DNA of 64,000 nt from Tetrahymena thermophila SB210 (taxonomy: Eukaryota > Ciliophora > Oligohymenophorea > Hymenostomatida > Tetrahymenidae), in assembly GCF_000189635.1 (NCBI RefSeq), contig NW_002476481.1, positions 124,001-188,000 of the forward strand. The letters are read 5' to 3'. Position 1 is the first letter of the stretch; every line of letters starts with the position of its first letter. The notes under the pieces were generated by a model. The model did not search any database. It had not been told where the DNA came from and worked only from the letters and a program-made list of their open reading frames with translations. Below, piece after piece: positions 1-64,000 of the stretch. The position numbers and the translations under genes were made by a program.

Positions 1-183
1 TTCATCTTCAGTTAATATTGATGAACATTTTCCTGCTATGCATGCTATTTTTCTAAGAACTTGGAGGAGACATACTTAGTTAGCATTGCATTACTCTTAT
101 AGACAGTCAGCATCAATAAAATTTGAATTCACTTAGCTTAATCCAACAATTAATAGAAATATTATTGCTAAATGCAAATTCAT
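1..183 (-). CDS. 8-Cys secreted protein, N-terminal part (runs off window)
   Basis: Function unknown. Reads in the ciliate code (TAA = Gln) from an ATG at 183 down to base 1 with no TGA, giving 61 residues. Residues 1-20 are a typical signal peptide (start MNLHLAIIFLLIVGLSQ). The mature part then has cysteines at 27, 32, 38, 48 and 53, spaced C-x4-C-x5-C-x9-C-x4-C. Exactly this spacing recurs in the next two minus-strand genes (1461-1850 and 3344-3691), so this is the first visible member of a three-gene tandem family. By analogy the missing C-terminus should carry three more cysteines and a hydrophobic GPI-type tail. The start is chosen because it begins the signal peptide. High confidence that it is coding. 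Confidence 0.8.
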
Positions 184-1460
184 AAATATTTATATTTTAT
201 CTTTGCTTATTCAAACTCAAATAATTAATTATTAATTAATTAATAAGAAAGTGTCAACTTTTAACAAATACATACATATTTCTAAATAAATTGTATAACA
301 AAATCATTCAATAATAAACAAACATCATAAATAATATAAGATTAAAAAATAAAAAATATATCAAACATTCATTTTATAATGAAATTTTATATCTTTTTCT
401 TCTTTTAGTAAAAAGAAGCATTTAATTTTTTTCAAACCATTTCAAAAGAAGAAATATTAAATTTAAAATTGAGTAATTCTTTGGAAATTGTCTATTGTAC
501 ACTATTTACAATATTTGATTTTCTATTTTGATGTTTTGATGTATATTAAGATTTTTATGATTGAATAAATTAGGAATTAATTATCTTTGAAATTTGTTTG
601 GCATATTTTAAATTCCAATAATAATATAATTATTTTTAAAATTAATTTATTATTATTAATATAAAGATAAATCATCTCAAATTAATTCATTTAATTTTAA
701 TCAATTTTTGTGTTAATCATTAAGTGGATTAAAACAAAAATTATTAGACTTTCTAAATATCATTTAATATTTTGAGTTATTTGTAATTTTTACTGCCAAT
801 AAATTAAATTGTGGCACCTTAATTAATTACTGAAGAAATTGTTGTTATTATTTTTTTAGATTTCCTAAAAATTACATATCTTTTAAAGGTAGAATAATAA
901 GAATGGTTAAAAGCATCTTTATTATTAAAATAATGACATTTTCTTAATAAGGTTTTACTTTTATTTACTCAAGTGCATACATAAAAATAAATAATATAAT
1001 ATATAATTATCATATATTTATTGTATTTTTCTTTTTTATATTATTTATTTCAAACAAAATCAAAAAATTTAATACATACTAAATATTTTTATCAAATGAA
1101 TAAATGAATGTTTTACTGTTTTAAAAAATAGGAATATTTATTTTAATCAGTTAATTTAAGAATTGGCTGGTTATTAATTCCGTTTTATCTCTAAAAAATT
1201 TTAAAAGTTAAGAAGAAAAATTATAATAGCAAAGAGGTATAGAAAATTTGATTGCTAAAACCTAAAATATATATTGAATAATTATTTAAAAAACCTATTG
1301 GAAGATTGTAAAATAGTAAAAACTTAAATTGTAAATGAAAAATCGAACATGAATAAAATATGAAATTATCACGCGAAATAATATTTATAATTAGGAATTA
1401 AATTCATATTATATTCTTATAAACTTTTTTTATGTACTTTGTTTTTATTTTTTTGTAAAA
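184..1460. other. intergenic, AT-rich
   Basis: I see no gene here. The sequence is homopolymer-rich A/T DNA with no sustained open frame of coding-like composition on either strand. It should contain the promoter of the minus-strand gene starting at 183 and the 3' end of the one ending at 1461. Confidence 0.6.
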
Positions 1461-1850
1461 TCATAATGTTATCATTAATAGTCCAAAGACAAAATAAATG
1501 ATATTTGATCCAGTAGTACTTCCTTATGCGGCTGATTGCAATTAAGAGAGAGAATTATTTGCTAAAAGTTATTCTGCACAAGTCTCTAATGCATTAACAG
1601 TGCTTTGTGGTTAGTTTTGAGTGCATTATGTATTTTATTTTATACATGCAACCGCTTAGTTTATATCTGAAGAACTTGAAGTACTGCATTTATCTTCGTA
1701 GCAACCTACCATACTGATTATCCCTTCAAAACAATTAACATCTCCATTACAGTTATTCGTTATACAAGTTGACAATTGACTTTATATACTTTCTTATAAA
1801 GTTAAGTTGCAAACAAAAAGTAAGATTAGTACTTAAAATATTTATCTCAT
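1461..1850 (-). CDS. 8-Cys GPI-anchored-type surface protein
   Basis: Single-exon gene of 129 residues plus TGA, reading TAA/TAG as Gln. Residues 1-18 form a signal peptide (MRQIFQVLILLFVCNLTL). The mature protein has eight cysteines at 29, 34, 40, 50, 55, 69, 76 and 91. It then has a Ser/Gln-rich stretch and ends in a hydrophobic tail of about 15 residues after GSTTGS, with no charged residues behind it: the architecture of a GPI-attachment signal. The first five cysteines have the spacing x4, x5, x9, x4 shared with the genes at 1-183 and 3344-3691, and the last three are spaced x6, x14 as in the latter. Role unknown; small GPI-anchored Cys-rich proteins coat the ciliate surface (immobilization-antigen type), but the short length differs from classical i-antigens. 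Confidence 0.88.
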
Positions 1851-3343
1851 TTATTATTTACTTTACTGATCAAAATAGATATAATTTTTTTGTTTTTTTG
1901 TTTTTTAATTAAATTTGAAATTTTTTGGTTTTTTTTTTTGCATTTTAAAACAATCTAATCACGATAACGCATACTAAACTATAATCAATCTATACTTATT
2001 TATAAATTGAACAAATTTATTATTTACGCTTGAAAAGAAATTTGGTTAATTAATTATTAAAATCTCTCAACTCAGCGTTTCAACAGCATTCAGCAATAAT
2101 AACTTTTAGATACTGTTAGTTTTCATAAGTATGATCTATTATATTAATATTCGCTCTAATTTAAAAATTTGGATTTTTATAAAAAATATTAGATTGGGAG
2201 GGGTAGGAGGAGTGGCACTAATTTATGAGAATCTAGAGTATTCTATATATATGTAGTTGTCCTTAAAATTCAAAATAAATTAATATGAAATGAAAAAATA
2301 TTTTTTTAGTAAAAATATGTTCATTTATTTATAATACTAAATGATGTTTATGATATTTAAAAATTAAATCTTTATAAAAAATCTATCAATTTAATTAACG
2401 TGAATTTATATTTAAAAATTTAGTTAAAAAGTTAAATTAGTTTTAATTCTAATTATAATCAAATATTAATTTGTAATAAATGTAATATTTAATTTTCAAT
2501 AACATTTTTCTAATAAAATCAAAGCATCTTTTACAATTTATATTTGTAAACAATAAATTATTTTTTGACTAGTTATTAAAAATTAAAAAAACAATTCAAA
2601 GCAATGTCAGAATTTAAATAAATAGCATTGAATAAATAAGCATTTTTTAATAATAAATCAATTATATAAATAAATAAATAAACACAATCATACATACTTA
2701 AAATATTAAAGAAGTCAATATATTTTAAAAATATTAACAAACTAAATAATATATTTTTAATTCCTTTTAAATTTATATTTAGTTTTAATGTAAAAAATAG
2801 ATTTAAATAAAAATCAACCAACCTTATAATATTATTTTTATTAGTAAAACCTTATTTAAATAAACTAATTAATTTTAAGATCTTAAAGATGAAAAGTATA
2901 TTTAAATGAAAAAAATGTCATTTTTCAAATAATTATTAAAAAATAAAAAATATAATTATTTCAAATAAATAAAAACATGATATTGAGTAAATAAGCATTT
3001 TTTAATAATAAAAGAATTGTATAAATATATAGATAGATAATATCTTTAATAGAAACCAATCTATTTCAAGCGTATAAATTAATTAATTAACTAAATAATA
3101 TATTTGATAGTCTTTTAATTTATATGAACTCAGTTAAAATGAATGAAAAATACATTCTATAAGTAGAAATATATTTAATATTTATGCAAAATAACAACTT
3201 TAAATAAAAATCAATTTTATTTTATTATTTTTATAGGTAAAACCTTATTTGAATAAACTAATTTTAAGAATTTAAGGATGATGAAGGAGTATATATATAC
3301 AAATATTAGTTAGATTTATCTTAAAAAAAATAAATGTCATTTT
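1851..3343. other. intergenic with degenerate direct repeats
   Basis: No gene recognised; the longest open frames here are A/T-composition artefacts. Two diverged direct copies of a segment of about 360-390 bp lie at roughly 2580-2950 and 2940-3350. They share landmarks such as AAGCATTTTTTAATAATAAA (2637 and 2993), an AAACCTTATTT-type block (2848 and 3239) and AAATGTCATTTTTCAAA (2907 and 3333). The second copy runs into the stop codon of the gene at 3344-3691, so the repeat includes that gene's 3' flank and probably marks a gene copy that has been lost. Confidence 0.5.
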
Positions 3344-3691
3344 TCAAATTAATAGATATAAAATTGATAATAATATTGTGCCTAAAATCAAAGGAGATCC
3401 AGACTTCAAGTAACTAGAAACAAATTAGTTTACACAAGTTGTAAATGTATTGCCTACATTGACTGGTTAGTTTTTTAAGCATGTGTTGTAGTTTTAATAA
3501 CATGATATATCCTTTGAACCTTTGCACTAGTCTTCAACACAAGTTACTATTGCACCGACACCCTAAATGCATACATAATCACTATTGCAATTTGAAATTA
3601 CGCAACTTTATAATTCTTGCTCAATATTATATGATTATGCTTAAATATTGCAGGCTAAAGCAGCTAAGATTATTAAGAATAAGTATCTCAT
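3344..3691 (-). CDS. 8-Cys GPI-anchored-type surface protein
   Basis: Single-exon gene of 115 residues plus TGA in the ciliate code. Signal peptide at residues 1-19 (MRYLFLIILAALACNIQAQ). Eight cysteines at 30, 35, 41, 51, 56, 64, 71 and 86. The hydrophobic C-terminus (about residues 98-115, beginning SGSPLILGT) again resembles a GPI-attachment signal. Cysteine spacing x4-x5-x9-x4 and x6-x14, plus the shared K/QNQP segment between Cys 7 and Cys 8, make it a clear paralogue of the gene at 1461-1850. It is the third of three on this strand. Function unknown; location at the outer membrane face is inferred. Confidence 0.88.
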
Positions 3692-4965
3692 TTTTGTAAA
3701 TTTTTATAATTAATTAATTGATTTATTAATTTGTTTGCTACAAATATATTATTACTATTTATGGTTAAGAATGCTTCTAAAATATATATTTACTTTTTAT
3801 AAAAAGTAACAAAAAAGTGTATTCTTTACATGCTCTGTAAAATTTGATTCTTACATTAGTAATTAAGAAGATTCAAGAAGAAAACCTTTCTAATAAATTT
3901 TTAAAATATACTAGCATTTTTTTTTCAACTACTTGGTTTTGATATGATATCCTAGTAAATTAATATTTGCTGGATTAAATATCCTCTACATCGCTAAAAA
4001 TAGATATTAGTAAATATCTTCAATAGTTTTTTTGATTTTTCCCTTATCTATTTATATAATTAAAATCTAGAAGCTCATCACATACATGAAATGGACCAAT
4101 CTAAATGGTCTAAAATTTACCTAAATAATACCTTGCATTATTTAAAGCTTATTTAGCAGTAATTGTATTGTTATTTTTCATTTAAAATCTAAATAAAATA
4201 GAAAAAAATTAGCTGTTTTCCATATTACAATAAAAAAATATAGACAAACAATTATTATTTTATACAATTCGAAAGATTGTCCAAAGACCAATTTTTGATA
4301 AATTATATTTTGTTTTTAAAAGCGATTAATCAAATTCTACTAGTTCTTTTATTTAGTAAATAATTTTTTTAAATATGTAAATTCTTTATAATTCTGGCAA
4401 GTTATCTAAATTTTTAAATAAAATTTTAACAAAATAATTAAAACAATTTCGCATAATTAGTTTGTAAATTTATTTTTTTATTTTTGTGTCAGATTTTTCC
4501 TTTGATATAAGTTTACTTTTCATAATTATTTCATTATAAAGATGATAAATTATATTTTGTTTTTTAAAGTGATTAATGAAATTCTACTAGTTCTTTTATT
4601 AAGTAAATAATTTTTAAAAATATGTAAATTCTTTATAATTCTGGCAAGTTATCTAAATTTTAAAATATAATTTTAACAGCATAATTAATTAATAATTAAT
4701 TAAAACATATTGACATACTTTGTTAGTAAATTTATTTTTTTATTTAAATGTCAGATTTTTCCTTTGAAATAATTTTTATTTTTCCATAATTATTTCTTTT
4801 TAAAGATAATAAATTAGTAGTATTTTTTAGAAAGATATTTGAATATTTAATTTAATTTAAAACAGTAAATTATTTTTTTTAGATATTAAGAAATTAATTC
4901 CCTATTAAGAAATTCCTACTGAATTAATAATACTAAAAAGCATTAGATGAATATTAAATTTCCCC
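3692..4965. repeat. intergenic; tandem direct repeat of about 250 bp (4297-4800)
   Basis: No gene recognised. Two adjacent, clearly related copies begin at 4297 and 4544 with GATAAATTATATTTTG. Each contains ATTCTACTAGTTCTTTTAT, ATTCTTTATAATTCTGGCAA and CAGATTTTTCCTTTGA in the same order, giving a period of about 247 bp. A third partial start (GATAATAAATT) follows near 4806. The rest is featureless A/T-rich DNA. Confidence 0.6.
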
Positions 4966-6392
4966 TCAAAAACCTGATTTATAAAATATTTTGATTTTAT
5001 TTAAAATTTACAAATTAAAAAATTACCTTTTTAGACACAAAATGTATTTTATGGCTTTAAATTATAACAATAACCTTGATACTGATATAATGATTATGTA
5101 CATCGTAGGCATTTTTGTAAAGTTAAATCACAGTACAAGCATTTCTAATTTAAACATTTTTAGCAGATATTATTTTAATCGCAAAATGAGAAATCAGGCT
5201 ATTTTTCGAAACACTAATTTTAAAAATAATATTTTGTTGGAGATTAACACTATTAACATTAATTTTATGAGGTCAAAATATATCCTAATTAACAAATTTA
5301 GCACTGATCATCACCATTACAAATTAAGCAACCTTAGATGCATTTCCTGCATACATTTGTGTCTTAGAATATAGCCATATAATATTTTTCTGGACATTAA
5401 GAAACGCATTTTTTTTCATCTGAATGATTTATTGTATTTATAGATTAACTCATTTTACAATTCTACATTTGATAATTAAATAAAAGTAAACTTAACTTTG
5501 GAGTAAGACTATCAATATTAGTTTATACTTACATATTTTGCTAATAATTAGCATAATCTAGCTAATTTATATACAATCTTACTGCTATAGTTTCTTAATG
5601 ATTGTTGGTCATACCTTTAATTCCTACAAATATTTCTGGTTGGTTATTCTAAAAATTATTGTTGATATGCTATATCCAATTAATTTTGTTTGAAGAAGTA
5701 ATATCTTTAAAATCTGATTCATCCAAATTAGCTATCATAGAATATTGTTCATTTTAACTATCTGTATAAAATTCTATACAATTTACAAGTATTTCTTGAA
5801 TATAATTTGTTTCAGAAGTTATAACCTAAATAATATAATAATCTGAATCGCTAGCAGCTGATATACTAACTCCTATTTCTCTTAAAGCATTATTTGAATT
5901 AGTAGAATTAAATCCTAAAAGTGTGCATTTAGAGTTTCTCTACTTATTTTAATCCATAGGCAGTTAGAATTTCATTAAATATTGGTTTCCATGATCTAGA
6001 TTAAACTTATTAGTTGTTATAGCTATGGATTGATCTTATATAATTTAGTAATAAAAAAAATTTACATATATTTTAGTATCACCAAATTTATATATTCTTA
6101 TTATTGTTTTGTCAATATTTACTTCTTGAACAGTAAATTAATAAGAAATATAATTTGTTTGAGTTAAATAATCTAAAGTGCTAATTCCAATAAATACTTA
6201 AGGAATTTATGTATACTACTTTTTATGATTAATTGTATATTCCATATAACCATCTGCCATTTCATTCATTAAATTGGGATCATGTATAATTTATACATTT
6301 CCTGCTTCTGCTCGATCTGAGTTAGTGTAAATTTGATTGCATAAATGTATTTTTATTGCTTAAATAAAGCAAATAAGTCCTAATATAATCAT
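4966..6392 (-). CDS. H-type-lectin-like, Cys-rich secreted protein
   Basis: Main exon 5027-6392 (minus), intron 4974-5026 (53 nt), then a 3-codon last exon ending in TGA; 457 residues in all. Residues 1-13 look like a signal peptide (MIILGLICFIQAI). Around residues 45-115 a segment with PQVFIGISTLDY and, further on, DTKIYVNFFYY matches the core of the H-type lectin fold (carbohydrate-binding beta-sandwich). A second related segment at about 250-310 contains QPEIFVGIKGM. From about residue 335 the chain becomes a CxxC-rich furin-like region (CVSQCP, CRKC, CLICNG, CQQC, CQKC). The protein probably binds sugars outside the cell. The lectin assignment is from pattern recognition only. The last exon is the least certain part: if the intron is not used the frame stays open for some distance. 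Confidence 0.78.
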
Positions 6393-6957
6393 TCTTTTTT
6401 AAGTTAGTAAATAGATATTAATTAACATTAATTTTTTTTATAAAATTTTTAGTTGATGTATAAAATTAAATTTATTTATTTGCTTAATTCTTCTCATTTT
6501 AAATTTGTATTCTGATTTTAAAATTTTTTGTTTATGAATATCAAAAGACGAATTTAGTATCATGTAAATAAATTTAATCTTAATAAGTCAATAACAACAT
6601 TTATTAAATTATTATTTGTTATTATCATAGAAAATATCACATAAATTCATAAAAGAAACTATAAAATATCCAAAAATAATAAATATATTTGAAAGAATTT
6701 ATTTCTTTTCTTAATTTAATACAATTTTTTCTTTCTTTTGTAATTCTTTTATTTAATTTTTTTTATTTGAGTAAAAATAAATGATAAAAAAAATATTCTA
6801 CATCATTGATATCAAAGTACATATTTTAATAAATAATTAATTAATTAAAATTTTAATATTCTCTTCAGCTAGTTTGAATGAAGAATCATTAAGGAGCTTT
6901 TTCATTCATACCAATTTATTTCTTAGTTTATTAAAAAAGAAAGAAGAAATTTTACTT

Positions 6958-7317
6958 TCAATAAAAAGTAAACCTAAAAATTCTTAAATTAAAATGTTAA
7001 TTTGATTCTTAACCAAAAATTCTTTACAATTTTTTATCACTTATTATCAGAATATTTTTATAAATAATACCTAAATATTTTTCTAGGTTTTTTAAAACAA
7101 TTTATTTAATATATTCATACTCATCTAATTTATCTAAGATATTACAAACAAATTAATTATTCAACAAATCATTAGATATGAATTAAATATTGATATTCTG
7201 TTCATCACGAAATTAGTCAATAATTACTCTGAAATTTAAATTGTAGCAAATTAATTAACTTATTTCTAACTCGCAATTTGAATATAACTCATATATTGTA
7301 TTTTATTTACACCAAAT
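6958..7317 (-). other. open frame of unknown status
   Basis: A 119-codon stretch without TGA lies between a TGA at 7318-7320 and one at 6958-6960. Composition is protein-like (for example LLNNQFVCNILDKLDEYEY and KNLEKYLGIIYK) rather than the poly-Lys/Asn/Phe of spurious frames here. It has no internal ATG and I found no convincing upstream exon that splices into it. It could be an exon of an eroded gene, or chance. I do not recognise a family. The flanking parts of 6393-7787 show no gene. Confidence 0.25.
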
Positions 7318-7787
7318 TCAAGTTATATTTTATTTAACCACCATGCCTAATGCATTTTTCTCATTTATTATTCTTACTTAAATAGAATTAAAAGAGTTCT
7401 CTGTTTTTAGTGAAAACTTATTATATAATATAGATTGATTATTGGTTATTGTATGTTTTAGGATCTATTTAAAAAAAAAAATAATGATTATTTATAATAG
7501 ACAATTAATGTTAACTTTTTAAAAGTTTTCTACTGATTTCTTTTTATTCACCTATAATTTCAAGTTAGATAGAGGATTAAATTGTTACTTGCTAGAGGAA
7601 CTTATCATAAAAGTTAGATAGGATTAAGCTTATCTGAGCTATTAAATTATTTATTTATTATTCATCAACTTATATTTATTAAATATCAAGTAAGAATGAA
7701 TTGTATTTCATATTAGTATTAATAATTAAACAAATTGAATAAATATATAACCAAAAGAATAAGACAAAAGAAATATAAATAAAAGAA

Positions 7788-9973
7788 ATGTTTTTGGAGA
7801 AATTTGACTTATTCGCAAGTGAATTTTCTTTTTATCTTGAAAAAAAACAGTAAAATAGGAAAAAAACATGGAAGGGAGGACTTATTTCGATTATAATTAT
7901 TGGAATTTCGTTATATTATTTTATTTATCTAATGTAGAGCTACTCGCAAAATAAAATAGATCCAAAATATAAACTTCAAAGTTTCATCTCTGAGGATAAA
8001 ATTGAATACATGCTATAAAATGATTATTTTGGATTCGATTTACAAGGATTAAATGGAACACTATCTATGCTTGAATAACAAACTGGGAAGTAATATTTAA
8101 CTTTTATGCCTGCATTTTTAGTATCTAAAGTTGGATAGTTAGATCCTTTGTATATTATGCTAGATATTATTCAGTGCTAATCTCAAAAATTGAAGAATTA
8201 TAAGTGTATAGATTTTTCTAAATCCTAAGGTTATCAGCTAGTTTAAAATGATTATTCCAATTATACCTCTGAACTAATCATAGTTGTTTATAAATGTACT
8301 GATACAGATTTCTTTAAGAAAACTGTACCTACTAACTGTGCTTCTGATAAAGAAATAAATGATCTTATTAATGACAAAAACTAGTAGTTTGAAATAAAGA
8401 TGAAGGTATCTTAATTTAACACTACTTCAGAAAAAATGGAAGAAAGATATAAAAGGTACTATACAAATTTGCAAACTAATTTTATGGTTTATGCAAATTA
8501 AATGAGTACTAAGCTATAAACAGATGTAAAATAAGGAATTTTTTAATAAAATACATAAACTTATTCCTCAATCATAGATTATGCAAATTAACAGTAAAGA
8601 AGTTTTGATCGCGAAACTCTAAAGTAATTAACAAATATTTATGCTCTCCTTTAATTAAACATTGTTTTAGATGAATAAGTCTAGTATGCCTAAATTCAAT
8701 ATGTAAGTATTTTAGAAGTTCTTTCAATATTTAATAGCACATTTGCTATTCTTATGGGAGCTGGCTTGCTGAGTAGGTATTTTAGTAAAAGAATTATTTA
8801 TGATTAGTTCTACTAATCTTTCTTTAAAGAATTTTTTAGCTAGTCTTAAATATAAGCAAAAATGTAAATTTCACAAGATTTAGAATAAAGTAATGCAAAT
8901 AAAAATAATGAAATTTAAAAGAACATAATGTAATTTTAAAATTTTATTTCCTTTCTAAAATCGAAATAAAATAATTTCTAAATCGAGTAAAATTCTAAAG
9001 AAGATATAAAAATAGATAAAGAATAATAATTAGATTGTGATATGATTGAAATAGACGAATAAAATGGGATTAGGGACTATTAACTACAATAAATGAATTC
9101 TATTTAAATAGATAAAATAAATAAAAATTCATTTTTAAAATATTAAATGCAATTCTCAAAATTATAATTAACTCCAAGTAATGAAACAACAAAAGATTTA
9201 TTTTAGCAAAACACAATAATAGAATAAGATGTATCTCCTCTTATTAATAATTTATTACTCTAAAATTCAATAAAAAAATAAGACAATACAACTAATAAAA
9301 GTATTCAACATGATAAATAAAATATAAATCCTACACACAAATTATTACCATTTCCATTAAACGATTTAAAAAGAAGCTTTAATAAAAATATTTAGATGAG
9401 TAAGATTATTGAAAATAGATATGATTAGTAAAATTAACCAAGATAAGTAGATAAAAATATCATTAAAACTTTCATTGAGTTATAAAAGAAAAATATCAAC
9501 ATAAATAAATTGAAAAAAAACTTAGAAAATTAGTAAAATATTTTTGTTTTAACACAAGATTTTAATTGAAATATATTTTTTAAAAGAGAAGGGATGAAGT
9601 TTTCTGAAATTAAAGACCTTTTTGACAGATCGCTAAATATTTATGAAATTTATAAAGATATTTAATTTATCAAAAAAGCATTAAGAATATTACTATCAGT
9701 AGAGTAGTATGCTGCAATTTAACTGATAGGATACTCAATTGGTAAATAAATATATTATTTTTAAATATATTTTTCTGAAAAATAAATTATTTTAAATTTA
9801 TAGATAATCAAAATTAACAACAAAACGAGAGAAATCATATTAATTTGTAGATCAAACAAGAAAATTCACAGGAAGAGCTCATCTAAAATCTATGCAACTT
9901 TTTTGAAAAAATGTTATACTAAAATGAATATGGTTAAATAGATTAAAGAATACTTAATTCTTTGATTGTTTGA
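7788..9973 (+). CDS. two-pass transmembrane protein of a large ciliate family
   Basis: Three exons: 7788-9532, 9587-9741 and 9804-9973. Introns are 54 and 62 nt, GT...AG, and phases fit exactly; 689 residues. The first intron removes an in-frame TGA. The N-terminus FDLFASEFSFYLEKK followed by a basic stretch and GGLISIIIIGISLYYFIYL (TM1, about 31-52) is the recognisable start of a big family of Tetrahymena putative transmembrane proteins. An extracellular or lumenal domain with few cysteines follows. TM2 is at about 307-331 (SIFNSTFAILMGAGLL), then a long Gln/Asn/Lys-rich cytoplasmic region. Near the end lies the helical segment ALRILLSVEQYAAIQLIGY, which closes members of this family. Molecular function unknown. 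A related 5' flank recurs near 19490-19680 without the gene. Confidence 0.85.
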
Positions 9974-10061
9974 TTTATATCTTTGTAAGTTCGATTAAAT
10001 ATTTTCATAATATTTAATTATCTAACAAAAAGAATAAAAAACTATTTTAATTAATTTAATT

Positions 10062-10745
10062 TATAAGGAAATTATTGCATATAGTGTAGTAATTATTGTA
10101 CGTAATGTACATTTAGTTAAATTTGTTCTTTATAAAGACGATTATTTTTTTAAACCAGATTAGATTAGTGCTTTAAATGAGATAACTCATTTACAAAATG
10201 TTTAATTTTATCATCATTCTCTGTGTGCTATAATTTCTATTTTTTAAATTTATGCAAGTAATTCTAACCCAACCAACTGCAGTTTTTTGCTTATGTATGA
10301 TTATTATAAGACTATTCCAATTAAAAAGTTAAAATTTCATAATTAAGACTTAGACAATTATTATAACATTATATTGATAATGATTGGAGTTATCATAACA
10401 GAAAAATATTATAATATATAAATTTAATATTATCTAAATAATCACTCTTACAAAAATTAAGTAATTTTTAATCTGTTTTTTATTTATTTAAATTTAACTG
10501 ATTTTGATATTTTAGTTATAATAATAGCTATGATAGTATTCACTGCTTTCTATTCAATAACTATAATTTTATTGATCCATTACAGATTAAAGATATATCT
10601 AAAATTAAGGATAGATAGATATATAGAAATAGTACAACAAAAACTAATTTAAATTTCAAAATAGTTTGTCTGATTATTGTTGATGTATTTATTTACTAGA
10701 AAAATTATAAAAATAAAGCAATTAAAATTAGGAAACTCTAATGAT
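10062..10745 (+). pseudogene. rearranged remnant of the Cys-rich membrane protein gene
   Basis: 10062-10150 matches the middle of the Cys-rich repeat exon of the gene at 12262-17570 (its bases near 15084-15175). A short piece around 10255-10280 resembles that gene near 15285-15300. From about 10285 the sequence jumps to the 3' part (its 17063 onward: last transmembrane segments, last intron, last exon). Several kilobases of repeat and membrane domain are missing between, and TGA codons break the frame, for example after the segment matching LIMIGVII. The order gene-then-minus-strand tRNA is kept: a tRNA lies at 10829-10900. This is a dead, internally deleted copy of the tandem unit. Confidence 0.75.
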
Positions 10746-10828
10746 TTAAAATTATCTTTATCTAATTATTGACGAATAGTTTGATTGTCTTTACTTATTT
10801 ATCATTCTCAAAACTTATTTAAAAAATT

Positions 10829-10900
10829 TAGCAGAGAGAGGTTTCGATCCTCCGACCTTTGAGTTATGAGCCCAACGCGATTCCACTTCGCCACCCTGCT
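10829..10900 (-). tRNA. initiator tRNA-Met (CAU), copy 1
   Basis: 72 nt without CCA. The cloverleaf closes: acceptor AGCAGGG/CUCUGCU with A1-U72, D stem GCG/CGC, anticodon arm UUGGG-CUCAUAA-CUCAA, T arm GGAGG-AUCGAAA-CCUCU. The anticodon is CAU. A1:U72 together with the AUCGAAA T-loop (A54, A60 instead of T-psi) is the signature of eukaryotic initiator tRNA rather than elongator Met. No intron. An A-run on the plus strand (T-run on the coding strand) just past the 3' end serves as the Pol III terminator. Internal A box (TGGCGAAGTGG) and B box (GGATCGAAACC) are intact. Confidence 0.95.
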
Positions 10901-12261
10901 AATCATAAAATAATTAGTTATGCTCTATAATATGAAAGTAATATTAGTTTAAAGAAATAAAAGATATTATATTTGATAATCTCTTTAATATTTTAATCAA
11001 AATATTATTATTATATATATATGTATGTATAGTACCCTTAGGTACTGTCATATCAAGGCTATTTGTTTTTACATTAATATATTTAGTAAAAACTGCATAC
11101 TTTTTAATTATACTTACCTTAATTGCAATAACTATTGTGATTTGTATCAAAATATATATTATTTTACTAATATATATGCTAAACATTTTTAGATTATAAA
11201 TTTTAAGAATAATAAAAAAAAAAAACAAGAAAGATTTCATCAGATTTATGTGTAATTAATGGCATGAATTTTAATTAATTACAAAACAAAAGGTAAATTA
11301 ATTAATACATCATTGAATAAATATGAGCTATTTTTTGTTTATAAAAAAGAAAATAATATCTCTCTCTTTCATATAAAAAAAGAAATTTATTCAGTCATAT
11401 AGTGTTACTTCGATTGGATATAAATGCTTTTATTTTTAATGGAAAGCATTTATTGATTATATAAAGTATTTAGGTATTAATTTTAGTAAATTAGATTTCA
11501 TATCTAACTAAAACAAAAATAAAATATTATAAAATAATTTATTTTTTATTGGTAACGGCTTAAAAAAGAAGTACAAACTAACTTTGATATTAAATTTAAT
11601 AAAATTAAGACATTACTAAGAAATAAATTGTTATTTCCTTCATAAAGTTCTTTTAATGAAATCTATATATTTATCTAGTAATGTGGTTTAACAATATTAA
11701 AAAGTTGATGAAATATTAATTAATTCTTTTATTATTATAAAAACAAACTTAAATTTTTAATAATAGAATGAATGATTAAATATATGTTGAATTGAATAAA
11801 TTTCATTGTAATAAGTAGTAATCTAATTATAAAGGTTATTCATTCTCAAATTACTCAATTTGATTGTCAAATTTTTAACTTTACCATTCTGAATCTTGTT
11901 TTATCAATAAATTATAAGTTTGTAAAATTTTTACAAACTTAAAACAATTATTTCATAAACAATTAAAATTTTTTGAACGTATTTTGCTTAAAATCTTGAT
12001 AATTTAAGCTCTATTTAGAAAAATATTTTCATTTATTATAATTTATATTTTTATTTTGAAGAAATTTAAGAATTAATTCATAAAATCAATAATTGAAACT
12101 ATCAGATAATCTAATGGTTAATTATTGATCACTAATTGGCTGAATTATTAAATTAATATCATCATAAATATTATTAATATTATGTCAAACGAGGATTCAC
12201 AACCAAAAGATAAATAAATAAATAATCAAAAATTAAATATTACATCAATTTTCTACTCAAA
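10901..12261. repeat. spacer repeated in each tandem unit
   Basis: No gene. This is the 5' flank of the Cys-rich gene starting at 12262. Much of it reappears at about 20560-21750 and again at 21941-22750 (for example TTATGTGTAATTAATGG near 11246 and 20721; TTATCTCTCTCTTTCA near 11357 and 20832; AGCATTTATTGATTATATAA near 11446 and 20921). It is therefore part of the duplicated unit and may hold the promoter of those genes. Confidence 0.6.
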
Positions 12262-15200
12262 ATGAGCAGATTAATCTATTCATTAATTTTCTTTTGCTTT
12301 TATCTCCAGATTTCATGCCAATAATAAATTACTATTGGCCAATATTGGCAATATTATCAAGTAATTTACTATATTTATTTTAAGTGATTTCTTAAAATCA
12401 TTTTAACAGTAAAGAAATGCGCTAATAGTGGTTAATAAAGATGCTAGCTAATACTAATACTGGAAGCTCAACTCAGATGGATTTATTACCAAAACTATTA
12501 TTTTATAGGCTTGTGATTTGATGATTTAGAACAAAGATGATCAATTGCTTGAAGTAAATTTTTAAATAAGAATTTATTTATTTATTAAGTTGATTATTTT
12601 TATGAAATTAGTTTTCTAACCAACTCTTTTACTTCATTCCTTCCTAATAAAATTATTATTTGATTGACATTAACAATCTGGAATCGCTTTAGGATCAATA
12701 AACTTACACTTGTGGGAACCCTCTTCCTATGTTGACTAGTTAAGGATTATAAACAAACTATTTCTAATCAGTAATTTACTTTTTAATTTTCATAAAATAA
12801 TTTTCCTCATATTTTTTTGAATAAAAGAATAATTTGTACATTAGAATAGTTACTAAATAGGACGGTACTTCATTATATGATTCTAGCACAACATTTTCTT
12901 TATTGACAGATTTTGATATTCAAAATATGAAAAATATAAATAAATATTCTATTAAAGATGATATTTAAGATTTTTAGATAGATAATTATTTCTACTTTTT
13001 CTTGAATGGAGTTTAATATAAGAACCCAAATGGATGCCTAAATACTTAGCTTTTTATTGTGGATGTAAAAATTTCTTTAAAAATAGATTAATTATTTAAA
13101 TTTTAAAATACATTTTAAGAAATAAAATAGCGCATTTTTAGGAAGTTGTTTGCCAAATATGATGTATTTATTTAATGTAAACCTGAACGATAATCCTCTT
13201 ACATTAATTTAATAATATCCATAACCTTCAATTAACACTTCCTACTCTGATATTGTAATTTTAGATCAATAGGTAAATTTAAATTATTATATAACTTCAA
13301 ATTTATTATTAAATATTTAAATTCAGACAAGATTAGTTGCTATATGTTGGGCTATCTCAGGCAATTATGTATGGTGGTTTTACTAAACAAATATACTGAC
13401 TACTCTTTAAATGAGCTCAATTCCTTGTTAAAATTAACCATAAAATCAGCCTATAGTATTTTAAGTAAATTACTTTATTTTTATTTATGAAATATTTTAA
13501 TTTTTCAAATATAAAAAAGAATTATTTCATAGTTGATAAACAAATTTATAGTGTATCTAAAAGTTCTTCTTCTTTTACTTTTTCAAATAGTGGTTAGCTA
13601 TCTAAATAATATTTACCAAGCCATGCTTACAACTATAGTTAAAGATTTTACAAAGAAGTATTCATTTAATTATTTTGTTAAAAAACTATAAAATTTATAA
13701 CAAAAATTAATAGAAAAGAACTTAAATTGTAATAGAATAAAATAATAATGGGAATATCTATTTATTTATGTCAATGGATTATCTGGTATGTAACTAAAAT
13801 AATAGTTATGTGAATTAGTAGTAATTAATCTTCTTATTTGCTTAGTTTTATAACGATTTTTAATTATTATTTTTATTATAAAACAGTGGAGCATGCTAAA
13901 CTTGTAACTAAAACTAAATATTTTCGAAGTAATTTGTTTGTTTATTTTCTTTTTAACTTTTTAATAATTTATTTTTTAAATAAAGCAACTAATGTAGCTC
14001 TTGCCCGAATGGGACTTTTTATTAGTAAATAGAATTAATTTGCTTCATAAATAATTTATTTATTTTTTTACTTTAAAAGGAACTAATAATGCTCTCCTTG
14101 CTCTTCTAATTGCACTTAATGTGATAGTTTTACTAAATGTAATACTTGTGCTTCAGGATATTACTTGTAAATTATAAATTAAAAATAAAAAATTTATTTG
14201 TTTTGAACTTAAAAAAGATCTAATTCTTCTTAATGTGTTAAATTAGGATGTCCTGATAACTCAAGCTAGATTAAGTAAATTTTAATTAAATAAATTGATT
14301 CAGATTTATTTATTTAATTATCAAATAAATTAGTTCAGACTGTGTTTGCAATAGTAATTATTTCAAATAAATAATTAAGTAAAATTTTATTGATAAATTA
14401 ATTTAGAATGATTTATTGTAAAATTATAAATTAGCTCAACAACTTTAGAATTTTAATGTGTTTAATGTTCTGATCCCTGTAAAGATTGTACAAGTTCTAC
14501 TATCTGTACATCTTGTTAGAGTTAAAGTTATTATTTGAATGGAAGTACTTGCACCAAATGTATACCTCCTTGCCTAACTTGTACAAGTGCAAATGAATGC
14601 CAAACTTGCTAAGATGGTTACTATATTTCTGGCTCTTAATGTATGAGCTGTGTAAGCCCATGTCTAAAATGTTCCTCGATTTCAAGTTGCAGTTCATGCT
14701 TATATGGATATTTTTTATCTGGGACTACTTGCCAACAGTGTAGTAGTTTTTGCACTTCATGTACTTCAAATACAAATTGTTAATCTTGTTCAGACGGATA
14801 CTTCCTTAGTAATAATAATTCTTGTACTTAATGTGATTAAACTTGTACAAAATGTACAAGCTTATCTTCATGCTTATCTTGTTAAGATTAATATTTTTTA
14901 GACACAAATAATAAATGCTCTAAATGTTAGCTAAACTGTATTAAATGTTAAAATTCATAATCTTGCTAATAGTGCTAATAAGGTTATTTTTTAGACAATT
15001 AAAACTGCTAAAAATGTACTAATAATTGTTAGACGTGCTCAAGCTCAACTTATTGCTTGAGTTGTTTATCTGGATACTATTTATAAGGAAATACTTGCAT
15101 ATTATGTAATGTTAATTGCACCTAATGTACATCTGGTTAAAGCTGCTCTTCTTGTAAAGATGGCTATTTCTTAAACTAAGGATAGTGCTAAAATTGCGAT

Positions 15201-17570
15201 AGCTCATGTTCAAAGTGTACAAGTTAAAAATATTGTTCTGCTTGTTCTGATAGCTACTTTTTAAATTCAGTAAATTTATGTTAATAATGTTAACCCAACT
15301 GCACTTAATGCTAAGATTCATAAACTTGTTCGTAATGCCAATCAGGATATTTTTTGGATACCTTATCTAGAAAATGCACAAAATGTATTAACAATTGCTA
15401 GACATGCTCAAGTTCTACTTAATGTATAACTTGTTTACAAGGATATTTATTATCAAGTAAATCTTCTTGTTTTAAATGTATAGAATTTTGTTCTACATGT
15501 AATGAAAATTTAATTTGCCCATCTTGCATCGATGGTTACTTCTTAGATAAAAATTCATGTTAAAAATGTTTATAAAATTGCGCATAATGTAATGATTCTT
15601 AATCTTGCACTCAGTGCTTGAAAGGCTATAATCTTTACGATAACATGTGTCTGACAAGTGATTAATGTCCGAGTGGTTGCAAATTATGCTAGGATAATAA
15701 CTCTTGTTAAACTTGTTTAGATGGTTATGTCAAATAAAATCAATAATGTATAAGATGCTCTGTTGAAAATTGCAACCTTTGTGATTAATAGCAACGTTGT
15801 TTCTAATGCAAAAGTGGATATAAGTTACTTAACAATTCATAGATTTGTGTTAAAGATTGTGGAGTTGGACATTATTTATCAGATAATAATGAATGTTTGG
15901 CGTGTGATTAAACTTGTTTCACTTGCAAAGGTCCAACAGACACAGATTGCATAACTTGCAAAAGTAATTTATATCTCTCATCTTCCAGCTTAAAATGTAC
16001 ATAATGCCAAGACCAATAATATTTAGACAATTAAAATAATTGTTAAAGTTGTTTCTCCATTTGTGAGACTTGTAACGGCCCATCAAGCAAATAATGTACA
16101 AGCTGTAAAAATTAGCTAGTTATAAGCAATATATCATCTGAATGTATTACTTTAGATTAATAATATTCAGAATCATTATAATATTATTTTTAAAATGGCT
16201 TTGAGTGTTCTGAAATATCAAGTAAAAATCTGACATAAAAATGTGAAGAATAACTAGAATTTAGTAAATTTACGTACAAAATATACTTATATACATCAGC
16301 TGCTGGATTGATGTTATCTTTGTGTTCAATAATTTTTGTTAATTCGATAAGATCAGTTAGCATTTATTACATTTAGACTTAGCAAATGTTAGGATTTTAT
16401 ATCTTTTCATAAAAACTGATTCCTTAATGGTTAAACTAAATGCATTTCAAAATAAGCTATTCTTATAACATTTTTACTTTAACCCCTAATTTTGTAACAA
16501 TCTCTTAAATATAACATAATTTAAACAACAAAATGAAACAATTACCTTAAACGACTTTTATAAATCTATTTTTGATAATTGTTTGTATCAGATGCTGCTT
16601 ACATTTCTATGCTTACTCTTGATTATTATTATTACTATTTGTCAACTCTTTAATAAAGGCCTAATGCTAAATTTGCAGAGATAATTAAAATGGAACAAAC
16701 TTATAGTGTTATAACAGCTGTTTTCTAGTTATTTGCTTTTCAATTCCATTTATTAATTATTTAGAAATGATAAATCTTAATTGGATACAATTTTATCAAT
16801 AGGATATATCTTATTTTACATTATTTTGCATATATTTTAGATATTTATTGTATTATACAAATGGGAAAAGCTGTTTATGAAAGAAAAACTTTGCTTTGAT
16901 TCCTTAGTTAACGGTGTATTAGAATCTTCATGTTAAACTAGATGCTTTTGGATAGTATTGGAAGCTAGAAAATGTATAACAGTTGTATTTTTATCAAAAT
17001 ATTTATTTGAAAATAATAATTCTTCTATTGCTTCATGGGTAAGTTTATCAGTTTCTATAGTTTTTTGCTTATATATGATTATTACAAGACCACTTCAATC
17101 GAAAAGTTAAAATTTTATCATAAGTGTTTTAGACTTTGTTTATAATATTATATTGATCATGATTGGAGTTATCATATCAGGAAAATATTCTGACATATAA
17201 ACTTAATATTATCTAAATAATTAGTCTCTTGCAAAAAGTAAATTTTTATTTTTTTATTTAAATTTAAGTAAATTTGATATTTTTAGTTATTATAATAGCT
17301 ATGATAGTATTTACTTCTTTCTATTCAATAACTGCAATTATATTGATCCTTTAAAGATTAAAGATATATCTAAAATTAAGGAAAAGTAAAACACACATTT
17401 AAAAAACTACAAATTAGCAATCTTTAGATATTTCTGCAAGCCAAAAAAGCTTTGTCTCAGATTAATGTCTGGAAAAAGCTTTGAAACAGTACAACTAAAA
17501 TTAATTTAAATTTCAAAACTCTCTGAATAAAAATTCATTTACTAGAAAACTAATAAATATAAAGCAATGA
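12262..17570 (+). pseudogene. Cys-rich multi-pass membrane protein, frameshifted copy
   Basis: Fourteen exons: 12262-12360, 12410-12553, 12612-12770, 12828-13064, 13120-13272, 13327-13464, 13520-13657, 13714-13928, 13986-14024, 14080-14166, 14218-14274, 14334-14378, 14435-17237 and 17287-17570. All splice phases match the intact paralogue at 22755-28043. Order: signal peptide (MSRLIYSLIFFCFYLQ), an unrecognised N-terminal domain of about 400 residues, about 15-20 CxxC repeats (furin-like/growth-factor-receptor type), then a polytopic membrane domain. Relative to the paralogue one base is missing at about 16525-16545, just after the first transmembrane segment. Translation then ends at TGA 16620-16622 after 1232 residues, losing most of the membrane domain. 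Downstream the original frame stays open to the TGA at 17568-17570, so the lesion is recent or a sequencing error. Confidence 0.82.
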
Positions 17571-17671
17571 AAACTAGAAAGCTCTAATTGAAATTTAAGT
17601 TATCTTTATCAAATGTTAAATGAATAGTTTGATTCTTCTTATTTCACTTATAATACCAATTTTAAAAAAAT

Positions 17672-17745
17672 TAGCAGAGAGAGGTTTCTATCTTCCGACC
17701 TTTGAGTTATGAGCCAAACGCGCGCGATTCCACTTCGCCACTGCT
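17672..17745 (-). pseudogene. degenerate initiator tRNA-Met copy
   Basis: Same position relative to the upstream gene as the other tRNA copies, but 74 nt. It carries a CGCG-type insertion next to the D stem/anticodon arm, loss of two bases from the acceptor 5' strand, a substitution in the anticodon stem and two in the T arm (B box GATCGAAACC changed to GATAGAAACC). The acceptor and T arms no longer pair properly and the Pol III B box is damaged, so it is unlikely to be functional. Confidence 0.85.
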
Positions 17746-18474
17746 AATCATAAAATAATTAACTAGTTATACAATATGAAAGAATATTTTAATATTATTT
17801 GAAAGATATAAAATATAATATTTATTGTAATGTGTTTAGTAAGTAATTAACTCAATATTTATTTTTATTAAACTTTATTTTTAATTTAAATTTAATAAAT
17901 CTTATTCAGCCCTTAATTTATGCGGCTCTTAATTAATGAGGATTTAGAGTACATTCATTTAAACATTAATTTAATGAATTAATTTTTTAAAAACTTTAAA
18001 AATTATGTAGAAAAATTAATATATGATTAAAAGTTTAATTTTATAATCTTAAAAAGATCTAATAAGAATTCAATTGACGAAATGTTAATTACATACTTCA
18101 AAAAAGTTCAAATAAATAACTAATCATTTTAGCTAAGAATGTCTAAAATAAAATAAAAAGTAATACTAACCTTTTTCTTATTTGTATAAATATTATTTTT
18201 TTAAAATGATCATTATAAAATAAAATTCATTAAATTGAGATACTTCGCAATAAAAGAATATAATTCGTCTAATTTTTATTATTTAAATTCATAGATTTTT
18301 TATTTTTCGAAAGAAAATTGTAAGAAATAAAATTAGAGCTTATTCATAAATCTAATAATAAATATATTTCAATTAATTTTAAAAAAGAGGTAACCAAAAA
18401 CACATTAGATAGATAGATAGATAGATAGATAGATATATAGATAGTCATTTTTACTTAACACTAAATTTAAAAAG
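17746..18474. other. intergenic; duplicated flank with (TAGA)n microsatellite
   Basis: No gene. The part from about 18225 is related to 29170-29395, the 5' flank of the gene at 29399. A TAGA tetranucleotide microsatellite of about seven units lies at 18406-18434 with a few imperfect units after it; the related flank at 29350 lacks it. Confidence 0.6.
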
Positions 18475-18681
18475 ATGAACTTTCTTACTAAATTTTTTTT
18501 ATTTCTCATGTTGTTTACTTTATTAAACGGAGAGAGAATGGTAAATTTAAATTTCCTTATTTTATATATTTTAAATAGCAATCAACTAAAAATCAATGCT
18601 GCGAAATTCAACTTATTTTAAAAACATGAAAAAACATTGAAAAAGAAATATCAATGCAAAATCAATAAAATTTTTAGATGA
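18475..18681 (+). pseudogene. relic of signal-peptide exon with short open frame
   Basis: An ATG starts a hydrophobic signal-type segment (MNFLTKFFLFLMLFTLLNG) nearly identical to exon 1 of the gene at 29399. Here the remaining exons are absent: within about 130 bp the sequence passes to the 3' flank that in the other copy follows at about 31965. A 68-residue frame stays open to TGA 18679-18681, ending NKIFR before the stop; the other copy can also read to a stop after SIKFFR. Most likely the 5' end of a deleted receptor gene; a small secreted protein cannot be excluded. Confidence 0.5.
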
Positions 18682-18905
18682 ATAACTTTTTCTTAAAGTA
18701 ACTATGTAAAATTTTGAATATTTCAATAATTTCTAATTTTCTCATTCAAATTAAAAATATTCTGAGATCTCTGGTTTTAATGATTGATAATAACTTTTTT
18801 AATTAATTTTTATGCTATTTTACAAGAAGGAAGATTAAAAAACATTTTAGTTTTGTTAAATTATAATTTTAATATAAAAATCGCAAACTCTTAAAAAAAA
18901 AAATT

Positions 18906-18977
18906 TAGCAGAGAGAGGTTTCGATCCTCCGACCTTTGAGTTATGAGCCCAACGCGATTCCACTTCGCCACCCTGCT
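18906..18977 (-). tRNA. initiator tRNA-Met (CAU), copy 3
   Basis: 72 nt, identical to the copy at 10829-10900: A1-U72, CAU anticodon, AUCGAAA T-loop, intact A and B boxes, terminator T-run after the 3' end. It lies downstream of the signal-peptide relic at 18475, where the other unit has the full gene at 29399-31793 followed by the tRNA at 32142. Confidence 0.95.
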
Positions 18978-20922
18978 AATTCTAAAATAATAAGAGATAG
19001 AATACGAAGTAGATCAACAAAATAGTTATAAACGGATATTGTAAATAAAATATAAAATTAGCTAATGTAAAATAAATTTATTATTTAAAAATGTGTTAAG
19101 CAAATTAAGAAATTCGATACTAATTTGTAATAAGTTTTTTTAATATTTATTATTAATATTTAAAATTTAGTCAAATATCAAACAAACTTAATTTTATTCA
19201 TCATAAATTAAAGGGACATAAATATATTTGAGTGTTAAAAAAATTATTAAATCTTAATTTAGAAATTATTTCCAATAATGACTGATTTAGCTTTAGTGAA
19301 AACTAAAAAATGATAAAAAATAATCTAATCTAAAAAAGCTTAAGAAATTTAATATAATAAATATATATCTTAGCAAAGAGAAAATAAATAAATACATTTA
19401 ATCTTAGAGACTTTACTAAATCTAGTTGTTTTCTTCTTAATGGATGGGAATATTTGTGTTACCTGCTTTTTTTAACCAAATAAAGATTATTAATTGACAA
19501 TTTATCTATTATTAAATTTTTAAGTTTTCTATTGACTTCTTTTATTTGCCATTCATTTCAACTCCTTCTATTAGGTAGCAGATTAAATTATTACTTAAAG
19601 GAACTTATCATAAACTTAGATAGATAGGATTAAGATTATCTGAGCGATTTTCCATAATTTTATATTTATTAAATATAAATTTCTTACTTAAATGTTAATA
19701 ATAGTTTTAAAAACATGTTAATAATTAGGAATTACTTGAAAATATTTTAATTAAATATTCATTAGTGTAGCCTATCAAAAATTAAATAGGCATTTAATTC
19801 TATTTTAAAAGCTAGCTATATTTTTGTTATTGTAGTAAAAGATTTTGAGAAAATTAAATGCAAGTAAAAATTTATATTTTTTTATGAAGTAATAAAGTAG
19901 AATTATTAGATTTTTTGATGCCTCTCTTTAACAAAGTACAAAGTAATAAATAATTTAAAGATATTTATTTTTATATATTAACATAATTAATACTCATTTA
20001 ATGTTAGATAAATATTAAATTATTAAAAAATCATGATTAATTATTCTTATTTAAAATAATAGGTTTTTATATATGTAAATTTTTAATTAAGCTTTTTAAA
20101 TGAAGTTAATTAGCAAATGTAATCAGAATATTTAAAGAAATTAATTATATTAAGTTTACATCTATTTTTATTTGCATTATTTAAGTGGTGTTTTTATGTT
20201 TCTTTCATTTTTTTATACAATGCTTACTTAATTAAATTATTAAAAAATCATGATTAATTATTCTTATTTAAAATAATAGGTTTTTATATATGTAAATTTT
20301 TAATTAAGCTTTTTAAATGAAGTTAATTAGCAAATGTAATCAGAATATTTAAAGAAATTAATTATATTAAGTTTACATCTATTTTTATTTGCATTATTTA
20401 AGTGGTGTTTTTACGTTTCTTTCATTTTTTTATACAATGCATACTTAAATTTAAAATAACTCAAAGGCTAGCCACATAAAAAAAAAACTAAATGATTTTT
20501 ATAAAAATTTGTTTAGTAGTTAAAATATCATCAACTTTCATATATTAAAAATTTTATTTTTAATAAAAACTGAATATTTTTTAATTTTATTTACTTCAAT
20601 TGTAATTACTATTGTGATTAATTTCAAAAATATATTATTTACTTTACAAATTTATGCTAAATGTGTATTGAATTTATAATTTTAGGAATATTAAAAATAA
20701 AATATAAAGATAATTTCAGATTTATGTGTAATTAATGGTATTAATTTTAAGTAATTACAAAACTAAAGGTAAATTAATTCATTATTTATTGAATAAATAC
20801 GAGCTATTTTTTGTTTATAAAAAAGAAAATATTATCTCTCTCTTTCAACTAAATAAAAAACTTCATTAAGTCATACAGTGTTACTTCGTTTGGATATTAA
20901 TGTTTTTATTTTTAATGGAAAG
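18978..20922. repeat. spacer with duplicated segments, no gene
   Basis: About 19000-19470 is related to the region after the tRNA at 32142 (32220-32790). About 19490-19680 is related to the 5' flank of the membrane protein gene at 7788 (7478-7680; shared ACTTATCATAAA...TTAGATAG...ATTATCTGAGC), but the gene itself is missing. About 20560-20922 repeats the spacer upstream of 12262. No coding frame recognised. Confidence 0.6.
20014..20447. repeat. 217-bp tandem duplication
   Basis: Two abutting, nearly identical copies: 20014-20230 and 20231-20447. They share ATTAAATTATTAAAAAATCA at the start and TTTTTTTATACAATGC near the end, with only a few differences (for example TTTTATGTTTC versus TTTTACGTTTC). 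The near identity indicates a very recent event; no coding content. Confidence 0.88.
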
Positions 20923-22985
20923 CATTTATTGATTATATAAACTAGGTATACATTTTAGGAAATTAGATTTCATTTATGACTAAAACAAAAATAAAACATA
21001 ATAAAATAATTTAGTTTTGAATGGTAATGACTTAAAAAAGGGCACAATCTAACTTTGATATTAAATTTAATAAAATTAAGACATTAATAATAAATAAATT
21101 GCTATTTCCTTCATAAGATTTATAGGATTAAGGTACTAATGAAATCTATTAATTTTTTGAGTAATGTTATTTCCCTCAATTAAAAAGTTAATGGTAATTA
21201 ATTATTAATTAATTCTTTTATTATAAAAACAAACATAAATTTTTAATAATAGAATGAATGATTAAATATATGTTGACTTCAATACATTTTTTTGTAATTA
21301 ATAGTGATCTAATTATGAAGGTTACTCATTCTTAAATACTAAATTAGATTGTTAAATTTTTAACTTTATGATTCACTCACTGACACTAGTTTTATAAATA
21401 AATTATAAATTTGTAAAATTATTACATACCTAAAACAATTATTTATTAAACAATTAAAATTTTTTAAACACATTTCGCTTAAAATCTTTATAATGTAAGC
21501 TCAATTTAGAAAAAAACTTTCATTTATTATAATTTATATTATTTAATTTGAAGAAATTTATGATTTAGTTCATAAAATCAATAATTTGAAACGATCACAT
21601 AATCTGATGGTTAATTATTGATCACTAATTTGCTGAATTAATAAATTAATATCATCATAAATATGATTATTATGTCAACCAAAGATTTACAACCAAAAGA
21701 TAAATTAGTAAATAAATAATCAAAAATTAAATATTACATAAATTTTCTACCAAAATGAACAAATTAATCTATTTATTAATTTGCTTTTGCTTTTATCTCA
21801 AGTTTTCATGCCAATAATAAATCACTATAGGATAATAATGACAATATTTTCAAGTAAGTTACTATATTTATTTTAATAGTGATTAATAAAGATGCTAGCT
21901 AATACTAATATTGGGAACTCAACTCAGATAGATTCATTACCATTTATTTATTAATTATATAAACTAGGTATAAATTATAGTAAATTAGATTTCATAGCTG
22001 ACTAAAACAAAAATAAAATATTATTAAATAATTTTTTGTTTTTGATAGTAATGGCTTAAAAAAGTAGCACAATCTAACTTGGATATTAAATTTAATAAAA
22101 TTAAAACATTAATAAGAAATAAATTGATATTTCCTTCATAAAATTTATAGGATTAAGGTTCTAATGAAATCTATTAATTTATCGAGTAATGTGGTTTAAT
22201 TTATAAAAAAGTTAATGGGAAATTAATTATTAATTAATTAATTTATTATTTTATTATAAAAAAAACATAATTTTTTAATAACGATTAAATATATGTTGAC
22301 TTGAATACATTTTTTGTAATTAATAGTAATCCAATTATGAAGGTTACTCATTCTTAAATACTCAATTAGATTGCTAAAGGCGTAACTTTCTGATTCACTC
22401 ACTGACACTAGTTTCATTAATAAATTATAAATTTGTAAAATTATTACGTACCTAAAACAATTATTTAATAAACAATTAAAATTTTTTAAACATATTTCGC
22501 AGAAAATCTTTATAATTTAAGCTCTATTTAGAAAATATTTTCATTTATTAGTATTTATGTTATTTAGTTTGAAGAAATTTATGATTTAATTAATTGAAAC
22601 TATCAGATAATCTAATGGTTAATTATTGATCACTAATTTGCTTAACTAATAAATTAATATCGTCATAAATATGATTATTGTGCCACCCAAGGATTGACAA
22701 AATTAAATAAATAAATAATCAAAAATTAAATATTACATAAAATTTCTACTCAAAATGATCAGATTAATCTATTCATTAATTTGCTTTTGCTTTTATCTCC
22801 AATTTTCATGCCAATAATAAATTACTATTGACCAATATTGGCAATATTATCAAGTAATTTACTCTATTTATTTTAAGAGTATTCTTAAAATCATTTTTAA
22901 CAGTAAAGAAACGCATTAATAGTGATTAATAAAGATGCAAGCTAATACTAATACTGGAAACTCAACTCTGATGGATTCATTACCA
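20923..22985. repeat. approx. 1.02-kb tandem repeat containing the 5' end of the Cys-rich gene
   Basis: Copy 1 is 20923-21940 and copy 2 about 21941-22985. Both run from ATTATATAAACTAGGTATA through the upstream spacer into exons 1-2 of the Cys-rich gene (ending near GATTCATTACC). Copy 1 stops there and is joined to the start of copy 2; copy 2 continues into the complete gene at 22755. A third, single version lies upstream of 12262. The structure fits unequal crossing over. Confidence 0.75.
21755..21940 (+). pseudogene. 5' fragment of the Cys-rich membrane protein gene
   Basis: Starts with ATG and the family signal peptide (MNKLIYLLICFCFYLKFSC). It hits an in-frame TGA at 21839-21841 in what should be exon 1, has lost part of intron 1 and ends abruptly in exon 2 at the junction with the next repeat copy. 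Not functional; a by-product of the tandem repeat described at 20923-22985. Confidence 0.8.
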
Positions 22986-25900
22986 AAACTATTATATTAT
23001 AGGCCTGTGATTTGATGAATTAGAGCAAAGATGATCAATTGCTTGAAGTAAATTTAAAAAAAAGAATTTATTTATTAAGTTGATTATTTTTATGAAATTA
23101 GTTTTCTAACCAACTCTATTACTTCATTCCTTCTTAATAAAATTATTATTTGATTGACATTAACAATCTGGAATCATTTTAAGATCAATAAACTTACACT
23201 TGCGGAAACCCTCTTTCTATGTTGACTAGTTAAGGATTAAAAACAAACTATTTCTAATCAGTAATTTTTTTTTAATTTTCAGATGATAATTCCTCATATT
23301 TTTTTTGAATAAAAGAATAATTTGTATGTTAGAATAGCTACTAAATAGGACGGTACCTCATTATATGATTATAGCACAACATTTTCTTTATTGATAGATT
23401 CTGCAATTCAAAATATGAATAGTTTAGATAAATATTACATTAAAGATGATATTTAAGATTTTTAGATTGGAAATTCTTTCTATTTTTTCTTGAATGGGGT
23501 GAAATATCAGAACCCAAATAATTGTCTAAATACTTAACTTTTTATAGTTGATGTAAAAATTTTTTTCAAAATAGATTGATTATTTAGATTTTAAAAATAT
23601 TTTAAGAAATAAAATAGCATATTTTTAGGAAATTGTTTTTTAGATTTGATATATTTATTTAATTTAGACCTCACCCTAAATCCTCTTACAATAACTTAAT
23701 AAAATCCATAAAAATCAATTAACACTTCCTACTCTGATATCATGAACTTAGATCCATAAGTAAATTTACATCATCATATAGTTTCAAATTAATTATTAAT
23801 TATTTAATTCAGACAAGGCTAGTTGCTATGTGTTGGGTTATCACAGGCTAATCTGTATGGTGGTTTTACTAAACAGATAAACTGCCTTATATTCAAAGCA
23901 CTATTCCTTGTTAAAATTAACCATAAAACCAGCCTATTGTGTTTTAAGTAAATTACTTTATTTTTATTTAAAATTATTTTAATTTTTTCAAATAAAAAAA
24001 GAATTATTTCATTGTTGATCAAAGTATTTATAGTCTATCTAAAAGTTCTTAATCTATTAGTTATAAATTTAAAAGTAAGCTTCCTAAATAATATTTACCT
24101 AGTCATGCTTTCAACTATAGTTAAAGATTTTACAAAGAAGTATTCATTTAATTATTTTGTTAAAAAAACAATAAAATTTATAATAAAAATTAATAGAAAA
24201 GAACTTAAATTGTAATAGAATAAAATAATAATGAGAATATCTATTTATTTATGTCAATGGATTATCTGGTGTGTTAACAAAATAATAGTTATGTGAATTA
24301 ATAGTAATTAATTTTCATATTAGCTTATTCCTTTATCAACCTTTAATTTATATTTTTATTATAAAACAGAGGAGAATGCTAAACATGTAACTAAAACTAA
24401 ATATTTTCTAAGTAATTTATTTTTTTTTATTTTCTTTTTAATTTTTTAATAATTTATTTTTTAAATAAAGTAACTAATGCAGCTCTTGCCCTTAAGGGAC
24501 TTTTTATTAGTAAATAAAATAATTTGCTTTATAAATAATTAATTAATTTATTTTTTCTTTAAAGGAACTAATAATGCTCTCCTTGTTCTTCTAATTGCAC
24601 TTAATGTGATAATTTTACTAAATGTAATACTTGTGCTTCAGGATATTACTTGTAAATTATAAATTTTTTTCAAAAATATTTAATTGTTTTTAACTTATAA
24701 AAGATCGAATTCTAATTTATGTGTTTTATGTCCTAATAACTCAAGCTGGAATAAGTAATTTTTTACTAAATAAATTGTTTCGCATTTATTTAATAATTAT
24801 CAAATAAATTAGTTCAAGCTGCGATTGCAACAATAATTATTTCAAATAAATAATTAAGTAAGTAAAATTTTTTTGATAAATTAATTTAGAAATGATTTAT
24901 TGTAAAATTATAAATTAGTTCAACAACTTTAGAATTTTAATGTGTTAAATGTTCTGATCCATGTAAAGAATGCACAAGTTCTACTATCTGCACAGCTTGT
25001 TATAGTTAGTATTATTTGAATGGAAATACTTGCACCAATTGCCAATCTCCTTGCCTAACTTGTACAAGTGCAAGTGAATGCTAAACTTGCTAAGATGGTT
25101 ATTATATTTCTGGCTCATAATGTATGAGATGTGTGAGCCCATGTCTAAAATGTTCCTCAAGTTCAAGTTGCAGTTCATGCTCATTTGGATATTTTTTATC
25201 TGGAACTACTTGTCAATAGTGTGACAGTATTTGCACTTCATGTACTTCAAATACAAATTGTTAATCTTGCTCAGACGGTTATTTTCTTAATAATAATTAA
25301 TGTAATTAGTGTGATCCAACCTGTACAAAATGTACAAGCTCATCTTCTTGCTCCTCTTGTTAAAGTGAATATTTTTTAGACGCAAATAATAAATGTTCTA
25401 AATGTTAGCTAAACTGTATATAATGTCAAAATTTATAATCCTGCTAGAAGTGTTAAGAAGGCTATTTTTTAGACAATTAAAACTGCTAAAAATGTACTAA
25501 TAATTGTTAGACGTGCTCAAGCTCTACTTATTGCTTGAGTTGTTTATCTGGATATTATTTATAAGGAAATTCTTGTATATTATGTAATGATAAGTGCACT
25601 TAATGCACATCTAGTTAAATTTGCACTTCTTGTAAAGATGGCTATTTCTTAAACTAAGGTTAGTGCTAAAAATGTGATAGCTCATGTTCAAAGTGTACAA
25701 GTTTATCATATTGTTCTGCTTGTTCTGATGGCTATTTTTTAAATTAAGGAAATTTATGTTAATAATGTTAACCTAACTGCACTTAATGCTAAGATTCATA
25801 AACTTGTTCGTAATGCCAATCAGGATATTTTTTTGATACCTTATCTAGAAAATGCACAAAATGTATTAACAATTGTTAGACATGCTCAAGTTCTACTTTA

Positions 25901-28043
25901 TGTATAACTTGTTTACAAGGATATTTATTATCAAGTAAATCTTCTTGTTTTAAATGTATAGAATTTTGTTCTACATGTAATGAAAATTTAATTTGCCCAT
26001 CTTGCTTCGATGGTTACTTCTTAGATAAAAATTCATGTTAAAAATGTTTATAAAATTGTGCATAATGTAATGATTCTTAAACTTGCACTCAGTGCTTGAA
26101 AGGCTATAATCTTTACGATAACTTGTGTCTGACAAGTGAATAATGTCCGAGTGGTTGCAAATTATGCTAGGATAATTTCTCTTGTTAAACTTGTTTAGAT
26201 GGTTATGTCAAATAAAATCAATAATGTATAAAATGCTCTGTTGAAAATTGCAGCTTTTGTGATTAATAGCAACGTTGTTTCTAATGCAAAAGTGGATATA
26301 AGTTACTTAACAATTCATAGATTTGTGTTAAAGATTGTGGAGTTGGACATTATTTATCAGATAATAATGAATGTTTGGCGTGTGATTAAACTTGTTTCAC
26401 TTGCAAAGGTCCAACAGACACAGATTGCATTATTTGTAAAAGTAATTTATATCTCTCAGTTTCTAGCCTAAAATGTACATCATGCTAAGATCAATAATAT
26501 TTAGACAATTAAAATAACTGTCAAAGTTGTTTCTCCATTTGTGAAACTTGTTACGGCCCGTCAAGCAATTAATGTATAATCTGTAAAAATTAGCTCGTTA
26601 AAAGCAAGATATCATTTGAATGTATTACTTTAGATTAATACTAATCAGAAGAATTATAATATTATTTTAAAAATGGCTTTGAGTGTTCTGAAATATAAAA
26701 TAAAAATCTTACATAAAAATGTGAAGAATAGCTAGAATTTAGTAAATTTACGTACAAAATATACTTATATACATCAGCTGCTGGATTGATGTTATCTTTA
26801 TGTTCAGTTATTTTTGTTAGTTCGTTAAGATCATTTAGCACTTACTACATTTAGACATAGCAAATATTAGGATTTAATGTCTTTTCTTAAAAACTGATTC
26901 CTTAATGGTTAAATTAAATGCATTTCAGAATAAGCTATTCTTACAACATTTTTACGTTAGTCCCTAATTTTGTAACAATCTCTTAAGTTTTACATAATTT
27001 AAACAATCAAAGCGAGATGATTACCTTAAACAACTTTTATAAATCTATTTTTGATAATTGTTTGTACCTGATACTGCTTACATTTCTATGCTTATTCTTG
27101 ATTGTTATTGTTATTATTATTTGTTAACACTTTAATAAAGACCTAATGCTAAATTTGCAGAGATAATTAAAATGGAACAAACTTATATAGTTATAACAGC
27201 TATTTTCTAGTTATTTGCTTTTCAATTCTATTTATTAATTATTTAGAAGTGATAAATCTTTATTTGATACAATTTTTTCAATAGGATATATCTTATTTTA
27301 CATTATTTTGAATCTATTTTGGACATTTATTGTAGTATATTAATGGGAAAAACTCATTATGAAAGAAAAGCTTTGTTTTGATTCCTTAGTTAATGGTGTA
27401 TTAGATTCCTCATGTTAAACTAGATGCTATTGGATAGTCTTAGAAGCTAGAAAATGTATAACAGCTATATTTCTATCAAAAAATTTGTTTGAAAATAATA
27501 ATTCTTCTGTTGCATCATGGGTAGGTTTATCAGTTTCTATAGCTTTTTGCTTATATATGATTATTATAAGACCACTTCAATTTAAAAATTAAAATTTCAT
27601 AATAAGTGCTTTAGATTTTATTTACAATATTAAATTGATCATGATTGGAGTTATCATATCAGGGTAATATTCTGATATATAAACTTAATATTATCTAAAT
27701 AATCAGTATCTTGCAAAAAGTAATTTTTTATTTTATTATTTAAATTTAAGTAATTTTGATATTTTTAGTTATTATAATAGCTATGATAGTATTTGCTGCT
27801 TTCTATTCAATTACAACAATCATATTGATGCTTTAGAGATTAAAGATATATCTAAAATTAAGGAAAAGTAAAACATACATTTCAAAATAGCAATCTTTAG
27901 TTATTTCTTCAAGACAAAAAAGTTTTGTCTCAGATTAATGTTTGGAAGAAGCTTTGAAACAGTATAACTAAAATCAATTTAAATATCAAAACTCTATTAA
28001 TAAAAATTTATTTACTAGAAAACTTATAAGTATAAAGCAATGA
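22755..28043 (+). CDS. Cys-rich multi-pass membrane protein (intact copy)
   Basis: Fourteen exons: 22755-22853, 22904-23047, 23102-23260, 23316-23552, 23607-23759, 23813-23947, 24002-24139, 24197-24411, 24471-24509, 24565-24651, 24704-24754, 24813-24857, 24919-27719 and 27769-28043. All phases agree; 1525 residues. Signal peptide at about 1-19 (MIRLIYSLICFCFYLQF); residues about 20-410 form an unrecognised domain with few cysteines. From about 415 to 1110 there are repeated CxxC units (CxxC-x3-CxxC, often ending DGYFL or SGYYL), as in furin-like/growth-factor-receptor repeats. About 1118-1480 is a membrane domain with six or seven hydrophobic segments, then a short Lys/Gln-rich tail. Likely a cell-surface receptor or transporter; ligand unknown. 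The C-terminal domain is related to that of the genes from 29399 to 60899 (motifs IxGxxxFSxKL..W, PNF, KWN). Paralogue of 12262-17570, but without its frameshift. Confidence 0.88.
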
Positions 28044-28144
28044 AATTTAGAAAACCCTAAAGTAAATTTAAGTTATCTTCATCAAATGTTAAATGAATAG
28101 TTTGATTATTATTATTTCACTCAAAATTCCTATATAAAAAAATT

Positions 28145-28216
28145 TAGCAGAGAGAGGTTTCGATCCTCCGACCTTTGAGTTATGAGCCCAACGCGATTCC
28201 ACTTCGCCACCCTGCT
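28145..28216 (-). tRNA. initiator tRNA-Met (CAU), copy 4
   Basis: 72 nt, same sequence as copies 10829-10900 and 18906-18977, with initiator features A1-U72 and AUCGAAA T-loop and an intact B box. About 100 bp after the stop codon of the gene at 22755-28043 and convergent with it, as in the other units. Confidence 0.95.
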
Positions 28217-29398
28217 AATCATAAAATAATTAACTAGGCTATACAATATGAAAGAAAATTTTAACATTAGTTTAAAGATATAAAATATAATATTTTTGGT
28301 AATATGTTTAGTAAATTAACTCAATATTTAGTTTTTATTAAAATTTATTTTTAATTAGTTGTCATATTAATTTATAAAATTATTAAATTAAATGTTTTTC
28401 GAATTTAATTTTTTGGGTTTTTAATAGAATTTGAAAAAAAAATAAAATAATATTTTTAACTATTTATTTAATGACTTTTTTATAAAAAATAATATGTTTT
28501 ATAAATAAACTGTAATATTTTGCTAATATTGAGGTAAAAAAGTAACAAAAAAGTGATATTAATTAGATATACAAATTTGAAAGAAAGGGAAATCAACCAA
28601 TTAATTTTTGCTAAAAAAATTATTAATGATTAAATCTCTCATTAAAAAACACCAACTCAAAAAGATTGATTAAAATTTTGTTTTTACTAGTGTTATTTAA
28701 TGAGGATTTAGGGTATAAAATTTTTAATCAAAGATTTAATTTTATGATGAAGAAAACAAACAAGAGATAAAATTTATTTTTTGAAATTAAAAATATTCTC
28801 GTATAAATTTAACATTAGAAATCATGTAAAATTTGATTATAAAAGATAGAAAATAAATAAATAATCTTTTAAATTTAATAAATCTTATTCAAGCAAATTG
28901 ATTTATAGTATATTGACAGTTTGGGCCCAATAAAAAAAGAATGAGTAATCCTCAAGTAATTAAGTAAGTAATTGACAAAAATTTTATTTTATTAATGATA
29001 TCAAATAAAAAAATTTTACTTTTTTGAATATAACTAAAATGTATTATTTAAAGATATTTACTAGCATTAATTTTATTTTACAGAAAATGCCCATTTACTA
29101 ATTAGTTACTTACTTTCTATCAATTTTCATAGATTAGAAATAAATTAAATTATAAAAATAGAATTGATTAAGTTAATTAGGATATTTCGCTATTCAATAA
29201 TATAATACGTCAAATATTTATAATTATTTAAATTCATTTAGACCTTTTATTTTTGGAAAGAAAATTGAAAGAAATACAAATAAAGTGTATTCATAAATCT
29301 GATAATAATTTAATTTCAATTAATTTTTAAAATAGAGGTAACAAAAAACAGATTTGATACAAAGTCACTTACTTATTACTTGAAATAAAATTAAAAAA
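28217..29398. other. intergenic
   Basis: No gene recognised. The last 230 bp or so are related to 18225-18470 and should carry the promoter of the gene at 29399. The rest is A/T-rich without coding frames. Confidence 0.55.
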
Positions 29399-31793
29399 AT
29401 GAACTTTATTAGTCAATTTTTTGTATTTCTCATGCTCTTTACTTTATTAAATGGAGAGAAAGAAATGGTAAATTTAAATTAATTTCATAATTTATATTTA
29501 TTTATTTTAATTACATTAATCTTTTTATAAAAAATATCTTATAATAATCATGATAACATCAATATATTATTTATTTATTATATTTTCACTTTAACTATCA
29601 TCATTTTAATTTTTTATTATATTATTGCGAACTTTTAAATATGATTTTATTCGAATTCAGCTACATAAATAAATAATTTCGCAAAAGCAAAAATTAATTG
29701 TGAAAATCAACTTTTAAAAAAAAAAAGATGGAATAGAAATCAAAGCAAATTCAATCAAATTTTTTAGATGAATAACTTTTCAATTTTTTGATTTTCTATT
29801 TAGAATTTGATTGTTTGTTGTTTATCATAATTTTTTGTCTAATTTTTTATCTATTTTAAACCATAGAAGATAATTTGATCTAATTTGTATTTTTTTCTTA
29901 AAATTTATTGATAAAAATATAGGGTGATTTAGATTCTAGAAGAGATAATAACAACAACTTATATCAAGGAAAACTTAGATTATCATCAAATTAATTTCAG
30001 AAATAAGAAGTTGGAAAATATTAGAGAAAACTTTAAGACTGTAAACAAGATTATTTAAGAAGATTTTGTAAAATATTAGAAAGATATTAAATCACTAAAA
30101 AGTAAAATTTTAATCTTATCGCTATTTATTATTTTTACCATTTATTTTTTTTTATAAATGTTCTATTAAAAAAGACTAAATAAGTCTTTTAGAATTTAAT
30201 GTTTGCTTTTACATTAATTTATTTTAAAAATAATAAGTCTAACTAATAAGTGCTTTACTTCTAATATTGATTGTCTAATTCCTTTATAAATTTCGTGTAG
30301 TATAAGCTAATCAAATAACTAGAAAAATTAAATGAATAAGTATATAAAGCAAGGAATGTAAAATGAAAAATTGAAAAGATAACTTCAACAATATTAAATG
30401 AACAGCTAAAGCTTATTTAATAACAGATAACTATTCAATAATATAATAGATGTTATCTCTATAATTAACATTTCATTCATAGTTATTTTCTCTATATTCA
30501 CAAACTATGGATCAATTATTGGGTGGATTTTTATTCAAAATTAATAAATAATTGGTAATTACATATTTACTCCTAATCTAATTTTAGTATAAATGAACTA
30601 ATTTGAATTGAAATCTAGCTACGCTCATCATATATTTACCATTATACCTAACAAATTTTAATTTTTATCATCTGACAATCAAGTTTTACTTGAATTCAAC
30701 CATTATAATACAATACTTAAAATAGATGACTTCTGGAGCAGTTTGTTGATCAACTGCTTTTTATCTTTTATCTTGCTCGGAATATCTATTCTTCTTTTGT
30801 TTATATTTTCACTCTTTTATAAAACTAAGGATTTAGATTTGACCCTAAGCTTACTTTAAAAAATTTACAATTTTATTAAGTGGAATATTTTTGTTTATCT
30901 GCTGAGAATAATTGGATGTTTTTTAATGTTTGATTCGGTGTTTGTATTATATTAGAAAAATAACACCTCTATAACTGACTACATTTTCAGTGTAATATTT
31001 ATGATTTTTTATATAGCGTTACTCACATACTGGAGCTATATCATAGGATATTAATATGAAAAAATAAAATTTGAAGATATCGCCCAATACTAAACTCTAG
31101 TATAATAAATAGACGTATCAAATAGAATTTCAAGGATATTTTGGATTTTATTTGAATGGAAAAAACTAATTATCTCGATATTTTAAGCGTTTTTTGTTCT
31201 AGATTAAAACAAGTCATAAATTACTTGTTGGATTCATGTTGGAATTAATACAATTTTTTTGATTTATTTAATATGGAAAAGGCCTTTCCTATACAATCTA
31301 GTTAATATTATGATAATTTCTTTAGAGACAATTAATATAGCTTTGATTATTTTTCTTGGCATAATAACTAAAGAAAATAATCTTTAGACAGCTTAATTAC
31401 CATCCAATTATTTGACATAAACAATGCATGACTGTAATAGTTAGTTAATTAATTTTGAAAATATTTCATAAAACATTTTTTCTTAATTTCTAATTAATAT
31501 TTAAATAAACAGGTTACAGATATACAATGATAGGATTTATTTCATTGTCAATAATATTTTAAACCTTCTACATAATACAAAAAATAGTTAATAGCCTTAA
31601 AAAAAATTAATAAACAGCTTAAGGATAAAAAAAGCAAGAATTATGTTTAACTGTTTAGGAAACAAACGAAGAAAAGCAAGATTAAATTTACGAATTTCTA
31701 TATTAATACAATTTTTAAAGTAGAAATTACTGGTAAAAGAGAGTTTAAACAGATAAGAAATTACGTTTTAACCAAGATTGGAATATATATTGA
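29399..31793 (+). CDS. multi-pass membrane protein with coiled coil, lacking Cys repeats
   Basis: Proposed exons 29399-29467, 29933-31433 and 31513-31793, phases consistent; 616 residues. Exon 1 is a signal peptide (MNFISQFFVFLMLFTLLNG). The first intron would be unusually long (465 nt). Exon 2 opens with a charged helical, coiled-coil-like stretch (NKKLENIRENFKTVNKI). It then has a hydrophobic segment (ILILSLFIIFTIYFFL), only a few cysteines, and the polytopic C-terminal domain of the family (IIGNYIF, MNQFELKSSYAHHIFTIIPN, FEWKK, ITCWIHVG). Compared with 33916-36526 and the 40-61 kb genes the CxxC modules are missing. The last two exons are secure. The join to exon 1 is inferred; exon 1 could instead belong to a small protein ending at 29771. 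Confidence 0.65.
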
Positions 31794-32141
31794 AATATTT
31801 TAATTTTTGTTATTTTTGTTACATATTTACATTACTTAAAGCAACTAGCTAACTTTAATATTTATCAAATAAATTTTAAGTAAATTCAATTTTAGTAAGT
31901 ACTAATCTATAAGTGAAATAATATATTCTATTCAAAAAATGAATGTAAAATTTAGATTAATTAAATGATTTCTTAATTTCTAATTCAAGTTAAAAATATT
32001 CTGCGATCTATTATTTTAATGTTTGATAATAAATTTTTTTAAATTTTTATGCTATTTTATATGAAAGAAGATTAAAAAACATTTTAATTTGTTGAATTAT
32101 ATTTTTAATATAAAAATCATAATTTCTTTTTTAAAAAATTT

Positions 32142-32213
32142 TAGCAGAGAGAGGCTTCGATCCTCCGCCCTTTGAGTTATGAGCCCAACGCGATTCCACT
32201 TCGCCACCCTGCT
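32142..32213 (-). tRNA. initiator tRNA-Met (CAU), variant copy 5
   Basis: 72 nt with the same cloverleaf and CAU anticodon, but two substitutions relative to the four identical copies: U to G in the variable loop (AGGUC to AGGGC) and the last base of the T-loop, A60 to G (AUCGAAG). A60 is part of the initiator-specific T-loop and also lies in the B box, so function may be reduced. A T-run terminator follows. Confidence 0.85.
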
Positions 32214-33915
32214 AATTCTAAAATAATAATGCCAAGAATACGAAGTAGATCAACAAAATCGTTTTTAATACATTGTAAATAAAATATGATTTTAGTTATT
32301 GTAAAATAAATTTATTATTTAAAAATGTGTTAAATAAATTAAGAAATTAGATATTAATTTGTAATAAGTTTAAATAATATGTATTAATAATATTTAATTT
32401 TAGTCAAATATCAAAAAACTTAACTTTCATTCATCATTAAAATAGGACTAAAATACATTCTCTCTATTAATAATCATAATTTTGTTTTGTTGCTATTAAT
32501 ACAAATTCTAAATCCTACAGACCAATGAACTGAAGATAATTAAATTTATATGATTAAATGTATCATTAAATCTTAATTTATAATTATTTCCAATACTGAT
32601 TGATTTAGCTTAAGTAAAAAAACAAAATTACAAAAGTTAATCTAATTTGAAAAAGCTTAAGAAAGCTAATAAAATAAATATCTGAGCAAAGAATAAATAA
32701 ATAATTAAATATATACATTTAATGTTAGAGACTTTATTAAATCTAGTTTTTTCTTGTTCATGAATGGGAATATTTTAGTTAATTAATCTCTTATTTCATA
32801 GTTATTTGCAAATATCTTTTGGGTAAAAATAAATTTTTAGTACTTATTCATTTATTTTGAACCTATTATTTACTGAATCTTTCTAGCTTCTTATATAGCA
32901 AGATCAAATGTAATTTTTAGACTTTTAAAGTTTTTGATATTAGCGTTGTTTTTTTTTTTTGAATTGTAACAAAATAGTAAAAATAATTAATTTGGTTTGT
33001 GTATCCATAAGAAAATAATTCTTTTAAAAGAATTTAATATGATAAAAACTCTGATTATTTTTTGGTCGATGATTATGATTGAGAATGAATTTACTTAGTT
33101 ATTTAAATTTGATGATCAATTATAAATTAGCAATAAAATTTTAATCAAATTCAACCAGAAGTAAGTTTACTATTCTCAAATTAATAGTTCAAATTGTTAT
33201 GACTTTTCAAAAGCGATGAAAACTTTACAATTTTTACTTGGATTTACTTTTTCTTAAACTCACTAATACATTTTTTTGAAGCAGAATATATTAGGAAAAG
33301 ATAAATTCAGAACGCATTTTAAATTTATTTTTTTTAAAGTTAGTTTTCTTCTCGTTATTATTAAAAATGGTTGTTTATTATTGCATCTTTTAAATTAGGT
33401 TTTTATTAATAATAAATGATATTTAATAGAAATTTTTTTGTATAATTTAATAAACACTGATGAAAATTTGAATAGTTTAGCTCATAGCACAATAATTTGA
33501 TTTCTTGATTATGTTAAATGAGATAATTATTTAGACAAAAATGCTCTATACTTTTAGATTATCGATTATAGCGTTTTTAATGTTTAGATTTCTTCTTATT
33601 ATTATTACTCATGGGTGATTGTGTATTTTTTTAATAATCTTTTTTAATTAATAAGAGTAACAAATAAAATTAATAATTAAAATAGAAAGTTTTACCAGAT
33701 TAGTTGGAGAGTTAGTAAATATATTTATTTAGTATTTCTTATTAGATCTCTAGCTAGCTGCCCAAAAAGAAAAATTGAAGTTAAGCGTAAAGACTAAATA
33801 CGAAAATATTTATAAAAAATATAATTTCGTAAAAATTTTCTAACAAATAGATTTACAAAAGTTAAAAATAAAAACGTTTACCAATTTAAATTCATTTTGA
33901 TCTCAGATAAAAGCT
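32214..33915. other. intergenic
   Basis: 32220-32790 is related to 19000-19470 (sequence following another tRNA copy). I see no coding frame in the remainder; it should include the promoter of the gene starting at 33916. Confidence 0.55.
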
Positions 33916-36526
33916 ATGATATGGTTTATTCTAATATTTATTGCTTTAACAAGAGGGGAAAATCCAAAGGTATAGCCAGTAAAATAACCAAAAATTTTAA
34001 AAACGCTTTAAGCTTAAACAATTTTTCAATAATAATTCTAACGTTCTTCCATTATATTAATATAAATAAATAAACACTTGCGGATTAATCTCTGCTTTTA
34101 AATAATATCGAAAAGCAATAAAAGTATGATAATAATCTGGAAAAAATAAAATATTTTTCTACTAATTTTCTCACATTTTCCTTAATTTTTATATTTAAAA
34201 TTATCGAGAGTAAAACAAATTTTTGAACTACTTTATCAGTTAGCTAATTAGGCAATTATCACAATAGATATTATTACAAAAAGGTTGAATTAATGATTTC
34301 AACCCATTCATATATACAAAAAATTTCTATTATTTCTAATCAAAATCATATAAAAGCTTTTAAACTATTTGAATGTGTGCGTTTTTCATATATTTTTTAT
34401 TATTTATAACAATTTAAAATTTATAAAATCTATTTTTACTTAATTCTGCCAAATGAAACTTTAATAAATTATTTTTATTAAATAGCCAGAATTTAATTTA
34501 ATTGGAACAAACTATAGCCTGAATTAATATTAATAATTGAGGTAACTTTAAAATGAAAGTGAATAATAAGAGGGAAATTAAATCTGCAAAGTAGTAATTA
34601 AAAATTGTAAATTGTGTTTTTAATCTGGATTATGTAAAGAGTGCGACAAGGGTTATTACTCCAATAAGTATTTATTTAATTTTGTCTTCCTTCATTTTAA
34701 AACTCTTAGCCACAATTTTAAAATTAATTTTTGTAACCTTATTCTTTTATATTCTTTCCATTAAAAATTTTTTAAATATACAAAAAAGAAACTCTGGTGA
34801 ATGTCTACCTTGCAATAGCTCTTGCGAATAATGTGATGGTCCTTCAGAAAAAAACTGTACTATTTGCTCAAATAATTTAGTATTTTCACCTTAACTAAAA
34901 TAATGCTTGAAAAAATGCAAGGAAGGTTAATTTTTTAACCAAGAAATTAATTAATGTGAATTAAGAATTTAGAATTGCTTGATTTATTCTGATTAAGAAT
35001 AAAATCTATGCTAATTGTGTGAATTTGGTTATAGTTTGAATATATTTAATAATAATTGCGAATCTAATCTAAATATTCAATAAGTAGAAGATATATAAGA
35101 GTCTGTATAAAAGACGAATTAAATAAGAAATCTTTAATAATATAATAATTAATTTAGTGATATTCAATTATATACCCAAATAATTGATATCCTTTCAATA
35201 GCCAATATATCTTTAATACTAATTTCATCAATATTTACAAATTTTGGTTCAACTTTAGGATGGACTTTCATTCAAAATTAATAAATTATTGGTAATTATA
35301 TTTTTTGTCCATATCTGATTTTACTACAAATGAACTAATATGAAATGAAGTCAAGCTACGCTCACCACTTATTTACTATTATTCCTAATTTATTTAAGTT
35401 TTTATCATCTGACAATCAAGTGCTGCTTCAATTTAATAATTAAAGCACTATACTAAAAATAGATGACTTTTGGAGTAGTTTCTTGATTAACTGCTTTTTA
35501 CCTTTGATACTACTAGGAACATGTATTCTTTTTTTATTCATCTTTTTCTTAATTACAATTTCAAATAACAAAGAAGAGTAAACTCTAAGCTTAGCTTAAA
35601 GAATTTACAATTTTATAAAATGGAATGCTTTTGTTAACCTGTTCAGAATAATTGGTAGTTTTTTAATCCTAGATTCAATTTTTGTGTTATATTGGAAGAA
35701 AAATACTTCAATCACTGACTATGTTTTCAGCTCAGTTTTTATTGCTATTTATATACTACTTTATATATATTGGAGTTTAATTATTGGCTATTCGTACGAT
35801 AAAATTAAATTTTAAAGTATAACCTAATACTCTACTTTAATCTAGTAAATAGAAGTTTCTAACATACTTCAAAGGATATTTTGGATATTATTTGAATGGA
35901 AAAAGATTATCATCACTGTATTCTAAGCATTTTTTATATTTGATCAAAATAAATCATAAATCACATGCTGGATTTAAATAGGTCTTAATTTTATATTTCT
36001 GATTTATCTTATTTGGAAAAGACCATTCCTAGAATATATAGCAAATATCATGATAATTGCATTAGAAATAGTCAATCTTGCCTTGATAATATTCCTTGGT
36101 ATTATCATTCAGGAAACTAGTTCCAATCTGACATCTAATCTGATTTAAACTATACATTACTGTAAATATTTTTAGAACTAAAAACATTTATTAACAAATA
36201 AAATTAAATGTTAAATATTTTTTTATATTATTAAACAAACAGGTTACTTATTTACTATGATTGGCTTTATAGGGTTATCAATAATCTTTCAATTTTTTTA
36301 TATAATATAAAAGATTTGCTATTATTTAAAAGGCCAATAATAAATATCTTCAATTAAACATGACTAATCTCTCGTAAAGCCTATTTCATATTAAGAAACT
36401 AAAGAAGAAAAATAAAATTAATTTTTTGAATTTTTATATTAATACAATTTCTAAAGTAAATCACAATGGCTAAGGAAAATCTAAACAGATAGAAAGTTTT
36501 AAAGAAATTATGAGATTTAAGAATGA
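33916..36526 (+). CDS. short Cys-rich multi-pass membrane protein
   Basis: Proposed exons 33916-33969, 34573-34667, 34789-36161 and 36243-36526; phases consistent, 601 residues. Exon 1 encodes a signal peptide (MIWFILIFIALTRGENPK). Exon 2 and the start of exon 3 carry a short run of CxxC units (CKLC, CKEC, CLPC, CEQC, CTIC). From about residue 210 comes the polytopic domain of the family (IIGNYIF, MNQYEMKSSYAHH, YNFIKWN, FEWKKIIITVFQ, ITCWIQIG), then a Gln/Lys-rich tail. The membrane part is very similar to that of 29399-31793. The first intron is long (603 nt); a further short exon inside it cannot be excluded, and the acceptor at 34572 was chosen only because it keeps the frame. Confidence 0.78.
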
Positions 36527-36709
36527 AATAAAAACATAGCATAATTTATATAAAAATATTAAACTGTTTATACATATTTACTTATTCATCTATTTACTCC
36601 GTTTCTATTATCTTTGATAAGATAACAAATTATATTTACGCTTTATTCAACTTAAAAAAATTTATATTTTGTTTATTATTAAAATCTCTGAAGTAAAAAA
36701 TAAAAATTT

Positions 36710-36781
36710 TAGCAGAGAGAGGTTTCGATCCTCCGACCTTTGAGTTATGAGCCCAACGCGATTCCACTTCGCCACCCTGCT
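36710..36781 (-). tRNA. initiator tRNA-Met (CAU), copy 6
   Basis: 72 nt, identical to copies at 10829, 18906 and 28145. Found about 180 bp beyond the stop codon of the gene at 33916-36526, convergent with it, followed by a T-run on the coding strand. Confidence 0.95.
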
Positions 36782-37152
36782 AATTCTAAAATAATAAGAG
36801 ATAGAATATGAAGTAGATCAACAAAATTCTCAAAAATAAAGCAAAATTAAAAATTTTATTTAAAATTTTTTTTCTTAATAAATTCAACATTTTTATTTTG
36901 TTGAATTAATTTTTTTCAAAAAAAATTTAATTAAAAAAAAATGATTTTTTAAATTATTCAAAAAGCAAAAATAAATTTAAAAACATAGAAAAAACAAATA
37001 ATTCTTAAATAAAAATTAACAAATTTCTTAATTATTAAAAATAAAAAACAAACTTGTTTAATAAAGATTTAATTGATTAGATTTTAATTAAATCTAAAAT
37101 ATTTATTAATATTTTTTTTAGAAAATGTTTGCTTCATAAAATCAATTAAATA
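36782..37152. other. intergenic between tRNA and LRR gene
   Basis: The first 50 bp repeat the sequence that precedes the 18906 tRNA on the coding strand (TTCTAAAATAATAAGAGATA). The rest is A/T-rich, with no gene seen. Confidence 0.6.
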
Positions 37153-38136
37153 TCAAAAAAGTAGTTTATTGATAACTAATCTTTTAAATTTATGAATTAT
37201 ATTTAGTAATTTTTTTTAAGCTTTCACATTAATTTTAGTCCTGTTTAAGAGCAGCTCTAATTTCACTAAATTTTAATAATTTCTTAGCTCTCTAAATAGA
37301 TTTTATATTCCCTAATGGACAATATTGTTATCTCTTAAATCTATTTGTAAGATTTTTAAATTTTTAAATCGTTTAAATCCTTCTCCTATACTTAATAGGC
37401 CAACCTAGCCTATCTAATTTTTATTTAAAATTATATCTAAGCTCACTAAGTTTTAAATTGGTTATAGCCCATTACATAATCCAAATATTCCTTAATCATC
37501 TATGTTGTTTTAACTTAAAGAGAGAGTTAAACTACTTAGATTTATAATTTATCCTAATCCAAAACACAAATCTGAGACACCCAAAGAACCGATCTCATTT
37601 GATCTTAAATAGAGCGAAATATTTTTAAGGCTAGAACATCTCCCTATTCCACTTCCAATTTCACTTGCTCCTTACTGAAGAATTTTACTACCTACAATCT
37701 GCAATTCTAAATTAGTTAGAGTCTTAGTATTTTGTAATCCATTGAATAGATTGGAAAGTCCTTATTATCCAATAAAATTTAAATCAATTTGTAAAGTTTT
37801 TAAATTTAAACTATTTCCTAACCCGATACCTAAGCCAATCATTCCTATTTTATCAATATAATTATCAAACAAGTTAAGATTTAAATGTTTTAAATTTTGA
37901 CAGTTTGCAAAAGAATTTCCTAAAAATGCTAATCCTTAACTTCTTATCTTATTTGAATATAAATTAAGATTTAAACAAGTCAAGCTTTTACAGCTTGATA
38001 ATCGATTACTCAAATCAATAATTTTTTTCTTATTTAACTTATTTTTACTTAGTTATAATTAAAGATTAACAACATTTTAAGGACAATATTAAAGAAAAGT
38101 TTACAAGCAACCAAATTTTTAATTTTCTTATAGCAT
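37153..38136 (-). CDS. leucine-rich-repeat protein
   Basis: Single-exon gene, 327 residues plus TGA in the ciliate code. Start ATG at 38136 begins MLQENQKFGCLQTF. From about residue 50 onward it is built of 25-32 residue repeats of the ribonuclease-inhibitor-like type, each with a core such as LKTLQIDLNFIG or LVSLDIILNKN followed by a glycine-led helix (QQGLSNLFNGL, QVGLLSIGEG). About nine repeats are visible. No signal peptide and no transmembrane segment, so probably cytoplasmic and used for protein binding. LRR proteins of this kind form a very large, fast-evolving family in Tetrahymena. Whether a kinase domain once belonged to it cannot be seen; the repeats start almost directly after the Met. 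Confidence 0.85.
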
Positions 38137-39996
38137 TTTTTTATTTTCTTCTTTAGCTTTATAATGTTTATTATTTATTAAAATTTAATTTATAAGTAGC
38201 CAAAATAAGGAAATTTAATCAAAATATTAGTCAAAATTTTATAACAGGATTCAAAGAAAAGTGGGTTTTGCTAGATTTTTGCTCATAAAATCATACTTTA
38301 AAGAAATCATTTTTATCAAAAACAGGTACATATTGTTTTGATGAGTTTTATTTCCTTCGGTTTCAAATTTATAAATTAACGCAAAAAATAAATATTTCAA
38401 TTATATAATAAGTATTTGAAAATTAGAACTTTTCTATATTTCGGATCAGAATTTAATTTATATATTAATGAAATAGAATTTCTTTTTTATCAATAAAAAA
38501 AAGATTTAAAACCAAAAAATTAATTTATTCCCAAAAATTTAATAAATTATTTTGTATCAATATATAAATAAATCAATTAAATCATGAATACTTATATTTA
38601 TATTTGCAATATAAAAAATGATCAATTTTAGATAATCAAATATAAATTAAATTTTATCAGCTTAACCATCTTTCAAAAAAATTGATTGGATTGACTCATG
38701 GCAATAAAGAAATTTTTTGAGCCTTGTTTATAAATAATTAATTAATTAGACTATCTATTCTAACTTATAAATACTAAATAATTTATATTTTTATTTACAA
38801 ATCACATTTAGGTATAATTTGTTTTCCTACTCAAACTTTTCTAAATTAAAAAATAAATGTAAAAGTCATCCTTATTTAATTTAAAATTATAATTTATATT
38901 TAGTTATATCCAATTCAAAATTTAATTTTATCTATGAATTTATTGAATAATAATCTATTTTTTTATCTGAATTAAATATGTCATAATTAATATTTGTCTC
39001 TAATTCCTAATAATTATACCTAAAATCAAGAAGTTTAAACATTAAAAATAAAGAAAATCTTTTCTCTAAAATAAAATATTATTTTTAAAAATTAAATATT
39101 TATTTTATTCTTTTTTTGTTATAAACTATTCAATTTTAAAATCTTAATCTGCGAAAAATAAACTTTTTAAATTAAATAATAAAAAAATTAGAAAAATCTA
39201 ATTTGATTTAAAAAGTTAATAAAAAAATACAATTTGATTTATCTTGTAGCTTTTTTTGTTAATATTTTATGTAATATATAAATGTAATTCTTCTAGTTTT
39301 ATTACCTAATGATCAACGATATTTGATAATTAAATTAGATGAATTATTTTTTTCGAGTTACAATTAATTAAATAAATCTGATGAAAGCGTATCAGTCGAC
39401 TTTTCTCTTTTAAATAAACTTACATTAATATTTTTTTAATCCAAGAATTAAGAATCTAAATTTTCAATATTTTATAAATCTGATAATTCGCTGCGTAAAA
39501 TTATTTTATTTTTAAAACTCTTTAAAAAAATGAGTGAGTACTTACTTCTATTACAAAAATACAATTTTTTATTTCATTTAGTAATATGATGTATAAGAGG
39601 AATATCTTGCATGGCAGTACGTACATGATATGCATTCTTTCAAATGAGTTTTAATTCAAAAGAAAATACTGATAATTTAATCTTATTAATGTAACTTGGA
39701 TAAGAGGTTATTAATTATCATAAAATAAAATACAAAAAATAGAAAACTTTCTCAAATTAATAATTATTGAATTTACATTATTTTTTTTTGTGGTTAAAAT
39801 ATGCAATACAAAATAATTGCGTGAAAAAATTAGATAAGAAACAAGATTATTTTTTAATAATAGATGGATTTGAAATGAAAAAAAATTAAATATTGGTAAA
39901 TAATTTTGTTTCGAAAAGATTGATTAAGATAATAAAGATTATTTAGGAAAAACAAATCATTAAAGTTTATTAAAGTTAATAAAATAAGTTAAATAA
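38137..39996. other. intergenic; right half duplicated at 47760-48527
   Basis: No gene in the first 1.1 kb. From about 39240 to the start of the next gene the sequence recurs at 47760-48527 (shared ATTACCTAATGATCAACGAT and AATATCTTGCATG), so it is the 5' end of the 8.5-kb tandem unit and probably contains the promoter. Confidence 0.65.
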
Positions 39997-42900
39997 ATGG
40001 GTTTTATATTGATAGCGTTTATCTTCATTGAAATGATATTTATGATAAAAACAGAGTAAATAGCATAAATAAAGGTATTTTACTGTTCTTATAATCTAAA
40101 ATATACTTTGTAATATATTTTTTTGAGCACTGAAGTACTTGCTTACTTGCTTTGTTATTTAACTAATAACAATAAATATTTTGAATACTCTTAAAACTAC
40201 AAAATTTCTTATAAGAAAATGGAATTTATATTTGCATTTATTTATCTATAATTTTTTAATAAAATATTTAAACAAGCTTATTAATTTTCATTTAGCTCTT
40301 TTATATTAATTTATAATATTTATATTTAATATAAATAGACTTCTTTTAGATAGCTATAACCAAATTGCTAAAACGGAGAATATTTAGATTCGTAATTTAA
40401 TACTTAATTAAAAATATAGTCTATAATTCTAAATAAATAGCATAAAGCATCTCAAGGATAAATTAATTCTCATTTTATTTTTCATAGCAATTTTCAAATT
40501 TATATTAATTATTTTTATCATTTATATCAAAAATAATTTTATAGTTAATTTTTTTTATTTATAAACACTTCAGATCATCTTGCAAACCTTGTATGCCAAA
40601 CTGTGATAAATGTCAAAATGATAAATAATGTGACGCTTGTAGCAGTCAATATTATTTTGATTCGTAATTTTATATTTTATTAAAATCTAGTCTTTAATTC
40701 TAAATAAATAGCCCAAAGCATCTCAAGGATGCACTCATTCTCATTTTATTTTTCATAGCAATTTTCAAATTTATCTTAATTGTTTTTATAAAAAATAATT
40801 TTAAAGGTAATTTTTTTTATTTATTAACAATAAAAGATAAACTAATTAATGCTAATCTTGTATTCAAAACTGTCAGAGTTGTATAAACGGAAGTGAATGT
40901 CAAACTTGTTTAAGTCCATATTTAAAAAACAACGAGTAATTTACAAAGTTAATTAATGATTCCAAAATCCATAATGAGAAAATTCAATATTTAATTTAGT
41001 TAATAAAAATTACATTTCTTATGACTTATTAATAATTAATTAATTTATTTATTTATTTAAAAACAATTAAATAACTTTGAAATGCGAAACAATAAAATTT
41101 TTTTTTGATTTGATTGTATTCCATTTTTAATATTTTTTAAGATAGACACGAGTTTTAATAAAAATTTTTCAACGAAAATTAAGTAAAATGGAAATTTCTA
41201 TTATTGTTTCATATTCTAAAGACAGACAGATGATTTTAAAGCAAAACATTAATTAAGTTTGATTAAAATTATAATAGAAATACTTTTACGACATGATTGC
41301 TAAAATATATATCAAGAATGATAAAATACCTAATATAATTTTTGAATCCTCTTAAAACAATAGATTTATTATTCAAAAAATCTAATTTTTCCAGCTTAAG
41401 TTTTCATTAAAAAAAAACATAGTATTTATTTAGAAAAGCCTTTATTTAAACTTATTATAAAATTTTAATATTTTATAAATAAATTATAAATGAAATGTAA
41501 AATTTATTCCCTAATTAATTAATTAATTAATATTTCTAACATAAAAATTATATTTTACATTTTTGACGCAGATTTATTTATATTTTTTTCTATAGATCTT
41601 ACTTTTTAACTTAAAAATAAAAATATTCTTTAAATATTTCAAAAGTCTAGCTTGTGCAAACTGTATATAAGGATATTACTATGCATAAGACTAAACCTGT
41701 AAATAATGTGATTAATCTTGTAAAAATTGCTCTGGAGATAGTACTTAGTGTACTGAGTGCGTAGATGGATATTTTTTACAATAAGAGTAAACTTTTATTT
41801 AAAAAGAGTACAAGCAAAATTATTATTAAAATTAAAAGTCTAACTAATAATACAAACACTTGTAAGCCATGTGATGCTAGCTGTTAAACTTGCAGTAGTT
41901 TTAGTAGTTATTGTATTAAATGCAATTTAAATTACTTTCCACTTTACTAGTAATATTAAATTTAACTATAAATACCATAAAATAGACCTATAAATAAATA
42001 AAAAAATAAGAATCAATTTAAACAAAAAAGCGCAATAATATTTTACTTTTATTTTGGTATTAAATAATATTTTAGGTCTTAAATAATAATAAACTAAGTT
42101 AAATAATTTTTAATTAAAATTATATAAAAGTAATTAAAGTTTTTTAAACTAATGTACTTATTGTTAAGGAAGTGATAGATTTAAATAAAAAAATTAATGC
42201 TAACTATGTAATAGTTCTTGTAGTGCATGTTAGAATAATGAAGCTGATAATTGTACACAATGCTATCCTGGGTATTATTTGGATCACTAGACTTGTTAGC
42301 CATGTGATAGTACATGTAATGAATGCAGTGGCCCTAGCAAAACAGATTGTAAATCATGTAGGCAAGACAGTTACTTAAAAATGTATAAAATCATTAAATA
42401 AATTAAAATTTATTTCAAATATAATAAATAATTTTAAATAAAAAATACCTTTAAAAAGAGTTGATCATACTTGCTGGCCATGTGATTAATCTTGCTAAGG
42501 ATGCACAGGACCAAAAAATAGTGATTGCTTAAATTGCAAAATTGGTTATTCTTTTAAAGAATAAATATGTATCAAGTGTGATATTACTTGTTAAAGATGT
42601 ACCGGAACATCATCTACAGAGTGTAAAGAATGCTATAGTAACTTTTACTTAACTCCAGAGTAAATTTTAATGAAATAATTATTCATTATTTTATAAAAAA
42701 TATATATGAACTTATTTACATAAAATTAAATTACTCTTAACTAAAATAAAGCAACAGATGTATTTCATGCTAACTAGATGGATGGTACAGAAGTGGATTA
42801 TAGTGTTTGCAATGCTAATCACCTTGTTAAACATGCATAACCAAACCAAATTTTTGTTTAACATGTGAGACAGGATTGTATTTATTTCTAGGGTAATTAA

Positions 42901-45900
42901 TTTTACAATTTATCAATTTTATTTACTTATTTAAAAAAATTTAAGAAATACCTGTGCACCATGCCATGAAGAATAATCATATTATAAAAAAGATATTTAA
43001 TGTTTGAAATGTTCTTCAAACTGCTTGACTTGCTCACAAAACGAAGCAAATTGTTAAACTTGCTCTACTGGATAATATTTGACAAATGAGTAATTTTAAA
43101 AATTTAAATCTTTTAATACATTTTTGTTTATGTTTTATAGTAAAATACATTTTTTTTGTTCAAAATTTAGTAATAAATGCGTGGAATGCAATTAAAATGG
43201 ATAATTTATCTCAGATAAGGCATGCAAAACATGTGATGTTACATGTTTAAAATGTAATGGAACATAAAGTACAAACTGCACAGAATGTAGAACAGGCTCA
43301 TATTTATCCTAAAAGTAATAATGAATGAATGAATAAATAAATAAATAAATAAATAAATATGCGATAATTTACATCAATTTATTTAAATTTTTTAAAAACT
43401 ATTTTTTATTTTTTTTGTAAAAATTTACTTAGCAATGAGTGTGTTCCATGTAATAAAGCCGGACAATATATATCTTAAACTAAATGTATATAATGCGATG
43501 TGTCCTGTACTAAATGCGATGAACTTGTAAATAGTCATTGTTCTTCTTGTGTTGATGGTTAATATTTAACTGTAGAGTAATATTTTTAGTGAAATTAAAT
43601 TTTTTTAATTTATAGTTATTCGTTTTAAATAAATCAAAATTTATCAATAAATAAATAAGTAAATAAGTATTTTCTTGGCTAAGGTTCTGTTAATATTCTC
43701 TTTAAATTAGTTTTTTTAAATTAAATTTTTAATATAGTGACTAAAATCTAATTAATTAATCAGTTTGACCTTGCTGTTAATGACTTATTAAATTTATTTA
43801 ACTTACATTTTACAAAAATAAATAATTTTGTTGATAAATTAAATTAAGAAATAATTTTTTAAATAGTTTCAAATGCACACCTTGTACTGACAATGGATTT
43901 TTTATCTCATAAAATTAATATTGTGTTTAATGTCATAGTACTTGTATAAAGTGTAAAGGAAATACTGAAAATGATTGTATAAAATGTCAAATAGGGCTTT
44001 ACTTAAATGATAAGTAAGTTCAACATTTTTTTAAATTTAATTTTTTATTTATTTCACTATCAAAATTAATATCATAAAATTTTTTAGAAATTAGTGTGTT
44101 TCATGTAATTAAGATGGATTATTTATCAATGGAGGCAAGTGCTAATAATGTTATTAATATTGTGCTAGTTGCTCTGGGACTCAGATTACAGATTGCAAAA
44201 CTTGTCTAGTAGGATATTATTTGATAAATAAGTAATTTTAATTTTTAATTTATTTAAATTTATCTTTTGATTTGATAAAAATATTTATTTTATATTTAAT
44301 TAGCAATTCATGTGTAAAATGCGACTAAGATGGATAATTTATATCAGGTATATAATGTAAAAACTGTCATAGTTCATGTCTAAAATGTAATGATATAAAT
44401 AAAACTAATTGTACCTAATGTAGGTCAAATTTATACTTGTCTTCAAAGTAATCAAATGAAGCATTTATTTTTTATATTATTTAATGATTTAAATTCTTTT
44501 TTTTTCAATTTATAAAAGTAATGAATGTGTAGCATGCGATCAACCAGGGCAATCAAAGTTTGGAACTTAATGTATTTAATGTGACTCCTCATGTCTAACC
44601 TGTGATGGAACATAAAATACTAATTGCTTATCTTGCACTAATGATAAATACTTAACTCCAAAGTAATTATTCTAGTCTAACTTAATTGTTTAGATTTATT
44701 ATTAATTAATTATCCTCATTAATTAACTCAAAAAATTAAAGTGAAGCTTTTAAATTTTTTCAATAAAATTATTTTTGAACTTAATCATTTTGAAAAGAAG
44801 CTAATTAATTTTATTTAATTCAAATTTTAAAAAAATTGTCTTCGTCTGTCTGTAAAAATGTTTTCAAATAATTAATTCTTCTTTTATTTTAAATGCTTAA
44901 TGAAAAAATCCATTTTATTTATTTATTTATAAACATACAGAAAATAATGCACATCTTGTACTGATGATGGATATTTTATATCCTCTTAAAATTAATGTTA
45001 AGAATGCGATAAAACATGTTTGAAATGCAAAGGAACAACTTCTAAAGATTGTCTTACATGTCCAATAGGCAAATATTTATATGAAGAGTAAATTTTATTT
45101 TTTAATTTTTCATTGTTTAGCAAATCATTTATATTTTCATCAAACTTTAGTAATTAGTGTATTTCTTGTGATCCAAATGGATTCTTTATAAGTGAAAATA
45201 AGTGCTTTAAATGTGATTCTTCTTGTCTTACATGCAAAGGAACTGCAAATACTGATTGTCTATCATGCAGCAAAGGTTAGTATTTGTTAGTCAGGTAAAA
45301 ATTAATTTAATTAAAAGAATTACTATTGATTATTCTATCTACAATTTAAAAAATAAATAAATTTCATTAATAAGTTATAAATTCATTAATTTTTTCATTA
45401 TTTTAAAAAAACTTCTTTTTTATTTTAGCTAAATTTTTTATAATTTAATGAATTACTTTCTAAATTTAGCTAAAAAGAACTAAAATCAAATTTCTAATTT
45501 TAACTTTATAGTAATAGTACTTGCGTAAGCAGCTGTAATACAAAGAATGGATACTTTATCTCAGGCGATAAATGTATTCAATGTGATAAAACTTGCAAAA
45601 CTTGTAGTGGAGAATTAGAGACGAACTGTTTATCTTGCGTTTTTGGTTTAATCTTTTAGCCTAGTTTTAATATATGTGATAAATGCGAAGAAGGATAATT
45701 TTTAAATAAATCGACTAATGAGTGTGAATATTGTGATAAAACTTGTCTAACCTGCATTGGAACAAATAAAAACTAATGCAAAATATGTGCTGATGGATTA
45801 ACTTTAAGTAAAGTTACAAATACTTGTGAAAATAGTACTGCAATTAAAAACTAATAAGAGTAAATAAAGTAAATCTAAAAAGTAGGTTGCTTAAATAAAT

Positions 45901-47233
45901 AAAGTAAATCAGATTCAGATTGCATGTAAAGAATTGATACCAGTGAGTCTTAAATCTAAATTTTAAATGTTTTAAATATTTGCAACATTGTGGTATTAAT
46001 CCTTTCTTCTGCATTTACACCGTTTGGAACTTCAATTGGCTAGATTTTTTTATAAAACTCTTAAATTATAGGAAATTACATTTTTGCTTCAAAACTTTAT
46101 TCTCTTTGGATGAACTAATTTGAGCTGAAAACTTATTATGCATATCACGTGTATACAATTATACCTAATATGTTTAAATAATCAACTGGAGTTACTCTAT
46201 TCTCATTTTAAATGTTTAATACTCTTATACAAATTAATGATTTTAGTGATAGCTATTTTAACAACTGCTTTTTATCTGTTTTAACTTTAGGAATCATTAT
46301 AATTGCTACTATAATAATTTTTTTTAGTGTTTAATCTGCTATTTTTAGAAATACTTAGATAAGCTCTTAAAACAGCAAACTGTATTAAATATATTCCTAT
46401 ATTAAATGGAATCTATTTGTCCATTTTTTTAGAATCTCTTCTAGCTTTTTCGTTTTTAACGCTGTTTATATACTAAAATACCAATTTCACCTTGAAAAAA
46501 TAGACTTGATTTTAATAGCTATTTCGATACCTGTATATTTAATTTTACAATCCCTGTGGAGCATCAAAATTGGATTTAAATTCTATTAAATATCTTCAAA
46601 TGATTTGGCCTCCATAGATAGTTTAACTCAAAAAATAGAAATATCTGATCAATTTTCTAGAATTTTTTGGATAGTATTTGAATGGAAAAAAATTTTTATT
46701 ACTGTAATCTAATCAATTTTTATATTTACTGATGATAAATAGCATCTAAGCTGCTGGATTCACTCTGCTTTGAATGTTTTGTTTGTAGTTTACGTCACTA
46801 TTAAATAACCGTTTTTAGAAAAAAAAATTAATTATTTTGTAGTATTATAAGAAATTATCTATACAGTATTAGCTATTCTAATAGGTATCATCTTAGCATA
46901 AGACAATGGTTTAAATCCTTAGAATGTTCCTAGTTTATCACAAAATATGCAATCAAGTAAGTAATATATAAAATTTTAGATAATTCAAATATTTTTTAAA
47001 TAGTATTTAGGTATTTGAGCTTTGGATTATTAGGAGGAATGATGATATCTTAATTATTTATGATCTTGTAAAGGCTATATAATTATATTTAACAGGTTCT
47101 ATTTTAAAGAAAAGTAAGAGGAACAAATAACACTACAACTTAATAAATAGAATAATTTAATGACACTAATATTAACTAAATATTTGAAATGTTAGATTAG
47201 AAAAAAAATAAAATTGATTGGAAAAGATTTTGA
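39997..47233 (+). CDS. modular Cys-rich multi-pass membrane protein, copy 1
   Basis: Twenty exons: 39997-40074, 40339-40391, 40574-40663, 40837-40935, 41646-41786, 41839-41949, 42131-42382, 42459-42659, 42752-42892, 42946-43089, 43171-43314, 43433-43576, 43867-44013, 44088-44231, 44304-44447, 44519-44662, 44941-45087, 45151-45294, 45512-46956 and 47004-47233. They sum to 1380 residues plus TGA with every phase consistent. Exon 1 codes a signal-type N-terminus (MGFILIAFIFIEMIFMIK). Exons 3-18 encode CxxC modules; the 144-nt exons each give one repeat C-x2-C-x11-C-x2-C-x3-C-x2-C-x7-C-x2-C. Exon 19 ends the repeats and starts the membrane domain (about residue 972 on) with seven or eight hydrophobic segments and the family motifs QIIGNYIFASKL, KWN, FEWKK and CWIHS. 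A surface receptor or channel is the likely role; nothing shows a ligand. The first introns are the least certain. Confidence 0.87.
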
Positions 47234-48527
47234 ATGGAAAATAAAAAAATATCTATAATAATAAATATTTCTCAATTAAATTACTTAAAATATTCTTCAA
47301 GAAATTATAATTTAAAAACAAATCTACGAATTAGTCATTTTAATGTAAAAAAAGCAAAAGATCTATTAATATTTATTTAGTTTTAATTGTTTTCAAACAA
47401 AGAAAAATATTGAAATAAACTTTAAAGACAATATTTAAATTAAGTAAGCTTTATATAATTTTATTTTTGAAACATCCAAAATTATTTCTTACATTGATAA
47501 GAAAAATTAAAAAAATTAAAGCTTATTTTGATTGATTATTAATTAAAAAGTTCGTATGTGTATATATTATATGAAGTAATTGATAAATAATGAAAAAGGA
47601 TTTTAAACTTAACAAATTTATTTAATTTTTGGATATTTGAAACTTTCAGATACAGTAATTGACATAAGTAGTGAAACAGTTGAAAATACTTCTGATAGTT
47701 TAAATAATATAATATCAAATATTTCTAGTATTACAGATATTTTTAAATCTTAAAATTTTTATTTTTTAGGAATATTTGTTTATATTTTATGTAATACATG
47801 TAATGTAGTTCTTCTAGTTTTATTACCTAATGATCAACGATATTTGATGGTTAAATTAGATGAATTATTTTTTTCGAGAATATAATTAATTAAATAAATC
47901 TGATGAAAGCGTATCTATCAGTCGACTTTTCTCTTTAAAATTAACTTACATTAATATTTTCTAATCCAACAAAATTACGAATCTAAATTTTCAATATTTT
48001 ATAAATCTGATCCTTCGCTGCGTAAAATTATTTTATTTTTAAAACTCTTTTAAAAAATGAGTGAGCACTTACTTCTATTACAAAAATACAATTTTTTATT
48101 TCATTTAGAAATTTGATATAGAAGAGGAATATCTTGCATGACAGTACATACATGATATGTATTCTTTCAAATGAGTTTTAATTCAAAAGAAAATGCTTAT
48201 AATTGAATGATATTGATGTAACTTGGATAAGAGGTTATTAATTATCAAAAAATAAAATACAAAAAATTGAAAACTTTCCCAAATTAATAATTAATTAATT
48301 TACATTATTTTTTTGATGGTTAAAACATGCAATCCAAAATAATTGCGTGAAAAAAATTAGATGAGAAAAAAGATTGATTATTTTTGAATTATTGATGGAT
48401 TTGAAATGAAAAACCATTAAATATTGGCAAATAATTTTGTTTCGAAATGATTGATTAAGATAATAAAGATTATTTAGGAAAAACTAATCATTAAAGTTTA
48501 TTAAAGTTAATAAAATAAATTAAATAA
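47234..48527. other. intergenic between tandem copies
   Basis: 47234-47750 is the 3' flank, matched by 54149-54540 after copy 2. 47760-48527 repeats 39240-39996 and is the 5' flank of copy 2. No gene seen. Confidence 0.7.
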
Positions 48528-51500
48528 ATGGGTTTTATTTTGATAGCGTTTGTCTTCATTGAAATGATATTTATGATAAAAACAGAATAAATAGCATAAA
48601 TAAAGGTATTTTACTGTTCTTATAATCTAAAATATACTTTGTAATATATTTTTTTGAGCACTGAAGTATTTGCTTACTTCCTTACTTAGTTATTTAACTA
48701 CTAACAATAAATATTTTGAATACTCTTAAAACTACTAAATTTCTTATAAGAAAATGGAATTTATATTTGCATTTATCTATAATATTTTAATAAAATATTT
48801 AAACAAGCTTATTAATTTTCATTTAGCTCTTTTATTTTAATTTATTATATTTATATTTAAAATAAATAGACTTCTTATAGATAGCTATAAATTATTTGCA
48901 ATCAGGGATAATATTTAGATTTGTAATTTAATACTTAATTAAAAATATAATCTATAATTCTTAATAAATAGCATAAAGCATCTCAAGGATACATTCATTT
49001 ATTCTCATTTTATTTTTCATAGCAATTTTCAAATTTATCTTGATTATTTTTATCAAAAATAATTTTAAAGTTAATTTTTTTTATTTATTAACAATAAAGA
49101 TAAACTCGTTAATGCTAATCTTGTATTAAAAACTGTCAGAGTTGTATAAACGGAAATGAATGTCAAATTTGTTTAAGTCCATATTCAACAAACAACGCGT
49201 AATTTACAAAATTAATTAATGATTCCAAAATCTATAATGAGACAATTCAATATTTAATTTAGTTAATAAAAATTACATTTCTTATGACTTATTAATAATT
49301 AATTAATTTATTTATTTATTTATCTATTTAAAAACAATTAAATAACTTTGAAACAATAAAAATTTTTTTTTGATTTGATTGTATTCTATTTTTAGTATTT
49401 TTTAAGACATACACTAGTTTTAATTAAATTTTTTCAAAGAAAATGAAGTAAAATGGAAATTTCTATTATTGTTTCATATTCTAAAGACAGACAGATGATT
49501 TTAAAGCAAAGCATTAATTCATTTTATTAAAATTATAATAGAAATACTTTTTCAACATGATTGCTTAAATGTAAATCAAGAATGATAAAATAACTAATAT
49601 AATTTTTGAATCCTCTTAATTCAATAGATTTATTATTCAAAAATCTAATTTTTCCAGCTTAAGTTTTTATTTAAAAAAACCTAGTATTTATTTAGAAAAA
49701 TATTTATTTCAACTTATTATAAAATTTTAATATTTTATAAATAAATTATAAAGAAATATAAAATTTATTCCCTAATTAATTAATATTTCTAACATAAAAA
49801 TTATATTTTACATTTTTGACGCAGATTTATTTTTATTTTTTTCTTTAGATCTTATTTCTTAACTTAAAAATAAAAATATTCTTTAAATATTTTAAAAGTC
49901 TAGTTTGTGCCAACTGTATATAAGGATATTACTAGGCATAAGACTAAACCTGTAAATAATGTGATTAATCTTGTAAAAATTGCTCTGGAGGAGATAGTAC
50001 TTAGTGTACTGAATGCATTGATGGATATTATTTAGAAAAAAAGTAAACTTTTATTTAAAAAGAGTACAAGCAAAATTATTATTAAAATTTAAAGTCTAAC
50101 TAATAATACAAACACTTGTAAGCCATGTGATGCTAGCTGTTAAACTTGCATTAGTAATAGTAATAATTGTATTACATGCAAATAAGATTTCTTACCACTT
50201 TACTAGTAATATTAAATTTAACTACAAATACCATAAAATAGACCAATAAATAAATAAAAAAATAATAATTAATTTAAACAAAAAAGCACAAAAATATTTT
50301 ATTTTTATTTCGGTATTAAATAATAATTTAGGTCTTAAATAATAATAAACTAAGTTAAATAATTTTAAATTAAAATTATATAAAAGCAAAACTACTTTTT
50401 AAAACTAATGTACTGATTGTCAAGGAAGTGATAGATTTAAATAACCTGGTTAATGCTAACTATGTAATAACTCTTGTAGTGCATGTTAGAATAATGAAGC
50501 TGATAATTGTACGCAATGCTATCCTGGGTATTATTTGGATTAATAAACTTGTAAGCCATGTAATAGTACATGTAATGAATGCAGTGGCCCTAGTAATAAA
50601 GAATGTAAATCATGTAAGCAAGACCGTTACTTAAAAACGTATAAAATCAATAAATAAATTAAAATTTATTTCAAATATAATAAATCATTTTAAATAAAAA
50701 ATACCTTTAAAAAGAGATGATAATACTTGCTAGCCATGTGATTAATCTTGCTTAGGATGTAAAGGACCAAAAAATAGTGATTGCTAAAATTGCAAAACTG
50801 GTTATTCTTTTAAAGGATAAATATGTATCAAGTGTTTTGATATTTGTTAAAGATGTACCGGAACATAATCTACAGAGTGTATAGAATGCTATCTTGGCTA
50901 TTACATAACTCCAGGGTAAATTTTAATGAAATAATTATTCATTAATTTACAAAAAATATATTTGAACTTCTTTATATAAAATTAATTTACTCTTAACAAA
51001 AATTAAGCAAGAGAGTAATAATTAATGAATGAATAAATAAATAAATATGTGATAATTAACATCAATTTATTTAAATTCTTTAAAAACTATTTTTTATTTT
51101 TTTTTGTAAAAATTTACTTAAGCAATGAGTGTGTTCAATGTAATAAAGCCGGACAATTTATATATTCAAACAAATGTGTTTAATGCGATGTGTCCTGTAT
51201 TTAATGTGATGAATTTGTAAATAGTAGATGTATTTCTTGTGTTGCTGGTTAATATTTAACTTTAGAGTAATATTTTTAGTGAAATTAAATTTACATCATT
51301 TAAAGTTATTCGTTTTAAATAAATCAAAATTTATCAATAAATAAATAAGTATTTTCTTCGCTAAGGTTCTATTAATGTTCTCTTTAAATTAGTTTTTTAA
51401 TTTAAATTTTTAAAATAATGACTATTAATTAATACAGCTTGACCTTGCTGTTAATGACTTATAAAATTTATTTAACTTAAATTTTACAAAAATAAATAAT

Positions 51501-54148
51501 TTTGTTGATACATTAAATTAAATTATTTTAAGAAATGCTTTTTTAAATAGTTCTAAATGCACACCTTGTACTGACAATGGAGTTTTTATCAAAAATTCAC
51601 AATGCCTTTAATGTCATAGCTCTTGTATGAAATGTAAAGGAACTACAGAAAATGATTGTATATAGTGTCAAATAGGGCTTTACTTTAATGAAAAGTAAGT
51701 TCTCTTTTTTTTTTAATTTAATTTTTTATTTCTTTCACTACCATAATTAATATCATAAAAATTTTTTAGAAATTAGTGTGTTTCATGTAATTAAGATGGA
51801 TTCTTTATCAATGGAGACAAGTGCTAATAATGTTATTAATATTGTGCTAGTTGCTCTGGGACTCAGATTACAGATTGCAAAACTTGTCTAGTAGGATATT
51901 ATTTGATAAATAAGTAATTTTAATTTTTAATTTATTTAAATTTATCTTTTGATTTGATAAAAATATTAATTTTATATTTAATTAGCAATTCATGTGTAAA
52001 ATGCGACTAAGATGGATAATTTATATCAGGTAAATAATGTAAAAACTGTCATAGTTCATGTCTAAAATGTAATGGTATAAATAAAACTAATTGTACCTAA
52101 TGTGGGCCAAATTTATACTTATCTTCAAAGTAATCAAATGAAGCATTTATTTTTTAAATTATTTAATGGTTTAAATACTATTTTTTTCAATTTATAAAAG
52201 TAATGAATGTGTAGCATGCGATCAACCAGGGCAATCAAAATTTGGAACTTAATGTATTTAATGTGACTCCTCTTGTCTAACCTGTGACGGAACATAAAAT
52301 ACTAATTGCTTATCTTGCACTAATGATAAATACTTAACTCTAAAGTAATTATTCTAGTCTAACTTAATTGTTTAGATTTATTATTAATTAATAATACTCA
52401 TTAATTAACTGAAAAAAATAATGTGAAGCTTTTAAATTTTTACAATAAAACTTTTTTTGATCTTAATCTTTTTGAAAAGAAGCTAATTAATTAATTTTAT
52501 TTAATTTAAATTGTTAAAAATTTATCTGTATGCTCTAAAAATGTTTTCAAATAATTAATTCTTTTTTTATTTTAAATGCTTAATGAAAGAAAAAATCTGT
52601 TTTATTTTTAAACTTACAGGAAATAATGCACATCTTGTACTGAAGATGGATATTTTATATCATCTAAAAATTAATGTCTTGAATGCGATCAAACATGTTT
52701 GAAGTGTAAGGGAACAACTTCTAAAGATTGTCTTACATGTCCAATAGGCAAATATTTATATGAAGAGTAAATTTTATTTTTTAATTTTTAATTATTTAGC
52801 AATTCATTTATATATTCATCAAACTTTAGCAATTAATGTATTTCTTGTGATCCCAATGGATTCTTTATTAGTGAAAACAAGTGCTTCAAATGTGATTCTT
52901 CTTGTCTTACATGCAAAGGAACTGCAAATACTGATTGTCTATCATGCAGCAAAGGTTAGTATTTGTTAATCAGGTAAAGATTAATTTAATTAAAATAATT
53001 ATTATTGATTGCTCTATTTGCAATTAAACAAACAAATAAATTTCATTAATAAGTTATAAACTAATTAAATTCTTCATTATTTTAAAAAACCTTCTTTTTT
53101 ATTTTAGCTAAATTTTTTATAATTTAATGAATTACTTTCAAAATTTAGCTAAAAAGAACTAAAATCAAATTTCTAATTTTAACATTATAGTAATAGTACT
53201 TGCGTAAGCAGCTGTAATACAAAGAATGGATACTTTATCTCAGGCGATAAATGTATTGAATGTGATAAAACTTGCAAAATTTGTAGAGGAGAATTAGAGA
53301 CGAACTGTTTATCTTGCGTTTTTGGTTTAATCTTTTAGCCTAGTTTTAATAAATGTGATAAATGCGAAGAAGGATAATTTTTAAATAAATCGACTAATGA
53401 GTGTGAATATTGTGATAAAACTTGTTTAACCTGCATTGGAACAAATAAAAACTAATGCAAAATATGTGCTGATGGATTAACTTTAAGTAAAGTTACAAAT
53501 ACTTGTGAAAATAGTACTGCAGTTAAAAATTAATAAGAGTAAATAGAGTAAATCGAAAAAGTAGGTTGCTTAAATGAATAAAGTAAATCAGATTCAGATT
53601 GCATGTAAAGAATTGATACCATTGAGTCTTAAACCTAAATTTTAAATGTTTTAAATATTTGCAACATTGTGGTATTAATCCTTTCTTCTGCATTTACACC
53701 GTTTGGAACTTCAATTGGCTAGATTTTTTTATAAAACTCTTAAATTATTGGCAATTACATATTTGCTTCAAAACTTTATTCGCTTTGGATGAACTAATTT
53801 GAGCTGAAAACTTATTATGCATATCACGTGTATACAATTATACCTAATATGTTTAAATAATCAACTGGANNNNNNNNNNNNNNNNNNNNNNNNNNNNNNN
53901 NNNNNNNNNNNNNNNNNNNNNNNNNNNNNNNNNNNNNNNNNNNNNNNNNNNNNNNNNNNNNNNNNNNNNTATTTATGATCTTGTAAAGGCTATATAATTA
54001 TATTTAACAGGTTCTATTTTAAAGAAAAGTAAGAGAAATAAATAACGCTAAACCTTAATAGATAGAATAATTTAATGACACTAATATTAACTAAATATTT
54101 GAAATGTTAGATTAGAAAAAAAATAAAATTGATTGGAAAAGATTTTGA
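48528..54148 (+). CDS. modular Cys-rich multi-pass membrane protein, copy 2 (contains assembly gap)
   Basis: Exons seen: 48528-48605, 48870-48922, 49100-49198, 49899-50042, 50095-50205, 50387-50638, 50715-50915, 51123-51266, 51551-51694, 51770-51913, 51986-52129, 52201-52344, 52620-52766, 52830-52973, 53190 into the gap, and the last exon from within the gap to TGA 54146-54148. Exon for exon it matches copy 1, offset by about 8.5 kb, with phases kept and no in-frame TGA. Compared with copy 1 it lacks the exon at 40574-40663 and the three at 42752-43314. Because these are phase-2 exons with lengths divisible by three, the frame survives. The 100 Ns hide most of the membrane domain, so integrity there is unknown. 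Confidence 0.82.
53870..53969. other. assembly gap (100 N)
   Basis: A run of exactly 100 Ns within the large 3' exon of copy 2. The flanks TCAACTGGA and TATTTATGATCTTG correspond in copy 1 to 46190 and 47055, so about 864 bp are expected here and the 100 Ns are a placeholder. The gap lies where the tandem copies are most alike, a typical place for assembly failure. Confidence 0.98.
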
Positions 54149-55246
54149 ATGGAAAATAAAAAAATATCTAAAATAATAAATATTTCTCAATTAAATTACT
54201 TCAAATGTTCTTCAAGCAATTATAATAAAAAAACAAATCTACGAATTAGTCATTTTAATGTAAAAAAGCAAAAGATTTATTAATATTTATTTAGTTTTAA
54301 TTGTTTTCAAACAAAGAATGAACATTGAAATAAACTTTAAAGAAAATATTTAAATTATGTAAGCTTTAAATAATTTTATTTTTGAAACATCCAAAATTAA
54401 TTCTTAGATTGATAAGGAAAATTAAAAAAAAGTAAAGCTTATTTTGATTGATTATTAATTAAAAAGTGTGTATGTGTATAAATTATATGAAGTAATTGAT
54501 AATTAATGAAAAAGGATTTTAAACTTAACAAATTTATTTAATTTTTGGATATTTGTGTATTCAAGCATGCATTTTTATATGCTATTTGTGGCTTATATAT
54601 ATTTTTTAGTTAATTAATTAATTTTTGTGGTTAACAGATACTGATTTTCTCATATAAATACCATCAATTTAAATTAATTAGGAGAAGTTTTGTATTTTTT
54701 AGTGTTAGGTTTAATTAGTATTGCTTTAATGTTAATAATCAATTTTATGAATTTTTTTCTTCATTTGAAAAATATTTTGTATGTAAAATTTAAAAAGTTC
54801 TTTACCTCATCGTATGTATTTGTAAGATTGATATAAAATTAATTTTTTTTGGTGAATACATTTTTAAGTTTTTAGAATTTTAAACAGCAGAAAAAATACT
54901 ATTAACAAAGACTATTAAAAAATTATCAATAAAATTTTAGAAAAAACTAAATAAATACAATAAATATCAATCTTGATTATTTACCATAAAATTTTTGTAA
55001 TGCGTAAATATCTAATTATGATTTGATTGTAAATTGAGTGCTTTATTTCAATATTTTTTGTGATTAAAAACAAATTATGTTCAAACGATTAATACAGCAT
55101 TAAAAGTTAAAAGAAAACTTAATTTGTTTTTTTATTAAGAAGATGATCCAAATTACTATAAACCTTTTTTTTCATAAAATTAACAAATTAAAATAATCTA
55201 AAAAAGTAAATCTAAGTTTTTGGCAGATTGATTGCACATAAAAAAA
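54149..55246. other. intergenic
   Basis: The first 400 bp repeat 47234-47640 (3' flank). No gene seen in the remainder; it should include the promoter of the gene starting at 55247. Confidence 0.6.
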
Positions 55247-58200
55247 ATGGGTTTTAAATAAATAGCTTTTATTATCATTCAGATGATATTTTTAATCGAA
55301 GGAGATATGGAAATAAATTAACAAGTAGATCTTTATTTATATTAAAATTATAAAAAATGTATTTTATTTAACCTTTGCTACTAACATAGATTTTTAAAGA
55401 AAATTTAAAGGTTTTTGATTTTTTTTATTTGTATTATTTTTATTTCAATTACAAAAAAATATTTTTATTCAATTTAATTACTTTTTTAATTTTTAACTTA
55501 AATAAAAATAATTTTATAAAATAAAATAGATTGCTAAATCTTTTAGATAATTATTAAGCTGTTCTGATGGATGTACGTAATAAAAAATTATTTATTTTGT
55601 TTTTAAATAAAAATAATTTAATTTATATTTAGATATTTTAATTGATATAATGACATTTTCTATCATACAGAGTGTTATATCTGTATTAGTAACTGTAGTA
55701 TTTATGATGCGATTAATACATCTTAATGTATTATTTATGATGATCAATATTATCTAATGGAGGGGTAAAAACAAATTTTAATCATTAATTGAACATAAGA
55801 CTGAATAATGAATGTTCAGATTAACATTTTTCAACTTTTAAGCAAACATTTATTTACTTTTGAAACTTTCATAATTAAAATGAAATCATTTTTTGATTAA
55901 AAAGTTATTTTAATTATAAATATAGACTAGATTATTAAAGTAAATTTTTAAAATATCCAACCAAATTAGGTTTATTTTAATATTTTTAAACAAAATACTT
56001 TGCAAAAAATACAAAATCTATTAACTAACTAAGCTATTTCTTTAGATTTAAAAATCAATTAGGTACTAATTAAGCTTTTGTGAGGTAATAAAATAGCAAA
56101 AAGTATAAAGTTTAAAAAATGCAAGGTAATTAATTGCGCTTTATGATTATGCCGCGGATTTTTTAATATTTATTTTTAAAAATTTCTAAAACTCAATCCC
56201 TAAAATATGTTATCTCATATTTAATAATTTAATAAAAAAGTAATAATTGCTTTTTATTTCAAAATCGATTCATTTTCTTGCAATCCACTTGGAACACTCT
56301 TATATATATTATTTTTTACATCTTCTTAAGTAAATAAAATCAAAACAAAATTAGTGAAATATTTAACTTTATTTATAAGTATTGTAAATAAAAAATTCAA
56401 TATAATATTTGATTTTTGATTTTAATGATAAGTAAACAAAAAATCTAAAATAGATTTTGAATTTTAATTTTTTTGTTTTTGTACAATATTATTTATTAAT
56501 ACTCGTGTATGTAGCCTTGAAAAGGGCAGTACCCTAGGGTACTATATATAAGAAAAATATTAAAATTAAATATCAAAAAAACTTTATTTAATATTATTAA
56601 TAAAAATATTAATAAATTATCTAATTAATAATAGCAGACAATCTTGTTAGGCTTGTGACATTTCTTGTAATGGATGCTAAGGACCATCAAATAAAAATTG
56701 TAATACCTGTAAATTAGGATATACTATGACATTGTAAGGCTGTATGAAATGCGATTAGTCTTGTAAAACATGTACAGGTACAAAAAGTACATAATGTGAA
56801 ACATGCTCTTATAATTTACTCAAAACAGAAGAGTAAATTTTTATTGTTATTAAAATATTTTAAAGTTTTTGCATTAATTGTAAAAAACTGATTATATTAA
56901 ATAACGAACGTTTTTAAATAAATAGCAATTAATGCATATCATGTGATTAAGATGGATATTTTGAACAATAGGGCTATTGTTATAAATGTGATTAAACTTG
57001 TAAAAAATGTTAAGGAAAAAGTAAAATAGATTGTATATCCTGTCCAACTGATAGTTATTTATTAAATTCGTAATTATTTTAATGATTTATTTTTATCATT
57101 TACTGAGCATATTATATAATTTTATTTTACCAATATTTAGTGGTGAATGTGTTTCATGTAAATAAGATAAATAATATATCCTTGGAGATAAATGTCTTTA
57201 ATGCGATCCATCTTGCCTTTAATGCAACGGAGGTTTAAAAAATAGTTGCACAGCTTGCTAAAATGGAAAATATTTGACAAAAAAGTAATTAAAAATTATT
57301 ATTCCTATTTAATTCTCATTAAAATGTTCTTCGTTTTTCTCCTTGGAAGGTTAGATTTATCCTTTCTTTTTATTAAAAGTAATGAATGTGTGGCTTGCGA
57401 CTAAGATAGATAATTTTAACAAGGTCAATATTGTGAAGATTGTAATCCTTAATGCCTAAAATGTAGTGGAACTAAAAATAATTGCACAAAATGTGAAGCA
57501 AATTTATACTTAAATTCAAGGTAATGATAAGATTTGTTTATTAATAAAAATATTTTATAATTTCTATTTTTTAAATTAATATAAGCAATGAGTGTGTAAA
57601 ATGTGAAGAAATAGGATAATTTAAATCTTATAATGGCAAATGTATATAATGTGATAAATCTTGCATTAAATGCGATGAAATATAAAATAATAAATGTTTA
57701 GAATGCGCACCATAAAAGTACTTAACATAAGAGTAATTATTTTGAAAACTAATTATTCATTTATTTAAAATATTTCTTTGTTTGAATATGAAATTAATTT
57801 ATTAAATTAATAATTATCAGGAATTAACTCATTCATTCATATATTTAAATAGTTGTTTGTTTGAATATAAAATATACTTTATTAAATGATATTTGCTTTA
57901 CTATGAAATAATTAATAAAATTAATTTAGTTTATTTTAAAAATAGAAACAAATGCATATCTTGTGATTAAGATGGATATTTTATTTCTTAAAAATATTGT
58001 CTCTAATGTGATCCATCTTGCCTTTAATGCAACGGAAGTTTGAAAAATAAATGCACAGCTTGCTAAAATGGAAAATATTTGACAAAAAAGTAATTAAAAT
58101 TATTAATCCTATTAAATTCTCATTAAAATTTTCTTCATTTTTCTCCTTAGAAGGTAAAATTTATTCTTTCTTTTAATTAAAAGTAATGAATGTGTGGCTT

Positions 58201-60899
58201 GCGACTAAGATAGACAATTTTCACAAGATTAATATTGCGAAGATTGTAGTCCTTAATGCCTAAAATGTAGTGGAACTAAAAATAATTGCACAAAATGTGA
58301 ACCAAATTTATACTTAAATTCAAGGTAATGATAAGATTTGTTAATTTATAAAAAAAATTATAACTTCTATTTTTTAAATTAATATAAGCAATGAGTGTGT
58401 AAAATGTGAAGAAATAGGACAATTTAAATCTAAAAATGGCAAATGTATATAATGTGATAAATCTTGCATTAAATGCGATGAAATATAAAATAATAAATGT
58501 TTAGAATGCGCACCATAAAAGTACTTAACATAAGAGTAATTATTTTGAAAACTTATTTTTTCATATTACTTAAAATATTTCTTTCTTTGAAAATGATATG
58601 ACTTTATTAATTTTTGAGAATTAATTCATTTATATATTTAAATAGCTGTTAGAATGAATATAAAATGGCTTTATTAAATGATTTTCGCTTTACTTACTTA
58701 AAAATAATTAATAAAACTAATTTAATTTATTTTAAAAATAGCAACAAATGCACATCTTGTGATTAAGATGGATATTTTATTTCTTAAAAATAATGTCTGT
58801 AATGTAATTAAACTTGCTTAAAATGCTCAGGCCCAACATAAAATGATTGTAGATCATGTCCTAAAAGGTTGTATTTATTTGAAGAGTAATTTTATTATAA
58901 ATTTTATATATTTAATTTTGCACGAAAAATAATTATTTTTTTTCTTCTTCTAACTTTAGTAGCTAATGCGTTTCATGTAATTAAAATGGAGTTTTTATTG
59001 ATGGAGACAAATGTCTTAAATGTCATTCATCTTGTCTAACATGCAAAGGAACAAATAGCACTGACTGCTTATCATGCAGTAAACCTTAGTATTTATTAGT
59101 CAGGTAAAGTTTAATTTAAAAATTTTTCAAATTTTAATTTAAAAATTATCTTGAAAATATTAATTAAATAGTAATAGCACATGCACAGATAATTGTTACA
59201 CTAAAAATGGATACTATATTAAAGAAAACAAGTGTATTCAATGCCATAAAAATTGCAGATCTTGTGATGGTGAATTAGAAGCTAATTGTAAATCTTGTAA
59301 TTTAGGTCTGATTTTATAACCTACTTTAAAAAAATGTGATAAATGCGAAGAGGGTACATTTTTAAATAAGACTACTAATAAATGTGAATATTGTGATGAA
59401 ACTTGCTTGACTTGCTCTGGAGTAGATAAAAATTAATGCTTAATATGTGCTCAAGGTTTAACCTTAAGCAAAGTCACAAATACTTGTGAAAACAACACTA
59501 AAATACAAAATTAATAGGATGAACTAGAATATGTTTAAAAAGTAGGTTGCTTAAACGAATAAAGTAAACCTGATTAAAATTGTATGTCAAGATTTGATAC
59601 AAGTAAATCTCAAACCTAAATTCTAAATATTTTAATTATTTCAAACATAGTTTTAATAATGATTACTTCTCTTTTTACGCCATTTGGAACTTCACTTGGC
59701 TAAATTTTAATATAAAACTCCTAACTTATTGGAAACTACATATTCGCTTCCAAGTTGAATTCGCTGTGGATGAATTAACTTGAATTAAAAACATACTATG
59801 CATATCATGTAGCTACTATTGTACCGATAGTATTTAAGTAATCATCTAGTTAAACTTTATACTAATTTTAATCTTTTAATACACTTATTTCTGTAAATGA
59901 TTTTGTAGATAGCTATCTTAGCAACTGCTTTATATCTCTTATAACCCTAGGAGTCATTATCTTTACTACTCTTCTTATCGCTGTGGTTTTGTCATCAGCT
60001 ACTTGTAGGATTGATCATAATAATTAAAACAACAGTAAACTCTACCAAATATATTTCTATTTTAAATGGAATTTATTTGTTAATTTTTTTAGAATTGCTT
60101 CTAGCTTTTTGATTTTGAATGCAGTCTACTTACTTACATCAAAATAAAAGCTTGAAAAAATAGAATTAATTTCTATGGCTATTTCTATATTTGTGTATGT
60201 AATTTTGTAGCTTTATTGGAATATTAAAGTAGGGTTTAAATACTATTCAATATCATTTACAGACTTGGAATCAATTGAAAGTTTGACTTAAAAAGTTGAA
60301 GTATCTAATTGGCATTCTAGAATATTTTGGATTTTATGTGAGCTAAAAAAAGTGATTATAACTGTGGCTTAATCAATATTCATATTTACTTAAGATAAGT
60401 AGCATCTAAGTTGTTGGATTCATGCAGGTTTAAATATGGTGTTTATTATTTACATTTCTATATCAAAGCCATTTTTAGAAAAACAATTAAATTTTATTGT
60501 GGTATTATAAGAATTGCTCTTTGCAATATTAGTTGTTCTTTTAGGAGTTATTTTAATAACAGATAATGACTACAATGCATATAATTTAGCTAGCTTATCT
60601 TAAAATATGCAATTAAGTAAACTAATTTATAACTTTTTTCTATATATTATAATAATTTTTTAACCAAAGTATTTAGGTATGTAAGTTTTGCAATATAAGG
60701 AGGATTAATCATATTCTAATTACTAACAATTATTTAAAGAGTCTTGAAATATGTATAACAACTTTTACATATAAATAAAATAAGAGCTACAAGTGCAACT
60801 ACACAATAAATTGAATAAATAAATGAAACTAATATTATCTAAATATTTGAAATGTTAGATAATAAATCATATAATTATAGTTGGTAAAAAAAAATATGA
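55247..60899 (+). CDS. modular Cys-rich multi-pass membrane protein, copy 3
   Basis: Fifteen exons: 55247-55324, 55530-55572, 55671-55764, 56635-56832, 56926-57069, 57141-57284, 57380-57520, 57586-57732, 57946-58089, 58184-58324, 58389-58535, 58742-58885, 58960-59103, 59172-60616 and 60670-60899; 1127 residues plus TGA, phases consistent. N-terminus MGFKQIAFIIIQMIFLIEG is hydrophobic and related to copies 1 and 2. Exons 5-13 are 141-147 nt, each one 8-Cys module. The last two exons (1445 and 230 nt) have exactly the same lengths as in copy 1 and encode the end of the Cys region and the polytopic domain (LIGNYIFASKL, MNQLELKTYYAYHV, CWIHAG). Three exons (57141-57732) are repeated as 57946-58535 by an internal duplication. 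It is more diverged from copies 1 and 2 than they are from each other. Exons 2-3 are less certain. Confidence 0.86.
57200..58795 (+). repeat. approx. 0.8-kb internal tandem duplication of Cys-module exons
   Basis: About 57200-57990 and about 58005-58795 are direct copies about 805 bp apart: GATCCATCTTGCCTTTAATG at 57205 and 58010, TAATGAATGTGTGGCTTGCG at 57380 and 58184, and the CAATGAG exon start at 57586 and 58389. Each unit ends in a module exon beginning AACAAATGC. The junctions fall within exons and introns without disturbing the frame, adding three modules. Confidence 0.85.
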
Positions 60900-63412
60900 A
60901 ATTATTGAAGTTTAATTTAAATAGTTATTAGCAAAATTACCTTAATACTAGTTAAATAATGAATACTAAAATTTTAAAATCTAATAATATGTTAAGATCA
61001 CATTTTGGAAAATAGTTTTTTTATAAAGTTGCCCAAATTATAGTGTAATTTATCTTGTATTTAAACTTTTAATCTTCTAATAAAAATTTAAAAATCTTTT
61101 TTAAACTAGAATTTAAACAAAATATAAAATTATTATTGTTGGTACTTAATTCAGTAAACATTTTATGCAAATTAAAACATTATTAATTTACTGATTTTTT
61201 TTAATCTTATTTAAGAATTATTTAAATTTATATATATAAAATAGTGTTAGAACTAAATCGTCCTGTCAAATAAATTTAATTTATTTAAACGATCTAATGT
61301 TAAAAAGATTTTCTTAAATTATTATAAATCTTCAAATTAATTAAATGAAATCATAAAATAATTATTAATAGTTAAAAATTAGCTATGTTATATTTAATAG
61401 ATATAATATATAAAACAATTAAATATCAAATAAAAATAATATCTACTAGGATGGAAATATTCTTTAGATGTTAAGAAAGAATATTAATATCAAAAGAAAC
61501 TTGATTATTTTTCTTATGTAATTAATGTAAAATTAATATTAATTAATATGCATCTTTTAAAATTGAGTAAGTTAAAAATCAAAACTTAAAAATTAATGTT
61601 ACAGTTATTACTATATATCTTCAGCATAAGCATGCACTAACTTTTAATAGAGAGGGAAAAATCAACATTTAATATTTCAAAAATTTAAAATCATAATTTA
61701 TTTTTAAAAAAAATTATTATTTTATTTTATAAAATATTTAATTTAACCTACTCACCCTTAATTTTATGCAAATAAATGCATTTATATCGAAAATTTTACA
61801 AATTTAATAGCAGTAAAAACTATAAAAAGGTCAATAAAATACTTGCTATTATTAATTGTATTTTATGTATAGTAAATATTAATATTGAAAAAAATAATTT
61901 TAAATTCTATTTATTTCTATTATTATTTATTTTTGTATCTTACCATAAAATTATTTTTGTTTGATACCAAGAGGATTATATTTTAAAAGAAAGTATTTTT
62001 TAAGCGAAACTATATGAGTTTTTTAAATGATAATTTCACACTATTCGATACTTACTAAACTTAATTTACAATCAAATAAAAAAATTATTTTATAATACAA
62101 TGTCATGAGCCTAGCATCATAAACTATTTCCAAGTTTAATATTTTTATTTTTTTGTTTTTTAATATCTCTTATAATTAATTAAATAGATTTTTACTACAT
62201 TAAATAATTGTAAGTAAACAATTTTTAAATTTTTTATCAAAAGTAAACAATATTTTGATGAGTTATAAATATAATGTTAGGTTTAGTAATTAAATAGATG
62301 GGAATTTTTTAAACTTTGTAATATTTTGAATGTACTTAGACTTATTTATTTAATGATTTAATTAAATTAAAGCAGCAATATATGACTATTAATTGCTTGC
62401 TTAAGAATTTTCTCATTTGAGAAAACAATAAATTAATGTAAAAAATAACTAAATTTGTTATTTCTAAATCAGATTTAATTAGTATTAATGTAAAGGCTCT
62501 CTCTCTTACTAATATTACAGTATCTCAAACTCTTTTTATAAATACTGTAAAATAAATATTTTATCCCTCAATTATGCTTTGGTATATTATTATTTAAAGT
62601 GGTCGAATTATCATAAAAATATTAAAATTTTTTACCTACAAAAATTTAAATTAAAACAAGTTTTACAGTATTTCTTAAGATATAAAATTTTATGAGCTGT
62701 AACCATAGCCTTTAATTAATAACAATACTTCTTACTAGCCTCTATATAACTATAAATTTTTTTTTGAAAAATTAAAATATACACAACCATAAATAATTAA
62801 CATCAATTTTTATGAGAATTATAATATAGACACTCAATATTTAATTGCAAAAAAGATATCAAATTTTGTGAGGCTATTTTTCTATCATCATCATCATCAT
62901 CATCAGAAAAAAACAAAACAAAACAGAAGAAAGCAAAATAATTAAATTAAATTAAAAAAGATACAAGTTTCTAAAGTTATCAAAGAGAGGTTTAGCAGAG
63001 AGGAATCTTAACTTAAAAATTGACTATTTATCTAAAATTTTATTAAGACATCTAACAAATCAATAATTATTTATTAAATTAAATCTTTTAGAGTTAAAAG
63101 AATATATAAGATATATGAGTTTAAGAGTGATTGTTTTTATCTTCCTAGAAGTAGTATTTCTACCAATAAAAATGAAAGCAGTATAATTAATTACAGTTAT
63201 TTTATATAAAAATAAAATTAATTTAGGCATTTTAAGAATAATTATACTAAAATAATACAAACATTTTTATAAAAAATCCAAACTAAATTATTCTTTCAAG
63301 AAAAAGAAATTTAAAATTATTTGATCGATCATAAAATTTGTTCATCTGCAACTATTTACTCTTATTTAATAAAATATTAAAAATAAATAGATATCTTTAA
63401 GGCAATTAGAAT
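60900..63412. other. long intergenic region; (ATC)n microsatellite at 62884-62905
   Basis: No gene recognised over 2.5 kb; open frames such as 61776-61964 (+) and 63060-63260 (-) have the Lys/Asn/Ile/Phe-rich composition of chance frames. An ATC trinucleotide run of about seven units is at 62884-62905. Near 62982-63004 stands GAGAGGTTTAGCAGAGAGG, which resembles shuffled pieces of the tRNA 3' end and could be a tRNA relic. Confidence 0.5.
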
Positions 63413-63693
63413 ATGACTGCTATTAATAAGAAGAATTGTAAATTCGTTAATGTTAACTATTGTATAAATAGAAAGTTTCTAAAATATTTTTTTTCAAATT
63501 ACAAATTTTTTCATTCATATTATCAATTTAAAAAGTTTTTTTTATATTACTTATTATAAATTTTTATTAAACTTTCTAGTGGAACTTCTTATTGCAATAT
63601 TTGCGTTACAAATTGTTAAAGATGTAAGGGTGATCCTTCTAGTATGTATACTATGTGCTTAAAATGTGAAAGTGGATATTATCAGATAAATAA
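63413..63693 (+). CDS. 5' part of another Cys-rich protein gene (partial)
   Basis: Exon 63580-63693 is clearly a CxxC module (YCNICVTNCQRCKGD, then CLKCESGYYQ) and ends at a GT donor in phase 2, like the modules of the 40-61 kb genes. A possible preceding exon, 63413-63474 (MTAINKKNCKFVNVNYC), joins it in phase across an intron of 105 nt, but it lacks a signal peptide, so the true first exon may lie elsewhere. The rest of the gene should follow beyond 64000. Probably a further member of the tandem family. Confidence 0.55.
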
Positions 63694-64000
63694 GTAAATA
63701 AAGATTTATCAGTCAATATATTAATAATTTCAAAATTTAAAATTGCAATTATAAAAACTATAATATTTATAAAACTAAATACTTGACAAATATATTTATA
63801 GCCAACAATTGAGTTAATAAATTCGGTTTTGCATAAATAATTTAATAAAATTTAAAAGAAAATAAAATATTATTCTGATATTATTTAAAATTTGACATGA
63901 TGAACTATAAACGTTCATTCACATATTAAGACTCCAATATATTGAAGTCATTGTTTAAATTTTGAAAATTATACTTAATTAATTAATTAGTATTTAATCA
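63694..64000. other. intron or intergenic at window end
   Basis: No further module exon seen before the end of the window. The stretch is A/T-rich and most simply an intron of the partial gene starting upstream. Confidence 0.4.

Follow-up and report, generated by a model that had tools for sequence, protein, structure and literature searches.

The Tetrahymena LRR genes carry arrays of exons of exactly 90 bp with an extreme phase-2 bias and a variable exon number, for which exon shuffling via unequal crossing over has been proposed (PMC6564038). According to the same paper, only about 1.6% of the T. thermophila LRR genes seem to be direct whole-gene tandem duplicates, the arrays are linked with the REP retrotransposon, and the growth factor receptor (GFR) Cys-rich domain is among seven domains enriched in Tetrahymena species-specific genes. 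The mating-type genes MTA and MTB lie head-to-head and are joined by somatic rearrangement (excerpts of PMC3608545 and PMC10901506), and the Ser surface antigens of T. thermophila are Cys-periodic, GPI-linked proteins encoded in tandem arrays (excerpt of PMC4136848).

We analyzed a stretch of 64,000 nucleotides from the free-living ciliate T. thermophila SB210 (the window; contig NW_002476481.1, positions 124,001 to 188,000), in which three tandem genes, named by their starts as G1 (39997), G2 (48528) and G3 (55247), carry modules with eight Cys residues (8-Cys). G1–G3 belong to a tandem gene array whose predicted products are multi-helix membrane proteins, each with a signal peptide followed by a Cys-rich stalk. 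The membrane domain was found in 27 copies over about 180 kb, all 27 on the same strand. The features within the window are as follows.

14412..16619, + strand: gene A (12262), repeats of about 30 residues that no intron splits; compared with gene B, its membrane part is out of frame
24896..28093, + strand: gene B (22755), single open frame (1066 codons) covering the membrane domain and unsplit repeats, each of about 30 residues
30440..31405, + strand: gene B2, carrying the family's membrane domain
34793..36121, + strand: gene C, another member of the family, with the membrane domain and few Cys repeats
39997..40055, + strand: G1 exon 1, signal-peptide-like start with a phase-2 end; P0006, a T. 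utriculariae orthologue, begins similarly
40574..40663, + strand: G1 Cys exon of 90 nt, missing from G2; the surrounding 267 bp are similar to both flanks
41646..45294, + strand: G1 run of 14 phase-2 module exons, with lengths of 141, 111, 252, 201, 141, 144, 144, 144, 147, 144, 144, 144, 147 and 144 nt
42752..43314, + strand: three G1 module exons missing from G2 (556-bp difference), present in P0006
45512..46956, + strand: large terminal exon of G1, with the final Cys repeats and the multi-helix membrane domain; phase-1 end
47004..47233, + strand: G1 final exon with TGA stop (AG at 47002-47003; first in-frame TGA)
48528..53869, + strand: G2, close G1 paralogue with 12 module exons; an assembly gap (53870-53969) breaks the 3′ part
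55247..60615, + strand: G3, a paralogue that shares the membrane domain and has 10 module exons modelled; exons before 56635 partly modelled
57141..57732, + strand: G3 three-exon block, copy 1
57946..58535, + strand: G3 three-exon block, copy 2
63580..63693, + strand: Cys exon of 114 nt in G4, the next array member

A total of 38 module exons were modelled, with 16, 12 and 10 in G1, G2 and G3, respectively. All of them are preceded by AG, followed by GTA and free of TGA in the phase-2 frame, and their lengths, for which indivisibility by three had been named in the initial annotation as a point of refutation, are multiples of three in 38/38. Openness in phase 2 says little by itself, since 29 of the 38 exons are also open in phase 1 (three in phase 0). 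Lengths of 141, 144 or 147 nt, predicted for more than 25 exons, were indeed observed in 28 (11 in G1, eight in G2 and nine in G3). The modules comprise 45–49 residues with eight Cys, mostly on one predicted exon each, and the eight Cys are invariant in all 21 modules that were hand-chosen for alignment. The proposal that each exon encodes one repeat of exact spacing (C-x2-C-x11-C-x2-C-x3-C-x2-C-x7-C-x2-C) holds for 20 of the 38 exons, and for 33 with a looser pattern, but not for the remainder. Similarly, nearly every exon at 41646..45294 had been taken as a single repeat, which fits 11 of the 14 (141–147 nt); the other three are one exon of 111 nt and two double exons of 252 and 201 nt. Double exons of these two lengths occur in G1 and G2, and short exons of 90 and 99 nt lie upstream of the G1 run. 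A phase of 2-2, claimed for these repeat exons, was found in all 38 module exons, and the signal-peptide-like exon of G1 likewise ends in phase 2, but the last G1 intron, 3′ of the membrane exon, is in phase 1. The gene finder had merged G1–G3, and the ends of G1 were set by hand and compared with P0006; the predicted junctions match two database proteins, P0001 of T. malaccensis (at the 3′ end) and P0006 of T. utriculariae, in the aligned parts. The correspondence of exon and module was confirmed, at the level of predicted junctions, for most modules of G1–G3.

Across the array, a gene finder without phase preference placed 165 of 167 Cys-module exons in phase 2-2, compared with 36 of 99 other internal exons. 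The array resembles the LRR arrays in the same genus, with fixed-length exons, phase 2 on both sides, variable exon number and unequal crossing over as a proposed mechanism. Unlike the 90-bp LRR exons, however, the exons here encode an 8-Cys repeat and are mostly 138–150 nt in length (109/167), with only one of 167 having 90 nt, and the 8-Cys genes, unlike the LRR genes, form one same-strand gene array. Judged from predicted exons, the 8-Cys family is a second Tetrahymena repeat family with a phase-2 exon-array architecture besides LRR. If this is right, Tetrahymena has built at least two unrelated repeat folds from arrays of phase-2 exons of fixed size, suggesting a property of the genome and not of the LRR family. 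The family most likely belongs to the GFR domain class, but in the passages of PMC6564038 consulted, LRR genes are the only ones for which exon arrays and a phase bias are described, and searches of the open-licence PMC literature brought up no account of Tetrahymena exon arrays made of Cys modules. As in MTA/MTB, so far as the excerpts describe them, the terminal exon combines a Cys-rich segment with membrane helices and the N-terminal part is variable; this is a likeness in the described architecture, and unlike the head-to-head MTA/MTB pair, 27/27 array copies point one way. The Ser antigens, as far as the excerpt describes them, are likewise a Cys-periodic, surface-protein-like family in a tandem array, but they are GPI-linked, whereas the array proteins are predicted to end in a multi-helix membrane domain.

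Internal repetition of whole units was observed at several places. In G7, a unit of a 144-nt exon and a 71-nt intron occurs in six copies at 215-bp steps. Measured against the intron of unit 2 (71 sites), those of units 1, 3 and 4 show no difference, that of unit 5 shows eight and that of unit 6 shows 35, and among units 1–4, with identical introns, the exons differ from unit 2 at 2–5 sites. The two copies of the G3 three-exon block are 79, 95 and 98% identical in their exons and 90, 92 and 84% in their introns, and further internal unit repeats were found in G8, G11 and G16 by the module list. Among six close pairs, 11 indels of at least 150 bp were counted, excluding alignment ends and N gaps; nine of these remove module exons, and in seven of the nine neither border cuts into an exon by more than 4 nt. 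The idea that the paralogues differ by exactly whole-exon events is mainly right, but not all events are exon-clean, since indels of 436 and 603 bp start within homologous exons, another of 188 bp is free of module exons and a fourth, of 539 bp, falls within the G13 membrane domain, which is broken. The near relatives G8, G9, G10, G12 and G13 contain seven, six, four, nine and five modules, respectively, although copy numbers in the assembly may be wrong because of near-identical repeats and three 100-N gaps; their C-terminal DNA is 90–94% identical (G13 over 468 bp only). The three exons at 42752..43314 were probably lost in G2, because both G1 and P0006 keep them.

These patterns would fit a history in which a phase-2 intron was placed between modules once in this clade, after which the exon and intron unit was multiplied in tandem, and also lost, as homologous units recombined with each other (by unequal crossing over or replication slippage). 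Each such event would alter the length of the ectodomain and leave the frame intact, because the units share their phase and a length divisible by three. Since copying one exon and intron unit yields a uniform phase automatically, the phase records ancestry. The best reading of a phase 2 throughout is that the introns descend from a single one, multiplied together with its unit; the uniformity allows frame-safe change but is no proof of purpose. Taken as a whole, the explanation by array membership, single intron placement, unit duplication and loss, and a probable surface or endomembrane role is one that we hold with high confidence. The locus might serve as a clean setting for the study of intron spread through unit duplication, as the same genome has one module in both split and unsplit form, along with recent duplicates whose introns are identical.

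The evidence on selection, obtained with crude counting of exon, intron and dN/dS differences, is mixed. That only neutral concerted evolution acted, with recombination expanding and contracting units to no benefit and phase 2 as a passenger, is a reasonable possibility, if short of probable. The automatic origin of a uniform phase is consistent with it, as are module dN/dS values below 1 in five of six pairs (0.72, 0.63, 0.37, 0.41 and 0.49 over whole module sets), values close to 1 for the membrane part in four pairs (1.06, 0.83, 0.82 and 1.15) and broken members such as G13, with four TGA, and gene A, out of frame. However, the invariant Cys of the 21 chosen modules, the absence of TGA from the G1–G3 modules and the apparent constraint on the G1/G2 C-terminal modules (dN/dS 0.23) and membrane part (0.19 over 100 codons) argue against it. 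The initial annotation suggested a device for diversifying a surface receptor. A selected device of this kind, in which modularity was kept because it makes receptor ectodomains variable (for recognition of self/non-self, prey or pathogens) and the modules are under diversifying selection, appears rather unlikely. In its favor, the N-terminal half of G1/G2 differs at 129 of 1134 exon sites and 98 of 1758 intron sites, against 89.5 exon differences expected from per-base rates of all G1/G2 introns applied to exon composition (dN 0.122, dS 0.109); the G10/G9 modules have a dN/dS of 1.59, the G7 exons differ between identical introns, and module number differs among close paralogues. But the C-terminal half of G1/G2 shows the reverse (29/723 exon and 64/768 intron sites), the G3 duplicated blocks do not have exons consistently more diverged than introns, and the values of 0.37–0.72 in five of six pairs do not support general diversifying selection across all six. 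Moreover, a dN/dS near 1 is not special to the modules, because the supposedly constant membrane part has it too (0.82–1.15 in four of six pairs). A fast-evolving recognition system, with a constant membrane part, ectodomains altered by germline duplication and loss of exon units, and diversifying selection on outer modules, is graded by us as improbable; if true, wild strains would differ in their module sets, and receptor-making exon arrays would have arisen twice in one genus from unrelated folds.

The 8-Cys repeat is unsplit at four of five other genome places examined (L049, L050, L051 and L053), with the frame open across the entire examined stretch of 866, 666, 466 and 400 codons, respectively; L052, the fifth place, gave no clear picture. 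In the tree of the membrane domain, which is unrooted, has long branches and contains B2, C and G17 within the split side without assignment to either group, a single change explains the split state (support 92/97), and one change was obtained in 88% of 200 bootstrap trees. That the introns are old and were lost from the unsplit arrays elsewhere is doubtful: the 201- and 252-nt double exons of G1 and G2 are examples of a junction without its intron, but both the four unsplit places and the unsplit genes beyond one branch of this unrooted tree favor one gain. Genes A and B, which had been described as carrying a comparable repeat region mostly in one 2.8-kb exon, turned out to have an unsplit repeat of another type (about 30 residues, period of about 90–93 nt), so a mere fusion of the 8-Cys repeats does not describe them, and the idea that they are intron-less versions of the same array was rejected. 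Exon skipping, by which alternative splicing of symmetric exons would give many protein lengths, is very unlikely: all 38 module exons share their phase and divisibility by three, making in-frame skipping possible, and P0005 and P0007, both T. malaccensis proteins from the database, differ by three modules, but this difference may be a modelling error given their contigs (3,216,405 and 3,216,458 bases) and common out-of-frame stretch.

The array proteins are probably located on the cell surface or endomembranes, as their predicted sequences suggest, and may be receptor- or adhesin-like with a more constant membrane part; silent sites are less diverged in the membrane part than in the modules in six of six close pairs. 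Many helices are predicted, in a low-confidence model, for the long, hydrophobic C-terminal domain, and the structure model of P0001 (11 sequences) was poor (pLDDT 52.9, pTM 0.27). A homologue search with the membrane part of P0006 returned Tetrahymena proteins only (five matches, 7990 candidates scored), and no related solved structure was found for the membrane domain by sequence. The PF06011 (TRP-like) profile matched one of seven members weakly (E 0.41), and hhalign of the membrane domain against two Cys-plus-TRP database proteins was also weak (probability 21%, E 0.0011). The G1 double module had no Pfam match, neither of the two G1 pieces scanned reached a cut-off (the terminal exon scored 24.6 for VSP, below 31.4), and no LRR match was present in the three pieces scanned with Pfam. 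The exon of gene B matched VSP (PF03302; E 5e-46, score 157.7, cut-off 31.4) and Furin-like_2 (PF15913; E 2e-6, score 28.3, cut-off 28), from which the array members differ as ciliate proteins with a multi-helix membrane domain.

The genes of the window, which covers 124001-188000 of contig C81, are readable under code 6 (TAA and TAG read as Q), which is of the ciliate type, and the three tandem genes G1, G2 and G3 (starting at window positions 39997, 48528 and 55247, respectively) carry modules, that is, 8-Cys repeats of 45–49 residues, mostly on one predicted exon each. The exon-as-module pattern claimed in the initial annotation proved to be real as a sequence feature with predicted junctions: all 38 listed module exons of G1–G3 are preceded by AG and followed by GTA, and 28 of them are 141, 144 or 147 nt long. 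Lengths other than multiples of three, which the annotation took as counting against the pattern, were looked for, and all 38 lengths are divisible by three. The phase-2 frame is open in every one of these exons, with phase 1 and phase 0 as control frames open in 29 and 3 of the 38, respectively. Since phase 1 is open so often, an open frame alone is weak evidence, and the argument for module exons is based on cysteine spacing and borders. A cruder phase-blind rule was also used, taking the nearest AG upstream and the nearest GTA[AT] downstream of 38 repeat cores in G1–G3, which are not exactly the 38 exons because double exons contain more than one core. Donors fell in phase 2 for 33/38 cores (four in another phase and one not found) and acceptors for 25/38; among the 13 missed acceptors are seven with an AG immediately next to the first Cys codon.

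The membrane domain of G1, the multi-helix C-terminal part common to array members, was used as a query and revealed at least 27 same-strand copies from 139,843 to 320,803 of contig C81, counted from match coordinates after partial matches of one gene were joined. One further copy was located at 92 kb of C81, and near-full-length matches were also found on contigs C112 and C109. Most other off-contig matches are confined to the beginning of the query, which is rich in Cys. The array members were named A, B, B2, C and G1–G23. A gene finder without phase preference gave 167 Cys-module exons in the array (internal, ≥3 CxxC, ≤330 nt), of which 165 are in phase 2 at both ends, one is 2-0 and one 2-1; of the remaining 99 internal exons, 36 are phase 2-2. 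This gene finder is unreliable for gene ends, having merged G1–G3, with the exon phases within modules unaffected. The array was read from one assembly, of which part was covered here, with 1512 bases at C81:254186-255697 outside the stretches read. Three 100-N gaps (window 53870-53969, C81:188282-188381 and C81:200019-200118) lie in or near G2, G4 and G5, so the repetitive array is imperfectly assembled. No close T. thermophila protein for G1 was present among the best 120 of 246 homologues (lengths about 0.55–1.75 times that of G1), and therefore the genes at window 39997-60615 may be absent or differently modelled in public annotation.

The 8-Cys repeat also occurs without introns elsewhere in the genome, as was seen at four of five places picked as examples from earlier matches, and not as a survey. 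The whole fetched stretch is open in L049 (866 codons), L050 (666), L051 (466) and L053 (400), while the runs in L052 are shorter and less clear. L049 (contig C174) and L050 (C156) hold unsplit arrays with a spacing of about 150 nt, L050 with near-identical longer repeat blocks. A membrane-domain tree was built from 32 rows, with 15 labelled split (modules on separate exons), nine unsplit and eight ungrouped, among which B2, C and G17 are all on the split side. One branch parts the split from the unsplit genes with a support of 92/97, and a single change between the two states suffices in 88% of 200 bootstrap trees. These sequence comparisons are read as a split state that arose once, after which the unit was copied. 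Intron loss in the unsplit genes, instead of gain in the split ones, is a less likely reading of this unrooted tree.

The typical unit differs by gene, with 144 nt in G1–G3 and G7, 150 nt in G6 and 138 nt in G15 and G16, a pattern that local expansion within each gene would produce. G7 is the most clear-cut example, with six 144-nt exons and 71-nt introns following each other in exact 215-bp steps. With unit 2 as reference, units 1, 3, 4, 5 and 6 show 5, 2, 4, 12 and 31 differences, respectively, in the 144 exon sites and 0, 0, 0, 8 and 35 in the 71 sites after the exon. A three-exon block occurs twice in G3 (exons 79, 95 and 98% identical; introns 90, 92 and 84%), and comparable repeats were observed in the module list of G8, G11 and G16.

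G1 and G2 share 97.6% identity over the 678 C-terminal bases compared. Two stretches set them apart: one of 267 bp, which contains a single 90-nt exon and is similar in sequence to both its flanks (left 89% over 79 bp, right 74% over 195 bp), and one of 556 bp, which contains three exons. The database proteins P0006 of T. utriculariae and P0001 of T. malaccensis are sister to G1 and G2 in the membrane-domain tree, and the exons that G1 has and G2 lacks in the 556-bp stretch have counterparts in P0006, aligned at 47/47, 48/48 and 33/48 residues; therefore, the three exons were probably lost in G2. P0006 has the equivalent of only one of the five G1 modules at 43171-44447, a difference that gain, loss or an annotation error could each explain. 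In six close pairs, 11 indels of ≥150 bp were obtained with alignment ends and N gaps set aside. The annotation held that the three paralogues differ by exactly whole-exon events, and in the main such events are supported: nine of the 11 indels remove module exons (267, 556, 667, 221, 189, 186, 244, 603 and 436 bp, the module position of the 189-bp indel coming from a separate listing because the module list fused that exon with its neighbour), but the 436- and 603-bp indels start within homologous exons, a 188-bp indel has no module exon and a 539-bp indel lies in the G13 membrane domain. In the other seven module-removing indels, neither border reaches more than 4 nt into an exon. Together with the two that start within exons, this makes putative recombination between homologous units a better description of the events than cutting at exon borders. 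Two T. malaccensis entries, P0005 and P0007, are database versions of one protein whose contigs differ by 53 bases; they differ by three modules, and a stretch present in both looks out of frame. Judged by this pair, public gene models of array-type proteins may be unreliable.

The N-terminal half of G1/G2 differs at 129/1134 exon sites and 98/1758 intron sites, with 89.5 exon differences expected from intron rates per base on exon composition (dN 0.122, dS 0.109). The C-terminal half is reversed, with 29/723 in exons, 64/768 in introns and a dN/dS of 0.23. By simple count, in which some modules of the six pairs are perhaps mismatched, the dN/dS of the module set and the membrane part was 0.72 and 0.19 for G1-G2, 0.63 and 0.59 for G4-G5, 0.37 and 1.06 for G8-G9, 0.41 and 0.83 for G9-G12, 1.59 and 0.82 for G10-G9, and 0.49 and 1.15 for G11-G14. 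The opposed halves of G1/G2 and these six-pair values suggest that faster exon change is local, not general, and ratios near 1 are not peculiar to the modules, since the membrane part also approaches 1 in several pairs. Silent-site divergence is lower in the membrane part than in the modules in all six pairs (0.014–0.095 versus 0.105–0.752), a difference that is consistent with a homogenised membrane part or with module exchange and gives a constant-plus-variable layout.

In Tetrahymena LRR genes, phase-2 introns separate arrayed exons of exactly 90 bp, an arrangement for which unequal crossing over has been proposed, and the GFR Cys-rich domain is one of seven expanded domains (PMC6564038). 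In the sections of that paper considered here, exon arrays are described for LRR genes only. MTA and MTB end in a common exon that carries membrane helices and a GFR domain (PMC3608545, PMC10901506), and the Ser antigens, which occur in tandem, are attached through GPI (PMC4136848). Alongside the LRR genes, the Cys modules would be a second repeat type in Tetrahymena with such an exon array.

In Pfam searches, the exon of gene B (which starts at 22755) matched VSP and Furin-like_2, the terminal exon of G1 gave a VSP match below threshold, a double module of G1 gave no match, and the membrane domain fell into no clear family. For the latter, no solved relative was found by sequence, the structure model was poor, and profile signals pointed weakly to a TRP-like channel link. 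Homologue searches with this domain yielded Tetrahymena proteins only, except P0004, a Cys-rich protein of 394 residues that matches 24% of the query. We infer a surface receptor or adhesin role for the array proteins. Gene B2 (window 30440-31405) is P0002, a 574-aa macronuclear protein of T. thermophila SB210 that has the membrane domain without Cys modules and whose sequence includes stretches of the window gene. The gene A membrane domain (gene start 12262; domain 15843-17179) is out of frame relative to gene B, its 91%-identical neighbour, with five TGA in the matched frame, making gene A a pseudogene or an assembly error; G13 (L027, C81:251876-252685), with four TGA in its matched membrane domain, is probably a pseudogene. 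Predicted G15 (L040, C81:262028) and T. malaccensis P0010 have a glycine-rich start ahead of the Cys modules.
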